A DNA stretch of 64,000 nucleotides from Mycolicibacterium anyangense. Lineage in GTDB: Bacteria; Actinomycetota; Actinomycetes; Mycobacteriales; Mycobacteriaceae. The stretch lies in NCBI RefSeq assembly GCF_010731855.1, contig NZ_AP022620.1, positions 4,154,001 to 4,218,000 of the forward strand, in the 5' to 3' direction. Shown here one piece after another: positions 1 to 64,000 of the stretch. The notes below the pieces were generated by a model. That model was not told the origin of the DNA, searched no databases, and saw nothing but the letters and a program-made list of their open reading frames with translations. A program made the translations under genes and the position numbers. Positions within the stretch are counted from its first letter, which is position 1; each line of letters opens with the position of its first letter.

Positions 1-301
1 CGTAGCCGAAGCTGCGGACATACAGCCGCGACAAGTCGTCGCCCTCGTCGACCGTGGCCCCGGCCGTGGCAAGCTCCGTCAGGATTCCCGGGAAGAGTTC
101 ACCGAGCAGCTGCGTGCCGCGACTGAGGAAGTTGTGCAGATGGCGACCCTGGGGCACTCCCTTGCGATGTTCCGGACGGTCTGGCAGGACGTCGCGCTCT
201 ACTACCGTCACCGACTCGTAGAACTCCGAGAGCACCCGGGAAGCCAACAGGCCGGCGAAGCCAGATCCGAGAACCACTGCGTGCGAGCGTCTTTCGGCCA
301 T
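1..301 (-). CDS. FAD-dependent monooxygenase-like protein (3' part cut by window edge)
   Basis: Only the first 100 codons are present; the rest runs off the left edge. The N-terminus carries a dinucleotide-binding motif (GSGFAG, about residues 12-17) followed by an acidic strand end (VVERD), as in the FAD-binding domain of aromatic-ring hydroxylases and squalene-epoxidase-like flavoproteins. The stretch with HRKGVPQGRHLH is typical of the actinobacterial branch of this family. The ATG at 301 is preceded by GAAGGGTG, a fair ribosome binding site. It is transcribed away from the DUF2236 gene across a spacer of about 220 bp. The substrate cannot be told from this fragment. Confidence 0.8.
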   Translation of the reverse strand, partial: MAERRSHAVVLGSGFAGLLASRVLSEFYESVTVVERDVLPDRPEHRKGVPQGRHLHNFLSRGTQLLGELFPGILTELATAGATVDEGDDLSRLYVRSFGY

Positions 302-523
302 CGCGGCACCCTTCGTCGCGCGAGGACGGACGTTTCGTCCGTACTGGCAACGTCGACGATACACGGAAAATAAGAAAGATAAGAGAAAATTAAGCGAAGT
401 CTAAGGCGCGGTCGACCTCGGCGGTGAAACCTCAGCCGGAAAACCGGAAACCTTCGTTCCCAAATAGCCCTATCCGCGATACCGTCGAGGCAGTGCCCAC
501 GAATTCCGAGATGGGGTCGCCTC

Positions 524-1912
524 ATGACTGTGACTGGTGAGCGTCCGGACCTTCTTGTCGAGAACGTCGACTTCAACCGCCGAGACCATCCTGAGCGGCC
601 GTTGCGGCCGATCCCGCCCGGCCGCGACCACTTCGCCGACCAATGGCGCCGGATGCGCGAATTCCTGTTCGGAGAGTGGATCGACATCGACAAAGAGGTC
701 GAACCCAGCGACCTCACCCGGCTGCGCGACGACTACTTCTGGCAGCGCGACGAATACATGATCGGCGCGGTAGACGCGTTCGAGCGTCTCGGACCCGAGC
801 AGGGCCGGGCACTGTTCGAACAGGCGTTGACCCAGGGCATCGGCACTCTCGATGACCCACCGCAAGAATTCGTCGACCTCTTCGATCATCTGGACCAGCT
901 CCCGGCACAGTTCGACCTCGAATCTGCCGAGCGAGGCCGGATGCTGGCGATGTCGAGCACCTGGGCCGCCACCACGATCATCCGTTCGTGGGCGTTCTAC
1001 GAGACCGCGATGACGGGTGACATCTCCGCGGCCACCGGCGCCACGGGTCGCTTCGCCGACGACGGCCCGCGCCGCTTCATCGAGACCGCGCGAGTGTTCG
1101 CGGCTTTCACGCTGCCGGACATCTTCGACCGGAACTCGCAGGCTTTCCAGGATGTGGTGCGGGTCCGGCTCATGCACGCGTTGGCCAGCCGCGGGCTGCG
1201 CCGGAAATGGGGGGATGACGTCTATCTGAAGTTCGGGGAACCCATTCCGGTGACCTCGCTGCTGGGCTTCGGCAGCGGCATGCTGCTCGGACGTCTCGTC
1301 GACCACGCGTTCGGGCGCACGCTGTCGCCGCATGAGCTCGAGGATCTCGCCGAATACTCGTCGTTCTCCGGTCGCCTGTGGGGAGCTCCCGAGTTGCTGC
1401 ACTCCGGGAACGGCCTCGAACTCATCAAGTCCCTGAATTATGTTCTGGCCAGGGGCGGCAACCCGTCGCCGTGGCGTGCCGAGCTGGTAGACGCCATCGC
1501 CGGCCCCGCACACCTGACCACCTTGACCGAGGCGCTTCCGGATTGGGTGCGCAACATCGTCTCCCGGTATGCCAACCAGATCACGGCCAGCATCGCCCTG
1601 GCCCCTGCTGGCGTGGTGTTCGGGTACCAGCAGATCGAAGCCATGGTGGCCGGCACGCTCTTCGAGACATTGGGCTACAACTTTGAACGCCGAGCGCGCT
1701 ACTTCGAGCACATCACGCGCGTGAACGTCGGCATCGCCATGATTGCCGACGCCCTGCCGTGGTCGAACCCGATCCGCGAGCGCAGGAAGAAGAGCGGGGC
1801 GGCCGCACGCGAGCGAATTGCCATGCTGGACAAGATCGCCCGCGACCGCCAGAGCCCCTCGACCTACACCCACCACGACCGGTCGACGTCCGGGGAGGGC
1901 TTCACCGGTTAG
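524..1912 (+). CDS. DUF2236 / MpaB-Lcp-like heme oxygenase family protein
   Basis: A 462-residue protein of the oxygenase MpaB / latex-clearing-protein catalytic domain family (DUF2236). An arginine, threonine and histidine (R184, T188 in RRFIET; H218 in RLMHA) have the same spacing as the residues I recall as functionally important in the rubber oxygenase of Streptomyces K30 (R164, T168 and the heme-ligand H198). This supports a b-type-heme enzyme rather than only a fold relative. I see no signal peptide, so it is probably cytoplasmic, unlike secreted Lcp. The substrate is unknown; mycobacterial members are mostly uncharacterised. It converges with topoM: its 3' end overlaps the topoM stop by 4 nt. 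Confidence 0.85.
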   Translation: MTVTGERPDLLVENVDFNRRDHPERPLRPIPPGRDHFADQWRRMREFLFGEWIDIDKEVEPSDLTRLRDDYFWQRDEYMIGAVDAFERLGPEQGRALFEQALTQGIGTLDDPPQEFVDLFDHLDQLPAQFDLESAERGRMLAMSSTWAATTIIRSWAFYETAMTGDISAATGATGRFADDGPRRFIETARVFAAFTLPDIFDRNSQAFQDVVRVRLMHALASRGLRRKWGDDVYLKFGEPIPVTSLLGFGSGMLLGRLVDHAFGRTLSPHELEDLAEYSSFSGRLWGAPELLHSGNGLELIKSLNYVLARGGNPSPWRAELVDAIAGPAHLTTLTEALPDWVRNIVSRYANQITASIALAPAGVVFGYQQIEAMVAGTLFETLGYNFERRARYFEHITRVNVGIAMIADALPWSNPIRERRKKSGAAARERIAMLDKIARDRQSPSTYTHHDRSTSGEGFTG

Positions 1913-4047
1913 CTCGCCGGCGTGACGTCGCTTCCCGATCCCTTGATCGATGCCTTGGCGCGGTTCTCCGCGCGCACCGCCCGGGTGCCGCGTACGTAGC
2001 CGCTGGTCGAGATCGACGCCGCCAGCAGCGCATCCTCACCCTTGATGAACGGATGGAAGCCGACGCCGGCGCCGCCACGGCCCTTCACCGGAATGTCGGC
2101 GACTTCAGTGACCTTCCAGCTCTTCTCCGCCAGCGACAGGATCGCCTCGCCGTTACCGCACGACACCGGCAGGGCGGCGATCACCTCGTCTCCGTCCCCG
2201 GCCAGCTTCACCCCGGCAACGCCGTTGCCTGCCGCGCCCTGCGGATTCACCGCAGCCGGGTCGATCCGCAGAATCTTGCCGCGCCGGGTCACCAGCGCCA
2301 GGTGGTAGCCCGGTGGGAGCACTCCCGAACGCACCAGCCCGGTGATGTCCGGTGCCACCGGGATGTCGCGGATCTTGAACGGCAGACCGTTGCCGGTGGT
2401 GAACTTCACCCGGCCGTCGGTCCATACCGCCCAGCCGAGACCGGAGGTGAGCAACTCACCGTGGCTGTCGGAGAACACGCCGCGGTCATCGAGGCGCCAG
2501 GCAGTGTTGACCTTGCGCTCGCGAGGCCCGTCCTCGTCCTGGCTCGAGCTCACCGGGGTGGCCTCGGCGTCCAGGACGGTCCGTCGATCGAATTCCGGCC
2601 CCTTGAACAACTTTGCGGTCTCGACGAGCTCCTGGTCGATCACCGCGCGGCGGGCCTCGGGATTGGACACCAGCTCGGTCAGCTCGGCGAACTCGGCGTC
2701 CAGCTTCTCCGCCTCAGCCCGCAGTTCGATCACGTCCAGCTTGGTCAGCCGTCGAAGTTGCAGTGCCAGAACATAATCAGCCTGCACGGCGTCGATCTTG
2801 AACCGCTCCTGCAGCCCCTGGCGGGCCTCGTCGACGGTGTCGGAGCCGCGGATCACCGCAACGGCAGCATCGATGTCCAGATGGATGGTCATCAGGCCGG
2901 CGACCAGGTGCCGGCGGGCGGTGACCTTCTCCAGCCGGTACTCGCTTCGGTGCAGCACCACCGAATCCCGCAGTGTCAGGAACGCCGCGATCAGTTCACG
3001 GACCGACCACCAGCGGGGCACCCGGTTCTCGTCGAGGGCCACCAGGCTGGCGGCGAAGGTGGACTCCAGCGGAGTCAGCGCCAGCAGTTGGTCGCGGATG
3101 TCCTCGGCGCTGTGGCCACGCTTGGCGGTCACCACGATGCGCAGCCCGTTGCGACGGTCGGTGAGATCCGACATATCGGCGACACCGGACATCTCGCCGG
3201 ACTCGACCAACGCCCGAATCCGTTCCTGCACAGTGTTGCTCGCAACACCAGGCGGAAGCTCGGTGATGACGCAGTTCTTGCCGTCGATGTGGATCGTGCC
3301 GCGCACGGTGAACGCACCCCGACCGGTGGTGATGTACTCTCGTAGGCCCGCGGTTCCCACGACGGTGGCGCCGCATCCCCAGTCGGGTCCGGGAATCAGC
3401 TTCACCAATCTGTCGTCGGTCATGTTCGGGGTCTTCAGCAGTGCCCGGCAGGCGGCCATCACTTCGCGCGGATTGTGGGCAGGCACCTTGGTGGCCCAGC
3501 CCTCGGCGATACCGACGGCACCGTTGCACAGCAGCACCGGCCACTGCGCCGGCAGCATCGTGGGTTCGGTCCATTCCCCGTCGAACGTGGGAACCATCGG
3601 GACGGCGTGATCGTCGAGTTCGGCGGTCAGCGCCGCACCGGGTGCCGACAACCGCATCTCGGTGTAGCGGTCGGCGGCCGGGATGTCACCCTGTATACGG
3701 GGGAAAGCACCCTGTCCGTCAATCACTTTCACGCGCTGGAACTCCGCAGCCATCAGCGCGGCGGCTCCGTACATCGAGGCGCCGCCGTGCGGGTGCAGGT
3801 TACCGGTGACCGCCGAACAGACCTTCGACGATTTCTGCGGCTTGTTTCCGGGCAGCAGCTTCGAGTCGTGCATCTGGTAGAGCAAGCGCCGCTGGCCGGG
3901 TTTGAGCCCGTCGAATGCCGACGGGATGGCACGGTCGCTGACGCTGTACAGCGCGAAGGTCAGTTGGTAGTGATTCCAGTAGTCGTCGGCGCTCTGGTCG
4001 AGCACCAGGTCGGGGTTCTGTTCGGGGATGTCCAAGGTCGCGGTCAC
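1909..4047 (-). CDS. topoM: GyrA/ParC-like subunit of an atypical type II topoisomerase (TopoM-like)
   Basis: A 712-residue breakage-reunion subunit. The catalytic tyrosine is Y128 in AADRYTE, preceded by the usual arginine. The winged-helix region shows SDRAIPSAFDGLKPGQRR, and a HPHGG block follows. At 712 aa it is shorter than mycobacterial GyrA (about 840 aa). The start is GTG at 4047; its ribosome binding site (GGAG) directly follows the stop codon of the upstream ATPase subunit, so the two are translated together. M. smegmatis has such a second enzyme (TopoN/TopoM) beside its only gyrase, reported to introduce positive supercoils. Assignment to that enzyme rests on domain content, size and gene order. 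Confidence 0.88.
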   Translation of the reverse strand: MTATLDIPEQNPDLVLDQSADDYWNHYQLTFALYSVSDRAIPSAFDGLKPGQRRLLYQMHDSKLLPGNKPQKSSKVCSAVTGNLHPHGGASMYGAAALMAAEFQRVKVIDGQGAFPRIQGDIPAADRYTEMRLSAPGAALTAELDDHAVPMVPTFDGEWTEPTMLPAQWPVLLCNGAVGIAEGWATKVPAHNPREVMAACRALLKTPNMTDDRLVKLIPGPDWGCGATVVGTAGLREYITTGRGAFTVRGTIHIDGKNCVITELPPGVASNTVQERIRALVESGEMSGVADMSDLTDRRNGLRIVVTAKRGHSAEDIRDQLLALTPLESTFAASLVALDENRVPRWWSVRELIAAFLTLRDSVVLHRSEYRLEKVTARRHLVAGLMTIHLDIDAAVAVIRGSDTVDEARQGLQERFKIDAVQADYVLALQLRRLTKLDVIELRAEAEKLDAEFAELTELVSNPEARRAVIDQELVETAKLFKGPEFDRRTVLDAEATPVSSSQDEDGPRERKVNTAWRLDDRGVFSDSHGELLTSGLGWAVWTDGRVKFTTGNGLPFKIRDIPVAPDITGLVRSGVLPPGYHLALVTRRGKILRIDPAAVNPQGAAGNGVAGVKLAGDGDEVIAALPVSCGNGEAILSLAEKSWKVTEVADIPVKGRGGAGVGFHPFIKGEDALLAASISTSGYVRGTRAVRAENRAKASIKGSGSDVTPAS

Positions 4048-4056
4048 GAAGTACTC

Positions 4057-6090
4057 CTAGTCGAGGTCCAGCGCGGAGGTGTCGACGCGGGAGGCCACAT
4101 CGGCCATCCACGTGCGACGGCCCTCGGGCGGCCCACCGAACAATGTGTGATGCAGCTTCATCTCGCTGTCATCGAGGTGGACGCGAATCACCGTGCGCCG
4201 CTGGGGATCCAGCACGGTGTTCCAGAAGTCATCGGCGTCCATCTCGCCGAGACCCTTGTTGCGCTGCACTTCGATCCGCTTCTTGGAGGTGGCCTTCAAC
4301 TGCGCCACCGCCGCGTCCCGTTCGGACTCGTCCTGACAGTAGATCCGCTCGTCACCGTTCTTCACCACGAACAGCGGCGGCAGCGTGACGTAGACCATCC
4401 CGGCCTCGACGAGCGGCCGGTAGAAGTCCAGGAACATCGAGATCAGGCTCGAGTTGATGTTGCCGCCGTCGGGGTCGGCGTCGGAGGCGAACAGGATCCG
4501 GTCATATCGGCACTGTTCGGGATCGCAGTTGTCCCGGACGCCACAGCCCAGAATGCGCTCGATCGAATCGAATTCGTCCTTGGCGCGGGCCTTGCTCAGG
4601 GCGAAGCCGTAGACATTGGGCGGCTTACCCTTCAGCGGGAACGCGGCCTGGAAGGTGGCGTCGCGCGCGGCCTTGATGGTGCCCAGTGCCGAGTCGCCCT
4701 CGCAGAGGAACAGCTCGGCCCCCGAACCGCGGCCGGTTTCCCTGCTGGGCAACAGTTTCGGCGGCAGCGACAGATTGGTGCCGAGGCCCTTGGCCTTCGA
4801 CGCGGCGCGCGAGCGCGCCTTGGCGCCTTCGGCGCTGCGCCGCGCCCTGGCGAATTCGAGCGCCAGCTTGGTCCACAGCGAGACCGCGTCACCGTTGGCC
4901 GGGTTGGCGGCCCAGATGGTGACGCTGCGGGCCACGTCCGGTGCCATCGCCAGGTTCAGCGAGCGCGACGACACCGCGGTCTTGGCCTGGGAATCCCACG
5001 ACACGTCGGGCGCCCGGGTGTCCACCGCAAGGGCGGTGACCGCCGCGAAATCCTGTGCCTCAGGGCCTTCTTCACCCTTGGCCAGACCCAGGTCGCGGAT
5101 TCGGGACGCCCGGTCAGCCAGGGCTTCGGACAATCCCTTCATGGCCGCGGTCAGGTGTGAGCCGCCGCCGGGCGTACGCACGGTGTTGCAGAACGCCGCC
5201 ACCGTCGCCGGCTCGGCCGGACCTGCGGTCAGCGACCAGCGAAACGGTGTCGGGCCACGACCGGTGGTGTATTCACCGCGGCCCTCCACGACGGCCCGAA
5301 CCGCCGGCGCGGGGGCGCCGGCCGCGGTGCACATCAGGTCCAGCAGCGTGTCGGTACCCCAGGGACCGTCGAACGGCTCCAACAGTGCCGGCGCAACCTC
5401 CTCGCCGGGCCAGCCCTCGTCGACGACGACCAGGTGCACACCGGGGGACATCCGCGCGGCCGCGTGAGCGCGCAGCAGCACCTCGCCGATGCTCAGGGTG
5501 GAATCCGGCACGACGGCCGGGTCGAACAGGATGCGCACTTCTGTGCCCTGCGCGTCGGGCTTGCGGTTGCCGACGCCACGAAGCTTCTGGGTGTCCGCCC
5601 TGGTGAACGGCGCGTTCGGGTCGAAGTCGTTACCTTCGAACACGCCGGGGTAACCACCCCCGAAGCTCTGCAGATAGGTCTTCCCGGCGCGCCGGACCGT
5701 GACGTCGGTGCGGGCGGAGATGAAGACCGCCGCCGCAGCGCCGATCCCGTTCAGGCCAGCCCCGGTACTGGTCGCGTCGGCGTGCGCGGAGAACTTCCCG
5801 CCGGCGCGGGCGGTGCCCAAGGTCTTGACGATGCCGTTCTTCCCGGTGGCGGGGTCGGTGTCGACAGGCAGGCCGCGTCCGTCGTCGGCCACACTGACCG
5901 AACCGTCGGCGTGCAGGGTGATCGTCACGGTCGACCCGCCATGGCTGGGGTCGGCCACCTCCTCCACCGCGTTGTCGATCAGCTCGCGCAGCGCCGTGTT
6001 CAGGACGTCCAGACCGAGGTTGACCGCCGGCCGCAGGCGGGTGTGCTGGACATCGTCGAGCTCGGTGATGTCAGCGGCGGTGTAGCTCAC
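4057..6090 (-). CDS. topoN: GyrB/ParE-like ATPase-Toprim subunit of an atypical type II topoisomerase (TopoN-like)
   Basis: A 677-residue protein. The N-terminal GHKL ATPase domain has E36 and N40 in RELIDN and a DDGRG loop at about 70-73. The Toprim domain has EGDSA at 464-468 and a DADPDG metal triad (D537, D539, D541), where gyrase usually has DADVDG. The GTG start at 6090 is preceded by AAAGGACGAG. The topoM start lies 9 nt after its stop, so it is the first gene of a two-gene operon. This is probably an accessory enzyme, since mycobacteria keep gyrBA near oriC. The upstream 135 bp (6091-6225) hold the likely promoter and no other gene. Confidence 0.88.
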   Translation of the reverse strand: MSYTAADITELDDVQHTRLRPAVNLGLDVLNTALRELIDNAVEEVADPSHGGSTVTITLHADGSVSVADDGRGLPVDTDPATGKNGIVKTLGTARAGGKFSAHADATSTGAGLNGIGAAAAVFISARTDVTVRRAGKTYLQSFGGGYPGVFEGNDFDPNAPFTRADTQKLRGVGNRKPDAQGTEVRILFDPAVVPDSTLSIGEVLLRAHAAARMSPGVHLVVVDEGWPGEEVAPALLEPFDGPWGTDTLLDLMCTAAGAPAPAVRAVVEGRGEYTTGRGPTPFRWSLTAGPAEPATVAAFCNTVRTPGGGSHLTAAMKGLSEALADRASRIRDLGLAKGEEGPEAQDFAAVTALAVDTRAPDVSWDSQAKTAVSSRSLNLAMAPDVARSVTIWAANPANGDAVSLWTKLALEFARARRSAEGAKARSRAASKAKGLGTNLSLPPKLLPSRETGRGSGAELFLCEGDSALGTIKAARDATFQAAFPLKGKPPNVYGFALSKARAKDEFDSIERILGCGVRDNCDPEQCRYDRILFASDADPDGGNINSSLISMFLDFYRPLVEAGMVYVTLPPLFVVKNGDERIYCQDESERDAAVAQLKATSKKRIEVQRNKGLGEMDADDFWNTVLDPQRRTVIRVHLDDSEMKLHHTLFGGPPEGRRTWMADVASRVDTSALDLD

Positions 6091-6225
6091 GTCTCGTCCT
6101 TTCCATCGGGTAGGCGCCGGTGGAATGGTAGATCGCCGGTCCGACTTTCTTGTGTATCCGCAGCTGAGGCCGCATGCCCGCGGGGCGTTGCGGCGACCGG
6201 ACGCGGCTGCGTCGGCCCAGACGGA

Positions 6226-7516
6226 TCAGCCGTCCACCCGGTACAGCGACCGTGAGTTGGCGGCGAGAATGGCGTCGGCGACCGTCTCTGCGAGAGCGGA
6301 GGTGTACCGCCGGTCCGACACCCGGCGCTCGAGCACGCGGCCGAGGATGTCGCGTGCTGCGCGGGTGCCGGCGTAGAACAGCTCGGGCGACCACGCATCG
6401 GTGCCGAAGAGGATCTTGTTGTGCGGCACATAGTCGAGCCATTCGTCGAGGCATCGATCCAGGACCACCCCTGAGAGCATCGGAAGCCAGGAATAGTCGA
6501 CGTACACGTTGGCGTAGGTGGCCGCGTACCAACCGACCAGCGTGTTGGCCGGGAATCCGCCGTGCAGCACGATGATCTTCGGGCGGCCGAGTGCGGGATC
6601 GGCGAACAGCGGCTCGAGGTTCACCGGTGAGGCGTTGGTCCACAGCAGACCGGGTGCGTCACCGACGGCGGCGTGAATCTGGATCGGCAGGTCATGGGTG
6701 GCGCAGGACTTCACGACGAAACGGGCAATGTGGTCCTGCAGTGCCTTCGAGTCAGCCGGCGTCCGCAGGTGTGCGGGTGTGTCCCAGACCCGCTGCGCCT
6801 GCGCCGACGGCACGTCGTCGAAGGTGAGGCTGCGCACGTAGGCGCAGTTGATCTTGCCCGCGCCGATGCCGGCGGCCCGCCACTGGCTGATGGTGGCATC
6901 GGCAAGCTCGAGCACATCGGCGAGGGTCATCTCGTCGAGTGGGCGGCCGGCACCGCGCAACGTCTCCTGCAAGGCGCCTTCGTAGAGCCCGATGGTCCCG
7001 GTGTGAAGTCCGCCCCGGGACTTCTCGCGGTCATTGTGGCCTGCGTAGATGAACTGGTCGAGGTAGGGCACCCACCGCAGCCGCGGATACTTCGAATAGG
7101 CGGCCGGCCATTCCGGCACATTGACCATGACCGCTGCCAGGCCCGCCCGGCCGATACAGTCGTCGTAGAGTTCGACCATCGACTTGCTGCGTTGGCCGTC
7201 CACCAGGCTCGCGAGATCCCCACGGCCATAAAGTGTTTCATAAGCGCGGTCCTGCAGCAGTTCGTAATAGCAGCTTCCCCCGGGCGTGCGCCCACCGCTC
7301 CAACTCCGGCTGATACCGCCCTTCGAGTCCGGGATCGTCGCCCATGGCGATCTGCTCGTCGGGCGACGTGACGGACAGCAACATGCCGCGGGGAAAGAGC
7401 AATCGCAAGTCCTCATGGCTCAACGCCACATCGGCCTGTCGATCGTCCCACAGTCCCACGTGCGCGTGGCTGTCGATGGCCGGAACGTCATCGATGAAGT
7501 CGGCGATACCGGTCAT
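6226..7516 (-). pseudogene. Amidohydrolase family (COG2159) gene broken by a frameshift
   Basis: Two overlapping reading frames together encode one metal-dependent amidohydrolase of about 430 residues. The first frame starts at ATG 7516 and carries the metal-binding DSHAH motif near residue 15. The remainder continues in another frame from about 7276 down to 6226, with QIHAAVGD, a VLHGGFP histidine and a GTDAW aspartate. The break lies at a run of five C (7277-7281, G on the coding strand); removing one base restores ARGSCYYE and a continuous frame. This may be a real inactivating indel, a phase-variable tract or a sequencing error. The gene follows the M20 hydrolase gene by 53 nt, so the two probably act together on an amide or cyclic substrate. 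Confidence 0.8.
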
Positions 7517-7569
7517 CGAGACCGGCCACCGACGGCCCGACTAGGGCCGACTGCTGATGTGTGCAACAT

Positions 7570-8757
7570 TCATGTACTCCGATTCTGGGCAGAAGTGAGA
7601 GCGTCGATGGCCAGTCCATAGCCGTGGATGGCGTGGGTGACTTCGGTGAGGGCGACCCGTTCTTCCGAGGTGTGGGCAAGGGCGGGGTCGCCGGGTCCCC
7701 AGATCAGGGTCGGCACACCCGCCTCGCTCAGGAACGACGCGTCGTTGCACGCCTGGTCGAAACCGAATGATGCGTGGCCCGTGACGGATTGGGTTGCCTG
7801 GTGGGCCGCCCGGGCCAGGTCGCTGTCCTCGTCCAGCAGGCACGGCGGCCACCGCTTGATGACCTCTGCGGTGATGCCGAACCTCGGGTGGCGCGCGGCG
7901 ACCCGTTCGATGGCATTGGTGAGGTCACTGAGGATGTCGCTGGTGGAGTCGTGCGGTTGTAGGCGACGGTCGACGGTGAATGTCGCTTTGTCGGCGATCG
8001 AATTCGGCACTGTGCCAGCATGAAAGGTCGTGACGGTGAATGGAGCGGATCCGGTCGGCGAGCCGGCGGTACGCCGGTCGCGATTCTGGAGATGGGTCAC
8101 CAGTTCGGCCGCCACCGGGACCGGGTTCAGACCGGCGCCGGGGATCCCCGCATGTGCGGCGGCTCCCTCGACCGTGATGCCCACCCACAGCAGACCGCGG
8201 TTGCCGAGGAATGGCTGCAGCCCGGAGGGCTCCCCGCAGATCGCCCAATCGAATTCGGACAGAGCGTGTTCGGCGATGTAGGGGATCAGACCGTGATCGC
8301 TACCCGTCTCCTCGTCCACGTCGACGAGCAGTGTCACACTGCCTTCTTCGAGGCCACCGCTGGATGCCAGGGCCCGCAGAACTCCCGCGAAGCAGGCCAG
8401 GCCGGCCTTCATGTCGCAGGCACCCCGGCCGTGCAGATGTCCGCCGTCGATCTGGGCACCGAACGGGTCCCGGTGCCATCCGTCATCGGTGGGCACGACA
8501 TCGATGTGCCCCTGCAGCAGGATGTTGACACCCTCGCGCGGGCCGGCCAGATGTGCCCGCAAGGTCGGCACGCCCGCCGCCGATCTGGACACGCCGACCT
8601 CGATCTGCGACTCGCTCAAGTAATCAGACAGGACAGTCAATGCCGATTCGACGGCTGCGGCGTCAGAGGTGATCGACGGGCACCGCACAAGACGAACCAA
8701 TAGATCGACGACGGAAGGCTCGACAGCCTTCAGCGCTGCTACGAATGCGGGTCTCAC
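7570..8757 (-). CDS. M20 family metallopeptidase / amidohydrolase (ArgE/DapE-like)
   Basis: About 395 residues from GTG 8757, chosen because GGGAAGAGC lies just upstream; an upstream start at 8823 adds a non-conserved tail. The dinuclear zinc motifs of the family are present: GHID (H84, D86), GRGACDMK with bridging D115, the EE pair at 149-150 with the general base, and CGEPS. Members cleave N-acyl or peptide bonds of acylated amino acids or dipeptides (acetylornithine deacetylase, succinyl-diaminopimelate desuccinylase, carboxypeptidases). The amidohydrolase lies downstream on the same strand and a divergent TetR gene lies upstream, suggesting a small locally regulated catabolic unit. The exact substrate is unknown. 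Confidence 0.88.
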   Translation of the reverse strand: MRPAFVAALKAVEPSVVDLLVRLVRCPSITSDAAAVESALTVLSDYLSESQIEVGVSRSAAGVPTLRAHLAGPREGVNILLQGHIDVVPTDDGWHRDPFGAQIDGGHLHGRGACDMKAGLACFAGVLRALASSGGLEEGSVTLLVDVDEETGSDHGLIPYIAEHALSEFDWAICGEPSGLQPFLGNRGLLWVGITVEGAAAHAGIPGAGLNPVPVAAELVTHLQNRDRRTAGSPTGSAPFTVTTFHAGTVPNSIADKATFTVDRRLQPHDSTSDILSDLTNAIERVAARHPRFGITAEVIKRWPPCLLDEDSDLARAAHQATQSVTGHASFGFDQACNDASFLSEAGVPTLIWGPGDPALAHTSEERVALTEVTHAIHGYGLAIDALTSAQNRST

Positions 8758-8934
8758 GCTGCTCTTCCCAGGTATCTGTCGCCAGCCTGTCGTATGCCCG
8801 GTTGAGGTGGCATCGGCGCGCACGGCCAGCGGATGGTCAAACTATCGACTGACAGTTTGCCGCAAAAGCGCAGGCCAACCGTGACACCTGCGCAACGAAG
8901 CTGACGTGCTGCGTTACGTCTTTATTGCGGATGT

Positions 8935-8952
8935 ACCTGTCGTGTGACAGGT
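8935..8952. promoter_or_regulatory. Palindromic operator candidate between M20 gene and tetR
   Basis: A perfect inverted repeat with 7-bp arms and 4-nt spacer, ACCTGTCGTGTGACAGGT, lies 46 nt before the tetR ATG and about 180 nt before the divergent M20 start. A weaker repeat (CAAACT at 8838-8843 and AGTTTG at 8854-8859) sits closer to the M20 gene. Position and symmetry fit autoregulation by the adjacent TetR protein. Confidence 0.55.
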
Positions 8953-8998
8953 TAGCCAGTTGCTAGGGAAGCCGCGGCGCGGTGGGCAAGATGAGGCA

Positions 8999-9703
8999 AT
9001 GGCGACAGAGGAGAAGGCTGCTACACCGACAGCGCGACGGCGCGGAGTGAACGGACGCGACGCCATCTTGGACGCAGCGGCTCACCTGTTCACCACGTTG
9101 GGTTACGCCGGTACCTCCACCAGGGCGATCGCCGACGAGGTCGGGATCCGGCAGGCGTCGCTGTATCACCACTTCAAGACCAAGGACGACATCGCGTGCG
9201 CGCTGCTGAGTCAGACGGTGACACCAACCCTGGACCTGATCCCGGAGCTGCTGCGCGCGACGCCGACGCTGGCCCCGGCAGCCCACCTGCACGCGCTTGC
9301 GACCTTCGACGGGGACCGTCTGCTCAACCGCCGGTGGAATCTCGGAACCTTGTACCTGCAGCCTGAGTTGCGCACCCCCGGCCTGGCCCCGTTCTGGACC
9401 GGACATGACAGGTTGCGGTGGCACTACCTGGCGCTCAGTCAAAGCATCATCGCCGATAGCGACGTGCACCCTGCTGCAGCGGAATTGCCGTTTCGCATCG
9501 TCGAGTCGTTGGTGGGCATGTGGGCCACCGAGCCGGGTGCATATCGCGACGCACTGCCGGTCGAGTTCGCCAACGCTTCCCTTCGGGTGCTCGGTGTGTC
9601 CGAGGAAGATGTCCGCCGTCACGGGCAGCGCGCACGGATCTTCCTGGAGCGACGGGCCAGCAGTGCGGCGACTCGGATAGAGATTCCCGCAGCGCAGCGC
9701 TAG
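8999..9703 (+). CDS. TetR/AcrR family transcriptional regulator
   Basis: A 234-residue regulator with an N-terminal helix-turn-helix at about 20-65 (GYAGTSTRAIADEVGIRQASLYHHFKTK pattern). The C-terminal ligand domain is not recognisably assigned to a ligand class. The start is ATG 8999, preceded by GATGAGG; an upstream TTG at 8960 is less likely. It is divergent from the M20-amidohydrolase genes, with a perfect palindrome between, so it probably represses them and itself. The stop overlaps the end of the convergent thioesterase gene by 4 nt. Confidence 0.87.
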   Translation: MATEEKAATPTARRRGVNGRDAILDAAAHLFTTLGYAGTSTRAIADEVGIRQASLYHHFKTKDDIACALLSQTVTPTLDLIPELLRATPTLAPAAHLHALATFDGDRLLNRRWNLGTLYLQPELRTPGLAPFWTGHDRLRWHYLALSQSIIADSDVHPAAAELPFRIVESLVGMWATEPGAYRDALPVEFANASLRVLGVSEEDVRRHGQRARIFLERRASSAATRIEIPAAQR

Positions 9704-10170
9704 TGAGGTTCGTCCGGTGCGACTCGGTCCATGACCAAGAGCGTCGAGGTTGCAGTTGCCAGGATGCGGCCGGCGGAATCCTTGATGTCGGCCTCCGCGA
9801 ACGCTGCTCGCCGGCCGACCTGCTGTGCACGTCCCTCGACCCGTAGCAGACCGGTATCCGCCACGATGGCCTTGCGGTAGGCGACCTTCAATTCCAGTGT
9901 GGTGTAAGTATGTTCCGCAGACAGTCTGGTGTGAACGGCGCAGCCGCACGCGGAGTCGAGCAGTGTCGCCGCGTAACCGCCGTGCACGGTGCCAATCGGG
10001 TTGTAGGCCTTCAGGCTCGGCTGTGCGGCGAATACCACCCAACCGTCGCCGGCCTCCGTCAGCGTGAAGTCAAGGGTGTCGCCGATGGGCGTGCGGCCAC
10101 CCGTGGCGATCATTGCCTGCAGGAATTCAAGACCGGAGAGTCCTGGTGCCATATCGTCGACAAGGTTCAT
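9700..10170 (-). CDS. PaaI family thioesterase (hotdog fold)
   Basis: A 156-residue single hotdog-domain protein. The PaaI-type signature NPIGTVHGGYAATLLDSA is at about 56-73; the HGG turn and the following acidic residue form the CoA-thioester active site in this family. It probably hydrolyses acyl- or aryl-CoA esters in the cytoplasm. The ATG at 10170 has AAAGGTG upstream. It is divergent from the next tetR gene and may be controlled by it. Confidence 0.87.
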   Translation of the reverse strand: MNLVDDMAPGLSGLEFLQAMIATGGRTPIGDTLDFTLTEAGDGWVVFAAQPSLKAYNPIGTVHGGYAATLLDSACGCAVHTRLSAEHTYTTLELKVAYRKAIVADTGLLRVEGRAQQVGRRAAFAEADIKDSAGRILATATSTLLVMDRVAPDEPH

Positions 10171-10265
10171 GCGTCACACCTTTGCTTCACACAGCGCCAA
10201 GCCGATCCGTCACGTCCGCATGCGCCAGTTGCGGACGATGGGCACCAGGGCACGTGTACCCGAAT

Positions 10266-10316
10266 AAAGTTACTGACCTGTACGCCACTTAATATAGGGT
10301 ACTGGTCTGTTACTTT
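10266..10316. promoter_or_regulatory. Repeat-rich operator/promoter region upstream of tetR (10349)
   Basis: An AT-richer spacer holds an imperfect inverted repeat (AAAGTTACTGACC at 10266-10278; GGTCTGTTACTTT at 10304-10316; 11 of 13 positions pair) and an overlapping direct repeat TACTGACCTGT / TACTGGTCTGT (10271-10281, 10300-10310). It lies between the divergent thioesterase and tetR genes, as expected for a TetR dimer-pair site. Confidence 0.5.
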
Positions 10317-10348
10317 GTCAATCGGACAATGAGGGAGGGTGCAGCGAT

Positions 10349-10951
10349 ATGGAGGCGACGGGCCGCCCGCGGCGTGGAGCGCCGCCAAAGGGTGAACCGA
10401 CGGCCCGCGAACGCATCCTGGCCACCGCCGGTGAGCTCTTCTACCGCGAAGGCATCCGCGCGATCGGCGTCGACACCGTCGCGGAGCGCGCCGGCGTGTC
10501 AAAGACGAGCCTGTACCGCCAGTTCGAGTCCAAGGATGCTTTGATCGCAGCCTTTGCCTCCGGGCAGGATCAGGCATATTGGCAGTGGTGGGACGGCCTC
10601 GAGGAGCGGTACGCCCAGGATCCCCATGCACTGCTGGAGGCGTTGCTATCCGGGATCGCGAAGCGAATTGCGCGTCGGGATTTTCGCGGGTGTCCTTTTC
10701 TGAATCTGTTGACGGAATTTCCCGACGATGAGCATCCAGGCCGCAGAGTTGCCGCCCGCCACAAGTCCGAGATGCAAACCCGGCTGATCGGACTGTGTGG
10801 CCGTCTCGGTGCCGCCGAGCCCGATCGCGCGGGTTCGCAGCTGGCGCTCGTCATCAACGGCGCCTACGCATCTGGTGGGGTATCGACAAGCCGAAACCTC
10901 AAGGAAGACTTGGTCGATGCGGCAGGCAAGCTACTCGGCCAGCCGCGGTGA
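10349..10951 (+). CDS. TetR family transcriptional regulator (LmrA/YxaF-like)
   Basis: A 200-residue regulator. The helix-turn-helix is at about 20-65 (IGVDTVAERAGVSKTSLYRQFESK pattern). The C-terminal half has the RGCPFLNLLTEFPD block seen in LmrA/YxaF-type repressors, which often control efflux pumps or oxidoreductases. The start at 10349 follows GGGAGGG. It faces the quinone reductase gene (stops 3 bp apart) and is divergent from the PaaI thioesterase, the likely target with itself. Confidence 0.87.
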   Translation: MEATGRPRRGAPPKGEPTARERILATAGELFYREGIRAIGVDTVAERAGVSKTSLYRQFESKDALIAAFASGQDQAYWQWWDGLEERYAQDPHALLEALLSGIAKRIARRDFRGCPFLNLLTEFPDDEHPGRRVAARHKSEMQTRLIGLCGRLGAAEPDRAGSQLALVINGAYASGGVSTSRNLKEDLVDAAGKLLGQPR

Positions 10952-10954
10952 GCG

Positions 10955-11719
10955 TCATTGCTCAGATCGGATATGGGCGGCGAAACCGGGAGGCGCGGTA
11001 GCCGCAATCTCCTCGGTCAGTTCGAACGTGACCGCGGTGTAATCGTCGGCTTGCGGCCGGTAGGGGATCGGCTCGTCGGTGAAGAGCCTGTTCATCCTGC
11101 CGCGAACCTCGTGCGCCGCCGCCAGGAAGTACTCCCGGTCGATCCTGCCGGCCCGGTACAGCACATAGGGCGCCAGAACGTCGAAGCCGGGATAGAACAA
11201 CATCCCGTGATTGACCGGGAACAGCAGGTCGTCGAGCGGTCCATGAACGCCCCGGGCGCTGTAGTAGGACGGAACTCCGCCGACCATCACCATGAGCATT
11301 GCGCGCTTGCCGACCATCCGCCCCGCGCCGTAGCGTGCGCCATCGGGCTGATAGCCGATGCCGGCGGTCCAGACCCGGTCGATCCAGCCTTTGAGAATGG
11401 CCGGCATCGACCCCCACCACAAGGGAAACGCAAGAATGAGTGCGTCTGCCCACAGCACCTTGTCCTGCTCTTCCAGGATGTCCGGCGCAAAGGCGCGATC
11501 GTTCATCGCCGCCATTGATGCAAAGGGCAGCGGCAACGGTTCATCGGCGCTCTGCCCGGTGAAATCGTCGCGATCGTGAGCGGACTTCCAGCCCATCGCG
11601 TACAGATCGCTGATCTTGACCTCGTGCCCGTCGGATCGGAGCTGTTCGGCAGCCACGTCCCGCAGGGAATTGGTCAAGGAGTGCGAATCCGGATGGGCAG
11701 AAACGATGAGGACATTCAC
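10955..11719 (-). CDS. NAD(P)H-dependent quinone oxidoreductase, flavodoxin-like fold
   Basis: A 254-residue protein beginning with the flavodoxin-fold phosphate loop (VNVLIVSAHPDSHSLT) and containing the FPLWWGSMPAILKGWIDRV signature of the NQO1/MdaB/YwrO family. Members bind FMN or FAD and reduce quinones or nitro/azo compounds by two electrons. The start is GTG 11719 with AAGGAT upstream. It lies 79 nt downstream of the mftD-like gene on the same strand, so it may be the last gene of the SDR-mftD-like operon. Confidence 0.86.
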   Translation of the reverse strand: MNVLIVSAHPDSHSLTNSLRDVAAEQLRSDGHEVKISDLYAMGWKSAHDRDDFTGQSADEPLPLPFASMAAMNDRAFAPDILEEQDKVLWADALILAFPLWWGSMPAILKGWIDRVWTAGIGYQPDGARYGAGRMVGKRAMLMVMVGGVPSYYSARGVHGPLDDLLFPVNHGMLFYPGFDVLAPYVLYRAGRIDREYFLAAAHEVRGRMNRLFTDEPIPYRPQADDYTAVTFELTEEIAATAPPGFAAHIRSEQ

Positions 11720-11798
11720 AATTCGGATCCTTCAGGTTGTAGCTGGGCCGCTGGAGCTAGGTCAGCGCCGGCCGTTTCCGGTGGAACGGGGGTTGAGT

Positions 11799-12983
11799 TC
11801 AGGCAACCGTTCCTAACGCAGCCTCGAAACCCGTTGGGACTAGTAGGTGTTCACGGGTCACCTCGCGGACGCTGCGAAGGCTGAGCCCCATCAGCGTCGA
11901 GTCGATGCCCATCCGTAGCAAGTCCAGCACGTTCTCCACTCCTGCTTGGCCGTTCGCGGCCAGGCCCCACAGGTACGCACGGCCGATCATCACCGCGCGC
12001 GCACCCAAGCCCAGCGCTTTGACGACGTCGCTGCCCCGGCGGACGCCGCCGTCGAGCAAGACTTCGACCTGGTGTCCCACCGCGTCGGCGACTGGCCCCA
12101 GCGCCCGGATCGTCGCAGGCGTCCCATCGAGGTTGTTTCCGCCATGGTTGGACACCGAGATCGCCGTGGCACCGATGTCGACAGCCCGCTTGGCATCGTC
12201 GATCCGCGTGATTCCCTTGACCATGAACGGTCCGTCCCACTGTTCGCGCAACCATTTGAGGTCATCCCAGGTAGGCGGCGGGGTTTCCATCCATTGGCCG
12301 TAAGCCTCGAAGAACGTCGGTGCTGTCTCGTGTCTACCGTTGATGTTCGGCACGGTCAGATCGGGGATGGTGACTTTCCCGCCGTGTACCCACCGCAATG
12401 CGTACCGCGGTCGCACGGCGATCTCGGGCGCCAGTTTCATCAGCGCCTTCAGATTGACCCGTTCCGGTATCTCGGGGCTGCCCCAATCCCGCCCGACGTT
12501 GAACACCCAGTCGGTGGTGACGATCAATCCCGTTGCGCCAGCGTCCTTGGCGCGCATGGCTCTGGCCAGGATGTCCTCGCGTGAGCCCAGCCAGTAGAGC
12601 TGGAAGAGCGTCTTGCTGTTGGCTGCGATCACCTCCTCCATCGGTTTGGAGGCGAAGCTGGACAGCCCCATGGCGATCCCGCGCGACGCGGCTGCACGGG
12701 CCACCGCAACCTCGCCGTCGGGATCGACGGCCTGCACCCCGGTCGGGGAGATCAGAACCGGCATGGAGATCTGTTGTCCCAACACCGTTGTCGTCAAGTC
12801 GCGCTCGGCTTGGACGCCGATCACGTGCGGGGCGAAACCCAGCTCAGTAAAGGCTCTTTCGTTGTCGGTGACGGTGGAGCCGCCCTGCGCGCCGGCGATC
12901 AGTGAGGAGTACACCGAGCGCGGTAACCGGCGCTGTGCGCGGCGCTGAGCTTCGGTGACGGTTTCGAACCATGCATTGGCCAT
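11799..12983 (-). CDS. MftD-like FMN-dependent alpha-hydroxy-acid-oxidase-family protein (mycofactocin type)
   Basis: A 394-residue FMN TIM-barrel protein of the lactate/glycolate oxidase superfamily. After the catalytic histidine it reads SNHGGNNLDG, as I recall for pre-mycofactocin synthase MftD (Rv0694 type), not the HGGRQLD arginine of true lactate dehydrogenases that holds the substrate carboxylate. MftD oxidatively deaminates the mycofactocin precursor. This copy is not beside mftABCEF, so it is a paralogue that may act on mycofactocin or on another molecule. The start is ATG 12983 with AAGGACAGG upstream; a longer frame to 13088 overlaps the SDR gene and is rejected. It lies 43 nt after a mycofactocin-type SDR. 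Confidence 0.82.
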   Translation of the reverse strand: MANAWFETVTEAQRRAQRRLPRSVYSSLIAGAQGGSTVTDNERAFTELGFAPHVIGVQAERDLTTTVLGQQISMPVLISPTGVQAVDPDGEVAVARAAASRGIAMGLSSFASKPMEEVIAANSKTLFQLYWLGSREDILARAMRAKDAGATGLIVTTDWVFNVGRDWGSPEIPERVNLKALMKLAPEIAVRPRYALRWVHGGKVTIPDLTVPNINGRHETAPTFFEAYGQWMETPPPTWDDLKWLREQWDGPFMVKGITRIDDAKRAVDIGATAISVSNHGGNNLDGTPATIRALGPVADAVGHQVEVLLDGGVRRGSDVVKALGLGARAVMIGRAYLWGLAANGQAGVENVLDLLRMGIDSTLMGLSLRSVREVTREHLLVPTGFEAALGTVA

Positions 12984-13026
12984 GACAGACCTGTCCTTCT
13001 TGGTAGCCGATGTGGGAGTGGGTGAA

Positions 13027-13839
13027 TCAGATCTTGGTGGCGCCGTGGTCCGGGGTGATCTGGCTGCCGGTGATCGTCCGGGATTCATCGCTGGCCAGGA
13101 ACAGCACGACGTTGGCGATGTCTTCTGGCTCGGAGATCGGCGGGTCGAACCAGTACTGGCCCATCGCCGCGCCGAACGACGGGTTGTCGGTGAAGACTTT
13201 CTGTGCGTCCGCGCCCATCTGGCCCATGGGCGTGTTCACCCCCCAGGGATGGACGGTGTTGACCCTGATTCGGTAGGGCGCCAGCTCGATCGCGGCTGAC
13301 TTCGCCAAGCCGACAACACCATGTTTGGCAGCGCTGTAATGCGCCTGTCCCGGTAGCGACTTGATGCCGGCCACCGAGCTGGTGGCGATGATCGATCCAC
13401 CATTGCCGGCGTCGATCATCACCGGTGCTGCCGCACGCAAGGTGTTGTAGACGCCGGTGAGATTGATGTCGATCATGTCCTGCCAGGCCTGTGGTTCCAT
13501 CTCCCAGAACCGGCCCCAGCTGACGATCCCGGCATTGGCCACCACGATGTCGAGTCGACCCAGTTCTGAAACCCCGTTGCGGACAAGGTTTTCCAGCGCA
13601 GCCAGGTCGCGGACGTCGGCGACGGAGTGCACGACGCGCTGACCCGTTTTCTCCACCAGGCGGGCGGTCTCGGCGAGGTCCTCGATGGTGGCGGAGGGAT
13701 AGTCCGTCGCGGTGGGTTGTGCGCAGATATCGGTGATGATGACGTCAGCGCCCTCCTCCGCGAGCTTGACTGCCTCCGCTCGACCCTGTCCGCGTGCCGC
13801 GCCTGTGACCAGTGCGACCTTGCCAAGCACTCGCTTCAT
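13027..13839 (-). CDS. Mycofactocin-coupled SDR family oxidoreductase
   Basis: A 270-residue short-chain dehydrogenase. It has a TGAARGQGR cofactor loop (about 12-20), the NAG motif (VVANAG), and the SxnY/YSAAKHG catalytic block. The ARGQGRAEAVKLAEEGADVI start and the ADVRD stretch match the subfamily tied to mycofactocin (TIGR03971 type), whose NAD(H) stays bound and is recycled by mycofactocin. The ATG at 13839 has a near-perfect AGGAGG. It is first in the SDR / mftD-like / quinone-reductase run and divergent from tetR. The alcohol substrate is unknown. Confidence 0.82.
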   Translation of the reverse strand: MKRVLGKVALVTGAARGQGRAEAVKLAEEGADVIITDICAQPTATDYPSATIEDLAETARLVEKTGQRVVHSVADVRDLAALENLVRNGVSELGRLDIVVANAGIVSWGRFWEMEPQAWQDMIDINLTGVYNTLRAAAPVMIDAGNGGSIIATSSVAGIKSLPGQAHYSAAKHGVVGLAKSAAIELAPYRIRVNTVHPWGVNTPMGQMGADAQKVFTDNPSFGAAMGQYWFDPPISEPEDIANVVLFLASDESRTITGSQITPDHGATKI

Positions 13840-13948
13840 GAGTCAGTCCTCCTGTTGCTATCCGATGCCTGGCGACTGGGTGCCAGGCCGTTCTGTGGAC
13901 GCGGGGCTCGTCGGCTCGCCACATCCACAACTGCACAGTAAGTCAAGA

Positions 13949-13963
13949 TGGCAGATTGTGCCA
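13949..13963. promoter_or_regulatory. Small palindrome upstream of tetR (13991)
   Basis: TGGCA and TGCCA arms flank GATTG within the 151-bp gap between the mycofactocin-type SDR and the divergent tetR. It lies 28 nt before the tetR ATG. The arms are short, so this is only a candidate operator. Confidence 0.35.
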
Positions 13964-13990
13964 GTATGACCTGATATGTATTATTGCGGC

Positions 13991-14572
13991 ATGGCAGAGG
14001 TAGGTGACCTACGACACCGCCGCAGGCAGGCCACCGAGTTGGAGATCTCCACGGTTGCCTTGGCGATGTTCGCTGCCAACGGTTTCGACAACACCACCGT
14101 CGAGGCCATTGCCGCGGCCGCGGGAGTATCTATCCGCACCTTTCATCGGTACTTCCGCACCAAGGCGGATGCGATCGCTCCCATCCTGGACAACATTTGG
14201 CGCACCTGCATCCAGGCGTTCGCCGACACCGATCCGGACGCTCCCCTGATCGAGAGCCTCGTGGACGCGTTCACCCTGGCCGCCGACGGTGAGTTCTCCG
14301 AGCGCTACCGGGAATTCCTTCTCACGCTGCCCAATTCACCCCAACTCGAGCCGACCTGGCTGCGTATCCACGCCGACTCCCAACGTGCGCTTCGGCCGTT
14401 GCTCGCGGCCCGCCTCGATATGCAACCGGACGATCCGACCGCTGACTTCCTGTCGTCGGTGGTGATCAGCGCATTCCGGGTCGCGTTGCAGGCGCACCAC
14501 GATGACCCCGACGTCTCCGAGTTCGCCCTTGCGCGGGACTTTTTGTCGCTCCTGCGCCCTTGTCTGGAGTGA
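13991..14572 (+). CDS. TetR family transcriptional regulator
   Basis: About 193 residues. The helix-turn-helix is at about 12-58 (FDNTTVEAIAAAAGVSIRTFHRYFRTK pattern). The RHRRRQATELEISTVALAMFA start resembles TetR proteins near redox-cofactor and mycofactocin genes, but the class is broad. ATG 13991 is taken as start; an in-frame ATG at 13976 is possible, and neither has a clear Shine-Dalgarno. It is divergent from the SDR / mftD-like operon, its probable target. It converges with the APC permease. Confidence 0.85.
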   Translation: MAEVGDLRHRRRQATELEISTVALAMFAANGFDNTTVEAIAAAAGVSIRTFHRYFRTKADAIAPILDNIWRTCIQAFADTDPDAPLIESLVDAFTLAADGEFSERYREFLLTLPNSPQLEPTWLRIHADSQRALRPLLAARLDMQPDDPTADFLSSVVISAFRVALQAHHDDPDVSEFALARDFLSLLRPCLE

Positions 14573-14641
14573 CACCCGCCAGTCCCAATCACCCTCGATC
14601 TGCTGGACGTTCATCATCGCGAGTGGTCAGCTCGGCAAAGT

Positions 14642-16087
14642 TCAGTCGTCAGCCTCGGCAGCGTCCAGCAGCAGCAGATGCGTCTCGTTGCGTGAACGAA
14701 GGTAGGCGAAGTGGTACAGGAACCCGACCGCCACGATGCCCGCGGCGATGCCCAGGCTAACCCACTGGTTGGGATCAAACACGCCGATGATGATGATGCC
14801 TGCGATTGCCGCGAGCGCCAGCAGCGCAGGCACCGGCCATAGCGGCATCCGGTAGAGGTCCAACGGGACCTTGGTGCGCTGCCTGCGCACCACGATGGCG
14901 GCCAGTGCGATGAAGGCGAAGCTGAACGCCGTGGTGGCGCCGGTGGCATTGACGAGAATCGTCATCGGCACAAAGCAGGCCAACCCCGACAACACACCCA
15001 TCACAATCGTCGCGACGCGCGGCATGTGAACCGAATCAGAGATCCGGGCAAGCGGTTTGGCGATGACGGCCGGCATCGCTTGGTCGCGAGCTGCGGAGAA
15101 CAGCAGGCGTCCCGCCTGCAGGCCCAGGGCGATGTTGGCGTTGAGGATGGCCAGCGCCATGGAGAGCAGGACGAACATCGTGATCGCCGAGCCGGCCCGC
15201 TGCTCAAGGAATTCCTTGACCGGAAGATCCGCTCCGATCAGATCGGTCAGTGAATCGGATCCGAGAAGTATTGCCGCCAAGGGTATTACCTCGACGACGA
15301 CGGTGATGACAGCGGCCCACAGGACGGCGCGTGCGACGTTACGGCGGGGGTTCTTCGTCTCTTCGGAGAAATAGATCGCGCCACCGTAGCCGTACTGGGC
15401 CAGCACGCCCTGGGTGATCACGAGCACCAGGCCCGCGATTCCGATCGGAGCCAGGTTGCCGGTCGAGGTGTCGAGTGCCTGCGGCACAAGGATTGCCGAG
15501 ACCGGACGCTCGATGTGGATCACGCCGAGGACGGTCAGCAGCGTCAACGACGCCATCTCGACGAATAGGAAGCTGCCCGTCACCCAGGCGTTGGTACGGA
15601 TGTTGAAGCACGCGATGACGGTGGCCAGCACGGTCACGACCAAGGCGGTGACGAGCGGGTCGGCTCCGGAGATGGCTACCCCGAGATAGTCGGCCACACC
15701 GAGGGCGAAGATCGCCTGCAGCAGTGGCAGCGAGATGAGACCGATGAAGAACACGGCGACGCCCGCGGCAGGGCCGAGAGTGCGTGCCACCAGCGCGTAG
15801 TCGGCTCCGGCAATGGGATGGCGGGAGCCCAGTTCGGCGTAACAGAGCGCGATCAACAGACTGATCACACCGCCGAGCAGAAAGCCCCAAAAGACTCCTG
15901 TGCCGTACGAGGTGATTGCCGCGCCCCCGAGGATGAAGACACTCGCCGCCGGCGAGATCGACGACAGGGTGAGCATGACATTGCCGCCGACGCCCAGGGA
16001 CCGCGCCAGTTCATTGTTGTAGCTACCGGTCGTGGCGGCGGGCAGTTCGCCTTCGCCGGTTGATGCGGTGTCGAGTGATTCGGACAT
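14642..16087 (-). CDS. APC superfamily amino acid/amine permease
   Basis: A 481-residue polytopic membrane protein with about 12 hydrophobic segments. A soluble N-terminal tail of about 30 residues is followed by the first APC helix pair (LSSISPAASVFILGG, then an AELGSRHPIAGADY loop). The family imports amino acids, polyamines or related amines with protons. ATG 16087 has AAGGAG 8 nt upstream. It is divergent from a TetR gene across a 30-bp perfect palindrome, so uptake is probably induced by that regulator's ligand. The substrate cannot be read from the sequence. Confidence 0.88.
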   Translation of the reverse strand: MSESLDTASTGEGELPAATTGSYNNELARSLGVGGNVMLTLSSISPAASVFILGGAAITSYGTGVFWGFLLGGVISLLIALCYAELGSRHPIAGADYALVARTLGPAAGVAVFFIGLISLPLLQAIFALGVADYLGVAISGADPLVTALVVTVLATVIACFNIRTNAWVTGSFLFVEMASLTLLTVLGVIHIERPVSAILVPQALDTSTGNLAPIGIAGLVLVITQGVLAQYGYGGAIYFSEETKNPRRNVARAVLWAAVITVVVEVIPLAAILLGSDSLTDLIGADLPVKEFLEQRAGSAITMFVLLSMALAILNANIALGLQAGRLLFSAARDQAMPAVIAKPLARISDSVHMPRVATIVMGVLSGLACFVPMTILVNATGATTAFSFAFIALAAIVVRRQRTKVPLDLYRMPLWPVPALLALAAIAGIIIIGVFDPNQWVSLGIAAGIVAVGFLYHFAYLRSRNETHLLLLDAAEADD

Positions 16088-16117
16088 CGGCCAGCTCCTT
16101 TGAGCTCAAGCGGTCTT

Positions 16118-16147
16118 CAATTCTTTGACATCCGAGTCAAAGAATTG
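16118..16147. promoter_or_regulatory. 30-bp perfect palindromic operator between APC permease and tetR
   Basis: Arms CAATTCTTTGAC (16118-16129) and GTCAAAGAATTG (16136-16147) pair at all 12 positions across a 6-nt spacer. The site starts 30 nt upstream of the permease ATG and ends 36 nt upstream of the tetR ATG, so a bound dimer would cover both promoters. The AT-rich arms stand out from the GC-rich background. Confidence 0.72.
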
Positions 16148-16183
16148 ATAAAGGCTGGCACGCGCTTGCGTTACTGTCAACCG

Positions 16184-16786
16184 ATGGCACGACATCGCGA
16201 TCAACGGGCACGGCGTGAAGCGCTGATCGAGGCCACCTATGCCGCCGGTGGCGACCTCGGGCTTCGGGCCCTGTCGCTGACCGATGTCGCCAAACGCGCG
16301 GGGCTGACCCGTGGTGCCGTCCTGTACTACTACGACGACCTGGACTCCCTTCTGGTCGAGGCGCACGCCGCGGGCGTCGCCCGGTTCTGCGACGAACGGG
16401 ATAGGGAGATCTCGGGGATCGAGGATCCGCGCCGGGCTCTCGATGTCGCCATCACGATGGGCCTGCCGAGCGGACCTGACGATGCGCTGATGCGTCTGCT
16501 CTACGAGCTCGATGTGATGGCGGGTTCCTCTGCGCTGCATGAACAGTTGGTGCAGGAACTCGATCGGCGCCAGTTCGCCACCTACCACGGCATTGTGTCG
16601 GCCGGTCGGCGCAGTGGAGTCTTCGCCCCGGTTCTGGGCGATGACCTCGTGGCGACGACGTTGGCGATGCTCGAAGACGGCTACGGGTTACACATCGTCA
16701 CCGATCACACCACGACCCATGACGCGGCGGCAGACGGAATCCGCTCTGTTGCAGAGCAACTCGGCTGTCCCACGTTGCGGTCCTGA
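16184..16786 (+). CDS. TetR family transcriptional regulator (BetI-like), probable permease repressor
   Basis: A 200-residue regulator starting MARHRDQRARREALIEATY, with the helix-turn-helix at about 25-60 (LTDVAKRAGLTRGAVLYYYDD pattern). The overall look is BetI-like. ATG 16184 lies exactly 6 nt behind a TACTGT -10 box (16172-16177), so the message is probably leaderless; the longer frame from 16100 crosses the palindrome and is rejected. It most likely binds the 16118-16147 palindrome and controls the divergent permease and itself. Confidence 0.86.
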   Translation: MARHRDQRARREALIEATYAAGGDLGLRALSLTDVAKRAGLTRGAVLYYYDDLDSLLVEAHAAGVARFCDERDREISGIEDPRRALDVAITMGLPSGPDDALMRLLYELDVMAGSSALHEQLVQELDRRQFATYHGIVSAGRRSGVFAPVLGDDLVATTLAMLEDGYGLHIVTDHTTTHDAAADGIRSVAEQLGCPTLRS

Positions 16787-16793
16787 TGCCTGG

Positions 16794-17546
16794 TCAGCGT
16801 CCCCGCCAGAAGCCTCCGGTCACGTTCATCACGGTTCCGCTGATCCAGCGTCCGCTGTCGCTCAGCAGGTAGTCGACTGCGTCGGCCACCGGTTGGGGAC
16901 CGCCCTCGCCGAGCGCGAAGTCTTCGCGATACTTCTCGAGTTCGCCCGGGGGCATCGGCTCACCGGTGGTGCCGATAACGCCCGGCGCGATGGAATTGAC
17001 CAGTATTCCGCGTGATTCGAGATCTTGTGCCAGCGACATGGTCATTCCGATCACGCCGGCTTTGGCCGCGGCGTAGGCCACCGAAATCCCCTCGCACGGA
17101 ATGACTCCCGCAATCGAGGCAATGGACACGATGCGCCCCCCACCCTGGGCGAGCATATGTGGCAGCACGCTCTGAATGCACCACCACGGGCCGGAGAGGT
17201 CGGCATCGATGATGGTGCGCCAGTGCTCGGGGTCGACCTTGTCGCTGGCCCGGTAAGGACCGTCGATGCCGGCGACGTTGACCAGGGCACCGACGCGGCC
17301 CATTGCCGCGATGGCGCTCTCGACCATCTGCGTGGTCTTGTCCGGGTCGCAGATGTCGACCGGGCTCCACCCGACGCCGAGGTCATCGGCCACAGCCGCC
17401 ACCTTCTCGGTCTGGATGTCGGCCAGGAAGACCTGGTATCCGCGGGCGTGCAAGGTACGCGCGATGCGCTCGCCGATACCTTGCGCGGCGCCCGTCACGA
17501 TCACCCCGCCGGACAACCCGGACGGTGTTCCTGTACTCAGCGTCAT
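16794..17546 (-). CDS. SDR family oxidoreductase
   Basis: A 250-residue classical short-chain dehydrogenase. It has TGAAQGIG at about 18-25, DICD after the second beta unit, a variant NVAG motif, and a catalytic serine with YAAAK near residue 158. NAD(P)-linked oxidation of a secondary alcohol or reduction of a ketone is expected. ATG 17546 follows CGGAG. A near-match to the GATTGTnnACAATC site lies 20 nt before the start codon, linking it to the GntR regulator at 25.4 kb. It is divergent from the GMC dehydrogenase gene. Confidence 0.87.
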   Translation of the reverse strand: MTLSTGTPSGLSGGVIVTGAAQGIGERIARTLHARGYQVFLADIQTEKVAAVADDLGVGWSPVDICDPDKTTQMVESAIAAMGRVGALVNVAGIDGPYRASDKVDPEHWRTIIDADLSGPWWCIQSVLPHMLAQGGGRIVSIASIAGVIPCEGISVAYAAAKAGVIGMTMSLAQDLESRGILVNSIAPGVIGTTGEPMPPGELEKYREDFALGEGGPQPVADAVDYLLSDSGRWISGTVMNVTGGFWRGR

Positions 17547-17566
17547 GCGTACTCCGTTCTCGCCAC

Positions 17567-17580
17567 GAATGTCGACAATC
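17567..17580. promoter_or_regulatory. GntR operator copy A (one mismatch)
   Basis: GAATGTCGACAATC matches the GATTGTnnACAATC consensus at 11 of 12 specified bases. It lies 20 nt upstream of the SDR start codon, the same distance as the exact copy before the SDR at 25278. Confidence 0.6.
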
Positions 17581-17769
17581 TACAAGATGCCGCAGTGGGC
17601 CAGCCCGCAGGGCGCGCTCCGAGGTGGCCACGCGGGAGCGGGCGTCGACAGCGGGGTCCTGGAGCCGTTGTCCCGGTGAGGCAACGGGAATGCCGCACGG
17701 CATGCGGCGAGCGGGGGGTGACACCCGGCCTGTCTTGTGGACATGCAGCAGGGTTGGTAGCATCACCAA

Positions 17770-17783
17770 GATTGTTGACAATC
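17770..17783. promoter_or_regulatory. GntR operator copy B (exact)
   Basis: GATTGTTGACAATC, with one more paired flanking base on each side. It lies 70 nt upstream of the GMC dehydrogenase ATG, probably at its promoter. Confidence 0.7.
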
Positions 17784-17853
17784 TGGAATTGTGCCGACGT
17801 TTCTCCATCGGCCTGGCCCGCGTGTCCGTGTTCTCGAGACGACGGGGGCGCTG

Positions 17854-19473
17854 ATGACCGCTGCACGGGACTGCGCCGACGTGCTGATCGTGGGCGCTGG
17901 CGCGTCGGGGAGCGTCGCCGCACTCGAATTGGCCACCCGCGGCTTTCACGTCGTCTGCCTGGAGCAGGGTGACTGGACCATTCCAGACGACTTTCCCAGC
18001 GGCAAGCCGCAATGGGAGTTGTCGCGGCTGAAGCACTGGAACTTCAGCCCCAACGTGCGCGCGCACCGCAGTGACTATCCCGTCGATGCCAGCGAGAGCC
18101 CCATCGAGCCGTTGATGTTCAACGGCGTCGGCGGTAGCACGATTCTCTATGCGGGACACTGGGTTCGCGCCCTGCCGTCGGACTTCCGGGTCAAGTCTCT
18201 GGACGGGGTCGCCGACGACTGGCCACTCACCTACGAGGATCTGCGGCCGTTCTATGACGAGCTGACGTACGTCGTCGGGGTCTCGGGACTTGCCGGCGAT
18301 CCGGCGTATCCCGACGAGCACACCTTTCCCATGCCGCCGCTGCCGATCGGCAAGTACGGGCTGGTGGCCGCCAAGGGTATGGACAAACTCGGCTGGCATT
18401 GGTGGCCAGGACCCAACGCCATCGCCTCGCGTGGGTTCAAACACCGTCTCGCATGCCAGCGTTACGGCACCTGCGAAACCGGTTGTCCGACCGGGGCGAA
18501 GGCCACGACGGACCTCACCCACTGGCGCGAGGCGATCGCGGCGGGGGCGGTGCTGGTCACCGGGGCGCGGGTGAGTAGGTTGACCGTGGACGGCGCCGGG
18601 CTGGTCTCCGGCGCGGAGTACGTCGACCGTGACGGCCGGCTCCAGCATCAGTCCGCGAGCGTCACCATGCTGGCCGCCAACGGAATTGGGACCCCGCGAC
18701 TGCTGCTCAATTCCGCGTCGGCGCGCTTCCCGGACGGCCTGGCGAACTCGTCGGGACTGGTGGGCAAGCGCCTCATGATTCACCCCCTGGCGTCGGTCTA
18801 CGGCACCTACGACGACGACCTCGAGAGCCACCTGGGCCCCACTGGGCAGTCGCTGCAGTCGATGCAGTTCTACGAGAGTGACGCCGATCGCGGATTCGTG
18901 CGCGGGGGCAAGTGGAACCTGATGTCGGCACCGGGGATGCTCAGGCATGTCAGCTGGGAGCCGGGCCGGGATTGGCGGGACACTATGGGTCCGTCGTTCC
19001 ATCAGCGATTGAACCGGTTCGGCCGCTACACCGAATGGGGTGTGACCATCGAGGATCTTCCCGAGGAACACAACCAGATCGTGCTGCACCCCACAGCAAC
19101 CGACTCCGATGGCATCCCCGCTCCGAAGGTGCGCTACACCCTCAGTGAGAACAGCAGGCGGATGATCGACTTCCACCTGGCCCGGATGAGCGAGGCTCAC
19201 CTGGCAGCCGGGGCGACGTCGCTCGACACGATCCCGGTGGTACGAGACAGTGGCTGGCATCTGCTCGGTACGGCGCGAATGGGATCCGATCCGGCCACGT
19301 CGGTGGTGGACGGCTATTGCCGCGCGCACGACGTGCCGAACCTGTACATCATCGACGGAAGCGTCTTCGTGACGTCGACCGGAGTGAACCCGACGGCGAC
19401 GATCATGGCCATCGCGCTGCGCGCGTCCCGTCGTCTCGCTGAAACGTCCTCCGCGCAACAGGTTTGGTCGTAG
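17854..19473 (+). CDS. GMC family oxidoreductase (FAD alcohol/sugar dehydrogenase, large subunit)
   Basis: A 539-residue flavoprotein. The ADP-binding motif GAGASGS is near residue 13, followed by CLEQG. There is a cysteine-rich segment (CQRYGTCETGCPTG, about 205-218). The C-terminal catalytic pair is the histidine of WHLLGTARMG and the asparagine of STGVNPTATI. The family oxidises primary alcohols or sugar hydroxyls. It resembles the gluconate-2-dehydrogenase type that works with a small subunit, and such a partner follows 7 nt downstream. I see no Tat or Sec signal. MftG, the mycofactocin GMC dehydrogenase, is an alternative identity but I have no specific evidence for it. ATG 17854 follows GGGGGCG. 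Confidence 0.85.
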   Translation: MTAARDCADVLIVGAGASGSVAALELATRGFHVVCLEQGDWTIPDDFPSGKPQWELSRLKHWNFSPNVRAHRSDYPVDASESPIEPLMFNGVGGSTILYAGHWVRALPSDFRVKSLDGVADDWPLTYEDLRPFYDELTYVVGVSGLAGDPAYPDEHTFPMPPLPIGKYGLVAAKGMDKLGWHWWPGPNAIASRGFKHRLACQRYGTCETGCPTGAKATTDLTHWREAIAAGAVLVTGARVSRLTVDGAGLVSGAEYVDRDGRLQHQSASVTMLAANGIGTPRLLLNSASARFPDGLANSSGLVGKRLMIHPLASVYGTYDDDLESHLGPTGQSLQSMQFYESDADRGFVRGGKWNLMSAPGMLRHVSWEPGRDWRDTMGPSFHQRLNRFGRYTEWGVTIEDLPEEHNQIVLHPTATDSDGIPAPKVRYTLSENSRRMIDFHLARMSEAHLAAGATSLDTIPVVRDSGWHLLGTARMGSDPATSVVDGYCRAHDVPNLYIIDGSVFVTSTGVNPTATIMAIALRASRRLAETSSAQQVWS

Positions 19474-19480
19474 GAGAGTC

Positions 19481-19876
19481 ATGATGCTGACCATCGAGCA
19501 GCGAGGTGCCTACGCGCGGCTGGCAGACGTTCTGATCCCGCCGACGGAGACAATGCCGTCGGCGACGCAGGCCGGCGTTGTCGACACGCTGATCGATCAG
19601 GTGCTGCGATACCGCCCGGATCTGGTGGATGACTTCGCCGCGGCGGTCGAGGTGTGCGCCGGTCGCGAGCCCGAGGCAGCGCTCGACGAACTTGCCGCTG
19701 GGCATCAGCGCGCCTTCGCGGCGCTGACGCTGCTCACCGCCGGCGCGTACGCGCTGAGCCCGGTGGTGCACCGCGCCCTGAACTACACCCCGCCGCCGCG
19801 CTCCGTCGTCGATGACCTCGACGGCTACGTCGACCTGCTGGCCGCCGTCGTCGAACGCGGCTTCCACACGCGCTGA
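19481..19876 (+). CDS. Small subunit-like partner of the GMC dehydrogenase (gluconate dehydrogenase subunit 3-like)
   Basis: A 131-residue, largely helical protein starting MMLTIEQRGAYARLADVLIPPTETMPSATQAG. The opening with DVLIP followed by a helical bundle resembles the subunit-3 proteins that accompany GMC dehydrogenases. It lacks the usual twin-arginine signal peptide, so if it is a subunit the complex is cytoplasmic. It lies 7 nt behind the GMC gene with GGAGAG as ribosome binding site, so co-expression is very likely. The family assignment is by pattern only. Confidence 0.65.
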   Translation: MMLTIEQRGAYARLADVLIPPTETMPSATQAGVVDTLIDQVLRYRPDLVDDFAAAVEVCAGREPEAALDELAAGHQRAFAALTLLTAGAYALSPVVHRALNYTPPPRSVVDDLDGYVDLLAAVVERGFHTR

Positions 19877-19905
19877 TCACGCGCCACGGCTGCAGGCCTC
19901 AGCAC

Positions 19906-21390
19906 TCAGCGGGTGGCGCGGCGAGCGATGTTGTAGAACCGGATGTTCTGGTATTCCTCGAGGCCTTCGGCGCTGCCTTCGCGGCCCAGCCCGGACTGCT
20001 TGATCCCGCCGAACGGTGCGGCGGCGTTCGACGGTACGCCCTGGTTGATTCCGACAATGCCGGTCTCGAGCCGATCCGCGACATTGAGTGCCCTGTCGAG
20101 ACTCTCGGTGAAGACGTAACCGGCAAGGCCCAATTCGGTGGCGTTGGCCAGGGCGAGGGCCTCGTCCTCGTCGCGGAATCGCTGAACCGCGGCGATCGGC
20201 CCGAAGATCTCCGTCTGGGCCACCTCGGCATCGTTGGGCACGTTGCTGAGCACGGTGGGTGCGAAAAAGTGACCGGCGCCGTCGAACTCGACTCCACCCG
20301 TCTCCACGATGGCGCCCCGCGCCGTCGCATCGGCAACCAGTCGCGACATCGTGGCGACCGCGCGGTCGTCGATCAGCGGACCCATACCGATGCCGTCGTT
20401 CAGGCCGTTTCCGACAACGAGGGCAGACATCTTCTCGGTCAGCCCTTCCAGGAAGGCGTCGGCAATGCCGTCCTGCACGAACATGCGATTGGCGGCGATG
20501 CAGGACTGACCGCCGTTGCGCATCTTGGCGGCGAAGGCGCCATTGACCGCCCTGTCGAGGTCCGCGTCGTCGAAGACGAGCAGTGGGGCGTTCCCGCCCA
20601 ACTCCATCGACGACCGCAGCACATTGTCCGCCGCGAGGCGCATGAGCGCGCTGCCTACCGAGGTCGAGCCGGTGAACGACACCTTGCGTACTCGGGGATC
20701 GCGCAGCACCGCCTCGGAGAAGGCCGACGCCGACGACGTGGTCACCACCTTGACCAGACCCTCGGGAACGCCGGCCTGCCTGGCCAATTCGACCGCGAGG
20801 ATCGTCGTCAGCGGGGTCAGGGCGGCGGGCTTGATGATGACGGGACACCCGGCGGCCAGCGCGGGTGCGATCTTGCGGGTCGCCATGGCCAGCGGAAAGT
20901 TCCACGGCGTGATGAGTACCGAGAGCCCGACCGGTGAGCGCCGGGTCAACAGCTGTGCCCCGCCGGCCGGGAGGTCGCGGGAATCGCCGTGCGGACGCAC
21001 CGCCTCCTCCGAATACCACCGGACGAAATCGGCTCCGTAAGCCACCTCGGCGCGCGCCTCGGCCAACGGTTTACCCATCTCGTGGGTGATCAGCAGCGCA
21101 AGCTCCTCGCCACTTTCCAGCAGCCGCTCATACCAGCTGCGCAGCACGTCGGCGCGGGCGCGCAGCGGGCTACCCGCCCACTGCCGTCCGGCCTCGTCCG
21201 CCTGGGCCACCGCATCGAGGGCCTGTTCCACACTGGCGTCGGGGACTGCCGCGATCATTTCTTCGGTGGCCGGATCGTGCACAGTGAAGGTCGATCTGGC
21301 CCATGCCGAGGGCAGATCGTCCAGCACCGCCTGTGCGGCCGCCAGCCGTTCGGGGTCCGGATGTCTCTGTGGCGCGGCCGTTGTCGTCAT
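19906..21390 (-). CDS. NAD(P)-dependent aldehyde dehydrogenase (succinate-semialdehyde dehydrogenase-like)
   Basis: A 494-residue ALDH. Catalytic N164 (TPWNFP), E263 (MELGGN) and C297 (GGQSC) are all present, with the FTGSTSVG cofactor loop. The closest look is GabD-type semialdehyde dehydrogenases, which oxidise omega-aldehyde acids formed by transamination. It overlaps the aminotransferase gene (ATGA) and is last in the ureohydrolase-DUF2848-aminotransferase-ALDH operon. It is therefore the natural enzyme to oxidise the aldehyde made by the aminotransferase, and possibly those from the GMC dehydrogenase or the phospho-lyase-like fusion. Confidence 0.9.
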   Translation of the reverse strand: MTTTAAPQRHPDPERLAAAQAVLDDLPSAWARSTFTVHDPATEEMIAAVPDASVEQALDAVAQADEAGRQWAGSPLRARADVLRSWYERLLESGEELALLITHEMGKPLAEARAEVAYGADFVRWYSEEAVRPHGDSRDLPAGGAQLLTRRSPVGLSVLITPWNFPLAMATRKIAPALAAGCPVIIKPAALTPLTTILAVELARQAGVPEGLVKVVTTSSASAFSEAVLRDPRVRKVSFTGSTSVGSALMRLAADNVLRSSMELGGNAPLLVFDDADLDRAVNGAFAAKMRNGGQSCIAANRMFVQDGIADAFLEGLTEKMSALVVGNGLNDGIGMGPLIDDRAVATMSRLVADATARGAIVETGGVEFDGAGHFFAPTVLSNVPNDAEVAQTEIFGPIAAVQRFRDEDEALALANATELGLAGYVFTESLDRALNVADRLETGIVGINQGVPSNAAAPFGGIKQSGLGREGSAEGLEEYQNIRFYNIARRATR

Positions 21391-22658
21391 TTCTGCTCCT
21401 GTTCGGCCAGGGTGTCGTCGAGGGCGCCGATGAGCTCGGCCAGCTCCGCGTCAGTGGTGATGAAGGGCGGACTCAGCTGGACGGTGTTGCCCCGCAACGG
21501 CCGCGCCACGAAGCCCCGGTCGAGCAGGGCGTCGGTCACCGCGACGGCGTCGTAGTCGTCGGTGAGAGCCACCCCGGCCAGTAGGCCGCACACCCGGACC
21601 TCGGAGACCGACGGTCGGGTGACATCCAGCCGTGCCAGCCCCTCGGCCAGCTGCGCCTCGAGTTCTTTGACGCGCTCGAGCAGCCCTTCGCGATCGAGAA
21701 TGTCGAGGTTGGCCAGTGCGACCGCGGCCGCGGTGGCGTGGCCCGCGTAGGTTGCTCCGTGCCGGAAGATCGGAGTGTTTCGCTCGTCGAGATAGAAGGG
21801 CTGCCAGATCTGCTGGCTGACCAGGACACCGCCGAGCGGCGCATACCCCGATGTGACGCCCTTGGCGAAGGTCAGCAGGTCGGGTGTGACGCCAAAGCGT
21901 TCGGCGGCGAACATCGTTCCGGTACGGCCGAATCCGGTGATGACCTCATCGAAGATCAACAGGATGTCATTGTCACGACAGAGCGCAGCCAGCCCGGCCA
22001 GATACCCCTCCCGCGGTGGATGCACGCCCCCGGTTCCGAGAACGGGCTCGGTCACCAGCGCGGCGATGTTCTCCGCTCCGATGTCGGCGATCACGGCCGC
22101 CGCGGCATCGAGATCATGCAGCGGGATCCGCGCGGTCTCGGGCACCAGCGACTCGGTGCCGTAGCCCTCGCGATTGAAGTCCAGCCCTGCGATGCTCGTG
22201 CCGAAGGCGTGCAGACCGTGATAGGCGTATTCGCGGCTGAGGACGATCGTCTTGGTCGACCTGCCCTCGCGCTGCCAGTGCCGCCGGGCCAGTTTGCAGG
22301 CGACCTCGATCGAGTCCGCCCCTCCCGAGTTGAGAATGACTTTGGCGTCCGGGATGGGTGACATCGCGGCCAGCCGCTCCCCGAGGGCCAGCGCCTTGTC
22401 GTTCACGAAGCGGCCGAAGATGTGGTAGGTCTCCAGCCGTTGCATCTGCTCGGCGGCCACCCGCGCCAACTCGTGCCGGCCGTGGCCGACGTTGGCATGC
22501 CACAGCCCGGCGGTGCCGTCGAACAGGCGCCGCCCGTCGGTGGTCCAGATGTAGGAACCCGCGCCGCGGTCGATCACCAACTGCCGACCGAGAACTGAGG
22601 GAACGTGTGCCTGCGCGGGCCACAGCGCGGGCCCGTCGAGGCGGCGGGGGGTGGACAT
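21387..22658 (-). CDS. Class III (omega) aminotransferase, PLP-dependent
   Basis: A 423-residue fold-type I aminotransferase. It has the PLP-phosphate region SGGADSIE, IFDEV with D237, and Schiff-base lysine K266 in TFAKGVTSGYAPLGG. The family includes omega-amino acid:pyruvate and polyamine:pyruvate aminotransferases. Start ATG 22658 has AAAGGA upstream; a longer frame to 22856 would overlap the DUF2848 gene. Translationally coupled to ALDH downstream, it supports a route amine to aldehyde to acid. The amine donor is probably produced by the ureohydrolase or deacylases of this locus. Confidence 0.9.
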   Translation of the reverse strand: MSTPRRLDGPALWPAQAHVPSVLGRQLVIDRGAGSYIWTTDGRRLFDGTAGLWHANVGHGRHELARVAAEQMQRLETYHIFGRFVNDKALALGERLAAMSPIPDAKVILNSGGADSIEVACKLARRHWQREGRSTKTIVLSREYAYHGLHAFGTSIAGLDFNREGYGTESLVPETARIPLHDLDAAAAVIADIGAENIAALVTEPVLGTGGVHPPREGYLAGLAALCRDNDILLIFDEVITGFGRTGTMFAAERFGVTPDLLTFAKGVTSGYAPLGGVLVSQQIWQPFYLDERNTPIFRHGATYAGHATAAAVALANLDILDREGLLERVKELEAQLAEGLARLDVTRPSVSEVRVCGLLAGVALTDDYDAVAVTDALLDRGFVARPLRGNTVQLSPPFITTDAELAELIGALDDTLAEQEQK

Positions 22659-22701
22659 GAGTAGCCGATCCTTTCGAGGATGAGCCCGGCTCGCAGCGGG
22701 T

Positions 22702-23412
22702 TCAGATCTCCGGACTGAGGGCGATGACTGTGTAGTCGAGCGAGAGGGTCCGCCCCCGGTGCGGATCTGCCAATGTCGCGCGCCAGGAGCACATTCCCGG
22801 TGTCGGTGCGCCGTCGATGGTCCCGGACAGGATGACGGTCCCGGGACCAGGCTCACGCCCGCTGCGTTCGGCGAGGATTCGTTGCATGTCCGCCGGCTCC
22901 AGCAGATGCCCCACCGTACCGGCTTGAATCAGATGTTCGGCGCCGTCGGCGGTGCGTCCCCATAGCCGAAGCTCGCAGTCGTCCCAGTGTCCGGCCACTT
23001 CGTCGAGTCGCCATGCGGCGTCGCCGATGACGTCGGGACAGGCTGCCTTGGCCTTGGCCATGTCCACCTTCTCGATGTCGAGGTCGGTGTGGTCCGAGGC
23101 GATGGTGACCAGCCAGCCACTGTGGGTGTTGATCAGTGCGAATTCGACTTCGCCGTAGGTGTCGTCACCGCAGACGGGAAGTCCGGTGGTGTGTTGGGCA
23201 CGTTCGGGCGGGATCCGGAAGATGGCGGGCAGCCGGGTGGGTGCGGGCAGTCCCAATTCCCGGAGCTCGGCGATGTGTGTGGCAACGCCGGAGGTGTCCC
23301 TGGCGGCGTAGCCGAAGTTGTAGACAGAGTGCACATCGACATCGACTTCGGCGGCACCGGTTTCGGAGTCGACGGTGAGGTGCAGGCGGGCTCCTCCGGT
23401 GTGTGCCGGCAT
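22702..23412 (-). CDS. DUF2848 family protein
   Basis: A 236-residue soluble protein. The early block SVYNFGYAARDTSGVATHIAEL is the DUF2848 pattern, and a Gly/Glu-rich strand (YGEVEFAL) follows near residue 88. The family is uncharacterised; it resembles fumarylacetoacetate-hydrolase-like folds, so a hydrolase or lyase role is possible but unproven. Its start codon overlaps the ureohydrolase stop (TGATG), which implies tight coupling and perhaps action on the same intermediate. No signal peptide. Confidence 0.75.
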   Translation of the reverse strand: MPAHTGGARLHLTVDSETGAAEVDVDVHSVYNFGYAARDTSGVATHIAELRELGLPAPTRLPAIFRIPPERAQHTTGLPVCGDDTYGEVEFALINTHSGWLVTIASDHTDLDIEKVDMAKAKAACPDVIGDAAWRLDEVAGHWDDCELRLWGRTADGAEHLIQAGTVGHLLEPADMQRILAERSGREPGPGTVILSGTIDGAPTPGMCSWRATLADPHRGRTLSLDYTVIALSPEI

Positions 23413-24383
23413 CAGTTGTGGCCCTTGGCCTTGGTGCCGAAGATGCTGATCAGCTCGTAGATCAGCGACGAGGCGGCCAACCCGGTCAGCTGCGCCCAGT
23501 CATAGCTGGGGGACACTTCGACGACATCGGCTCCGACGATGTTGAGGTCGGCGATTCCGCGCAGCATCCGGATCATGTCCAGTGACGTCAGCCCACCTGC
23601 TTCCGGCGTGCCGGTACCGGGCGCATGGGCGGGGTCCAGGACGTCGATGTCGATCGAGACGTACACCGGGACATCGCCGATACGTTCCTTCAGCCCGCCG
23701 ACGATCTCGGCGATGCCGCGCTCGGCCACGTCGACCGTAGAGATGATCCCGAATCCGAGTTCCGCATCGTTGGCAAGGTCTGCCTGCTGATGCAGATTGG
23801 CGCGAATACCGACGTGTGACAGGTGCTCTCGACTCAGCAGCCCTTCCTCGTGGGCGCGCCGGAACGGCGTGCCATGGGTATAGGGCTGGCCGAAGTAGGT
23901 ATCCCAGGTATCGAGGTGTGCGTCGAAGTGCAGCAGTGCGACCTGTCCGTGGACTCTGGATACGGCTCGCAACATGGGTAGTGCGATGGTGTGGTCACCA
24001 CCGATGGTGACCACCCGGGTACCGGCGTCGGCGAGTTCGTTGGCGCGCCGTTCGATGGCGGTCAGCGCCTCTTCGATGTTGAACGGGTTGGCATTGACGT
24101 CGCCGAGGTCGGCCACCTGCTGCACCTTGAAGGGTGAGACATCCTGGAACTGGTTGTAGCCCTGCAGGAGTCGGCTGGCCTCACGGACCGCCGACGGCCC
24201 GAATCGCGCGCCCGGCCGGTACGTCACCCCGGCGTCGAACGGGACGCCCAACACACCGACGTCGACATGGGACACGTCCTCTGCGCGCGGCAGCCGGGCA
24301 AAGGTCGTCAGACCGGCGAAGCGCGGCATGGCCTCCGAATCGGGCGGACCGACAAAGGGTGAGCCGGTGCTGTCTGAGCTCAT
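23412..24383 (-). CDS. Ureohydrolase (agmatinase/guanidino-acid hydrolase family)
   Basis: A 323-residue arginase-fold enzyme with all six dimanganese ligands: H131 (GGDH), D154, H156 and D158 (DAHLD), D245 and D247 (SIDIDVLDP). The DPAHAPGTGTPE segment is typical of agmatinase and guanidinobutyrase or guanidinopropionase rather than of arginase. It should release urea from a guanidino group to leave an amine, the logical substrate of the aminotransferase two genes downstream. It is first gene of a four-gene operon. An exact GATTGTnnACAATC site lies 72 nt upstream of the ATG at 24383. The true guanidino substrate is unknown; no urease is in view. Confidence 0.88.
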   Translation of the reverse strand: MSSDSTGSPFVGPPDSEAMPRFAGLTTFARLPRAEDVSHVDVGVLGVPFDAGVTYRPGARFGPSAVREASRLLQGYNQFQDVSPFKVQQVADLGDVNANPFNIEEALTAIERRANELADAGTRVVTIGGDHTIALPMLRAVSRVHGQVALLHFDAHLDTWDTYFGQPYTHGTPFRRAHEEGLLSREHLSHVGIRANLHQQADLANDAELGFGIISTVDVAERGIAEIVGGLKERIGDVPVYVSIDIDVLDPAHAPGTGTPEAGGLTSLDMIRMLRGIADLNIVGADVVEVSPSYDWAQLTGLAASSLIYELISIFGTKAKGHN

Positions 24384-24455
24384 GTCACTTCTCTTTCGTG
24401 AGGTGGGGGATATGAACCGGGGAAGCGGACGATCTCGTTACCATCCCACTCCGTA

Positions 24456-24469
24456 GATTGTGAACAATC
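24456..24469. promoter_or_regulatory. GntR operator copy C (exact)
   Basis: GATTGTGAACAATC lies in the 145-bp gap upstream of the ureohydrolase operon, 72 nt before its start codon. The next gene on the far side (SDR) ends here, so this site serves only the operon. Confidence 0.7.
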
Positions 24470-24528
24470 GACAAAGAGTAGCCTGCTGGGCCTGTCGCCA
24501 CAACTCGTCCATCGGGACGGCGCGGGCG

Positions 24529-25278
24529 TTAGCGGGCCAGGAAGCCGCCCTCGACGGGCAGTGAGATGCCGGTGATGTATCGCGCATCGGGTGAGGCCAG
24601 ATAGGACACCGCCGCTGCGACATCGGCGGGTTCGGCGATCCTGCCCATGGGGATACTGGCCACCTGATCCCGCGCGGCCTGTTCCGGGTCGGGCAGCGTC
24701 GCCATCCAATCGTCGTACAACGGTGTGCGGGTCAGGCCGGGTGCCACGGCGTTGACGCGAATCCCCAACGGCGCCAGTTCGATCGCAGCCGAGCGCGTCA
24801 GCGCTTCCAGAGCCCCCTTCGAGGCGCTGTAGATCGCCATGCCGGCTACTCCTGCGCTCGCCAGCCGGGAGCTGATGTTGATGATGGAGCCGCCGTTACC
24901 GTCGGCCATGGCACGGGCGCCGGCCTGAAGCAACCTGATGGCGGCGACGACATTGGTCTCGAAGGTGCTGCGGATCTCCTCGACGGGCACCGACAGCAGG
25001 TCACCGGTGTGGTCGACGGCGGCATTGTTCACCACCACGTCGAGAGATCCGAACCGCTCCAGCGTGCCGGTGACGACCAGATCGGCGGCGTCGTCGGCGG
25101 TGAGGTCGTGGGCGAGGAAGGTTGCCCGCTCGCCGAGTTCGGCCTGCAGTGCGGTTCCGCGTTCTGCGGATCTGCCGACCAGGACGACGCGCAACCCGTC
25201 CGCGTGGAGGCGGCGGGCGATCTCGGTGCCGATGCCTGAGGTGGCCCCAGTGACGACGGCGACTGCTGAGGTGGTCAT
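24529..25278 (-). CDS. SDR family oxidoreductase
   Basis: A 249-residue classical SDR. It has TGATSGIG at 10-17, NNAA, a catalytic serine in NISSRLAS and YSASKGALEAL near 155-165, and a C-terminal GGFLAR. NAD(P)-dependent alcohol/ketone chemistry is expected. ATG 25278 follows GAAAGG. An exact GntR-type palindrome lies 20 nt upstream. It is divergent from the gntR gene. Confidence 0.88.
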   Translation of the reverse strand: MTTSAVAVVTGATSGIGTEIARRLHADGLRVVLVGRSAERGTALQAELGERATFLAHDLTADDAADLVVTGTLERFGSLDVVVNNAAVDHTGDLLSVPVEEIRSTFETNVVAAIRLLQAGARAMADGNGGSIINISSRLASAGVAGMAIYSASKGALEALTRSAAIELAPLGIRVNAVAPGLTRTPLYDDWMATLPDPEQAARDQVASIPMGRIAEPADVAAAVSYLASPDARYITGISLPVEGGFLAR

Positions 25279-25298
25279 GGGCGCCTTTCAGGATGGCA

Positions 25299-25312
25299 GA
25301 TTGTCCACAATC
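25299..25312. promoter_or_regulatory. GntR operator copy D (exact, 18-bp symmetry)
   Basis: GATTGTCCACAATC extends to CAGATTGTCCACAATCTG with 8-bp perfect arms. It sits between the SDR (20 nt from its ATG) and gntR (98 nt from its ATG). This is the position expected for an autoregulated operator of a FadR-type protein. Confidence 0.75.
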
Positions 25313-25410
25313 TGTAGAGTAACACTGAGCTGCGGTATGATCCGTGTTCGCCTCACTACGCCCGATGGCAGCCGAGGGCGCACAGGGCCGCAGAACGAGG
25401 ATGGAGGTCC

Positions 25411-26100
25411 ATGGCAACCAAGCGGGCGCTTGCCGACGTCAACCCTATCGAGCCCGTGGACATCACGGCGGTGATCGCCGATCGTCTTCGAGATCTCTTG
25501 GGGCAGGGCCGATTCACCCCCGGTGAACAGCTCACCGAGGCGTCGATCGCCGCTGCGTTCCAGGTATCGCGGGGTCCGGTGCGTGAAGCGCTGAAACGGC
25601 TCACCGAACAGGGCCTGTTGGTCTCCGAGCGCAATCGTGGGGTCTTCGTGCCGATCCTCTCCGACGAGGACGTCCGCGACATCTACCGTTTGCGGGGGGC
25701 GGTGGAGGCCGCGGCGGTGACCGAACTGGTTCGCAATCCGCGACCGCAGACGTTCTCGCACCTGTGGGAGATCTTGGGCCGGTACCGCAAGAGTCTGCTC
25801 GCCCAGGACTGGGAGAGCGCCGACGAGCTCGACCTGATGTTCCACCGCGAACTCGTCTACGCCTCGGGTAGCCGCAGATTGATCCACGCCTTTGACACGG
25901 TGGCGGTGGAGACGCGAATGTGCATGCGCTACATGCTGTTCGGGCATGTCGACCATCCCGACATGGATACCTGGCACTCCGACATTCTGGAGGCCGCCGA
26001 GCGGGGAGACCTCGACGCCGCCCATCGGGCATTGGAATTCCACAACGAAACCGTGATCGCGGACTTCACCAAGCGTCAGCCCGACGAAGCGTCGGGGTGA
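25411..26100 (+). CDS. GntR family regulator, FadR subfamily (FCD domain)
   Basis: A 229-residue regulator. The N-terminal winged helix-turn-helix spans about 17-80 (PGEQLTEASIAAAFQVSRGPVREALKRLTEQGLL), and the C-terminal all-helical FCD ligand domain runs from about 90 to 220 with metal-site-like residues (DLMFHREL, HSDILEA). The start at 25411 has GGAGGT 5 nt upstream. FCD regulators usually sense small organic acids and repress catabolic operons. Four promoters in 17.5-25.4 kb carry its likely operator GATTGTnnACAATC, including its own. It is followed after 18 nt by the amidase gene, so both are one transcript. Confidence 0.9.
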   Translation: MATKRALADVNPIEPVDITAVIADRLRDLLGQGRFTPGEQLTEASIAAAFQVSRGPVREALKRLTEQGLLVSERNRGVFVPILSDEDVRDIYRLRGAVEAAAVTELVRNPRPQTFSHLWEILGRYRKSLLAQDWESADELDLMFHRELVYASGSRRLIHAFDTVAVETRMCMRYMLFGHVDHPDMDTWHSDILEAAERGDLDAAHRALEFHNETVIADFTKRQPDEASG

Positions 26101-26118
26101 ACCGGCCGGGCGCAGCAT

Positions 26119-27528
26119 ATGCCGGATCTGCGTGAGCAGGGCATCCTTGGTGCGTTGTCGCGGGCTCAGCAGCGTCGGGACCTAACGTCGAGCCGCTTGG
26201 TCGAGCTGGCCCTGCACCGCACTGCCGCAAGCGCCGACCTCAATGCCGTCGTGTGCATCGATGCGGACGCTGCGCGTGCCGCTGCCGACGACATCGACCG
26301 CAAGCGGACTCGTGGTGACACCCTCGGCATGCTCGCCGGCGTGCCGGTGCTCGTCAAGGACAACATGGATGTGGCTGGCCTGCCCACGACCCACGGATCG
26401 AAGCTGCACGCCGGCGCCGGTCCGGCGCTCACTGATGACCGACAGGTAGCTCGGTTGAGAGCCGCGGACGCCGTCATCGTCGGCAAGACCAATCTGTCCG
26501 AATTCGCCATGGAGGCGATCAGCGACAACCTGGTCTTCGGCGCGACGCACAATCCTTGGCGGCGCGGGATTTCGCCCGGCGGCTCCAGCGGGGGGTCGGC
26601 TGCCGCGCTCGCCGCCGGGCTCATCCCGGTGGCCACCGGTACCGACGGTGGCGGCTCGGTGCGCATACCCGCGGCACTGTGCGGTCTGCTCGGCCTGAAG
26701 CCGACCAGTGGTGTGGTCGGCGCACGTCCCGCCCGCCTGCCTGTCGAACTGTCCTGCGCGGGGCCGATGGCCAGCACGGTCGCCGATCTGCGGCTGTTGG
26801 CGCAGCTTGGCGCCGGGCCGGCGTACGGCGACCCGTCCTGCGTCTATGGCCCGGATCCGGGCTGGACGACCCGGCCGCTGGGAAAGGTGTTCGCGACCAC
26901 CCGCGTTGCCGGCCAGCAGCCGGTGGCCGCCGATGTCGAGGACGTATTCACCAGTGCCGTGGGGGATTTCGCGAGGGCTGTCGACCGACAGGCCCACTGG
27001 TTGCCGCCCGGAGTCCTGCCTGCGGCGGCCGACGAGATCTGGGCGACCATCTATGCGGCCGAAGATGTCTACAGCGTCGGTTCCGACCTGTTGCGCACGG
27101 GGCGGCGGCTTCTCGACACCCGGGTGCTGGCCTGGGTGGATCAGGGTCTCGGGGTCACGTTGGAGGAATACCTGGCTGCGCGGCAGGCCCGCAATGACTG
27201 CGTACTGGTTCTTGATCAGTTGTTGGCGGAGGGCAACCTGCTGTTGACCCCGACGGTGACCGCAGCGCCTTATCCGGTCGGCGGGTCCACCGGGGACACG
27301 GGCGGTTTGATGCCGATCGATCTGTTCAACACCGCGGCAATGAATCTCACCGGCCATCCCGCACTCAACGTGCCGGCCGGCTACGTCGACGGGGTGCCCT
27401 TCGGACTTCAGGTGGTCGGTCCGCGGGGCAGCGACCTGTGGTTGATCGCGCTTGCCGAAGTCTGGGAACGGTACCGCCCATGGCCACTGGTCGCTCCGGG
27501 TTACGAACCGTTTCTGCCGTCCTGCTGA
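26119..27528 (+). CDS. Amidase signature family hydrolase
   Basis: A 469-residue amidase. The Ser-cisSer-Lys triad is clear: K80 (VLVKDNMD), cis-S156 (SPGGSSGGSAA) and nucleophile S180 (GTDGGGSVRIP), with the 24-residue spacing of characterised amidases. It hydrolyses a carboxamide or acyl-amide. It shares the gntR transcript and lies within the island, so it probably releases an amine or acid from the imported compound. The last 28 nt overlap the convergent tetR gene. GatA of the tRNA amidotransferase is unlikely because no gatC or gatB is nearby. Confidence 0.88.
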   Translation: MPDLREQGILGALSRAQQRRDLTSSRLVELALHRTAASADLNAVVCIDADAARAAADDIDRKRTRGDTLGMLAGVPVLVKDNMDVAGLPTTHGSKLHAGAGPALTDDRQVARLRAADAVIVGKTNLSEFAMEAISDNLVFGATHNPWRRGISPGGSSGGSAAALAAGLIPVATGTDGGGSVRIPAALCGLLGLKPTSGVVGARPARLPVELSCAGPMASTVADLRLLAQLGAGPAYGDPSCVYGPDPGWTTRPLGKVFATTRVAGQQPVAADVEDVFTSAVGDFARAVDRQAHWLPPGVLPAAADEIWATIYAAEDVYSVGSDLLRTGRRLLDTRVLAWVDQGLGVTLEEYLAARQARNDCVLVLDQLLAEGNLLLTPTVTAAPYPVGGSTGDTGGLMPIDLFNTAAMNLTGHPALNVPAGYVDGVPFGLQVVGPRGSDLWLIALAEVWERYRPWPLVAPGYEPFLPSC

Positions 27529-28226
27529 CCTGGCGTCCAGGTGAGTGCGAGAACAGACAGCAAGCGGTGCAGCACGTCTGAAATCATCTGCGCCTGAGCC
27601 ACCTCGACAGGCGTTGATAGATGGTCGATTTCGAGGCCGGCCAGGACTGACAGGATGAGCCTGGCATCCGCCTTGGGGCGCGGTGACCCCAACGATTCCA
27701 CCACCGCCTGCAACTGCGCGCCGAGAATGGCCTGCCACGCTGCCGATGCCTCCGCCAGTACCGGGCGTCGCACCGCTTCGATGGTGAACTCGTACTCGGC
27801 CAACAACTGATGGCGGGCTGCCGTGAGACCGGTGACCACGAAGTCGGTCAGCCGATCCGCCAGATCCGCGGGACCTGGGCTGTCACCCATGCGGGTGATC
27901 GCCCGGGTGACGCGGGCCGTCTCACGCTGGACGTGCCGTTCGAACGCAGCGTTGATCAGGTCGTCCTTGCCGGTGAAGTAGTAACCGACAGCAGCGAGCG
28001 GAATGCCTGCCTGGGCTGCGACGACCCGCATCGACAGGCCCGCGATGCCGACCTCGCCGACGACCACCAGTGCGGCGTCGATGATCGCGTTCTTTCGAGC
28101 CACACCGCGCCGACTCGGCGGTGTTCTCGACGGGAGGTCGGGTAGATCGCCCGCGGGGCTGTTGCTGGTGATGGTGCTGGCCTTCGTTACGAGGGACTTG
28201 TCCCGCCGGCAGCGCCGTTCACCCAC
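27501..28226 (-). CDS. TetR family transcriptional regulator
   Basis: Up to 241 residues. The helix-turn-helix lies at about 60-95 (LSMRVVAAQAGIPLAAVGYYFTGKDDL pattern). The start is uncertain: GTG 28226 overlaps the upstream deacetylase gene by 40 nt, and GTG 28103 would give a 200-residue protein beginning right before the first helix. It is last in the run of minus-strand genes from the SDR at 32957 down. It may control the deacetylase/fusion operon, but no obvious operator was found. Confidence 0.82.
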   Translation of the reverse strand: MGERRCRRDKSLVTKASTITSNSPAGDLPDLPSRTPPSRRGVARKNAIIDAALVVVGEVGIAGLSMRVVAAQAGIPLAAVGYYFTGKDDLINAAFERHVQRETARVTRAITRMGDSPGPADLADRLTDFVVTGLTAARHQLLAEYEFTIEAVRRPVLAEASAAWQAILGAQLQAVVESLGSPRPKADARLILSVLAGLEIDHLSTPVEVAQAQMISDVLHRLLSVLALTWTPGQQDGRNGS

Positions 28227-29272
28227 GCGTAGATGTTGGCGCCGAGATCGTCTACCGAGTATCCGCCCTCCAGTATGGCCAGAAGCGGGATGCCCACCTC
28301 GCGCATGGCTTGTCCGACGGCGAAGTAGTCCTCGGTGGTCAACTGGGCATCACCGGCAGGATCGGTGCGATAGGTGTCGAAGCCCAGCGACACCATGATG
28401 ATGTCCGGGGTTTGAGCGGCGACGGCCGTCAGGGCCTGGTCCAGCCCGATCAAATAGTCCGGTCCCTGAACGCCTTCGGGAAGCGGAATGTTCATCGTCG
28501 CGCCGAGCCCCGCACCCGTACCCGTCTCGTTGGCGTATCCGGTGTAGAACGGGAAGCACCGCTGCGGGTGGCCGTGCAGTGAGGTGAAGAACACGTCCGC
28601 TCGATCGTAGAAGATCGCCTGGGTTCCGTTTCCGTGGTGGAAGTCGACATCGACGATGGCGACCTTGGCGGCGCCCTGGTCGCGGAGCCACTGCGCGCCG
28701 ATGGCGACGTTGTTGAGGTAGGTCCCGCCGCCGAACGCGTCGGCCGAGCTGTGATGGCCGGGAGGACGGCTCAGCGCCAGGGTGAGTGGGCTGCCCGCCA
28801 GGGTATGACCGGCTGCGGTGATGACGGCGGCGACTGAACCGATTGCCGAGTCGTAGGTGTCGGGGCCGATACCGGTGATGGTGTCGAAGCAGTACTTTCC
28901 AAATGCACCGGGGTGTTCGGGTGTGATCGGGGTTGTTCCCGGGGCGTGCAGGCCGGGGTGCAAGAACGTGTCGGCGAACACGAGCTCGAAGTCGTCATCG
29001 GGAGCCGGGAGATCCTCCCAGGCCCGAGCCAGGAAGTCGACGAGGTCGGCGTCGTGCACCCGGCGGATCACCGAACCCAGCGCCGGATCCTCCTGAGGTG
29101 GAAGGAATTCCACGCCGGGGTGAGATGCCAGCGCGTCCTCGACGGCTTTCATCCGGGCGACGGTGTCGAACGCGGGGATGGGGCGACCGCACTGCACTTC
29201 CACCTTTGGGCGGTGGCCGACATGCCGAGGGTTGGTGACGACAGGGATCGTCTGCGTTGCGTCGGTGGTCAC
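28187..29272 (-). CDS. Histone-deacetylase-fold amidohydrolase (acetylpolyamine amidohydrolase-like)
   Basis: A 361-residue arginase/deacetylase-fold zinc hydrolase. It has the H163-H164 dyad (RPPGHH), zinc ligands D200, H202 (DVDFHHGNGT) and D289 (SLGFDTYRTDP), and transition-state tyrosine Y328 (LEGGY). Bacterial members near this length deacetylate polyamines or other N-acyl amines; AcuC-like proteins act on acetyl-lysine. The context of amine-using enzymes favours a small N-acyl amine. GTG 29272 is taken as start because AAAGG lies upstream; a longer frame to 29446 runs into the preceding gene. Confidence 0.86.
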   Translation of the reverse strand: MTTDATQTIPVVTNPRHVGHRPKVEVQCGRPIPAFDTVARMKAVEDALASHPGVEFLPPQEDPALGSVIRRVHDADLVDFLARAWEDLPAPDDDFELVFADTFLHPGLHAPGTTPITPEHPGAFGKYCFDTITGIGPDTYDSAIGSVAAVITAAGHTLAGSPLTLALSRPPGHHSSADAFGGGTYLNNVAIGAQWLRDQGAAKVAIVDVDFHHGNGTQAIFYDRADVFFTSLHGHPQRCFPFYTGYANETGTGAGLGATMNIPLPEGVQGPDYLIGLDQALTAVAAQTPDIIMVSLGFDTYRTDPAGDAQLTTEDYFAVGQAMREVGIPLLAILEGGYSVDDLGANIYAWVNGAAGGTSPS

Positions 29273-29319
29273 GGTGAGGCCTTTCGTCTGTGCGGGTTGG
29301 GATCGACGACGCGATGCGT

Positions 29320-32163
29320 TCAGGCGCCGCAGATCCAGTCGTGGCGGACCGAGGGAGTGGGGGTGAGCTCGCGGTACGCCTGGCGCTCGCTCAGCACCTG
29401 GTCGATGGCGTCGATGAAGCGGTCGGCGTCCGAACGGGTCAGACACAGTGGCGGTTTGATCTTCAGGACATTGCCGAGCAGGCCTGTCGGCGCCACGATG
29501 CAGCCCAGCTCCAGCAACCGCTCGCAGATGGCGTCGACGTCAGCGGCGGGCAACGGCCGGCGTGACCCGTCCCCGTACACCAGGTCGATGCCCTGGTAGA
29601 GGCCACGCCCGTAGAGTGCACCGATCTCGGGGTGGCGGGAGGCCAGGTTTGCGAGCTGGGTGGAAAGGTGCTCGCCGATCGTGTCGGCGTTGTCCCGGAG
29701 GCCTTCATCGGCGATGACGTCGAGCACGGCGCTGCCGATGCTGCAGGAGACCGGGCTTCCCCCCGGGGTGGAGAAGAACGAGCCCTGCTCGGCGAACGCG
29801 TCGGCGATCTCGGGTCGGCAGGCGACGAAGCCAATCGGGTGACCGTTGCCCGCCGCTTTGGCGGCGACCACGATATCGGGAACTACATGCTGGCTCTCGA
29901 ACGCCCAGAATGTTTTTCCTGTGCGGCCATATCCAACCTGGACCTCGTCGGCGATCGCCAGGCCGCCGTGGGATCGCACGGCGGTGTAGGCGTCGGCCAG
30001 ATAGCCGGGTGGCGGGATGATTCCGCCCCGGCTACCCAGGATGGGCTCGTGGACAAACGCGGCAAGGCCTCCGTTGGACTGCGCCCGGACGCACGCGGCG
30101 GACAGTGAGGCCAGGTAGGGGGCGCTGCTGCGGCCATGCCCGCCCCGGTACCAGTCGGGGGCATCGGCGACGTGTACCCACGGCGCCAGTTCGTGGCGCC
30201 AGTTGGGTCGATCGCCGGGCATGGTGCACAGCTCGAAAACCTCGGTGGTCCAGCCGTGGTACGCGCCTTCGTGCACCACGACGTCACGTCGGGTGGTGAA
30301 CCGGCGGGCCAGTTGTAGTGCGACTTCCAGTGCCTCGCTGCCCGAGTTCACCAGGAAGATGCGGCCCAGCTCCTCGGGCAGTGTCGCGGCGATCCGATCG
30401 GCATACTGGGCTATGGCCGGGTAGAGGAACCGCGAATTGGTATTCAACAGGGCGAGCTGCTGGGTGGCCGCCGCCGTCACGCGGGGGTGTGAATGCCCGA
30501 TGATCGCGACGTTGTTGACCATGTCGAGATAGCGCCTACCGGTGTCATCGAACATCCACTGGCCACGTGCTCGCACGATCTGCGGTGGGGTGCGGTAGTA
30601 CAGCTTCTGCGCGGCCGCCACGTGCCGACCACGCGCTTCGAGAGCGGCGTCCGCGTCCTCCGGATGACTAATCGAAATGCCAACCAGGGCGGCAGGATCC
30701 GGGCACAGTGCGGTCCACGCGGCGCGTTCCCGCGCGCGGCCCCGCCGTGGCAGGCCGGGTGCTGCCGCGAGCTGCACCGTGATCGGGCCGGCGTGCCCGG
30801 GGACTTCGGCGACCTGTTGTCCGCGGGCCACGATGTCGCCCACCGAGCACGTCGGTCGAGCCCCGGCGAGATGCAGGTGAACCGACGAGGTGCGCAGCGG
30901 GATGTCCAACGTCAGCCAGTTCGGACCGACGGCGGCGACCGCGCCGTCCAGCGGTGCCCGCACGGCGGTGCCTTCTACGACGGTGACGGCGACGCCCAGG
31001 TCCATCGCCTCCGGCGCAGGGTGGTCGGCTTTGTCGCAGTCGAGGGTGATTCCCTGCCACGGAGAGACGACGGCAAGGGGCTCCCGATCGACGATCATGG
31101 CGGGGCTCGAGTGGGTGATCTCCGCGAGGATGTCGACAGGCCAGGCCGGCAGACCGCTGCGCTCGCGAAGCACGGCGCGCGCGAGAGGATGCGGAACCGC
31201 CAGGGCCGCCCGCAGGACAGCGGTGTCAAGATCCGCGGTATCCCGAACGTGGGTGTTGTCGGGACAATCTGCCGCTTCGGTGCTTTCGATGGCCACACAC
31301 ACCGCCGCCCGGGCGAGCACGAGTGTCCAGAGGTGGTCGGCCTCGACCTCGGTGATGGGCTGCTGGGCCACGAAACCATCGACAACCGGCGCGGCGGCCG
31401 CCAGGGGATCGTCCAGGTAGCGCCCCAGCGCGGCATGGATGCTGACGGCCAGTTCGCTGGCTCGCCACGTCCGCACCATGTCGCCGAAGTCGATGACGCC
31501 CACCGGATAGAACGCGCCGTCGGCCTCGAACTCGCCCAGCACATTTCGGTCGGTGAGGTCCAGGTGTACGGCTTGTTCGGGTAGTGCCGCGGCCTCGGCC
31601 GCGGGCAGGTGTTCGGTGAGAGCGTCCAGTGCGCTGCTCAGCAAAGTCCGGGTTGACTCGTCCACCATTTCGGGCAGCAGTCGCTCGACCACGACTACCG
31701 CGTGGCGCGGATCCCACTCGAGCCAGTGGCGCAGCCCGACGTGGCTGAAATCCGCTAGGGCTCGGGATATCTGGCCCGCGACCCGCCCCAGCGACCGCAG
31801 CGCCGATGGCGGCCAGTGCGGAGCTCGTTGCAGTGCTGCACCGTCGACGCACGACATCACCCGCGCGGTCCACCGACCGTGACTCTGCAGGACGTTGCCA
31901 TCGGCTCCCGGCCGTAGTAGCGGAACTGCCAGCCACGGAACCGCCTCGTCGAGCAGGTGCAGCGCGGCGGCTTCGGCATCCAGTGCGCCCTCGTCGATAC
32001 GTTCGCTGAGAGACAGTTTCATGATCGCGCGGGCATCGCCGGCGCCGTCGAGACGCAGGACGCAGTCCTGGGTACTGCCGAGCTCGCTGATGGGTGAGTC
32101 GATTCCCCACCTGCTGGCCGCCAGCTCGGCTCCGACGGCGACGGCGACGGTCATGGCAGTCAC
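29320..32163 (-). CDS. Three-domain fusion: APH-type kinase + M23-like domain + class III aminotransferase/phospho-lyase
   Basis: A 947-residue fusion. Residues about 10-340 form an aminoglycoside-phosphotransferase-like kinase with catalytic H200-x-D202-x4-N207 (HLDLTDRN) and metal D225 (VIDFGD). Residues about 385-475 resemble a peptidase-M23/lipoyl-like beta domain ([30 protein letters not shown]). Residues about 515-947 are a class III PLP enzyme with [11 protein letters not shown] and K769. In animals, separate kinases (hydroxylysine kinase) and PLP phospho-lyases (for phosphoethanolamine and phosphohydroxylysine) do phosphorylation then elimination of phosphate and ammonia to an aldehyde; the fusion suggests both steps in one protein. 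The GTG at 32163 overlaps the SDR stop. Confidence 0.84.
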
Positions 32164-32957
32164 GGGGTGACTCCCGGCGCGCTACCGCGTTCCTCGGCGA
32201 TCGAGTTGCCACCGTCGACCACCAGCACCTGGCCGGTGATGTAGGAGGCCGCGGGCGAGATCAGGAAGGCGACCAGTGCCGCAACTTCGTCGGGCCGGCC
32301 AGGGCGCCCGATAGGACATGCGAGGCCCTGCTCTCGCTCGTAGCCGGATGACGACCCGGTCGCGATCCACCCGGGTGCAACCACATTCGCGGTGACGCCG
32401 CGGCGGGCGTGGTCGACGGCCACCGATCGGGTGAGGCCGACAACGGCGGACTTGGCGGCGTGGTATGCCGCGTCACCCCGGTAGGCCATCACCGATCCGG
32501 ACAGCGATCCGACGGTGACGATCCGGCCGAACCCCTGGGCCAGCATCGGTTTCAGCGCCGCGCGGGTGACGAAGAACGCGGTGTCGAGATTGCGGGCGAG
32601 CGTTGCGCGCCACACCTCATCGGTGGTCTCCCCGATTGCGGTCTGTTCCTCGCCGCCGCTCGTGGCGACCATGCCGGCGTTGTTGACCAGAGCGTCGAGC
32701 CGCCCGCCCCAGGCCAGCGTCTCCTCGATGAGTCGGGCTGCCTCGTCGGGACGGCTCAGGTCCCCGACGAAACCGGTGGCGTGTGCCCCGGCGTCGCGCA
32801 ATTCGGCCACGCGGTCCTCGATGCGCTGCGTCGTGGCGCACACCACGAGCGAGTGTGTCTCGGCGATGGCCAGCGCGGTGGCATGACCGATTCCGGTAGC
32901 GCTGCCGGCACCCGTGATGACCGCTACCGGGTTCGACGAGGACTGCGGAGAAGACAC
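32160..32957 (-). CDS. SDR family oxidoreductase
   Basis: A 265-residue short-chain dehydrogenase. The cofactor loop is [10 protein letters not shown], followed by NNAG, a catalytic serine (VGSLSGS), YHAAKSA, and a C-terminal VVDGGNS as in FabG-like members. GTG 32957, with AAGGACC upstream, is preferred over the longer frame to 33023. Its stop overlaps the fusion gene start (GTGA), so it opens the SDR-fusion-deacetylase-tetR unit. The 205-bp gap before it, up to the dppB stop, contains an AT-rich stretch near 33040-33055 that could hold a promoter. Confidence 0.86.
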
Positions 32958-33154
32958 GGCGGGAGGTCCTTCTGTAAAACTGGAACGTTCGATCAGGTTA
33001 TGCGCGGGTAGCAGAAGCCGCAAGCGCTAACAAAAGAAGTTATTAACATCAGTTTTCAACGTCCATCTACCGCATGAACGGTACGGTCGACCCAGTTACT
33101 GAGCCATCGTCGCCGACCGCGTGGCCGGCGGCGCAACCAGCGGTGCCGGCGCTA

Positions 33155-33171
33155 GTGCTGTGTCACAGCAC
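33155..33171. terminator. Tight palindrome over the dppB stop codon
   Basis: GTGCTGTGTCACAGCAC has 8-bp perfect arms around one base and contains the dppB stop. It could form a hairpin at the end of the transporter transcript, but no T-tract follows on the minus strand, so terminator function is uncertain. Confidence 0.3.
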
Positions 33172-34158
33172 GATTCGAGGATCAGCGGCGGCTTGCAGGA
33201 TGTCGACCACGGTGTTGATGGCGACGTATCCGGCCGCCAGGACCAGGACCACGCCTGCGGTCGCGGGGAAGTCGTCCACCGGAATGCTCAGTGCCACGTA
33301 CTGACCGAGCCCAGGCCAGGCGAAGACAGTCTCGACCACCAGTACCGCGGCGAACATCAAGCCCAGTTGCAGACCCGCCATGGACAGCGCGGGCCCGACG
33401 GCGTTGCGCAGGACGTGGCGTGTCATGACTTTCACCTCGCGCAGGCCCAGGGACCGGGCCGTGCGCACGTGATCGCCCGCGAGTGTCACCAGGATCGAGG
33501 ATCGAAGGACTCGGCCGATCGCCAGCGCAGGGCCCAGTGCCAGCACCGTGGCGGGCAGCACCAGATGCAGCCAGGCGTCGGAGAAGACGTCGAATCGGCC
33601 GGCCAGCACCGCGTCGATGGTCAGCATCCCGGTCGGTCCGGTCGGCGCATCCGACATGTCGGTGCGCCCGGTTGCCGGCAACCAGCCCAGGTGCTTGTAG
33701 AACAGCAGGATGCCGGCGATGGCGACCAGGAAAGAAGGAATGGCCCCGCTGACGGTGAGCAGCGCTCGCAGCGCCCGGCCGCCCGGCCACCGCAATGCGG
33801 AAGCCACGGCAAAGATGCTGGCGAGCACGAGTGCCATGGCGAAGGCGACGATGGTGAGCTCGGCAGTAGCAGGAAGGAACATTCCGAGATCGGCTTCTAC
33901 GGGCCGACCGGTTCGGATGGACATGCCGAGATCGCCGTGCAGGATGCCCCCGACGTAGCGTGCGTACTGCACCGGTAGGGGATCGTTGAGTCCCAGGCGT
34001 TGGCGAGCAGCCTCGAGCACGGCCTGGCTGGCGCCGGCCCCGTACCGGCTGCGTAGCGGATCGGCGGCGGCGAATCGTTGCAGCCAGAACAGGACTGCGC
34101 TCAGGATCGCCATGATCAGCGCAGCCGCGCCGATGCGTTTGAGAATGAGGGCGAACAC
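33163..34158 (-). CDS. ABC transporter permease, peptide/nickel (DppB/OppB) type
   Basis: A 331-residue inner-membrane permease with about six hydrophobic helices. It has the DppB-type periplasmic loop after TM1 (RLGLNDPLPVQYARYVGGILHGDLGMS) and the EAA-like cytoplasmic loop ARSLGLREVKVMTRHVLRNA. GTG 34158 has a strong AAGGAG that overlaps the dppC stop. Together with the next three genes it forms a complete importer for a peptide or peptide-like solute. Confidence 0.9.
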   Translation of the reverse strand: MFALILKRIGAAALIMAILSAVLFWLQRFAAADPLRSRYGAGASQAVLEAARQRLGLNDPLPVQYARYVGGILHGDLGMSIRTGRPVEADLGMFLPATAELTIVAFAMALVLASIFAVASALRWPGGRALRALLTVSGAIPSFLVAIAGILLFYKHLGWLPATGRTDMSDAPTGPTGMLTIDAVLAGRFDVFSDAWLHLVLPATVLALGPALAIGRVLRSSILVTLAGDHVRTARSLGLREVKVMTRHVLRNAVGPALSMAGLQLGLMFAAVLVVETVFAWPGLGQYVALSIPVDDFPATAGVVLVLAAGYVAINTVVDILQAAADPRIVL

Positions 34159-34166
34159 GTGGCTCC

Positions 34167-35030
34167 TTAGCGCCGGCGGATGAGGGTGTTGATGCCGTCG
34201 CCGCTGATCGTGGCGATCAGCGACAGAAGTCCGACCGCGACACCGGGCACCACCGGGATCCACCAGTTGTTCAGCAGCTCGGACATGTTGCGTGCGGTGT
34301 CAGCACCAAGCTCGGCGGCGGGAGCCGGCGCGCCCAGACCCAGGAACGACAGCGCGGCCAGGGTGAGGATCACGTTCCCGACGTCCTGGCTGGCCGCCAC
34401 CACCGAGGACGGCAGCGCACCGGGCAACAGATGCCGGACGACCACCGAAACCGGTCCTGCGCCGGCCAGTTTCGCGGCCTCGACGTGCGGTCGGGCGGCC
34501 AGCGCGACCACCTCGCCGCGGACGATGCGGGTGTAGTAGGGCCACCACACGATCGATACGGCGATCAGAGTGTGGAACAGGCCTGGGCCCAGCGCCGCGA
34601 CGATGGCGACCGCGAGCACCGGCGCAGGCAATGCCAGGAAGCCGTCGGTGATGCGCATGAGGACGGTGTCGATGCGCCCCCCGGCGGCGCCGGCGACCAG
34701 TCCGATGAGGCCGCCGATCGCCAGGCCGATGGCCACGATTGCCAGTGCCGACAGCCAGCTGGTCTGGATACCGAACAGGGTGCGGCTGAGCAGGTCTCGT
34801 CCGTTGTTGTCGGTGCCAAGAAGATGGCCCGGACTACCTGGCGGCAATGCCGGATCCCCGGCGATCTGAGCCGCGGTGTACGGGGCGAGTACCGGGGCCA
34901 GGACGGCGACCACGGTCACGATGGCGAATGCGCCCACCGCCACGTAGGCGCCGACCCGGTTGAGGGTGCGGGAGTTGCGTCCGGTCCTGGTGCGGATGGG
35001 TGTGTCGATCACTGCTGCGGCTACGGCCAT
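34167..35030 (-). CDS. ABC transporter permease, peptide (DppC/OppC) type
   Basis: A 287-residue permease with the N-terminal OppC-like segment, LLGTDNNGRDLLSRTLFG, and the EAA loop EAAKLAGAGPVSVVVRHLLPG. The start ATG at 35030 shares its A with the stop of the ATPase gene (TGATG), so translation is coupled. It pairs with the DppB-type permease downstream. Confidence 0.9.
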   Translation of the reverse strand: MAVAAAVIDTPIRTRTGRNSRTLNRVGAYVAVGAFAIVTVVAVLAPVLAPYTAAQIAGDPALPPGSPGHLLGTDNNGRDLLSRTLFGIQTSWLSALAIVAIGLAIGGLIGLVAGAAGGRIDTVLMRITDGFLALPAPVLAVAIVAALGPGLFHTLIAVSIVWWPYYTRIVRGEVVALAARPHVEAAKLAGAGPVSVVVRHLLPGALPSSVVAASQDVGNVILTLAALSFLGLGAPAPAAELGADTARNMSELLNNWWIPVVPGVAVGLLSLIATISGDGINTLIRRR

Positions 35031-37048
35031 CACTGTGCTCCGGGGTGAAGACAGGCCACCCGACGGGTGGCGCGGTCGGGCAACGATTCCCAACTCGGCG
35101 GCAATCCCAACCGCAACTCGAGGGCGGGGTCGGAACAGGCCTCGGAAGCGACGGGGCAGCGGGGGTGGTACTCGCACCCGTCGGGCGGTGAGGTCGGGGA
35201 GGCGGGTTCACCGCGCACCGGAGGTGCGCAGGCGCCGACGTGGGGGACGGACGCGATCAACGCCTGCGTATAAGGATGCTGGGGATCGCGGATGATGTCC
35301 TCGGCGGCACCGATCTCGACGATGCGACCGAGATACATCACGGCCACCCGGTCGGCCACCACGCGGGCGACGGCGAGGTCATGGGTGACGAAGACGACGG
35401 TGATGGCGAACTGGCGGCGCAGTTCGGCGATCAGGTTCAACACGGTCGCGGCCAATGACACGTCCAGCGCGCTGGTGGGTTCGTCGCACAACAGGATCGA
35501 CGGCGGGACTACCGTCGCGCGGGCCAGGGCGACGCGCTGTCGCTGACCGCCGGACAGCTCGTGTGGACGGGCGTCGTACACGCTGTGCGGGAGTCCGGTG
35601 CGCTCCAGGGCTGCGTACGACTGTGCCTTGCATTCCGCTGCGTTCACGCCGTGGTGGCGGAGGCGTTCGCGGAGCATGGAACCGACCGTCAACCAAGGAG
35701 TCAGCGAAGACCCGCTGTCCTGGAACACCATTTGAGTGGGCGTGGAGATATCGCGCTCGAGTTGTCCGGTGTACGGAGTCAGACCTGCCAGCACGCGCAG
35801 CAGGGTCGACTTGCCCGAACCGGACTCGCCGACGATGGCCAGGCATTCCCCGCCGACGAGGTCCAGATCGACGCCGCGCAGCGCCCGGAAGGGTGCCCGG
35901 CGCCGGCCGCGTTGACGCCGCTGGCGGAATGCCACTTCGAGGTTGCGGGCCGCCACGATGGGAGCAGCCTGCGTGGTTGCGGAAGGCGTCGGGACGTCCT
36001 CGCCCTGATCGGTGTCCGCGGCTAGGTCGGCCCGAGCCCGGTCCGCCACCGCTGCGGCATCGGCATAGCAGGCGACACGGTGAGCCTCGTTGAGCACCAA
36101 CAGGTTCGGAATCTGACCGTGACAGGTCTCGTGCACAAGCGCGCAGCGCGGCGCGAACGCGCAGCCGGCCGGGAGGTTGGCCGGGTCAGGGGCGCCACCG
36201 GCAAGTGCCGGGAGCGGGCGATCCCGCCGGGTGTCCAGCGACAGCCGGGAACGCAACAGACTGACGGTGTAGGGGTGCGACGGAGAGTTCAACACCTCGT
36301 GGGTGGGTCCCTCTTCGACGATGCGCCCGGCGTACATCACGGCGAGCCGTGTGCTGATCTGCGCGGCTACCCCGAGATCGTGGGTGATCAGCAGGATGCT
36401 GCAGCCGAGTTCGTCACGCAGCCGCGCCAGCAGTGCGAGCACCTGCGCCTGCACGGTCACGTCGAGGGCCGTGGTCGGCTCGTCGGCGATCACCAGGGAA
36501 GGCCTGCGCGCCACCGCCATCGCGATCATCACCCGCTGCCGCAGGCCACCGGACAGCTCATGGGGATAGCGATGCATGCGCTGCTCTGGATCGGGAATCT
36601 GGACTTCCCGCAGCAGCGCCACGGCCGCCTCACGCGAACCCGCCGCCTCGGCGACCTGATCGCCAACCTTCATGGTCGGGTCGAGTGAGGTCATCGGATC
36701 CTGGAACACCGCTCCGAGGTGCCCGGCTCGGCATCGGCGACGCGCAGCCGCCGATGCCGAGACCATGTCGGTGCCGGCCACCACCGCCGAGCCCGTCAGC
36801 TCCGGCCGGGCCGACTCGGGCAGCAGTCCCAGCAGGGTGTTGCCGAAAACGCTCTTGCCGGAACCCGATTCACCAACCAGGCCGATGATCTCACCCCGGC
36901 CGATGGTGAAGTCGACGCCGCGCAGAACCTCGGCTTCGCGGCCATTGCGGGTAAGGCGCACCCGCAGATCTCTGACCGCGACGTTCGTCGGGTTCACGTC
37001 GTCAGCCCCGGTGTTCACGCGCAGGTCGTCGGAGTCATGACTCATCAT
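35030..37048 (-). CDS. Fused double ABC ATPase of the peptide importer (DppD-DppF)
   Basis: A 672-residue protein with two complete nucleotide-binding domains. Domain 1 (about 20-280) has Walker A GESGSGKS, signature LSGGLRQR and Walker [10 protein letters not shown]. Domain 2 (about 350-610) has Walker [18 protein letters not shown] and CDEPTSALD. Each is followed by the cysteine-containing oligopeptide-transporter C-terminal motif (CAFAPRC; CEYHPRC). ATG 37048 is taken as start; GTG 37057 is possible. Fusion of DppD and DppF is common in actinobacteria and still gives one heterodimeric-like ATPase. Confidence 0.9.
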
Positions 37049-37131
37049 GGCGGTCACACTTTCGCGGCGGGTAGGCCCAGGGTGGGACAGGGTCACGGTT
37101 TCGATGGCCTGGCGTCCGGCGCCGCGCCGAG

Positions 37132-38703
37132 TTAGCTCGGCGCCTTGTAGGTCAGGCTGGCGAAGTCGGTATCCCACTGCCACGGCGGCTGGTGCTGCCA
37201 TCCGCTGTAACCCTTGCGCGCGGCGAAGGTGTCATAGACGTCGGCGAAGTTGATCCAGCAGTTGGAATCACGATAGGTCTTGCCGGCGGCGACGTAGAGG
37301 CTCTGCGACTTGGCGGGATCGGGCTCTTCGCTGCCTTCGTCGAGCAGCTTGTCGGCCTCGGGCACCGAACACCGCAGCAGGTTCACCGGCGCATTGGTGT
37401 ACTGGTAGATCCGCGACCAGGTATCCGGATGTGCCGCATCGGGATTGAAGAGCGTGACCAGCAGGTCGGGCCGCTGGGCAGGCTGATCGCCGAGCGCGAA
37501 GAACTGCGATGACGGCACGTCACGGATCGTTGCGGTGAAGCCGGCGTTCTGCAACGCGATCTGCACCTGATTGGTCAACGCCCGTACCGTGTTGTCACCG
37601 GCCTGATAGCCGATCACCACCGAGCCACCCTTGCTGCCGATGGCGGCGAGCTTGGCCGGGTCCAGCGGCGGGGTGTCGGACACCGCGCCGTCCGGCAGCA
37701 TGCCGTTGGGGTAGAACTGAGTGGACGGTGTCGCCTGCTCGCCGAACACGGTCTTGGTGATCGCTGCCCGATCGAAGGCCTCGTTGAGTGCGGCGCGGGC
37801 GGCGGGCGAGCCGAGGACAGGCGAGTCCGGGTTCACCATCATCAGCGCCTTGACCAACGCCTTCTCGTGTACCACCTCGGTGTTGGGCCCGCTCGCCAGT
37901 GCCTGGTAGTCCGACTTCGTCAAGCCGTGCAGCACCATGTCGAGCTGGCCGTTCTCCAGTTGGAGGCGCTGTACCGCGGGATCGGCGATGATCGGGATCT
38001 CCACCGTCTTGATCTGGGGCGGCGTACCCCAGTAGTACTTGTTCGCCGTCATCGTGTACTTGCTCGAGGGCACGACGCTGGTCAACTCGTACGGACCGGT
38101 GCCCGCGCTGTGGGAACCGAGCCATGCGGCGGCGTGGTCGTTGCCCGCGGCATGCTGCGTGACGGCAGTCGGGCTGGACATCATCGGCCCGTAGGGCGAC
38201 GCGAGGTAGTCCAGGAATGCGGCCACCGGCTTCTTCAGTGTGACAACGAAGGTCAGAGGATCCGGCGTCTGCATGTCGGCGACTTCGGCCAGCATGTAGC
38301 TTGGCCCGGCTGCCATGTCGATGCGCCGCTGGAACGAGGCCTTGGCTGCGGCCGAGTCGAACGGGGTGCCGTCGGAGAACTTGACGCCGTCGCGCAGCTT
38401 GAAGGTGTAGGTCAGACCATCCGGAGACACTTGCCAACTGGTGGCGAGCTGAGGTGCGAGCTTGGGGGATCCGTTCTCGTACTTGATCAGGCCCTGATAG
38501 GTCGAGGTCATGATCAGCAGACCGTCGGATTGGTAGTAGACATCTGGGTCCAGGGGCGCCAGCTCCGCGACGATCGGGGTGCGGATGACATCCGGGGAAC
38601 TACCGGCGCCGGAGGACGCGCTCTTACCGCCGCTACAGGCGGTGCTTGTCAGTACCAGAGCGCCCGCGGTGAAGAGTGCGGCGACATGCTTCGACTTCAG
38701 CAT
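37132..38703 (-). CDS. Solute-binding lipoprotein of peptide-type ABC importer (SBP family 5)
   Basis: A 523-residue extracytoplasmic binding protein. The signal peptide ends in LTSTAC with lipid-anchored Cys23. The family-5 signature region LAPQLATSWQVSPDGLTYTFKLRDGVKFSDGTPF is at about 82-116. Such proteins bind oligopeptides, nickel, opines or other bulky solutes, so the ligand is open. It is the first gene of the importer operon; ATG 38703 follows CAGGAG. Its location in the catabolic island suggests that it captures the compound degraded by the other genes. Confidence 0.9.
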   Translation of the reverse strand: MLKSKHVAALFTAGALVLTSTACSGGKSASSGAGSSPDVIRTPIVAELAPLDPDVYYQSDGLLIMTSTYQGLIKYENGSPKLAPQLATSWQVSPDGLTYTFKLRDGVKFSDGTPFDSAAAKASFQRRIDMAAGPSYMLAEVADMQTPDPLTFVVTLKKPVAAFLDYLASPYGPMMSSPTAVTQHAAGNDHAAAWLGSHSAGTGPYELTSVVPSSKYTMTANKYYWGTPPQIKTVEIPIIADPAVQRLQLENGQLDMVLHGLTKSDYQALASGPNTEVVHEKALVKALMMVNPDSPVLGSPAARAALNEAFDRAAITKTVFGEQATPSTQFYPNGMLPDGAVSDTPPLDPAKLAAIGSKGGSVVIGYQAGDNTVRALTNQVQIALQNAGFTATIRDVPSSQFFALGDQPAQRPDLLVTLFNPDAAHPDTWSRIYQYTNAPVNLLRCSVPEADKLLDEGSEEPDPAKSQSLYVAAGKTYRDSNCWINFADVYDTFAARKGYSGWQHQPPWQWDTDFASLTYKAPS

Positions 38704-38803
38704 TCAAAACTCCTGTCGTGAAACGGATTTGATGACTGGACTGCGAGTCCGTGCGTATTCGGACCGGTCGAGTGGAATTCAGTTTTGACACAACGTGTTT
38801 CGT

Positions 38804-38827
38804 GCTTGTAAAGTATCTGTAACAAGC
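38804..38827. promoter_or_regulatory. Inverted repeat upstream of the importer operon
   Basis: GCTTGT and ACAAGC arms are separated by 12 nt of AT-rich sequence, about 100 nt upstream of the binding-protein ATG. The half-site differs from the GntR-type motif, so another regulator may act here. Confidence 0.4.
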
Positions 38828-39196
38828 AGCCGGCACGTCGCGCGGGCTGCCCAGCGGTTGCCAGAGGAAGCGCTTCGCCCGGCTGCATGGAGATGCCAAT
38901 CATCGAAAGATGTTGCCTCCCAATCATTTCATGCCATCTACAAAGTAATCGAGCGTGAACGCCACCAATGGGTGAGCGATGCGCGCTCCATGCGTCAGGT
39001 GAGCTCGCGATGAGCATTCCCGCACATCGACGATGGCCGCTGGCATGTCAGCGCTCCCTCACTCGCGTCGACCCGGAAGGGCCGAAACCACTGCGCGAAT
39101 TCCCTTCTCGGTCGGTGCCGAAGCTGCCTGCCAACGTCAGTACGCGAAAGTCGACGTTGTCCCGCGAACCGTGCAAGGGACGATAGCAGGATTGCC

Positions 39197-39210
39197 GATT
39201 GCTGACAATC
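39197..39210. promoter_or_regulatory. GntR operator copy E (one mismatch)
   Basis: GATTGCTGACAATC matches the consensus at 11 of 12 specified bases. It lies 181 nt before the alpha/beta-hydrolase start and far from the importer ATG, so its target is unclear; it may be a distal site or a chance match. Confidence 0.4.
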
Positions 39211-39377
39211 TGAAGTTTGCGGCAATTTCCGGCCGGGATCGGTGCTGGGGACCGCGGCCAGTGCGGCATACCTGTGCCGGCGAGGACTGGGGTACCCGGC
39301 GAGTGTGGCGGCTGTGTACCGAGGGGCCGTCCCCGGTGCCTGGAGCTGCGCAGATGGGGCCAGAACCGGTGGCCCCC

Positions 39378-39383
39378 TACAAT
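39378..39383 (+). promoter_or_regulatory. -10 element TACAAT, probable leaderless promoter
   Basis: TACAAT ends 8 nt before the GTG at 39392, so transcription could begin at or next to the start codon. Confidence 0.5.
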
Positions 39384-39391
39384 TGGCGGAC

Positions 39392-40315
39392 GTGACGGAG
39401 CTCGGATCCGCAGACTTACCACCGCTGGATATTGCCGGCTCCGGCATCCTTCCGCCGGTCGAGCCGCGGGTGCGCCGGATGTTCTGGGGCTTGGAGCGGA
39501 CGGTTCCCGCCCTGGGGGCCCGGTGGGCCGTCGAGCTGTGGTGCACCCCGCCGGTACTCGAGTCGAGCCTGCGGATGCCACCGGGCGTGCCACCGGGTAC
39601 AGCGACCGAGGCGTTCTGGGACGGGCATCGGGTTGCCGGGGAGCAGTGGGGCGAGGGCCCCCCGATCTACCTGGTACATGGTTGGGGTGGTCAACGCGCG
39701 CATCTGGCAGTGTTCGTCAAACCCCTTGTGACAGCTGGATATCGGGTTATCGCGTTCGACTTGCCCAGTCACAACGAATCGGATCCCGGTGCGCTCGCGC
39801 CGGGTCGGACCACCGCCATCGAGTGTGCCGACGCGATCACAGCCATGATCGAGGTCCACGGGCCGGCGCACGCGGTGGTGGCCCACTCGCTCGGGGCAAA
39901 CTCAACCGTCCTTGCAGCGGCGCGGGGCGCGCAGGTCGGACGCTTGGTCCTGGTGGCGCCCATGGGCGAATTCCCGCTCTATCTGGATCTTTTCGCTGCC
40001 CGTCACGGCTTTGGCCGTCGGATCCGGGCAGGTTTGCAGCGCCGTTTGGAGGCTCGGATCGGCATGCCGCTGCATGAGACGAACTTGACGTGGACCGGTC
40101 GACGAGCCGGCTATCCGCAGCTGCTTCTGATTCACGATCCGGATGATCCGGACAGTCCGTATGCGGCCAGTGAGCGGCTGGCCACGGTATGGCCGGGTGC
40201 GCAGCTCCACACCACGCGAGGCCTCGGCCGGCTGGCGCATTACCGAATTCTGCGGCACCGCCCGGCAATCAATGCCGGGGTCGAATTCATCGGTCGACCA
40301 GTCGCTGCCGGGTGA
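39392..40315 (+). CDS. Alpha/beta-fold hydrolase
   Basis: A 307-residue serine hydrolase. It has the oxyanion loop VHGWGG (about 94-99), nucleophile elbow AHSLGANS (about 166-173), the acid in LIHDPDDPD, and a late histidine in GLGRLAHYRI. It resembles esterase/lipase-type members with a long N-terminal helical region. GTG 39392 is chosen because of the adjacent -10 box; longer frames reach into the non-coding spacer. It is the first plus-strand gene of the cluster and precedes the lycopene-cyclase-like gene by 70 nt. The substrate is unknown. Confidence 0.83.
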   Translation: MTELGSADLPPLDIAGSGILPPVEPRVRRMFWGLERTVPALGARWAVELWCTPPVLESSLRMPPGVPPGTATEAFWDGHRVAGEQWGEGPPIYLVHGWGGQRAHLAVFVKPLVTAGYRVIAFDLPSHNESDPGALAPGRTTAIECADAITAMIEVHGPAHAVVAHSLGANSTVLAAARGAQVGRLVLVAPMGEFPLYLDLFAARHGFGRRIRAGLQRRLEARIGMPLHETNLTWTGRRAGYPQLLLIHDPDDPDSPYAASERLATVWPGAQLHTTRGLGRLAHYRILRHRPAINAGVEFIGRPVAAG

Positions 40316-40385
40316 CGGCTCAGGCTGCCCTGGCCGCCCGGCCGTCTCAGAGATGTCATCGATCGGCCGCGGATCACCTGCCACC

Positions 40386-41564
40386 ATGGAACCCATGGAC
40401 GTCGTGGTGGTCGGGGCCGGTCCCGCGGGTATGGCCGTGGCGGCCGCGTGCGGCCGGCTCGGCCTCGACGTCGGGCTCGTCGACCCCAATCCGGACCGGC
40501 CGTGGGTGGCGACCTATGGAATGTGGAGCCCCGAACTCCCCGCCGACCTGCCCGATTCCGTCGTCGCAGCGCGGGCTTCGGGTCGCGCGATCGCGCTGAC
40601 CGAGCACCGGCTGGGGTGGGAGTACGTCGTCCTCGACGTGGAGGCGTTGCGTGCTCACCTCGCCGACCAGTTCACCGGCGTCACCGTCTACACCGGACGC
40701 GCCGTCGGTTCACCGGAACCCGGCACCGTGGCATTGGCCGACGGATCGACTATCAAGGCCGCGGTGGTCATCGATGCCGCCGGCCGATGGCGCCCGCTGG
40801 ATCCGGCACCATCGCGACGGTTGCCGGCCGAACAGACGGCCTACGGCGTGATCCTCGACCAGGATGCGGTCGCACCGCTGGTCGCCGGCGGTGACGCGCT
40901 CTTCATGGATTGGCGTGCCAGTCATGGTGAGGACGGGTGGCCGACGTTCCTCTACGTCGTCCCGCTGGGCGGCGGCCGGATCCTCGTCGAAGAAACCTCG
41001 CTGGCGCGCCGGCCGGGGTTACCGTTGGCAACCCTGCGTCGCCGGCTCGAGGCTAGGCTGGCCCACCACGGCATCGCGGTGCCGAAAGATGTCCGCAGCG
41101 AAAAGGTTTCGTTCCGAGTCGACCACCCTCGCCACTGCGGTGCCGGGGTGCTCGGATTCGGTGCGGCAGCACCGCTGATCCATCCCGCCACCGGGTTCAG
41201 TGTGGCCGCGTCCCTTCGGCTCGCACCGCAGGTGGCGCGGGTGATCGCCGAGAACCTGCCTGATCCGGTCCGGGCGCTGCAGGCAGCCGACGCCACCGTC
41301 TGGTCGCCCGCCGCGAAAGTGATTCACCGCGTCCGGCGCATCGGGCTGGAGGCACTGCTACGCATGCCGCCGGATGAGGTTCCGACCTTCTTCGAGCAGT
41401 TCTTCACCCTGCCCGAAGCCCATCGCTGGGCCTATCTGACCGCACGCGACGATATCGGCGGCACCACCGCGGCGATGGCAGCGCTGTTCCGCGAGTCGAA
41501 CTGGCGCATGCGCCGCCACCTCGTCCTCCCGGCGCTCATGCGGCCCCTGCCCACCAACGGGTAG
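40386..41564 (+). CDS. Lycopene cyclase-like flavoprotein (CrtY/CrtL family)
   Basis: A 392-residue flavoprotein with an N-terminal dinucleotide fold (VVVGAGPAGMAVA, about 6-18), a YGMWSPEL segment comparable to the YGVW motif of plant-type cyclases, and EETSLARRP, which matches the cyclase signature. Lycopene beta-cyclases bind FAD and use an active-site glutamate. Known mycobacterial carotenoid clusters usually have crtYc/crtYd, so this may cyclise or isomerise another polyprenoid. The start ATG 40386 is uncertain (an in-frame ATG lies at 40395). It converges with the next gene. Confidence 0.78.
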   Translation: MEPMDVVVVGAGPAGMAVAAACGRLGLDVGLVDPNPDRPWVATYGMWSPELPADLPDSVVAARASGRAIALTEHRLGWEYVVLDVEALRAHLADQFTGVTVYTGRAVGSPEPGTVALADGSTIKAAVVIDAAGRWRPLDPAPSRRLPAEQTAYGVILDQDAVAPLVAGGDALFMDWRASHGEDGWPTFLYVVPLGGGRILVEETSLARRPGLPLATLRRRLEARLAHHGIAVPKDVRSEKVSFRVDHPRHCGAGVLGFGAAAPLIHPATGFSVAASLRLAPQVARVIAENLPDPVRALQAADATVWSPAAKVIHRVRRIGLEALLRMPPDEVPTFFEQFFTLPEAHRWAYLTARDDIGGTTAAMAALFRESNWRMRRHLVLPALMRPLPTNG

Positions 41565-41577
41565 TGCTAGCGGCCGT

Positions 41578-42048
41578 TCACGGGGAACGCTGGGCCGAGT
41601 CTGCTGAGGAGAAGTGATGTTGCCGAGTCGCCACCACATCGAGCTCGGCGTCCAGTCCCGTGACCGTCACCCGCATGTGACCACCGGTCATGTGCTGCAG
41701 GACGTCTGCCAGTGTCGCCCCGGCCAACTCGATGCGCGTGACGGGTAGTGATCCGTGGCCGTTGGCCGCAGCCAGGATGTCCAGGAAGCCGCCGGACACC
41801 GAATCGACGTCGAGGGCCTGCAGATCTACGGCGTCGACCGAGACGCGGGTGAACCGCGGATCCTCCCTGTCGAGGTCGACGTTCATGGCCACCACGAGCC
41901 ATCTTTCCCGATCCAGACCCGCGTTGGCCTCCAGCCGGGGTCCCCGGCTGATGTCCTGGGCCAGGCCAACCGTGCCCACCCAATCCGAGAAGCGATAACC
42001 GGCATCGTCGCCGAACCGCGAAATTCGCCGGGCGCGTTCGCTAGCCAT
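41578..42048 (-). CDS. Hypothetical protein (unknown family)
   Basis: A 156-residue protein with no family I recognise. It has no signal peptide or membrane segment; alternating hydrophobic strands (RWLVVAMNVDLD, MRVTVTGLDAELDVVAT) suggest a beta-rich fold. Its ATG overlaps the SDR stop by 8 nt, so it is coupled to the SDR and is last in the minus-strand cluster 47.6-41.6 kb. Confidence 0.7.
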   Translation of the reverse strand: MASERARRISRFGDDAGYRFSDWVGTVGLAQDISRGPRLEANAGLDRERWLVVAMNVDLDREDPRFTRVSVDAVDLQALDVDSVSGGFLDILAAANGHGSLPVTRIELAGATLADVLQHMTGGHMRVTVTGLDAELDVVATRQHHFSSADSAQRSP

Positions 42049-42892
42049 GTGCCGCGCTGATGGTGGCGACCCGGGTGGCCTCCCTGACCTTCCTGCTGCG
42101 CATCAGGTATCCGTCGAGCAGCACTCCCGGTCCGCGACCGAAGAAGGCGGGTGACACCCACGCCGGTGCGGTGACCCGTCCTCGACGATGTTCGATACCG
42201 GCGACGAGCTTGTCGACCGCATCGCCGAGTGGGATTGGCTTGGTGAGGAATGCCGGCAGGGCCGCGCGCAGCGCCGCCGCGGCAGGTTGGGCGAAGGCGT
42301 GACTGACCATGTCGGTATCGACGAACCCGAAGTAGGCCACGCCCGCGGTGGCGCCGCTGCCGGCGAGTTCCACCCGCAGCGCCCGGCCGAACTGTTCCAC
42401 GCCGGCCTTGCTCATGGCGTAGGAGGCGTTGAGGGCGCCGTTGAGGAACGCGTAGATCGAGGCGATGAGCGTGATGTGCCCGCGGCTTTCGATGACGTAG
42501 GGCAGCGTGGCGTGGACCGTGCGCCAGACGCCCATCAGATTGATGTCCAGGGTGCGTTCGAAGGCGGCCGGGTCGATCTCGGACACGGTGGTCGTCGGCG
42601 GCGCCACCCCGGCATTGGCGATCACCACGTCGATTCCGCCGAACCTCGCAGCCGTGGCCGCGGCGGCCGCGGCCAGGTCCGAGCTGTCGGTGACATCGGC
42701 GTGAAAGTACTCCGCTCGCTCACCCAGATCGTCGGTCAGGTCGGCCAACAGATGCGGCTCGATGCCGACCAGGCTGACGTAGGCGCCCTGTGCGTGCAGT
42801 CGGCGAGCGGTTTCGGCGCCTATCCCGCGCGCCGCTCCGGTGATCAGGACCGTCTTGCCGGCCAGTGACCATGGCCGCGTCTTACCCAGCAT
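42041..42892 (-). CDS. SDR family oxidoreductase
   Basis: A 283-residue SDR with TGAARGIG at about 18-25, ANAG, a serine in LIASIYAF and YAMSKAGVEQFGRALRVEL. The extended C-terminal tail (KVREATRVATIS) resembles mycobacterial SDRs acting on lipids. ATG 42892 is chosen over an upstream frame. It follows the CrtI-like gene by 26 nt. Confidence 0.86.
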   Translation of the reverse strand: MLGKTRPWSLAGKTVLITGAARGIGAETARRLHAQGAYVSLVGIEPHLLADLTDDLGERAEYFHADVTDSSDLAAAAAATAARFGGIDVVIANAGVAPPTTTVSEIDPAAFERTLDINLMGVWRTVHATLPYVIESRGHITLIASIYAFLNGALNASYAMSKAGVEQFGRALRVELAGSGATAGVAYFGFVDTDMVSHAFAQPAAAALRAALPAFLTKPIPLGDAVDKLVAGIEHRRGRVTAPAWVSPAFFGRGPGVLLDGYLMRSRKVREATRVATISAAHG

Positions 42893-42918
42893 TGCTTGTC
42901 CAACTCCCGGTGATTGTC

Positions 42919-44337
42919 TCAGTGGTTGTGTAACTGGCGTAGCGCGGTCTGGGCGGCGTGCTGGCCGCACATCCCGTGTGCGCCGGGTCCCGGTGGCGTG
43001 GCCGCCGAGCAGATGTAATAGCCCGGTGCCCCAGTTGCATAGGGCGACAGGGTTATTCGCGGACCGAACGTGAGCTGCCTGATGTCCTTAGCTCCGGTGA
43101 GGATGTCTCCTCCGCCGAAGTTGGAGTTGAATTCCGCCATCGCTGAGGTGGACTGCGCGAGGTGCCCGACCACCCGGTCGCGGAATCCGGGTGCGAAACG
43201 TTCGATCTGGGCGATGACCGCCCCGGTGGCGTCACCGGGGTAGCCGTTGGGCACGTGCGCGTAACTCCACACCGGGTGGATGTTGCCCGCGGATCGTTGC
43301 GGATCCGCGAGATACTGCTGGCCCACCAGGACGAAGGGACGCTGCGGCATGCGGCCCGCGTTGACCGCACGCTCGGTCGCGGCGATCTCGGCGAAGGTGC
43401 CCCCGAGGTGCACGGTGCCGGCCCGGCGGGCGGCCGCGTTGGTCCAGGGGACGCCGCCCTCGACGGCGAAGTCGACCTTGAATGCGCCCGGGCCCCGCCG
43501 GAATCTGCGGTAGGCGCGCGAAACTCGCTGGGGGAGAAAATCTCCCATAATGTCAGCCACGGCTTCCGGTGCCAGGTCGAAGATGGTGACCGGCGAGGGT
43601 GGTAGATCGGACCGGCTCCGAACCCGGACTCCCGTCTCGATGGTGCCGCCCAGGTCGCGTAGCAGCGCCGCCATTGCAACCGTGATGGACCGGGAGCCGC
43701 CCTCGGCGACGGCCCAGCCGTGGCGGTGACCGGCGGTCAGGATGCCGACGCCGATTGCCGAGGTCATCGGCAGGTGCAGTGGACGAAACGCGTGGGCGGC
43801 GACGCCGCCGAACAGTGCCCGAGCAGCCGGCGAGCGGAAGGCGCGTGCCAATACGGTGGCCGGCAGGACCGTCGGTGCGCCGAACCGGGCCAGTTCCACC
43901 GGATGCTTCGGGATCCGCACCAGCGGTCCCATGATGTCGGCGGACAACGCATCGAAGTGGTCGACCGGACGGTCGAACAGCGTCTTCCACACCCGACCGT
44001 CACGGCCGAGTCCCGCGGCGGTGGCGTCGACCGACCGCAGCAGCACGCCCGCCCGTCCGTCGTCGAGTGGGTGGGCGCAGTCGACGTCTGGCAAGCGCCA
44101 CCGCAGACCGTAGCGTTCCAGATCGTGGTCCGCGACAAACGGTGAGCCCACGGCCATCGGATGGATGGCCGAGCAGTGGTCGTGGAGAAGACCGGGCACG
44201 ATCGCTTCGAAACTTCTTGTACCACCGCCGATCTCGTCTGCGGCCTCCAGGACCGTGACTGTCAGACCGGCTCGCGCGAGCGTGACGGCGGCAGCGAGCC
44301 CGTTGGGCCCGCTGCCGACGACGGTCGCCACCGTCAC
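42919..44337 (-). CDS. CrtI-like FAD oxidoreductase (phytoene desaturase/COG1233 family)
   Basis: A 472-residue FAD enzyme. The N-terminus VVGSGPNGLAAAVTLARAGLTVTVLEA is the classic FAD motif, and the C-terminal GYYICSAATPPGPGAHGMCG block closes the FAD site in the phytoene desaturase/isomerase superfamily. Members desaturate or isomerise polyenes, or oxidise amines or lipids. GTG 44337 overlaps the DUF3556 stop (GTGA). With a lycopene-cyclase-like gene 1.4 kb away it suggests isoprenoid chemistry. Confidence 0.83.
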   Translation of the reverse strand: MTVATVVGSGPNGLAAAVTLARAGLTVTVLEAADEIGGGTRSFEAIVPGLLHDHCSAIHPMAVGSPFVADHDLERYGLRWRLPDVDCAHPLDDGRAGVLLRSVDATAAGLGRDGRVWKTLFDRPVDHFDALSADIMGPLVRIPKHPVELARFGAPTVLPATVLARAFRSPAARALFGGVAAHAFRPLHLPMTSAIGVGILTAGHRHGWAVAEGGSRSITVAMAALLRDLGGTIETGVRVRSRSDLPPSPVTIFDLAPEAVADIMGDFLPQRVSRAYRRFRRGPGAFKVDFAVEGGVPWTNAAARRAGTVHLGGTFAEIAATERAVNAGRMPQRPFVLVGQQYLADPQRSAGNIHPVWSYAHVPNGYPGDATGAVIAQIERFAPGFRDRVVGHLAQSTSAMAEFNSNFGGGDILTGAKDIRQLTFGPRITLSPYATGAPGYYICSAATPPGPGAHGMCGQHAAQTALRQLHNH

Positions 44338-46115
44338 GCCATGGCCCCCCGACCGTCTCGGGCCACCGACCACGTGACCGTGGTGGGGACGGGACCATCC
44401 GGCAGCCAGGGCTGCGCCTCGGCGACGTCGGCGACTTTCCACGTTCCGGTCTCGATGACCCCGAGTGCTGCGTCGATCAGCTTGTAGTGCTGGACCGAGG
44501 TGCCCCAGGCCTGGGATTCGACCCAGGCCACCACCAGTTCGCCGGGTTCGTATCCGACCTGCTCCTGCACGGCGGCGATCATGTAGTCGTTGTGCAGGTG
44601 GCCGTCGCCGAAGTTCCAACCGATCAGCGAATTGCACACCCATTCACCCTCCCGCACATCCCGGATGTCGATATCGGGCAGGTGCTTGACCAACACCGAG
44701 ACCAATCCGCGGCCCTGGGCGTGCATAGCCCGGAAGGTCACCGGCTGAGTCATCGTGACGGCCGCCCATTCCGGTTCGTAGCCGTAGGCGACGAACTGGT
44801 CGAGCTGATTTGTCGACATCCGCTTCACCCTGTCGAGCTTGGCTTCTGCGCCCGGCGCGAAGGCCCAGACACTGCAGGCCCAGTTGCCCGCGTATTGGCG
44901 CATCGAGGGCAGGAACGACACCTTGTCGGGGCGGAAGTTCCCCAGGATCGGGAAGAAGACGAGTGCGGCCACGATGGCGAAGGTCAACCACGGCGAGGAC
45001 ATGTCCCCGACTGCATAGCCCGCCCAGGCGGGGAAGCCCAGGAAGAGGAATACTGCGGCGAAGGAGAACAACACATTCCATTCCAGCGGCACCGCCAGCG
45101 GGAATGCCGAGATGATGTAGAAGTGCAGACCCACTATCAGCACGATGCCGGCCACCGTCAGACTTCTGTTGTGCGAGAACAGAAGCACCAGGGGAGTGAC
45201 GATCTCGACGGCGGTTCCCAGCACGTGTCCCATGAATTCGGCGAGTCGGGAGGGCTGAAGATCGTTCTGCGGGTCCCGGTACATGGCGCGCTTGAACCAG
45301 AGCAGCTTGGCGACCGTCGGACTGTTGCTCGTCATCGGTGGGATGACACGGGCGAAGTGACGGCCGAACTTCGATACCCCGGCACCGACCCAGACCACCA
45401 CGATCAGCAGCTTGAGCGCCACGATCATGTCGGTGAAGGGCAGCACCGCGAAGAACGCCAGCGCCGGCAGATACTGTTCGCCACGCGCGGCCAGGAAGAT
45501 CACCTTGTCGCGCAATCCGACGAGGATCAGAAGCCCGATCGGGGCGATGAGCAGGGTGGGGCTCACCAGGCCGGAGGTGTTGTCCGGCAAGCGATCCAGC
45601 AAGGACGGGGTGAGCCGACCGGGGCTCAGCAGCGCGACCGCCAGCGACAGCAGCATGGCCGCGTACAAGCCGGTGTCCACCCAGCTGCGCCGGTTACCGG
45701 AGGTGAAGGGCACCCACGCCCAGGGGCGCAGCCGGATGGTGCCGCGGCGTAGCCAGAACTGGACGCCGCCGGTCATCGGCTTGACCTTGCCCGCTAGTGG
45801 GCCCCACGAGCCGCCGAGTCCGGCGGACTCCAGGAGCACGGTCCACAGGATCAACTTCTGATAGACGATCGGCTGGTCCCACCATTGTGAAACGTGCCAG
45901 AAAGCCGGCAGTCCGGAGGTGGCGGTGGCGATGACGACGCCGCCGAGTGCATAGAGGACCGTCACCTTCACGATGTAGATGACCGAAACCATCAGCGGCG
46001 TGCCGAATCCGTGTTCCACCCAATTGGTGCTGAGGATGCGGATGCGCTCGAGGAGCGGTTTGGCGAGGAACTCGTGCGGATCGACGGCAGGGAGGTCAGG
46101 TTGTGTGAAGCTCAT
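44334..46115 (-). CDS. DUF3556 family membrane protein
   Basis: A 593-residue protein with about nine hydrophobic segments between residues 40 and 430 and a soluble C-terminal domain of about 150 residues (WNFGDGHLHNDYMIAAVQEQVGYEPG). It matches the DUF3556 family of mycobacterial transmembrane proteins of unknown function. The segment SAGLGGSWGPLAGKVKPMTGG near residue 90 is a marked conserved-looking loop. Translationally coupled to the CrtI-like gene downstream and preceded by the acyl-CoA ligase. An enzymatic or transport role in lipid or isoprenoid modification is possible, not shown. Confidence 0.75.
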   Translation of the reverse strand: MSFTQPDLPAVDPHEFLAKPLLERIRILSTNWVEHGFGTPLMVSVIYIVKVTVLYALGGVVIATATSGLPAFWHVSQWWDQPIVYQKLILWTVLLESAGLGGSWGPLAGKVKPMTGGVQFWLRRGTIRLRPWAWVPFTSGNRRSWVDTGLYAAMLLSLAVALLSPGRLTPSLLDRLPDNTSGLVSPTLLIAPIGLLILVGLRDKVIFLAARGEQYLPALAFFAVLPFTDMIVALKLLIVVVWVGAGVSKFGRHFARVIPPMTSNSPTVAKLLWFKRAMYRDPQNDLQPSRLAEFMGHVLGTAVEIVTPLVLLFSHNRSLTVAGIVLIVGLHFYIISAFPLAVPLEWNVLFSFAAVFLFLGFPAWAGYAVGDMSSPWLTFAIVAALVFFPILGNFRPDKVSFLPSMRQYAGNWACSVWAFAPGAEAKLDRVKRMSTNQLDQFVAYGYEPEWAAVTMTQPVTFRAMHAQGRGLVSVLVKHLPDIDIRDVREGEWVCNSLIGWNFGDGHLHNDYMIAAVQEQVGYEPGELVVAWVESQAWGTSVQHYKLIDAALGVIETGTWKVADVAEAQPWLPDGPVPTTVTWSVARDGRGAMA

Positions 46116-46137
46116 GTCGGGTCTTTCTTTCCGGTGA

Positions 46138-47598
46138 TCAGGCCGGCTGGACGGCTGAGTCGAATCTGCGGATCGCGGGTTTGTCGATCTTGCCGACGGC
46201 GTTTTTCGGCAGTGTGTCGAGCACGGTGATCTGCACCGGCCGTTTGTATTTCGCCAGCGATGTGGCCAGGTGCTCACCGACGTGGTGGGGATCCACCTGA
46301 TGTCCGGCGGCAGCCGCGAGATACAACACCGGTACCTCGCCGTAGAGCGGATGAGGCCGGCCGACGACGGCCGCCTCGGCGACCTCGGGTAGCCGGTAGG
46401 CGACGGTCTCGATCTCCTTGGGGTAGATGTTCTCTCCACCCCGGATGATCATGTCCTTGGCCCGGTCGACGAGAACGAGATAGCCGTCCTCGTCGAGGTA
46501 GCCCACGTCACCGGTGTGCAGCCAACCGTCGACGACGGTCTTCGCGGTCTCCTCGGGCCGGTTGAGATAGCCGCGCATCACGGTCGGTCCGGCGATCTGC
46601 ACTTCGCCGATTTCCTTGGCGGGCAGTGTGTTTCCGGCGGAGTCGGCGATCCTGATCTGCTGACCGGGCAGGGGCAGCCCGACGGTGCCGGGCTTGCGCT
46701 TTCCATGCAGCGGGTTCGCCGCGCTCGCACAGGTGGCCTCGGACAACCCGTAGCCCTCCACGATCGGCACGCCGTAGCGCGTCTCGAAACGCTCCAGTAG
46801 TTCCGCGCTGGCAGGCGCTGCGCCGCACACCGCGAAGCGCAGGCTGGTGGTGTCGACGGACGGGTCGTCGGGCAGGCCGAGGAGCATCGTGTAGATGGTC
46901 GGGACGGCGGAGAAGTACGTCGGCCGTGCTTGGCGCACCCGCGCGAAGAACGTGGCCGGGTCGAACCGGCCCGCGATGGTGACGTGGCCACCGGCGATCA
47001 GCGGTGCGAGTGTCCCGACGACGATCCCGTTGACGTGGAACAGAGGCAGGATCAGCAGGCTGCTGTCGGCGGAGGTCAGGTCATCGGCTTCGATCACCGA
47101 CCGGCACATCGCATTGAGGTTCGCGTGATCGAGCATGACGCCCTTCGGGCGGCCCGTCGTTCCGCTGGTGTAGATCACCAGCGCCAGACTCTGCTCGGTG
47201 GCGGGGGCTATCGGGACGGGGCCACGGCTGCCGCGCAGCTCCGACGGCGTCACCAGCGCTGCGCCCACCCCGGCCGGCGAGGTCTGCGCGACCAGGACTT
47301 TGGCGTCGGCATCGGTGACCTGGTAGGCCACTTCGTCTGCTGAGAGCCCCGGATTGAGCGGGGTCACCGCTGCGCCCAGTCGCCAGGCCGCAAACAGCGT
47401 CACGACGAGCTCGACCCGATTGGCCAGCATCACCGCGACGACATCCCCGGGGGCGACCCCGCTGGCGTGCAGCACTCCTGCGGCGGCCGCAACGGCGTCG
47501 AAGAACTCGGCGTTGTTCAGGACCGATTCGTCGTCGGCCAGGCACGGTGCCGTTGGTGCTGACTGGGCCCGGCGGTCCGGCAGGGAGTGAAGATGCAT
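46138..47598 (-). CDS. Acyl-CoA synthetase / AMP-dependent ligase
   Basis: A 486-residue ANL-superfamily enzyme. It has the P-loop YTSGTTGRPKG (about 148-158), GYGLSE, the TGD motif (WLHTGDVG) and the C-terminal catalytic lysine in LPKNAVGKIDKP. It activates a carboxylic acid as acyl-AMP and transfers it to CoA, possibly an aromatic or fatty acid. ATG 47598 is chosen; the longer frame overlaps the promoter region. It is first gene of the run to 41.6 kb and divergent from pucR. Confidence 0.87.
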   Translation of the reverse strand: MHLHSLPDRRAQSAPTAPCLADDESVLNNAEFFDAVAAAAGVLHASGVAPGDVVAVMLANRVELVVTLFAAWRLGAAVTPLNPGLSADEVAYQVTDADAKVLVAQTSPAGVGAALVTPSELRGSRGPVPIAPATEQSLALVIYTSGTTGRPKGVMLDHANLNAMCRSVIEADDLTSADSSLLILPLFHVNGIVVGTLAPLIAGGHVTIAGRFDPATFFARVRQARPTYFSAVPTIYTMLLGLPDDPSVDTTSLRFAVCGAAPASAELLERFETRYGVPIVEGYGLSEATCASAANPLHGKRKPGTVGLPLPGQQIRIADSAGNTLPAKEIGEVQIAGPTVMRGYLNRPEETAKTVVDGWLHTGDVGYLDEDGYLVLVDRAKDMIIRGGENIYPKEIETVAYRLPEVAEAAVVGRPHPLYGEVPVLYLAAAAGHQVDPHHVGEHLATSLAKYKRPVQITVLDTLPKNAVGKIDKPAIRRFDSAVQPA

Positions 47599-47666
47599 GG
47601 TCACACAGACTACGAACCTGTGATGGCGCCCACACCGTTCCGGGCCGACGAAGAACGGGCCCTGAC

Positions 47667-47683
47667 TTGTATCGAGAATACAA
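47667..47683. promoter_or_regulatory. TTGTAT-n5-ATACAA palindrome between acyl-CoA ligase and pucR
   Basis: Perfect 6-bp arms with spacer CGAGA lie in the 130-bp divergent promoter region, 45 nt before pucR and 68 nt before the ligase start. It is a likely operator for the PucR protein or another dimeric regulator. Confidence 0.55.
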
Positions 47684-47715
47684 AAGGACACCGAGCTGCG
47701 CCCCTATCCCGGGTC

Positions 47716-47721
47716 TATCCT
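47716..47721 (+). promoter_or_regulatory. -10 element TATCCT, probable leaderless promoter of pucR
   Basis: TATCCT lies 7 nt before the pucR ATG at 47729, so transcription probably starts at the first codon. Confidence 0.5.
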
Positions 47722-47728
47722 GAGCCGC

Positions 47729-49000
47729 ATGGTGGATTCCGGATACAACGGGGACGTTACGACCACCGTCGCGCTCGTCGTCGACCGGCTCCTGGAGAAC
47801 CTCGCCGAGCCCGTCGGGCTGATCCAGCGCCGGATTATCACCGACATCGGGGAGTTGCGCACCGACCCGCAGTTGCTCGAGCTGCTGCGCTCCAGTGTCG
47901 CCGGCAACGTCGAGACGGTGCTGACCGTGATCCGCTACGGAATCGACATCGAACGCGTCGAACCGCCGACGGCGGCACTCGAGTACGCCCGGCGGGTGGC
48001 GCAGCACGGAATTGCCGTAAGTGCCCTGGTGCGCGCCTATCGGCTGGGGCAGCAGGAGATGCTGGCGCGAGTCCTCAAAGAGATTCGCGACATCGACCTC
48101 GAACAGGACCTCGGCCTGCTGGTCTACGACGCGATCTCCACCACGTCGTTCGAATACATCGACTGGATCTCCCAGCAGGTGACCGACACCTACGAGACGG
48201 AACGTGAGCGCTGGCTGGAACACCGCAACAGCGTTCGTGCCGTGCGGATTCGGGAGTTGCTCGACAACGACGACGACATCGATCTCGACAGTGCCGAGCG
48301 CGCCCTGGGCTATCCGCTGCGCGGTATGCATCTGGCCTTGATCGGGTGGACCGACGAGGGCGGCCTCGCCGGAGATGAGCTACTGCGCTTGGAGCGCTTC
48401 ACCCGCGCGGCGGCCGAGGCGTTGCACCTGCACGGAACCCCGCTGTTCATGGCCGAAGACAGAGTCAGCGCGTGGGCTTGGCTGCCGATCCACCCGGGCC
48501 TGTCCGACCCCGTCGGTGCGGTCCGCGCTCTCGCCGAAAATACTTATCCCGCAATACACCTTGCGCTGGGTACCGTCGACGGTGGATTGGCCGGCTTCCG
48601 CAGGTCGCACCATCGGGCGTGCGATGCCCGCCGGGTCGCCGCCGCGGCGCCGTCCTCGCCACGCATCACCACCGCCGGCGATCCGGGTGTTGCCGTCGCG
48701 GCTCTGCTGAGCGAGAACATCGCCAACACCAGTCGATGGGTGCATGACACTCTGGGCCCGTTGGCGGCTGACACCGAATCCGATGCACGCCTGCGGGAAA
48801 CATTGCAGGTCTTCCTGCAGCGCGGTTCGAGCTACACGGCCGCCGCTGAACAGCTCATGTTGCACCCCAACTCGGTGCGCTACCGCGTGGCCAAGGCGGT
48901 CGAACGCAGGGGGCGACCCATCGTCGATGACCGCATCGACGTCGAGCTCGCCCTGCTGGCGTGCCGCCATTTCCAGCAGGCCGTCTTGAGCACCGGCTAG
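47729..49000 (+). CDS. PucR family transcriptional regulator (CdaR-type, C-terminal HTH)
   Basis: A 423-residue regulator. The N-terminal sensor-like helical region (RLLENLAEPVGLIQRRI) is followed by a central GGDEF-like CdaR domain. The C-terminal PucR helix-turn-helix spans about 355-415 (FLQRGSSYTAAAEQLMLHPNSVRYRVAKA). Such proteins usually activate adjacent catabolic or biosynthetic operons. It faces the acyl-CoA ligase / DUF3556 / CrtI-like / SDR operon, the likely target. Confidence 0.86.
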   Translation: MVDSGYNGDVTTTVALVVDRLLENLAEPVGLIQRRIITDIGELRTDPQLLELLRSSVAGNVETVLTVIRYGIDIERVEPPTAALEYARRVAQHGIAVSALVRAYRLGQQEMLARVLKEIRDIDLEQDLGLLVYDAISTTSFEYIDWISQQVTDTYETERERWLEHRNSVRAVRIRELLDNDDDIDLDSAERALGYPLRGMHLALIGWTDEGGLAGDELLRLERFTRAAAEALHLHGTPLFMAEDRVSAWAWLPIHPGLSDPVGAVRALAENTYPAIHLALGTVDGGLAGFRRSHHRACDARRVAAAAPSSPRITTAGDPGVAVAALLSENIANTSRWVHDTLGPLAADTESDARLRETLQVFLQRGSSYTAAAEQLMLHPNSVRYRVAKAVERRGRPIVDDRIDVELALLACRHFQQAVLSTG

Positions 49001-49008
49001 CCAGGTGC

Positions 49009-49032
49009 CATGGGAAGGCCGCATTCCCCATG
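49009..49032. terminator. Possible hairpin downstream of pucR
   Basis: CATGGGAA and TTCCCCATG arms, with one bulged base, flank a GC-rich loop just after the pucR stop. No T-run follows, so this is a weak terminator candidate. Confidence 0.3.
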
Positions 49033-49124
49033 CCTGCGGGGAAGAGCGTGAAGCCGCCGGGTAGGCAGCCTGGTCGGGTTAGGCTTCCGCGAGGACGTAC
49101 GACTGGTGAAGGTGGTTTTTTCGG

Positions 49125-50549
49125 ATGAGCCAAACGACAGACGCGGCTACGGCGTTTCCTGCCCACGATCCCGCCGGCTGGCGACAGCTTCCCACTTCCT
49201 ACACCCCGCTCGACCCGGCCCGGGTTTCGGCGCTGATGGCCAAGGAGTGGGAGCGCTATACCGCCACGACCACGGGCTCGGCCGACCACGCGGCCCGCTC
49301 CAGCAAGACCCTGCCGCTGGGTGTGACCAGCAGCTTCCAGTACTGGGATCCCTACCCGATGGGCGTCAAATCCGCGCGCGGCGCCTACGTCACCGACTGT
49401 GACGACCGCCAGGTCCTGGACTTGTCGATGGGGTTCGGCGCCATGCTCGTCGGCCACCTCAACCCCACGGTGGTCGCCAAGGTCAAGGAAAGCCTGGACG
49501 ACATCGGCACGCTGTTCGTGACGCCGTCACCGGTCTCGACCGATGTCGCCGAGAAGTTCAAGCAGCGTTTCGGTCTGGACATGTTGCGGTTCACCAACTC
49601 CGGCACCGAGTCGACGATGTATGCGGTCCGTACGGCGCGGGCCTACACCGGCCGCAAGGCGATCATCAAGATCGAGGGCGGCTACCACGGCGGCTACGAC
49701 GGGCTGTCGGTGTCGGTCAAGCCCGATCTGGCCGACATCGGTCCCGCGGACAACCCGATTCCGCAGGTGCCGTTCGACGTCGAGCCAGGCGTGGTGCACA
49801 CGGTGGCCTACAACGACCTCGGCCAGATGGAACGGGCGCTGGCCGCCCATGGCAAGGACGTCGCCTGCGTCGTGATGGAGCCGGTGATCGAGAACCTCGG
49901 CATCGTGTTGCCCGATGCCGGGTACCTCGCCGGTGTCCGTGCTCTGTGCGATGCCCACCATGTGCTGCTGATCTTCGACGAGGTCAAGACCGGCCTGACT
50001 GCCGGCGCCAGCGGTGCGGCTTCGCGGCTGGGCGTCAAGCCGGACCTGATCACGCTGGCCAAGTCGATCGGTGGCGGCCTGCCGCTGGCGGCCTTCGGCG
50101 GCACGGCCGAAGTCATGCAGGTCGTCGTCGACAACCGGATGGCCCACTTCGGCACCTACAACGGCAACCCGTTATGTATGGCCGCGGCCGCCGCGGTCGA
50201 CGAGATCGCCACCCCGCAGGCGCTGGCGTCGGCCGAGCAGGTCAACGACAACGCGATGGAGGCGATGGACGCCATCATCCGCGAATACGAGTTGCCAGCT
50301 CACACAGTCGGTTTCGGTGTCAAGGGCGCCATCACCTGGTCGCCGACCCCGATCCGCAATTACCGCGACTACAAGCTGAGCACCGACTTCGAGGTCGCCG
50401 AGCTGGGCTGGCTGTGGGGCATCAACCGTGGTGTGCTGACCCCGCCGGGGATGGACGATCAGTGGCTGGTGTCGTTGGCGCACACCGATGCTGACATGGG
50501 CAAGTGGGTGGACGCCTTCGGCGAACTGGCCAAGGCACTGCGCGCCTAA
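49125..50549 (+). CDS. Class III aminotransferase (glutamate-1-semialdehyde-aminotransferase-like)
   Basis: A 474-residue PLP enzyme. It has the phosphate cup NSGTEST, IFDEVKTGLTAG and a Schiff-base lysine in TLAKSIGGGLPLAAFGG (about residue 311). The EGGYHGGYDG block resembles the glutamate-1-semialdehyde branch. It is unlikely to be HemL itself, given the extended N-terminus and lack of heme genes nearby, so an omega- or beta-amino acid aminotransferase is more likely. The 123-bp gap after pucR suggests its own promoter. It converges with the next gene, overlapping by 4 nt. Confidence 0.87.
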   Translation: MSQTTDAATAFPAHDPAGWRQLPTSYTPLDPARVSALMAKEWERYTATTTGSADHAARSSKTLPLGVTSSFQYWDPYPMGVKSARGAYVTDCDDRQVLDLSMGFGAMLVGHLNPTVVAKVKESLDDIGTLFVTPSPVSTDVAEKFKQRFGLDMLRFTNSGTESTMYAVRTARAYTGRKAIIKIEGGYHGGYDGLSVSVKPDLADIGPADNPIPQVPFDVEPGVVHTVAYNDLGQMERALAAHGKDVACVVMEPVIENLGIVLPDAGYLAGVRALCDAHHVLLIFDEVKTGLTAGASGAASRLGVKPDLITLAKSIGGGLPLAAFGGTAEVMQVVVDNRMAHFGTYNGNPLCMAAAAAVDEIATPQALASAEQVNDNAMEAMDAIIREYELPAHTVGFGVKGAITWSPTPIRNYRDYKLSTDFEVAELGWLWGINRGVLTPPGMDDQWLVSLAHTDADMGKWVDAFGELAKALRA

Positions 50550-51091
50550 CGCTTCGGTACGTAGCACAACGCCACCGCGCCCGACGCGTACTCGAAGCGG
50601 TCGACGAGCTCGAGGTCCAGGGGCTGGGCCAGCCCGGCGAACAACGCTGGTCCGCGACCCCAGAACCGAGGATGCACGATGATCTCGTATTCATCGATCA
50701 ACCCCATCTCCGCCAACGTCAGCGGCAGCAGCACTCCGCCGACGTAGAGCCCCTCACCCGGTTGGGATTTAAGCTCGCGCACCGCCTCACCCAGATCACC
50801 CTCGACGAGTTCGGCGTTCCAGTCGACCTGATCCAGTGTCGAGGAGACGACATATTTTCTGGCCGCGTCGATCGTGTTGGCGAATGGCAACGTCCAGTCC
50901 GGCATCGGGGACTGCAGCGGTAACCGCCAGGCCGCTTCCATCATCTGGTAGGTCACCCGGCCGAACAGAAGTGCGTCGGCGCGGCGCAGATGCTCGGCGG
51001 CGCGCCGGTGGATTTCCTCGTCCGCGATGCCGGCTCGGTGGTCGCAACACCCGTCCAGCGTGACGTTGATGGAATACCGCAGTGGACGCAT
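50546..51091 (-). CDS. Dihydrofolate reductase / RibD C-terminal-like reductase
   Basis: A 181-residue protein of the RibD_C/DHFR-like fold. It has the N-terminal strand LRYSINVTLDG, the segment LLFGRVTYQMM and the NADPH-site glycine pair GGVLLPLTLAEMGLIDEYEI. Actinobacteria carry several such stand-alone paralogues of unknown substrate; true riboflavin or folate roles are doubtful. ATG 51091 has a perfect AGGAGG. It is divergent from the small secreted protein gene. Confidence 0.86.
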   Translation of the reverse strand: MRPLRYSINVTLDGCCDHRAGIADEEIHRRAAEHLRRADALLFGRVTYQMMEAAWRLPLQSPMPDWTLPFANTIDAARKYVVSSTLDQVDWNAELVEGDLGEAVRELKSQPGEGLYVGGVLLPLTLAEMGLIDEYEIIVHPRFWGRGPALFAGLAQPLDLELVDRFEYASGAVALCYVPKR

Positions 51092-51189
51092 GGGGACCTC
51101 CTGGCGCCGAAGTAGTTCCGTTCACATGCAGACTGCCCACAACGGCGGAAGTCATCACCAAACGCTGTAACGGGCGTCAATTTGTCCGC

Positions 51190-51195
51190 GATAAT
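51190..51195 (+). promoter_or_regulatory. -10 element GATAAT, probable leaderless promoter
   Basis: GATAAT ends exactly 6 nt before ATG 51202. Confidence 0.5.
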
Positions 51196-51201
51196 CGCGG
51201 C

Positions 51202-51537
51202 ATGTCGAAGAGAACTGCAACGATCCTGTTGAGCCTGGCTGCCCTCTCGGCAGTGCCCGCGGCCATTACCCCGACTGCCCAAGCCGACGTGTGCGGCGAC
51301 GTCGGCGGCCGGCATGTCACCGTCGGCGGCTGCACCCCGGGCATCGCCGGTGACGCCGTGGCCGGCGCGGTGGCCGTCGGAACGGCTGACGCAGTCGCGG
51401 GGGACTGGGTTCGCTACGGATTCCCCGAAACCTATGCCTACTCACTGGTCCCGGCATTCCCCGGCGAGCAGCCCTGCATCTCGCCGACCGGCCTGCCGTA
51501 CTACACCCCCGGTACCGAGCCCTGTTACGCGCCCTAG
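51202..51537 (+). CDS. Small secreted cysteine-containing protein
   Basis: A 111-residue protein with a Sec signal peptide (KRTATILLSLAALSAVPAAITPTAQA, cleavage near residue 28). The mature part of about 83 residues has four cysteines that could pair as two disulfides, with Gly/Pro/Tyr-rich ends. I do not recognise the family; it looks like one of the many mycobacterial small exported proteins. The 3' end overlaps the stop of the convergent binding-protein gene by 4 nt. Confidence 0.75.
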   Translation: MSKRTATILLSLAALSAVPAAITPTAQADVCGDVGGRHVTVGGCTPGIAGDAVAGAVAVGTADAVAGDWVRYGFPETYAYSLVPAFPGEQPCISPTGLPYYTPGTEPCYAP

Positions 51538-52463
51538 TTGATCGCCCCGTTGATGACGGGCTTGGCGATGGCGCCTTCCTCGAGACCCCAGTTCGACACG
51601 ATGGTCTTGTAGTCGCCGCTGGCGATCAGGTGCTCCAGCGCCTTCTGCAGTGACTGCGCCAGCGGTGAGCCCTTCTTCACGGGCCAGCCGTAGGGGGCCG
51701 AGTCGAACACCGGGCCGGCTGACTCCAACTTGCCCTTGCTCTGCTTGATCGCCCACGCGGTGACCGGGGAGTCCGCCGACATGGCGTCGGCTTGCCCGAG
51801 CACGACGGCGTTGGTGACGGCGTCTTGGCCGTCGAAGGTGAGGATCTGGATCTCGGGCTTACCGGCGGCGACGCACGCCTTGCTCTTGGCCGGCAGCTCG
51901 TCGGTCACCTGGGTGCTGGCCGCCATCGCCGACACCTTCTTGCCGCAGGCGTTGTTCGGGTCGATGCCCGCACCGGCCTTCTGCGCCCACTGGCTACCTG
52001 CCGAGAAGTAGGTGACGAAGTCCACCTGCTGCTCGCGTTCCTTGGTGTCGGTGAACGACGACATGCCGACGTCGAAGGTGCCGCCCTCGATGGACGGGAT
52101 GATCTTGGCGAAGTCGGATTCGCGGTAGTCGGGGGTCAGACCGAGGACCCCGGCGACAGCGTTGATCAGATCCACGTCGAAGCCGACGATCTTGCCGTCG
52201 GAGTCCTTGAACTCGTTCGGGGTGTAGGGGATGGTCACGCCGACGACGAGCTTGCCGGACTTCCGGATGTTCTCGGGCACGGTCGCGGCGATGTCCTCGA
52301 CCTTCTGCGGTGCGACGGTGGTGGTCGAGTTGGTCGGTCCGGCCGAGGTGCCCGACGTCGACTCGGGGCTCTTGGAGCAGCCCGACAACGCCAGGCTTGC
52401 GGCGACGGCGACGACTGCTGCGGTCTGCCACCAGCGCTGCCCGTTGTTTTGTCCTGTGAACAC
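51534..52463 (-). CDS. Amino-acid-type solute-binding lipoprotein (SBP family 3)
   Basis: A 309-residue lipoprotein. The signal peptide ends in LALSGC. The family-3 fold has LVVGVTIPYTPNEF, GFDVDLINAVAGVLGL and a C-terminal LIASGDYKTIVSNWGL. It probably binds a polar amino acid such as glutamine or an arginine relative. No permease or ATPase genes are adjacent, so it must work with a transporter encoded elsewhere. GTG 52463 follows GAGAGGG. Confidence 0.86.
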   Translation of the reverse strand: MFTGQNNGQRWWQTAAVVAVAASLALSGCSKSPESTSGTSAGPTNSTTTVAPQKVEDIAATVPENIRKSGKLVVGVTIPYTPNEFKDSDGKIVGFDVDLINAVAGVLGLTPDYRESDFAKIIPSIEGGTFDVGMSSFTDTKEREQQVDFVTYFSAGSQWAQKAGAGIDPNNACGKKVSAMAASTQVTDELPAKSKACVAAGKPEIQILTFDGQDAVTNAVVLGQADAMSADSPVTAWAIKQSKGKLESAGPVFDSAPYGWPVKKGSPLAQSLQKALEHLIASGDYKTIVSNWGLEEGAIAKPVINGAIN

Positions 52464-52551
52464 GCCGACCCTCTCGCTACCTCGTCCGCCGCATTGTTTG
52501 CGGGCGCGTAAAGAAACTACAGGCTGACCATGTGGCGTGAGGTCATCCCGA

Positions 52552-53472
52552 TCACGCTGAGGGAAAGTCGCCGATCGTCGTCCCGATCGTCGTCGCCATC
52601 GCCGCGATATCGGCCGGCCGTACCCGGCAGCAGCCGCCGACGATCCGAGCTCCGGCAGCCACCCAGGAGGCCGCCTGTGCCGTGTCGAGGCCAGGGTTGC
52701 CGATCCACACCCGGTTCTCCCCGTCCCAGACCTCACCGCTGTTGGGGTAGACGATCACCGGCTTACCGGTCACTCGGTGAGCGGTGGTGACCGCGCCCAG
52801 GACGTCGGCGGGTGCACAGCAGTTGACCCCGACCGCGACGATCTCGGGCACCCCGGCGGCGACGGCGAATGCCTCGTCCAAAGGCTGTCCGGCGCGGGTC
52901 CGGTCACCGTCGATGGTGTAGCTCAGCCACGCCGGCGCCTGGTACTCGTGCACCAACCCGACCACTGCCTGGGCTTCGTCGCTGTCGGGGATGGTCTCCA
53001 GCGCCAGGACGTCGGGCGCCGCGGCGAGCAGGACCTCCAGCCGCGGCCGGTGCCAATCGGTCAGCTCGGCAACGGTCAGCCCGTAACGCCCGACGTACTC
53101 TTCGCCGTGGGCGAGCATCGCCCCGTACGGTCCGACCGACGCCGCCACCCACCCCGAGGGTGCGGCCGCGTCGCGTGCGGAGGCGGCCAACTCGATGCTG
53201 CTGCGCATCAGACGCTCGGCCTGCGCCCGGTCGATTCCCTGCCGGGCGAAACCCTCGAAGGACGCCTGGTAGCTGGCCGTGGTCGCGAACTGGGCCCCGG
53301 CGCGAAAGAACGACTCATGGACCGCGACGATCTCGTCGGGCGCTTCGGCGAGCAGCCGCGCCGACCACAGATCGTCGGACAGGTCGTGGCCGCGGGCGTC
53401 GAGTTCGGTGGCCAGACCGCCGTCGGCGATGAGCACACCGTCGGCCGGCACGGTGAAACCCGAAGTAGTCAT
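52552..53472 (-). CDS. mmuM: Homocysteine S-methyltransferase (MmuM type)
   Basis: A 306-residue TIM-barrel methyltransferase. The zinc-binding cysteines are in GVNCCAP (about 229-233) and GGCCRV (about 287-290). The length fits MmuM, which uses S-methylmethionine or S-adenosylmethionine to methylate homocysteine; vitamin-B12-dependent MetH is far longer. ATG 53472 is 6 nt from a TACAGT -10 box on the minus strand, so the message is probably leaderless. The longer frame to 53706 overlaps the universal stress protein gene and is rejected. Confidence 0.84.
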   Translation of the reverse strand: MTTSGFTVPADGVLIADGGLATELDARGHDLSDDLWSARLLAEAPDEIVAVHESFFRAGAQFATTASYQASFEGFARQGIDRAQAERLMRSSIELAASARDAAAPSGWVAASVGPYGAMLAHGEEYVGRYGLTVAELTDWHRPRLEVLLAAAPDVLALETIPDSDEAQAVVGLVHEYQAPAWLSYTIDGDRTRAGQPLDEAFAVAAGVPEIVAVGVNCCAPADVLGAVTTAHRVTGKPVIVYPNSGEVWDGENRVWIGNPGLDTAQAASWVAAGARIVGGCCRVRPADIAAMATTIGTTIGDFPSA

Positions 53473-53478
53473 CGCCAC

Positions 53479-53484
53479 ACTGTA
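53479..53484 (-). promoter_or_regulatory. -10 element TACAGT, probable leaderless promoter of mmuM
   Basis: TACAGT on the minus strand ends 6 nt before ATG 53472. Confidence 0.45.
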
Positions 53485-53504
53485 GGCGCGGCCGACGGCC
53501 GCAA

Positions 53505-53510
53505 TAGTCT
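53505..53510 (+). promoter_or_regulatory. -10 element TAGTCT, probable leaderless promoter
   Basis: TAGTCT ends 6 nt before ATG 53517 of the universal stress protein gene. Confidence 0.45.
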
Positions 53511-53516
53511 CGACGG

Positions 53517-54368
53517 ATGACCACCGAGCCCAACTCACGGCCCGTCGCCGTCGGAATAGACGGCTCCGACACCGCCCTGGGCGCCGCACAGTGGGCCGCG
53601 GAGTTCGCCGTCGCGCGCGGCCTCGCGCTCGAACTGGTGCACGCGACGTCGCGGCTGGACGTGAGCTCCGGCCGTACCAACGGTGAACAGGCCCTGTCCG
53701 ACGCAACAGCGGCCGTCCGTGCCACGCATCCCGATCTGGAGGTCCGCACCACCGCGATCAGGGGAGCGGTGGCCTCGGCGCTGGCAGACAGCTCGGAATC
53801 GTCCCGTTTGCTTGCCGTCGGCTCGGGTTCCTCTGACCCGCCGATACTCGGCGGACACGTCGTACGGATCACCCATCGGGCGCAGTGTCCGGTGCTGGTC
53901 TGGCGAGCTCCGGTCGCCAAGCGGACCGGTAAGCCACTGCCCGTCGTCGTCGGCGTCGATGACTCGGACGCCTCGAGCCGTGCCCTGGCCGAGGCATTCG
54001 ACATCGCCCGCACCCTGCACGCCCAACTGACGTTGGCGCACATGTGGGAACTCGACGCGGCGGTGGGGATGGGTGATCTCGGCGGCGAGGGAAACATGGA
54101 CTGGCCGCTGCTGCAGGTCCTGGAAAGCCAACAGCGCCAGCGGGTCGACGACATGGTGGAACCGTTGCTCCGGCAGCACCCGAATGCCCATGTGACCACG
54201 CTTTTCCAGGACACCAGCCCCGCCAAGGGCCTCAATGAACTGTCTCGGGAAGCGCAGTTGGTGGTCGTCGGCAGCCACGGCCGCGGCCGATGGGCCGACA
54301 CCATCCTGGGATCGGTCAGCCAGAACCTCGTTCACCACGCCGACTGTCCGGTACTCGTAGTCCGGTAA
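53517..54368 (+). CDS. Tandem-domain universal stress protein
   Basis: A 283-residue protein with two Usp domains, about 1-140 and 141-283. The second has the ATP-binding pattern G-2x-G-9x-G-S (VVGSHGRGRWADTILGSVS). In the first, the corresponding region (GSGSSDPPILGGHVVRI) is less typical. Two-domain Usp proteins in mycobacteria often respond to hypoxia or nitric oxide. It is divergent from mmuM across 44 bp. Confidence 0.88.
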   Translation: MTTEPNSRPVAVGIDGSDTALGAAQWAAEFAVARGLALELVHATSRLDVSSGRTNGEQALSDATAAVRATHPDLEVRTTAIRGAVASALADSSESSRLLAVGSGSSDPPILGGHVVRITHRAQCPVLVWRAPVAKRTGKPLPVVVGVDDSDASSRALAEAFDIARTLHAQLTLAHMWELDAAVGMGDLGGEGNMDWPLLQVLESQQRQRVDDMVEPLLRQHPNAHVTTLFQDTSPAKGLNELSREAQLVVVGSHGRGRWADTILGSVSQNLVHHADCPVLVVR

Positions 54369-54481
54369 TCGCCTGCGGTTGGACAACATCCACAGCGTTT
54401 CGTAACCTTGCCGAGACCTGAGGCACGTGAGCCGGCAGTACGACGTCCACGACGTCGACGGCAGTCAGGGGATGCGCAGTC

Positions 54482-55405
54482 GTGAAGTTTCACCCGCCTT
54501 CTGTGTTGATCACGATGTTGATCGCGATCGTGACGACGTTGTGCGTGGTGTCGGCAGGCACCGCCGTCGCCGAGCCCGAGGTGGACGACCTCGCCAAACT
54601 CAACGATCTGACCAAGCAGGCCCAGCAGATGATGGAGACCGTTGCGGCCGCACAACTGGATCTCGACAAGAAGCTGCAGGTGCAGGCCGAGGCGGACCGG
54701 ACGCACGCCGACGACCTCGCCGCACTGGAAGCCACCAGAGTTCAGCTCGCCGGTTACCAAGAGGTCGTGGACAAGGCGGCCGCCGCGATCTATGTGGGTG
54801 GGCGCACGGACAGTGCGAGTGCCCTGCTCAGCGCAGCCTCGCCGCAGCTGCTCATCGACCAGCTCGCTTTCCAGCGGGCGATCACCGACGACCTGTCCGC
54901 ACACCTGCGGGCGTTCCGGGAGGCCAACCGGCGGGCCGAGACCCTTCAGGCGGCGTCGGCCGAATCGGCGGCCGCCGCAAAAACGGCTGCCGACGCCGCC
55001 ACGGCGTTACGCGCCGATCTGCAGACCAAGCAATCCGAGCTCGACACCCAGGTCAGGCTGGTCCGGGCCACCTACTACTCGCTGCCCGAGGCGCAGCAGG
55101 CGCTGCTGGGTCCCGGGGGAGCGATCCCGACCGTCGGGATGAACGGCTTGGTTCCCAACGCCCGGACGCTCGCGGCGTACATCATCGCGACGTACCCGGG
55201 AGTGCAGTCCATCGGCGGGGTGCGTGCCGATCCGCTGCCGGACCACCCGAGCGGGCATGCCATCGACATCATGATCGGCTCGGATATGGCGCTCGGTGAT
55301 GCGATCAACGCCGACGTGCAGAGCCAGTCCGAACGGTTCGGGGTGTCCTACACCATGTGGCGCGTGGCCAACCACTTCAACCACGTTCACGTCACGGTGC
55401 GCTGA
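54482..55405 (+). CDS. Secreted coiled-coil protein with ARB-07466-like C-terminal domain
   Basis: A 307-residue exported protein. The signal peptide is cleaved near AVA-EP (about residue 30). A long helical coiled coil (about 35-190) is rich in Ala/Gln/Glu. The C-terminal domain (about 205-307) contains HPSGHAIDIMI and NHFNHVHVTV, histidines and aspartates like those of the ARB-07466 family linked to peptidoglycan. It may regulate or perform cell-wall hydrolysis; the enzymatic state is unproven. GTG 54482 has AGGGGA upstream. The next gene is a convergent tetR. Confidence 0.8.
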   Translation: MKFHPPSVLITMLIAIVTTLCVVSAGTAVAEPEVDDLAKLNDLTKQAQQMMETVAAAQLDLDKKLQVQAEADRTHADDLAALEATRVQLAGYQEVVDKAAAAIYVGGRTDSASALLSAASPQLLIDQLAFQRAITDDLSAHLRAFREANRRAETLQAASAESAAAAKTAADAATALRADLQTKQSELDTQVRLVRATYYSLPEAQQALLGPGGAIPTVGMNGLVPNARTLAAYIIATYPGVQSIGGVRADPLPDHPSGHAIDIMIGSDMALGDAINADVQSQSERFGVSYTMWRVANHFNHVHVTVR

Positions 55406-55429
55406 CCCGGGCGCTCGGGCCAGTGCGGC

Positions 55430-55990
55430 TCAGAGTGCCGCGGTGAACTTCTTGACGACCTCTTGGAGCTTGTCCCGCAGCTCGTTCTCACTGAGGGCGC
55501 CGAGCCGTGAGTCGGCGGCGCAACCGTAGACACCCGCGATCAGCAAGGTCATCGCGACCAGCTCGGTGTCGTCGGTCTGCGGGCCCAGCAGCAGGTTGGT
55601 GAACGCATCGACGGCCTCGCGCAGATCGGCGTGGGTGTCGAGCAGTTCGTGGATCACCGGGTCGCCGTAGAAGACGTGTGCGACGGCACGGTGCCGGATG
55701 ACCAGATCGATCAGGCCGCTGAACGCGATGTCACGACGCGCCTGCGCCGAAGGCAGCATGTCGGCGATGCGGCGAATGTGGGCGATGTCGTCGAAGAGCG
55801 GTTGGGCGACCGCGAGGGCGATGTCGTCCTTGGACGAAAACTGGTAGTAGACAGAGGCTTTGGTGACACCCAGGCGCGCAGCGATCATCTGGATCGAGGT
55901 CCCCCGCACGCCGTGCTGGGCGAAAAGCTCCAGGGCAGCCTCCAGCACGCGCTCGCGCGCGAACCCGCGGGCAGCCACCGGCTTTGCCAT
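55430..55990 (-). CDS. TetR family transcriptional regulator, probable mmpS-mmpL repressor
   Basis: A 186-residue regulator with a helix-turn-helix at about 28-60 (IQMIAARLGVTKASVYYQFSSK pattern). ATG 55990 follows GGAGGG. It is divergent from mmpS-mmpL; the 185-bp gap contains two overlapping palindromes, the standard arrangement for TetR control of mycobacterial MmpL pumps. The ligand is unknown. Confidence 0.87.
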   Translation of the reverse strand: MAKPVAARGFARERVLEAALELFAQHGVRGTSIQMIAARLGVTKASVYYQFSSKDDIALAVAQPLFDDIAHIRRIADMLPSAQARRDIAFSGLIDLVIRHRAVAHVFYGDPVIHELLDTHADLREAVDAFTNLLLGPQTDDTELVAMTLLIAGVYGCAADSRLGALSENELRDKLQEVVKKFTAAL

Positions 55991-56071
55991 CCGAACCCTC
56001 CTCTACGTGCAGGCTACCCACTCCCCAGCTATGACCTCCGCCACTACGGGAGTTTCTCGTTGCGCCGCTCA

Positions 56072-56119
56072 CAACTCATACTCTGACATTGAGAATAGTT
56101 ATACCGACAGTATAAGTTG
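56072..56119. promoter_or_regulatory. Operator region with nested palindromes upstream of mmpS
   Basis: An outer repeat, CAACTCATACT (56072-56082) and AGTATAAGTTG (56109-56119), pairs at 10 of 11 positions. Inside it TTATAC (56099-56104) and GTATAA (56110-56115) form perfect 6-bp arms with 5-nt spacer. The AT-rich site lies between tetR and mmpS, 56 nt before the mmpS ATG. Confidence 0.62.
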
Positions 56120-56175
56120 AGCCAGTCGTACGGCATATGCGAGCGCCGAATAGGCCGGTGCGGGAAGAGGTCGGG

Positions 56176-56604
56176 ATGGGACTGCTCAAACGGGCATGGC
56201 TGCCTTTGGTGATGGTGATCGTCGTCGTCGTCGGAGGCATCGCCGTCGGCCGCATCCGGGGGATCTTCGGTTCCGACCCCGTCATGGTGGCGCCGACGAA
56301 CTTCGCCGGTGACGCCAAGAGGTTCACGCCGAAGGTCGTCCGCTACGAAGTGTTCGGACCACCGGGGGCAGTTGCCGATGTCAACTACATCGACCTCGAT
56401 GCGATGCCCCAGCGCGCCAGCAGCGTCCCGCTGCCGTGGTCGCTGACGCTGTCGACCACGGACGCTTCGGTGTCGGCAACGCTGGTCGCGCAGGGCAATG
56501 CCGACGAACTCGGCTGCCGGGTCTACGTCGACGAGAAGCTCCGCGTCGAACGGACCGTCGACGGCTACAACGCCCAGACCTACTGCATTGTGAAGTCGGC
56601 ATGA
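56176..56604 (+). CDS. MmpS family membrane protein
   Basis: A 142-residue protein with one N-terminal transmembrane helix (about 5-28) and a periplasmic beta-sandwich ([21 protein letters not shown]). A terminal Cys pair ([17 protein letters not shown]) is typical of MmpS. It works with the MmpL transporter in export of lipids or siderophores. ATG 56176 is chosen because GAAGAGG lies just upstream; a longer frame begins at 56137. Its stop overlaps the mmpL start. Confidence 0.9.
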
Positions 56605-59522
56605 GCGCCCATCGGGCGGACGCCGTGACCGACGCGGCGACCGAGGAAATCCCCGTGCCGAGGTACCAGAGCGCACACTTCGGCCGCATTGCCCTGGTCA
56701 TGCGCAAACTCGCCGTCCCGATCATCCTCGCTTGGATCGCGCTGGCCGTGTTCCTCAACGTCTCGGTGCCGCAGCTGGAGAAGGTCGGCGAGATGCGCTC
56801 GGTGTCGATGAGCCCCAAGGGCGCACCGGCCGCAGTGGCGCTGCAGAAGATCGGCCAGGTGTTCGAGGAATACAGCTCGGACAGCTCGGCGATGATCGTG
56901 CTCGAAGGCAAGGACAAACTGGGCCAGGAGGCCCGGGACTACTACGCGAAACTCATTGCGGCCCTGCGGGCCGATACCGCCCACGTCGAGCACGTCCAGG
57001 ATTTCTGGAGCGACCCGCTGACTGCCTCCGGTGTCCAGAGCGGTGATGGCAAGGCCGCCTACGCCCAGGTGAACCTGGTGGGCAACCAGGGCGAGGCGAA
57101 AGCCAACGATTCGGTGGCAGCGGTGCACCGGATCATCGACCAAACCCCGGCACCGCCGGGCGTCAAGGCGTACGTCACCGGTGGTGCCGCACTAGCGTCC
57201 GAGCAGCAGGAGATCGGCCACAGCAGCATGCATTCGGTCGAGGCCCTGACCATGGTGGTCATCCTGGTCTTCCTGCTGTTCTACTTCCGCTCGATTGCCA
57301 CCACCCTGCTGATCATGGCGATGCTCGGACTGAGCGTCTCGACCGTCCGCGGAGCCATCGCCTTCTTGGGCTACCACAACATCATCGGGCTCTCGACCTT
57401 CGCCACCAGCCTGGTCGTGACACTGGCCATCGCGATTGCCGTCGACTACGCGATCTTCCTGATCGGCCGTTACCAGGAAGCCCGCAGCCTCGGCGAAGAT
57501 CGAGAGTCCGCCTACTACACCATGTTCGGCACCACGGCCCACGTGATCGTCGGGTCCGGTCTGACGATCGCCGGTGCCACCTTCTGCCTGAGCTTCACCC
57601 GCTTGCCGTACTTCCAGACGCTGGGGGTTCCGCTGGCCATCGGCATGATCGTCATGGTCACCTTGGCCATGACCTTCACGCCCGCGCTGGTGGTGGTGGC
57701 CGGCAAATTCGGTCTGCTCGACCCCAAGCGTGCGCTGCGATCCCGGGTCTGGCGCAAGGTCGGCACCGCGGTCGTGCGATGGCCCGGCCCGATTTTGATT
57801 GCGACGCTGGCGATCTCATTGATCGGACTGATTGCGCTGCCCAGCTACAAGACCAGCTACAACGATCGCAAGTATCTACCCGACAGCATCCCGTCCAGCC
57901 AGGGCTACGCGGCGGCCGAGCGGCACTTCTCGCCGTCGCGGCTCAACCCGGAGATCCTGATGATCGAAACGGATCATGACCTGCGGAACCCAGCGGACTT
58001 CCTGGTCATCGACAAAGTGGCCAAGGCGGTGTTCCGGGTACCGGGAATTGGTCGGGTGCAGACGATTACGCGTCCGGACGGCCAACCCATCGAGCACACC
58101 ACCATCCCCTACGCGCTATCTCAACAGGGCCTGCTGAACAAGCTCAACGAGCAGTACCAGGGCGATCGGACGGCTGACATGCTCAAGCAGGCCAACGACA
58201 TGCAAACCAACATCGACTCGATGGAGAAGATGCAGTCCATCACCGTCCAGATGGCGCAGACCACCAGCAACATGGTGACCAAGATGAAGGACATGTCGAT
58301 CACGCTGGCCCAGGTCCGTGATCAACTGGCGGCGTTCGACGACTTCTTCCGCCCCCTGCGCAACTACTTCTACTGGGAGCCGCACTGCTACGACATCCCG
58401 GTCTGCTCGGCGTTGCGGTCGATCTTCGACGCGCTCGACGGCATCGACACCATGACCGACAGCATCCAGTCTCTGATCCCGGACATGGAGCGGCTCAATG
58501 CGCTCATGCCGCAGATGGTTGCGCTGATGCCGACGATGATCGACACGATGAAGTCGATGAAGCAGATGATGCTCACCGTCTACCAGACGCAGAACGGCAT
58601 GCAGCAGCAGATGACCGAGATGCAACAGAACTCCGAAGCGATGGGCCAGGCATTCGACGCAGCCAAGAACGACGACTCGTTCTATCTGCCGCCGGATGCG
58701 TTCGAGAACGATGACTTCAAGCGCGGCATCAAGCAGTTCATCTCGCCGAACGGCAATGCGGTGCGGTTCATCATCGCCCATGAGGGTGACCCGTTGTCGC
58801 CGGAGGGGATCGAGAAGGTCGACGCCATCAAGCAGGCGGCCAAGGAAGCCCTGAAGGGCACCCCGCTGGAGGGATCGCGAATCTACCTCGGCGGGACCGC
58901 GGCGACCTTCAAGGACATGGCCGACGGCACCAAGTACGACCTGATGATCGCCGGCATTGCCGCGCTGGGCTTGATCTTCCTGATCATGCTCATCATCACC
59001 AGGGCCATCATCGCCGCCGGCGTGATCGTCGGTGCCGTGGCGATGTCACTGTGCGCATCCTTCGGCATCTCAGTCCTGCTGTGGCAGCACGTGCTCGGGC
59101 TGGAACTGCACTGGATGGTGCTCCCGATGGCAATGATCATTCAGCTGGCCGTCGGTGCCGACTACAACCTCCTGGTGGTCTCGCGACTCAAGGAAGAAGT
59201 TGGAGCGGGGGTCAGGACAGGCATCATTCGCACTCTCGGTGGCAGCGGTTCGGTGGTCACCGCGGCGGCCCTGCTGTTCGCGTTCACCATGATCACGATG
59301 GCCGTCAGCGAATTGCGCGTCATCGGACAGGTCGGCACGACGATCGGTCTCGGGCTGATCTTCGACACCTTGATCGTGCGGACGTTCACGACGCCGGCGG
59401 TCGCCACCCTGTTGGGCCGGTGGTATTGGTGGCCGCAGCGGATCAGGGTGCGGCCGATACCGTCACCGTGGCCGAAAGTGCCCGCGGTCCAGACCGATCC
59501 GGCGGTAGGAGTTCCCGTATGA
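56601..59522 (+). CDS. MmpL family RND transporter (MmpL4/5-like)
   Basis: A 973-residue RND transporter, the length of MmpL4/MmpL5. The proton-relay Asp-Tyr pairs are present: D282-Y283 in TM4 ([12 protein letters not shown]) and D854-Y855 in TM10 ([12 protein letters not shown]). The second periplasmic domain (about 520-680) carries a Met/Gln-rich coiled coil with many MQxM patterns, as in siderophore/drug-exporting MmpL4/5. The ATG overlaps the mmpS stop (ATGA); the stop overlaps the next gene. Regulation by the divergent TetR is likely. The cargo (carboxymycobactin, a lipid or a drug) is not decidable here. Confidence 0.92.
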
Positions 59523-59845
59523 GGTCGTGGAAAGTGCTCCTGACAGTACCCGTGGTGTCGATGCTGCTGGCCGCTCCTGCAGCCGCCGACCCGGACACCG
59601 ACTTTGCCGCCGAGTTGCACACCTACGGCATCTACGGCCAGCGGGACTACAACGCCTGGATCGGCAAGATCACCTGCAAACGTGCCGACCGCGGAATCGA
59701 CAAGGATGCCAATGCCTCTGCAGTCTTCGTCCACAACAACCTTGCACCAGGCACCACGACCGAACAGGCCTGGCAGTTCCTGGCCGCAGCCGTACGAACC
59801 TATTGCCCGGAACAGTTCGCCCGGATCACCGATGCGGCCCGCTAG
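59519..59845 (+). CDS. DUF732 family exported protein
   Basis: A 108-residue protein. Its signal peptide ends AAPAAA-DP (about residue 24), followed by the small DUF732 domain with two cysteines ([17 protein letters not shown]). Members are small secreted mycobacterial proteins of unknown function. The ATG overlaps the mmpL stop (ATGA), so it is produced with the transporter and may be a periplasmic accessory. Confidence 0.85.
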
Positions 59846-60308
59846 CCGACTGCACGATGCCATGCACAAGATCGGTGTGCTGGCCGTGCTGCTCGCCCTG
59901 ACCTTCGCGATCGGGGTTGCCATAGCGGCGGTCAGTAGGGCCGACGCCACCGACGACTATCCGATCCCCAACCACATCCTGCGGACCTCGTGCACCGCCG
60001 AACAGATTCTGGCGGCGGCGCGCGACGTCGAACCGGTCTACTACGAGCGGTATATGACCGACTACAACAACAAGTCACCCGACGTACAACAGGCGGCCCA
60101 GGATCGGATCCATTGGTTCTTCTCGATGGATTACGCTGGCAGACGGGCCTACTCGGAGGACACGGCCACCAACGCCTTCTACGAGCAGTTGGCCTGGAAC
60201 TGGCCGAACTGGGCCAAGATCTTCTTCAACAACAAGGGGGTCGCGGCGCGCACCACCGCGATCTGCGACCGCTACCCACCGGACGACATGTCCGTCTGGG
60301 TGTGGTGA
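59832..60308 (+). CDS. DUF5078 family exported or membrane-anchored protein
   Basis: A protein of about 148-158 residues. It has one hydrophobic N-terminal segment (VLAVLLALTFAIGVAIAAVS) and a mature domain with DDYPIPNHILRTSCTAEQ and VYYERYMTDYNN, which I recognise as DUF5078. The start is uncertain: ATG 59832 overlaps DUF732 by 14 nt, while ATG 59862 gives a standard signal. It is the fourth gene of the mmpS-mmpL-DUF732-DUF5078 run and likely shares its function. It ends 12 bp before the convergent permease gene. Confidence 0.8.
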   Translation: MRPASRLHDAMHKIGVLAVLLALTFAIGVAIAAVSRADATDDYPIPNHILRTSCTAEQILAAARDVEPVYYERYMTDYNNKSPDVQQAAQDRIHWFFSMDYAGRRAYSEDTATNAFYEQLAWNWPNWAKIFFNNKGVAARTTAICDRYPPDDMSVWVW

Positions 60309-60320
60309 GCCTTCGTCGGT

Positions 60321-61694
60321 TCAGTCCTCCGGGTCGCCCATGTTGATCGTCAGCGGCCGGCGGAACAAGCGGGTCAGCCACAGCAGCACGACGATCCCGA
60401 TGCCGAACCAGATCAGGCCGTAGCGGGTGGAATCGGCCGACAGATACAGCCACAGAACGACGGTGAGTGCCACGCCGATGGCAGGCAGCACGATGTTGCG
60501 CAGGATCTGCTTGCCGCCGCGGAACTCCTTGCGGCGGTAGGCGAAGTAGACGATCACCGTGAGATTGACGAAGGTGAAAGCCACCAGCGCGCCGAAGTTG
60601 ATCAACGACGCCACGAAGTCCAGGGTGAACGCGATCGCCAGCAAGGACACCAGGCCGACGAAGACGATGGCGTAGGCCGGGGTTTGGAAGCTCGGGTGTA
60701 GGTAGCCGAAGAAGCGCCCGATCGGTCCGCGCCCGTTGCGGCCCATGACGTAGAGCAGCCGTGACACCGACGCGTGGGAGGCGAGGCTGGAGGCCACCGT
60801 GGCCGCGAAGGCCGCCGAGGTCAGCAGGATCTTGAACAGGTGCCCGCCGACATTGAAGGCGATCTCGGGCAGGGCGCTGTTCTCCAGGGATTCCTGGCTG
60901 AAGTTCGAGACGTCCGGGAACAACGACTGGGTGAAGAAGGCCGATACGAAGAAGATTGCGCCACCGATCAGCAGGGCCAGCAGGATCGCCTTCGGGACGA
61001 TGGAGGCGTCCTTGGCTTCCTCGGTGTACATCGTGATTGCGTCGAAGCCGATGAACGAGAAGGCCACGATCGTCGCACCCGTGATCACCAGATTCAGGTG
61101 CACCCCCTCGTGCCACAGCGGCTGTGTGGAGAACAGCGTGCCGTTGCCCATACCGTCGATCAGTGATTTCGCGGCCAGCACCAGGAACACCCCGATGAGG
61201 ACGACTTCGAACACCACCAGGATCATGTTCACCCGCGAGGTGTTGGTCATGCTGAACAGGCACATCCCGGTGATGACCGCGACGTAGACCACCACCCAGA
61301 TCCAGGCCGGCGCCTCGGGGAAGAACGAGTACAGATAGCTGCGGATGATGAGCGCGTTGACCAAGGGCAGCAGCAGGTAGTCCAGCAGTGCCGCCCAGCC
61401 GATCAGGAAGCCGAGGTTGGGACTGATGGTCTCGGAGGTGTAGGTGTAGGCCGACCCGGCCGAGGGGAAGATCTGGGTCATCCGGCCGTAGCTGATGGCG
61501 GTGAACATCATGACCACCAAGGCCAGCAGGTACGCGGTCGGCACCACGTTGCCCGTCTCCGTCGAGACGATGCCGAAGGTGTCGAACACGACCGTCGGGG
61601 TCATGTAACCCAGACCCAGCCCAACGATCGCCCACAACCCGAGCGTGCGTGCCAGCGTCGTGGTGCCCTTCGCCCCGGAGGCAACCTGACTCAT
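60321..61694 (-). CDS. APC superfamily amino acid permease
   Basis: A 457-residue transporter with about 12 hydrophobic segments. The family pattern is visible (LGLGYMTPTVVFDTFG, IFPSAGSAYTYTSETISPNLGFLIGW). It resembles the putrescine/amino-acid importer branch (PuuP-like). It has no adjacent regulator; its neighbour on the other side is a universal stress protein. ATG 61694 has only a weak ribosome binding site. The substrate is unknown. Confidence 0.88.
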   Translation of the reverse strand: MSQVASGAKGTTTLARTLGLWAIVGLGLGYMTPTVVFDTFGIVSTETGNVVPTAYLLALVVMMFTAISYGRMTQIFPSAGSAYTYTSETISPNLGFLIGWAALLDYLLLPLVNALIIRSYLYSFFPEAPAWIWVVVYVAVITGMCLFSMTNTSRVNMILVVFEVVLIGVFLVLAAKSLIDGMGNGTLFSTQPLWHEGVHLNLVITGATIVAFSFIGFDAITMYTEEAKDASIVPKAILLALLIGGAIFFVSAFFTQSLFPDVSNFSQESLENSALPEIAFNVGGHLFKILLTSAAFAATVASSLASHASVSRLLYVMGRNGRGPIGRFFGYLHPSFQTPAYAIVFVGLVSLLAIAFTLDFVASLINFGALVAFTFVNLTVIVYFAYRRKEFRGGKQILRNIVLPAIGVALTVVLWLYLSADSTRYGLIWFGIGIVVLLWLTRLFRRPLTINMGDPED

Positions 61695-61845
61695 CTTCGC
61701 CCCGCCATCATCTCGTCGGAATCCCTACGTTGTGGCCTATCACAACGTCGGCTGCGCTGGTGTGCTTTGGCGACGCACGTTATCGGAGCCGAACCTTCTC
61801 GCAGTCGCACACCACGGTTGATTATGCGTGTTAGCGTCACGAAGT

Positions 61846-62703
61846 ATGCGGTACGTCGTCGGTTATGGCCCTCGCCAACGTGGTGTGGACGGCGTCAATC
61901 TCGCGGCATCCCTGGCCCGGTCCTCAGGTGCCACACTGGATCTGGTCTCGGTTTTGCCCAGTGACGCCCCGACCTTCCACCGGTACTCACCGGATCAGGC
62001 GTTCAACGCCGAAGTCGAGGAGCAGGGCCGGGAGTGGCTCGAGGACGGTCTGGCTCACGTCCCGTCCGGTGTGCAGGCCGAGGCACATCTGCGCAGGGCT
62101 GACTCCATCGCCGAAGGTCTGCTCGACGCGGCGACCGATCCCGATCAGGGCGAGGCAGCTCTGATCGTGGTCGGCACCTACCACCGGGTGCGCGGCCGGT
62201 TCGGGCTGGGAAGCCTGGCCGATGCCCTGCTGCACGCCTCCGAGGTGCCGGTCGCGCTGGCACCGGCGGAATACGAGCCGCAGCAACGCATTACCCGCAT
62301 CACCTGTGCCATCGGGATGCGGCCCGGCAACGAGAGCCTGTTCGACAACGCGGTCCGTCTGGCGGCTGAATGGAAGGTGCCGTTGCGCCTGATGTCGCTG
62401 ATCGCCGTGGGTGAGGGCGGCAGCGAGGAACGCCGTCAGGAGTGGTCGGAGCTGGCCCGCCAGCATGCCGCCGGACTGGTCGAGAAGGCCACCGAAACGC
62501 TACCCGCAGAGTCGGTGACAAGCGTTGTCGGCCATGGACATTCGCTTGAGGACGCGGTGCTCGAACTGGACTTCGAGGACAGCGAGGTGGTTCTGGTCGG
62601 GTCCAGCCGGCTGGCCCAGCCCAAGCGGCTGTTCCTCGGTCACTCGGCCAGCAAGATCATGCGTGCGCTGCCGGTCCCGATGATCGTGTGGCCGCGCGGC
62701 TGA
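61846..62703 (+). CDS. Tandem-domain universal stress protein
   Basis: A 285-residue protein with two Usp-like domains, about 1-145 and 146-285. The nucleotide-loop pattern is partial in both (VVGTYHRVRGRFGLGSLAD; LVGSSRLAQPKRLFLGHSAS), so ATP binding is uncertain. ATG 61846 lies 8 nt behind a TAGCGT element, so the message may be leaderless. It is divergent from the permease and convergent with the dehydratase. Confidence 0.85.
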   Translation: MRYVVGYGPRQRGVDGVNLAASLARSSGATLDLVSVLPSDAPTFHRYSPDQAFNAEVEEQGREWLEDGLAHVPSGVQAEAHLRRADSIAEGLLDAATDPDQGEAALIVVGTYHRVRGRFGLGSLADALLHASEVPVALAPAEYEPQQRITRITCAIGMRPGNESLFDNAVRLAAEWKVPLRLMSLIAVGEGGSEERRQEWSELARQHAAGLVEKATETLPAESVTSVVGHGHSLEDAVLELDFEDSEVVLVGSSRLAQPKRLFLGHSASKIMRALPVPMIVWPRG

Positions 62704-62713
62704 CGCGCAAACG

Positions 62714-63745
62714 TCAGCTGAAGCGGACGTTCAGCGTTGCCAGTCCGAAGATCTTCTTGCCGTCGGACTTGGCGGCCACCAGGAGCACACCGCTGCGGGT
62801 CGCCGGATCCAGCGACTTGATCTTGCCGCTGAACTCGATGTCGGCACCTTCCTTGGCCGACACGATGGCCGGTTGCGACAGCCGCACCGCATAGCGGGTC
62901 ACCGCCCCGGGATCGCCGGTCCACGACGACGCGAAGCCGGCACCCAGCCCCATGGTCAGCATGCCGTGGGCGATGACGTCGGGCAGGCCGGCCAGCTTGG
63001 CGATGTCCTCGTCCCAGTGGATCGGGTTGGCGTCACCGGCAACCCCGGCATAGTTGACCAGGTCGCCGCGCGAGAGCCGGGTGTGATGCACCGGAAGTTC
63101 GTCACCGACCTTCAACGAATCGAAGGACGGGGTACCCGGGGTGCGAGTCAGCCCGCCGTCGGAGATCCGGATCTCGCCCGCGGGGCGCATTTCCTTCTCG
63201 TACGCGGCGTCGGCTCCCGGGATGTCGAGGATGTTCATGTCGTGCATCATGGCCTTCTGCACGGCTTCCTTGACCCCGGCATCGATGTCCTCGCCGGTGA
63301 CGCCGACGACGGTGGTGTGCAGGGTGTGCACCCGCTCGCCGGCCGCATCGGTGAAGGTGTTGGTGACGGTGATGAAGTCCCGGCCCGCAGTCCGGCGCAC
63401 GTCGGTCAGCTCGACGTCGATGTGCAGTTCATCGCCGGCGACGATCGGGCGGTGCTGCTCGAAGACCTCTTCGGTCTGGAGATAGGTGTCGTAGCCGACG
63501 ACGATCTCTTCGAACATCCTGCGGTTGCATTGCATGCCCGGTGCCGAGGTGAACGTCAGCGGTGCGATGACATCCGAATAGCCCAGTTCCGCGGCAGCGG
63601 CGACGTCCCAGTGCGCGGGGTTGTAGTCCTGCACGGCCCGCGCGTATTCGCGCAGCTTCTCGCGGCCGACCAGGTAGGTACCGGCCATCTGGTAGTAGTG
63701 GCCGACCCGGGCCGCCAGTGCAGATGTCTCTGCTGGTGCAGTCAT
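62714..63745 (-). CDS. Fused HadA-HadB-type (3R)-hydroxyacyl-ACP dehydratase
   Basis: A 343-residue double-hotdog enzyme. Residues about 20-160 resemble HadA (REKLREYARAVQDYNPAHWD, IAPLTFTSAPG, VEQHRPIVAGDELHIDVE). Residues about 210-343 resemble HadB, with the complete hydratase-2 motif NYAGVAGDANPIHWDEDIA holding catalytic Asp and His. In mycobacteria separate HadA and HadB form the FAS-II dehydratase that shapes mycolic acids; the fused paralogue probably acts in a related acyl chain pathway. ATG 63745 is chosen over a TTG at 63757. Confidence 0.87.
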   Translation of the reverse strand: MTAPAETSALAARVGHYYQMAGTYLVGREKLREYARAVQDYNPAHWDVAAAAELGYSDVIAPLTFTSAPGMQCNRRMFEEIVVGYDTYLQTEEVFEQHRPIVAGDELHIDVELTDVRRTAGRDFITVTNTFTDAAGERVHTLHTTVVGVTGEDIDAGVKEAVQKAMMHDMNILDIPGADAAYEKEMRPAGEIRISDGGLTRTPGTPSFDSLKVGDELPVHHTRLSRGDLVNYAGVAGDANPIHWDEDIAKLAGLPDVIAHGMLTMGLGAGFASSWTGDPGAVTRYAVRLSQPAIVSAKEGADIEFSGKIKSLDPATRSGVLLVAAKSDGKKIFGLATLNVRFS

Positions 63746-63879
63746 GGATGTGCTCAACTTTCCGGTCGGGCTGCTGGGGATGCCGACCAGTGCACCCTAA
63801 CCTGCGGGGACAGCCGGCAGAGCCGATGCCCATACCTGAGCTGCCACGGCAAACACTCGTCCGTTCGGCGGACGGCATC

Positions 63880-63885
63880 TACTCT
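63880..63885 (+). promoter_or_regulatory. -10 element TACTCT, probable leaderless promoter
   Basis: TACTCT ends 6 nt before a GTG at 63892, the first codon of the frame that runs off the window. Confidence 0.4.
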
Positions 63886-63891
63886 TGTGTG

Positions 63892-64000
63892 GTGGATCAC
63901 ATCGATGCAGGCGAGCGGTTGGCGCACTTGCTCGATGCATTGCGCAGCATCGTCGAGCCCGACGATCCCACCTGGCAGCCTGGTCCGGCCGACGCCCGGG
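63892..64000 (+). CDS. Unknown protein, 5' part only
   Basis: About 36 codons are present (starting GTG GAT CAC at 63892, or GTG 63889), reading VDHIDAGERLAHLLDALRSIVE and on to the window edge. The fragment is helical and soluble, with no recognised motif. It is divergent from the fused dehydratase across about 146 bp. Confidence 0.55.
   Translation, partial: MDHIDAGERLAHLLDALRSIVEPDDPTWQPGPADAR

Follow-up and report, generated by a model that had tools for sequence, protein, structure and literature searches.

A palindrome shared by catabolic promoters and a GntR/FCD regulator gene in Mycolicibacterium anyangense

Genes and palindromic sites at the locus

The window, by which we mean the whole stretch of 64,000 nucleotides analyzed here (positions 4,154,001 to 4,218,000 of contig NZ_AP022620.1 from M. 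anyangense), contains genes for catabolic enzymes, a gene for a GntR/FCD protein, and several copies of the 14-mer GATTGTnnACAATC. The relevant features are listed below, where the G numbers refer to other genomes of the genus and the sites carry no strand.

16794..17546, minus strand, SDR oxidoreductase behind the weak site at 17567 (domain match)
17567..17580, weaker candidate site upstream of the SDR gene, one mismatch (scan)
17770..17783, putative operator upstream of the GMC oxidoreductase gene, exact (scan and promoter-like box)
17854..19473, plus strand, GMC oxidoreductase (domain match)
19906..21390, minus strand, succinate-semialdehyde dehydrogenase-like enzyme (3jz4 best)
21387..22856, minus strand, class-III aminotransferase (domain match; the listed start overlaps the DUF2848 gene)
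22702..23412, minus strand, DUF2848 protein (domain match)
23412..24383, minus strand, ureohydrolase of the agmatinase/guanidinobutyrase/guanidinopropionase kind (3nip and 3nio best; TIGR01230 above cut-off)
24456..24469, putative operator upstream of the ureohydrolase operon, exact (scan and promoter-like box)
24529..25278, minus strand, SDR oxidoreductase, divergent to the GntR gene (domain match; beside the GntR gene in G224, G318, G437, and G261)
25299..25312, putative operator in the SDR/GntR divergon, exact, part of an 18-bp palindrome (scan; kept in M. parafortuitum)
25411..26100, plus strand, GntR/FCD regulator, proposed to bind the palindrome (Pfam GntR and FCD; helix VSRGPVRE; A44 and S53)
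26119..27528, plus strand, amidase, 18 nt downstream of the GntR gene
33163..38703, minus strand, ABC transporter genes for a solute-binding protein of family 5, an ATPase, and two permeases (possible target of the 39197 site)
39197..39210, operator-like site, one mismatch (scan; the surrounding block is kept in M. parafortuitum, with an exact copy)

The scan of the window recovered the 3 exact copies (17770, 24456, and 25299) and the 2 one-mismatch copies (17567, GAATGTCGACAATC, and 39197, GATTGCTGACAATC) reported in the first-pass annotation, and no further copies with up to 2 mismatches, while the same search of 100 shuffles gave a mean of 1.04 and a maximum of 4. The reported distances to start codons were likewise reproduced: 20 nt from the 17567 site to the SDR start at 17546, 70 nt from the 17770 site to the GMC ATG at 17854, 72 nt from the 24456 site to the ureohydrolase ATG at 24383, and 20 nt from the 25299 site to the SDR start at 25278. 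The 25299 site is located 98 nt from the GntR ATG at 25411, and it is this copy beside the GntR gene, in the SDR/GntR divergon, that widens to the 18-bp palindrome CAGATTGTCCACAATCTG, as had been described for the most symmetric copy.

The solved proteins nearest to the ureohydrolase were 3-guanidinopropionase and guanidinobutyrase, but it also scored above the cut-off of the NCBI agmatinase model TIGR01230. The aldehyde dehydrogenase encoded at 19906 to 21390 was nearest to solved succinate-semialdehyde dehydrogenases, with 3jz4 as the best match and a score of 546 bits against TIGR01780, which is under the cut-off of 646 for that model. The class-III aminotransferase gene probably starts further in than listed. 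Genes of the ureohydrolase, aminotransferase, and semialdehyde dehydrogenase kinds were all present, and the putative target genes look like genes for guanidino or polyamine catabolism, in which a guanidino or polyamine compound would be converted via a GABA-like amine to succinate. It was also noted that an acetylpolyamine-amidohydrolase-like protein is encoded nearby.

The regulator consists of an N-terminal GntR winged helix-turn-helix (PF00392, 71 bits) and a C-terminal FCD domain (PF07729, 69 bits), both over the cut-off, which is the domain architecture of the FadR (FCD) subfamily. The earlier label "FadR-type" thus holds at the subfamily level only, because the C-terminal domain is an FCD domain with residues resembling a metal pocket. 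FadR proper, the fatty-acid regulator, was rejected on the basis of this domain and a half-site of TTGT rather than TGGT, and E. coli FadR matched the profile over the DNA-binding part only. Residues D141, H145, H189, and H211 were invariant in all 15 aligned proteins, and this set of one aspartate and 3 histidines matches the pattern of the metal-binding FCD pocket. The residues fit a pocket that binds metal and could hold an inducer.

Two of the putative operators in the window were located 5 to 6 bp behind a TTGTGG-17-TAnnnT arrangement. The ureohydrolase promoter region contains TTGTGG (24503 to 24498) and TACTCT (24480 to 24475) separated by 17 nt, with the operator 5 nt further on, and the GMC promoter region contains TTGTGG (17735 to 17740) and TAGCAT (17758 to 17763), also separated by 17 nt, with the operator after 6 nt. 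We examined 19 site orientations in total, 10 of which had a clear facing gene (4 in the window, 3 in M. parafortuitum, and 3 in the clade with the altered recognition residues described below, with the facing gene in G261 being assumed). Six of these 10 contained TTGnnn-17-TAnnnT ending 5 to 7 bp before the operator, 3 contained a -10-like box alone, and the remaining one, the gene-facing side of the 17567 site, contained no promoter-like box. No such box was found in the other 9 orientations, which comprised those facing the GntR gene, the two orientations of each 39197-type site, and, in the clade, the reverse orientations of the sites. The full pattern occurred with a frequency of 0.0006 at positions drawn at random from the same regions and of 0.001 in shuffles. 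This geometry is supportive only, since the criterion was set post hoc, when the sequences had already been viewed, and since a strict sigma-70 scan of positions 17500 to 25450 gave no matches. In the leftward direction at the 39197 site, TTGTCA-17-TATCGT places the -35 box within the operator, and its counterpart in M. parafortuitum has TTGTCA-17-TAACGT; both were first found by eye.

Rarity of the palindrome and its association with the regulator

The genome-wide scan proposed in the first-pass annotation showed that the motif is both scarce and clustered. The complete genome of 5,696,751 bp contains 8 places that match GATTGTnnACAATC with at most one mismatch, and all 3 exact places and 5 of the 8 places in total fall inside the window (binomial probability about 1e-8), whereas the pattern read backwards gave no place at this threshold. 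The 3 one-mismatch places outside the window (467254, 2314910, and 2977337) are each contained within a long mechanically called open reading frame and were rejected as operators. With up to 2 mismatches, 77 places were found as compared to 19 for the backward control, and because the control also yields matches at this level, 2-mismatch sites are uninformative and were rejected as additional regulon members.

We searched for the regulator among 396 genomes of the genus with a threshold of E <= 1e-55. It was identified in 6 genomes, including the source genome, with an amino acid sequence identity of 84% in M. parafortuitum (G224), 72% in G318 and G437, and 70% in G261. The copy in G052 was cut short; it begins at query residue 43 to 47, beside fragments of an aldehyde dehydrogenase, and its residue 44 was therefore left out of the counts. 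In M. parafortuitum, 4 sites were located near the regulator gene. The site in the SDR/GntR divergon was an exact copy of GATTGTnnACAATC, such that the 25299 site is conserved, while the sites upstream of the gene for a solute-binding protein and upstream of a DUF2848 gene, which heads a same-strand run reaching the GMC gene, had one mismatch each. The fourth, an exact copy, corresponds to the 39197 site and is contained in a block of 41 bp with 90% identity, around which no blastn alignment was obtained between the 2 genomes. The 2 genomes share the transporter gene to the left of this block, but the right neighbor differs and is in M. parafortuitum a glutamine-synthetase-like operon, the ortholog of which is located elsewhere in the source genome, at 593779. 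The 39197 site possibly serves the leftward ABC transporter genes (38703 to 33163) or the gene to the right. A transporter of the polar-amino-acid type (solute-binding protein of family 3, permease, and ATPase) was located between the ureohydrolase and SDR genes in M. parafortuitum and in G318.

The association was also observed across the family. Exact copies of GATTGTnnACAATC were present in 153 of 301 family genomes, as compared to 13 of 301 for a control palindrome of equal composition. Among 20 regions of 13 to 20 kb chosen by the motif, 13 contained a gene for an FCD-GntR protein with the helix SRGP[VL]RE at 1.3 to 3.3 kb from the site, as opposed to 0 of 13 regions chosen by the control palindrome (p 1.6e-4). 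With G045 and G013 removed, since these had already been met by the protein search, the count was 11 of 18 (p 4.4e-4). No FCD-GntR gene was found within the stretch in 7 of the 20 motif regions, 5 of which came from the small-genome genus g3. The proposal that such a gene is invariably found no further than 1.5 kb from the motif was rejected, with 0 of 30 loci; the positive controls were found.

In the opposite direction, 10 homologs from other genera were chosen by the protein alone, all of which contained SRGPVRE, and about 10 kb was examined on each side (less for G013 and G060, where the contig ends). An exact copy of GATTGTnnACAATC was present within this distance of 8 of the 10 homologs. 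Three one-mismatch copies but no exact copy were present near the homolog in G061, and no site was found within about 10 kb on either side of the homolog in G050. A Streptomycetaceae-type stretch (L027) also contained no site. The palindrome is not exclusive to the regulator at 25411 to 26100, because relatives that are 31% to 42% identical and share the same helix signature adjoin it in other genomes.

Altered palindromes and recognition residues in three orthologs

No GATTGTnnACAATC copy with at most one mismatch was found in the stretches fetched around the regulator genes of G318, G437, and G261 (L031 to L036). Instead, the sites near these 3 orthologs, which are 70% to 72% identical to the regulator, were AATCGTnnACGATT-like. 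The sequence TGTAAATTGTAAGCGATT was common to their divergons, and an exact AATCGTAAACGATT was located directly upstream of the gene for the solute-binding protein in G318 and G437. In G261, it was found at the corresponding position on the far side of the SDR gene, where the contig stops short of the next gene, and a second contig of that genome carries the same AATCGTAAACGATT arrangement. Exact copies of AATCGTAAACGATT were present in only 1 of the 301 family genomes (G318); G437 and G261 were outside that draw.

The residues of the helix-turn-helix that differed throughout between the proteins of M. anyangense and M. parafortuitum and the 3 orthologs were L41I, A44P, Q51H/R, and S53G. When residues are numbered by means of the R-x3-R-E pattern, A44 corresponds to position 28 and S53 to position 37 in the scheme of Suvorova et al. 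(PMC4494728). According to the part of that study drawn on here, the residue at position 28 is correlated with the K in the TKGT box, and position 37 is equivalent to Thr-44 of E. coli FadR, which contacts a base, but falls outside the correlated pairs for the FadR subfamily; no base favored by proline or glycine at these positions is stated there. The changed core base, from T to C, coincides with the K position of TKGT.

In a phylogenetic tree, the proteins with P44 and G53 formed a single group with 99 of 100 support, and 10 more distant relatives had S53. The placement of a paralog, G318pB, is unsure because of its long branch, but this does not affect the P44/G53 grouping. On the whole, it seems somewhat probable that one orthologous regulator has undergone a natural operator switch, by which (A)ATCGT took the place of the half-site (G)ATTGT while A44P and S53G arose at 2 GntR positions linked to base reading (also L41I and Q51H/R), with the divergon and the neighbors being kept. 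The new state would have arisen once, in the regulator and its sites together, since the old pairing persists in the more distant relatives, and because this represents one evolutionary event the switch is suggestive rather than statistical proof. The co-changed recognition residues and operator bases would offer a natural experiment on the co-evolution of factors and sites.

Predicted regulation and alternative explanations

The protein encoded at 25411 to 26100 is very probably the binder of the palindrome. As a whole, the data are in our judgment best explained, with high likelihood, by a protein that binds the palindrome, represses the catabolic units, and is released by a pathway compound. 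A GntR/FCD dimer would bind (A)GATTGTnnACAATC(T), with one ATTGT half per recognition helix. The operators of the ureohydrolase and GMC genes cover the likely start of transcription, so the bound protein would block transcription; repression is predicted from the position of the operator directly behind the -10 box. The divergent SDR gene would also be repressed by the bound regulator, and the unit of the GntR and amidase genes is probably autorepressed. A guanidino acid, an amino acid, or a semialdehyde of the pathway could act as the inducer by entering the FCD pocket and thereby freeing the operator.

That the sites are chance matches is hardly credible, even though 77 two-mismatch sites are present in the genome and some exact sites in other genomes have no nearby regulator, given the clustering, the conservation, the family-wide excess over the control palindrome, and the pairing with the regulator. 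Rather than occurring unconserved at chance frequency, the motif was rare, clustered, and conserved in M. parafortuitum. It is more of a concern, although still quite improbable, that the adjacent GntR protein is a bystander and that the palindrome is read by another FCD-GntR protein or a TetR protein of the island, considering that the genome contains 20 FCD matches and that 2 further TetR genes flank the locus at 13976 and 27501. However, all of the other 19 FCD matches lack the SRGP helix, it is with this type of helix that the motif is paired in other genomes, and the operator differs in exactly those orthologs in which the helix differs.

The regulator may bind the sites but activate its targets or have a dual role instead of repressing them, which we consider unlikely. 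A mycobacterial GntR activator, Ms0535, is on record (PMC4609117), and the site in the divergon is 98 nt upstream of the GntR start with no promoter-like box facing that gene; the operators of the GMC and ureohydrolase genes are on the other hand placed directly behind a -10-like box, in a position to block the polymerase. The first-pass proposal of a GntR regulon read through the palindrome gained support from the scarcity and clustering of the motif, its conservation at the closest ortholog, its pairing with the regulator, and the joint change of operator and residues. The proposal that the regulon contains at least 5 transcription units stood in part: 4 of the 5 sites are well supported, of which the 39197 site has 2 candidate targets. 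The 17567 site is weaker because of its mismatch, the missing promoter-like box, and the fact that no counterpart of the SDR gene at 16794 was seen in the stretches fetched from M. parafortuitum, and this site alone may be a chance match.

The predicted regulon is of an ordinary, known kind, well supported by the sequence, but this member is new, and a literature search of titles and abstract openings for the motif and for GntR and catabolic terms gave no description of it. It resembles the regulons of FCD-type GntR proteins with a 2-nt spacing between GT and AC presented in Suvorova et al. (2015; PMC4494728), which have a GT-nn-AC core with TKGT/ACMA boxes, a divergon with the regulator's own gene, and several small operons. 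The palindrome TTGTnnACAA, which agrees with this consensus, is contained inside GATTGTnnACAATC, whereas the portion of that study consulted contained neither this regulator nor its targets, nor an ATTGT half-site with outer G/C. A putative operator, regulator, and target set are thereby defined for a GntR group of many Mycobacteriaceae-type genomes, which should help in assigning functions to FCD regulators that have the SRGP helix. HypR of Streptomyces coelicolor (PMC6608401) is similarly a GntR/FCD protein of an actinobacterium that represses a small set of catabolic genes as well as its own gene, but its motif is CTNTGC(A/C)ATGTCAC and its targets are hydroxyproline genes. Ms0535 of Mycobacterium smegmatis is likewise a mycobacterial GntR protein of the FadR subfamily with a palindrome at its own promoter, but it recognizes a 26-bp CCTTGCATGCA repeat and activates a permease gene.

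Paralogous regulators and an apparent island remnant

A paralogous regulator associated with the same palindrome motif was found in stretches from three other genomes (L059, L060, and L061), in all of which the motif sites were nearly equally spaced. Adjoining it were aminotransferase-like and amidase-like genes, as well as a gene for an aldehyde dehydrogenase with 53% to 54% identity to the enzyme in the window. G052, a genome of the same genus, contains an apparent relic of the catabolic island (L037/L038), in which the regulator match begins only near residue 47 and is adjoined by aldehyde dehydrogenase fragments. No GntR motif was identified at up to 2 mismatches in stretch L010 of this genome.

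Surroundings of the site at 39197

38774-38814, second conserved block of 41 bp, 88% identity with M. parafortuitum
L030:9995-14266 (M. parafortuitum, G224), gene set flanking the 39197 counterpart on its right: glutamine-synthetase-like, C26 peptidase, aldehyde dehydrogenase-like, SDR

The second block precedes the solute-binding gene by roughly 70 bp and contains ACACaacGTGT, which is not the GntR motif. The M. parafortuitum gene set resembles a gamma-glutamylated amine pathway, and its first gene, which is glutamine-synthetase-like, has an M. anyangense orthologue at genome position 593779.

Amidohydrolase-like protein and a two-domain frame

28187-29446, minus strand, acetylpolyamine-amidohydrolase-like protein, match to 3q9b (E 2e-71)

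This protein is retained in M. parafortuitum. A single frame of 947 amino acids (29320-32163, minus strand) gave matches to two domains, an APH-type kinase and a class-III aminotransferase, with a weak M23 match between them.
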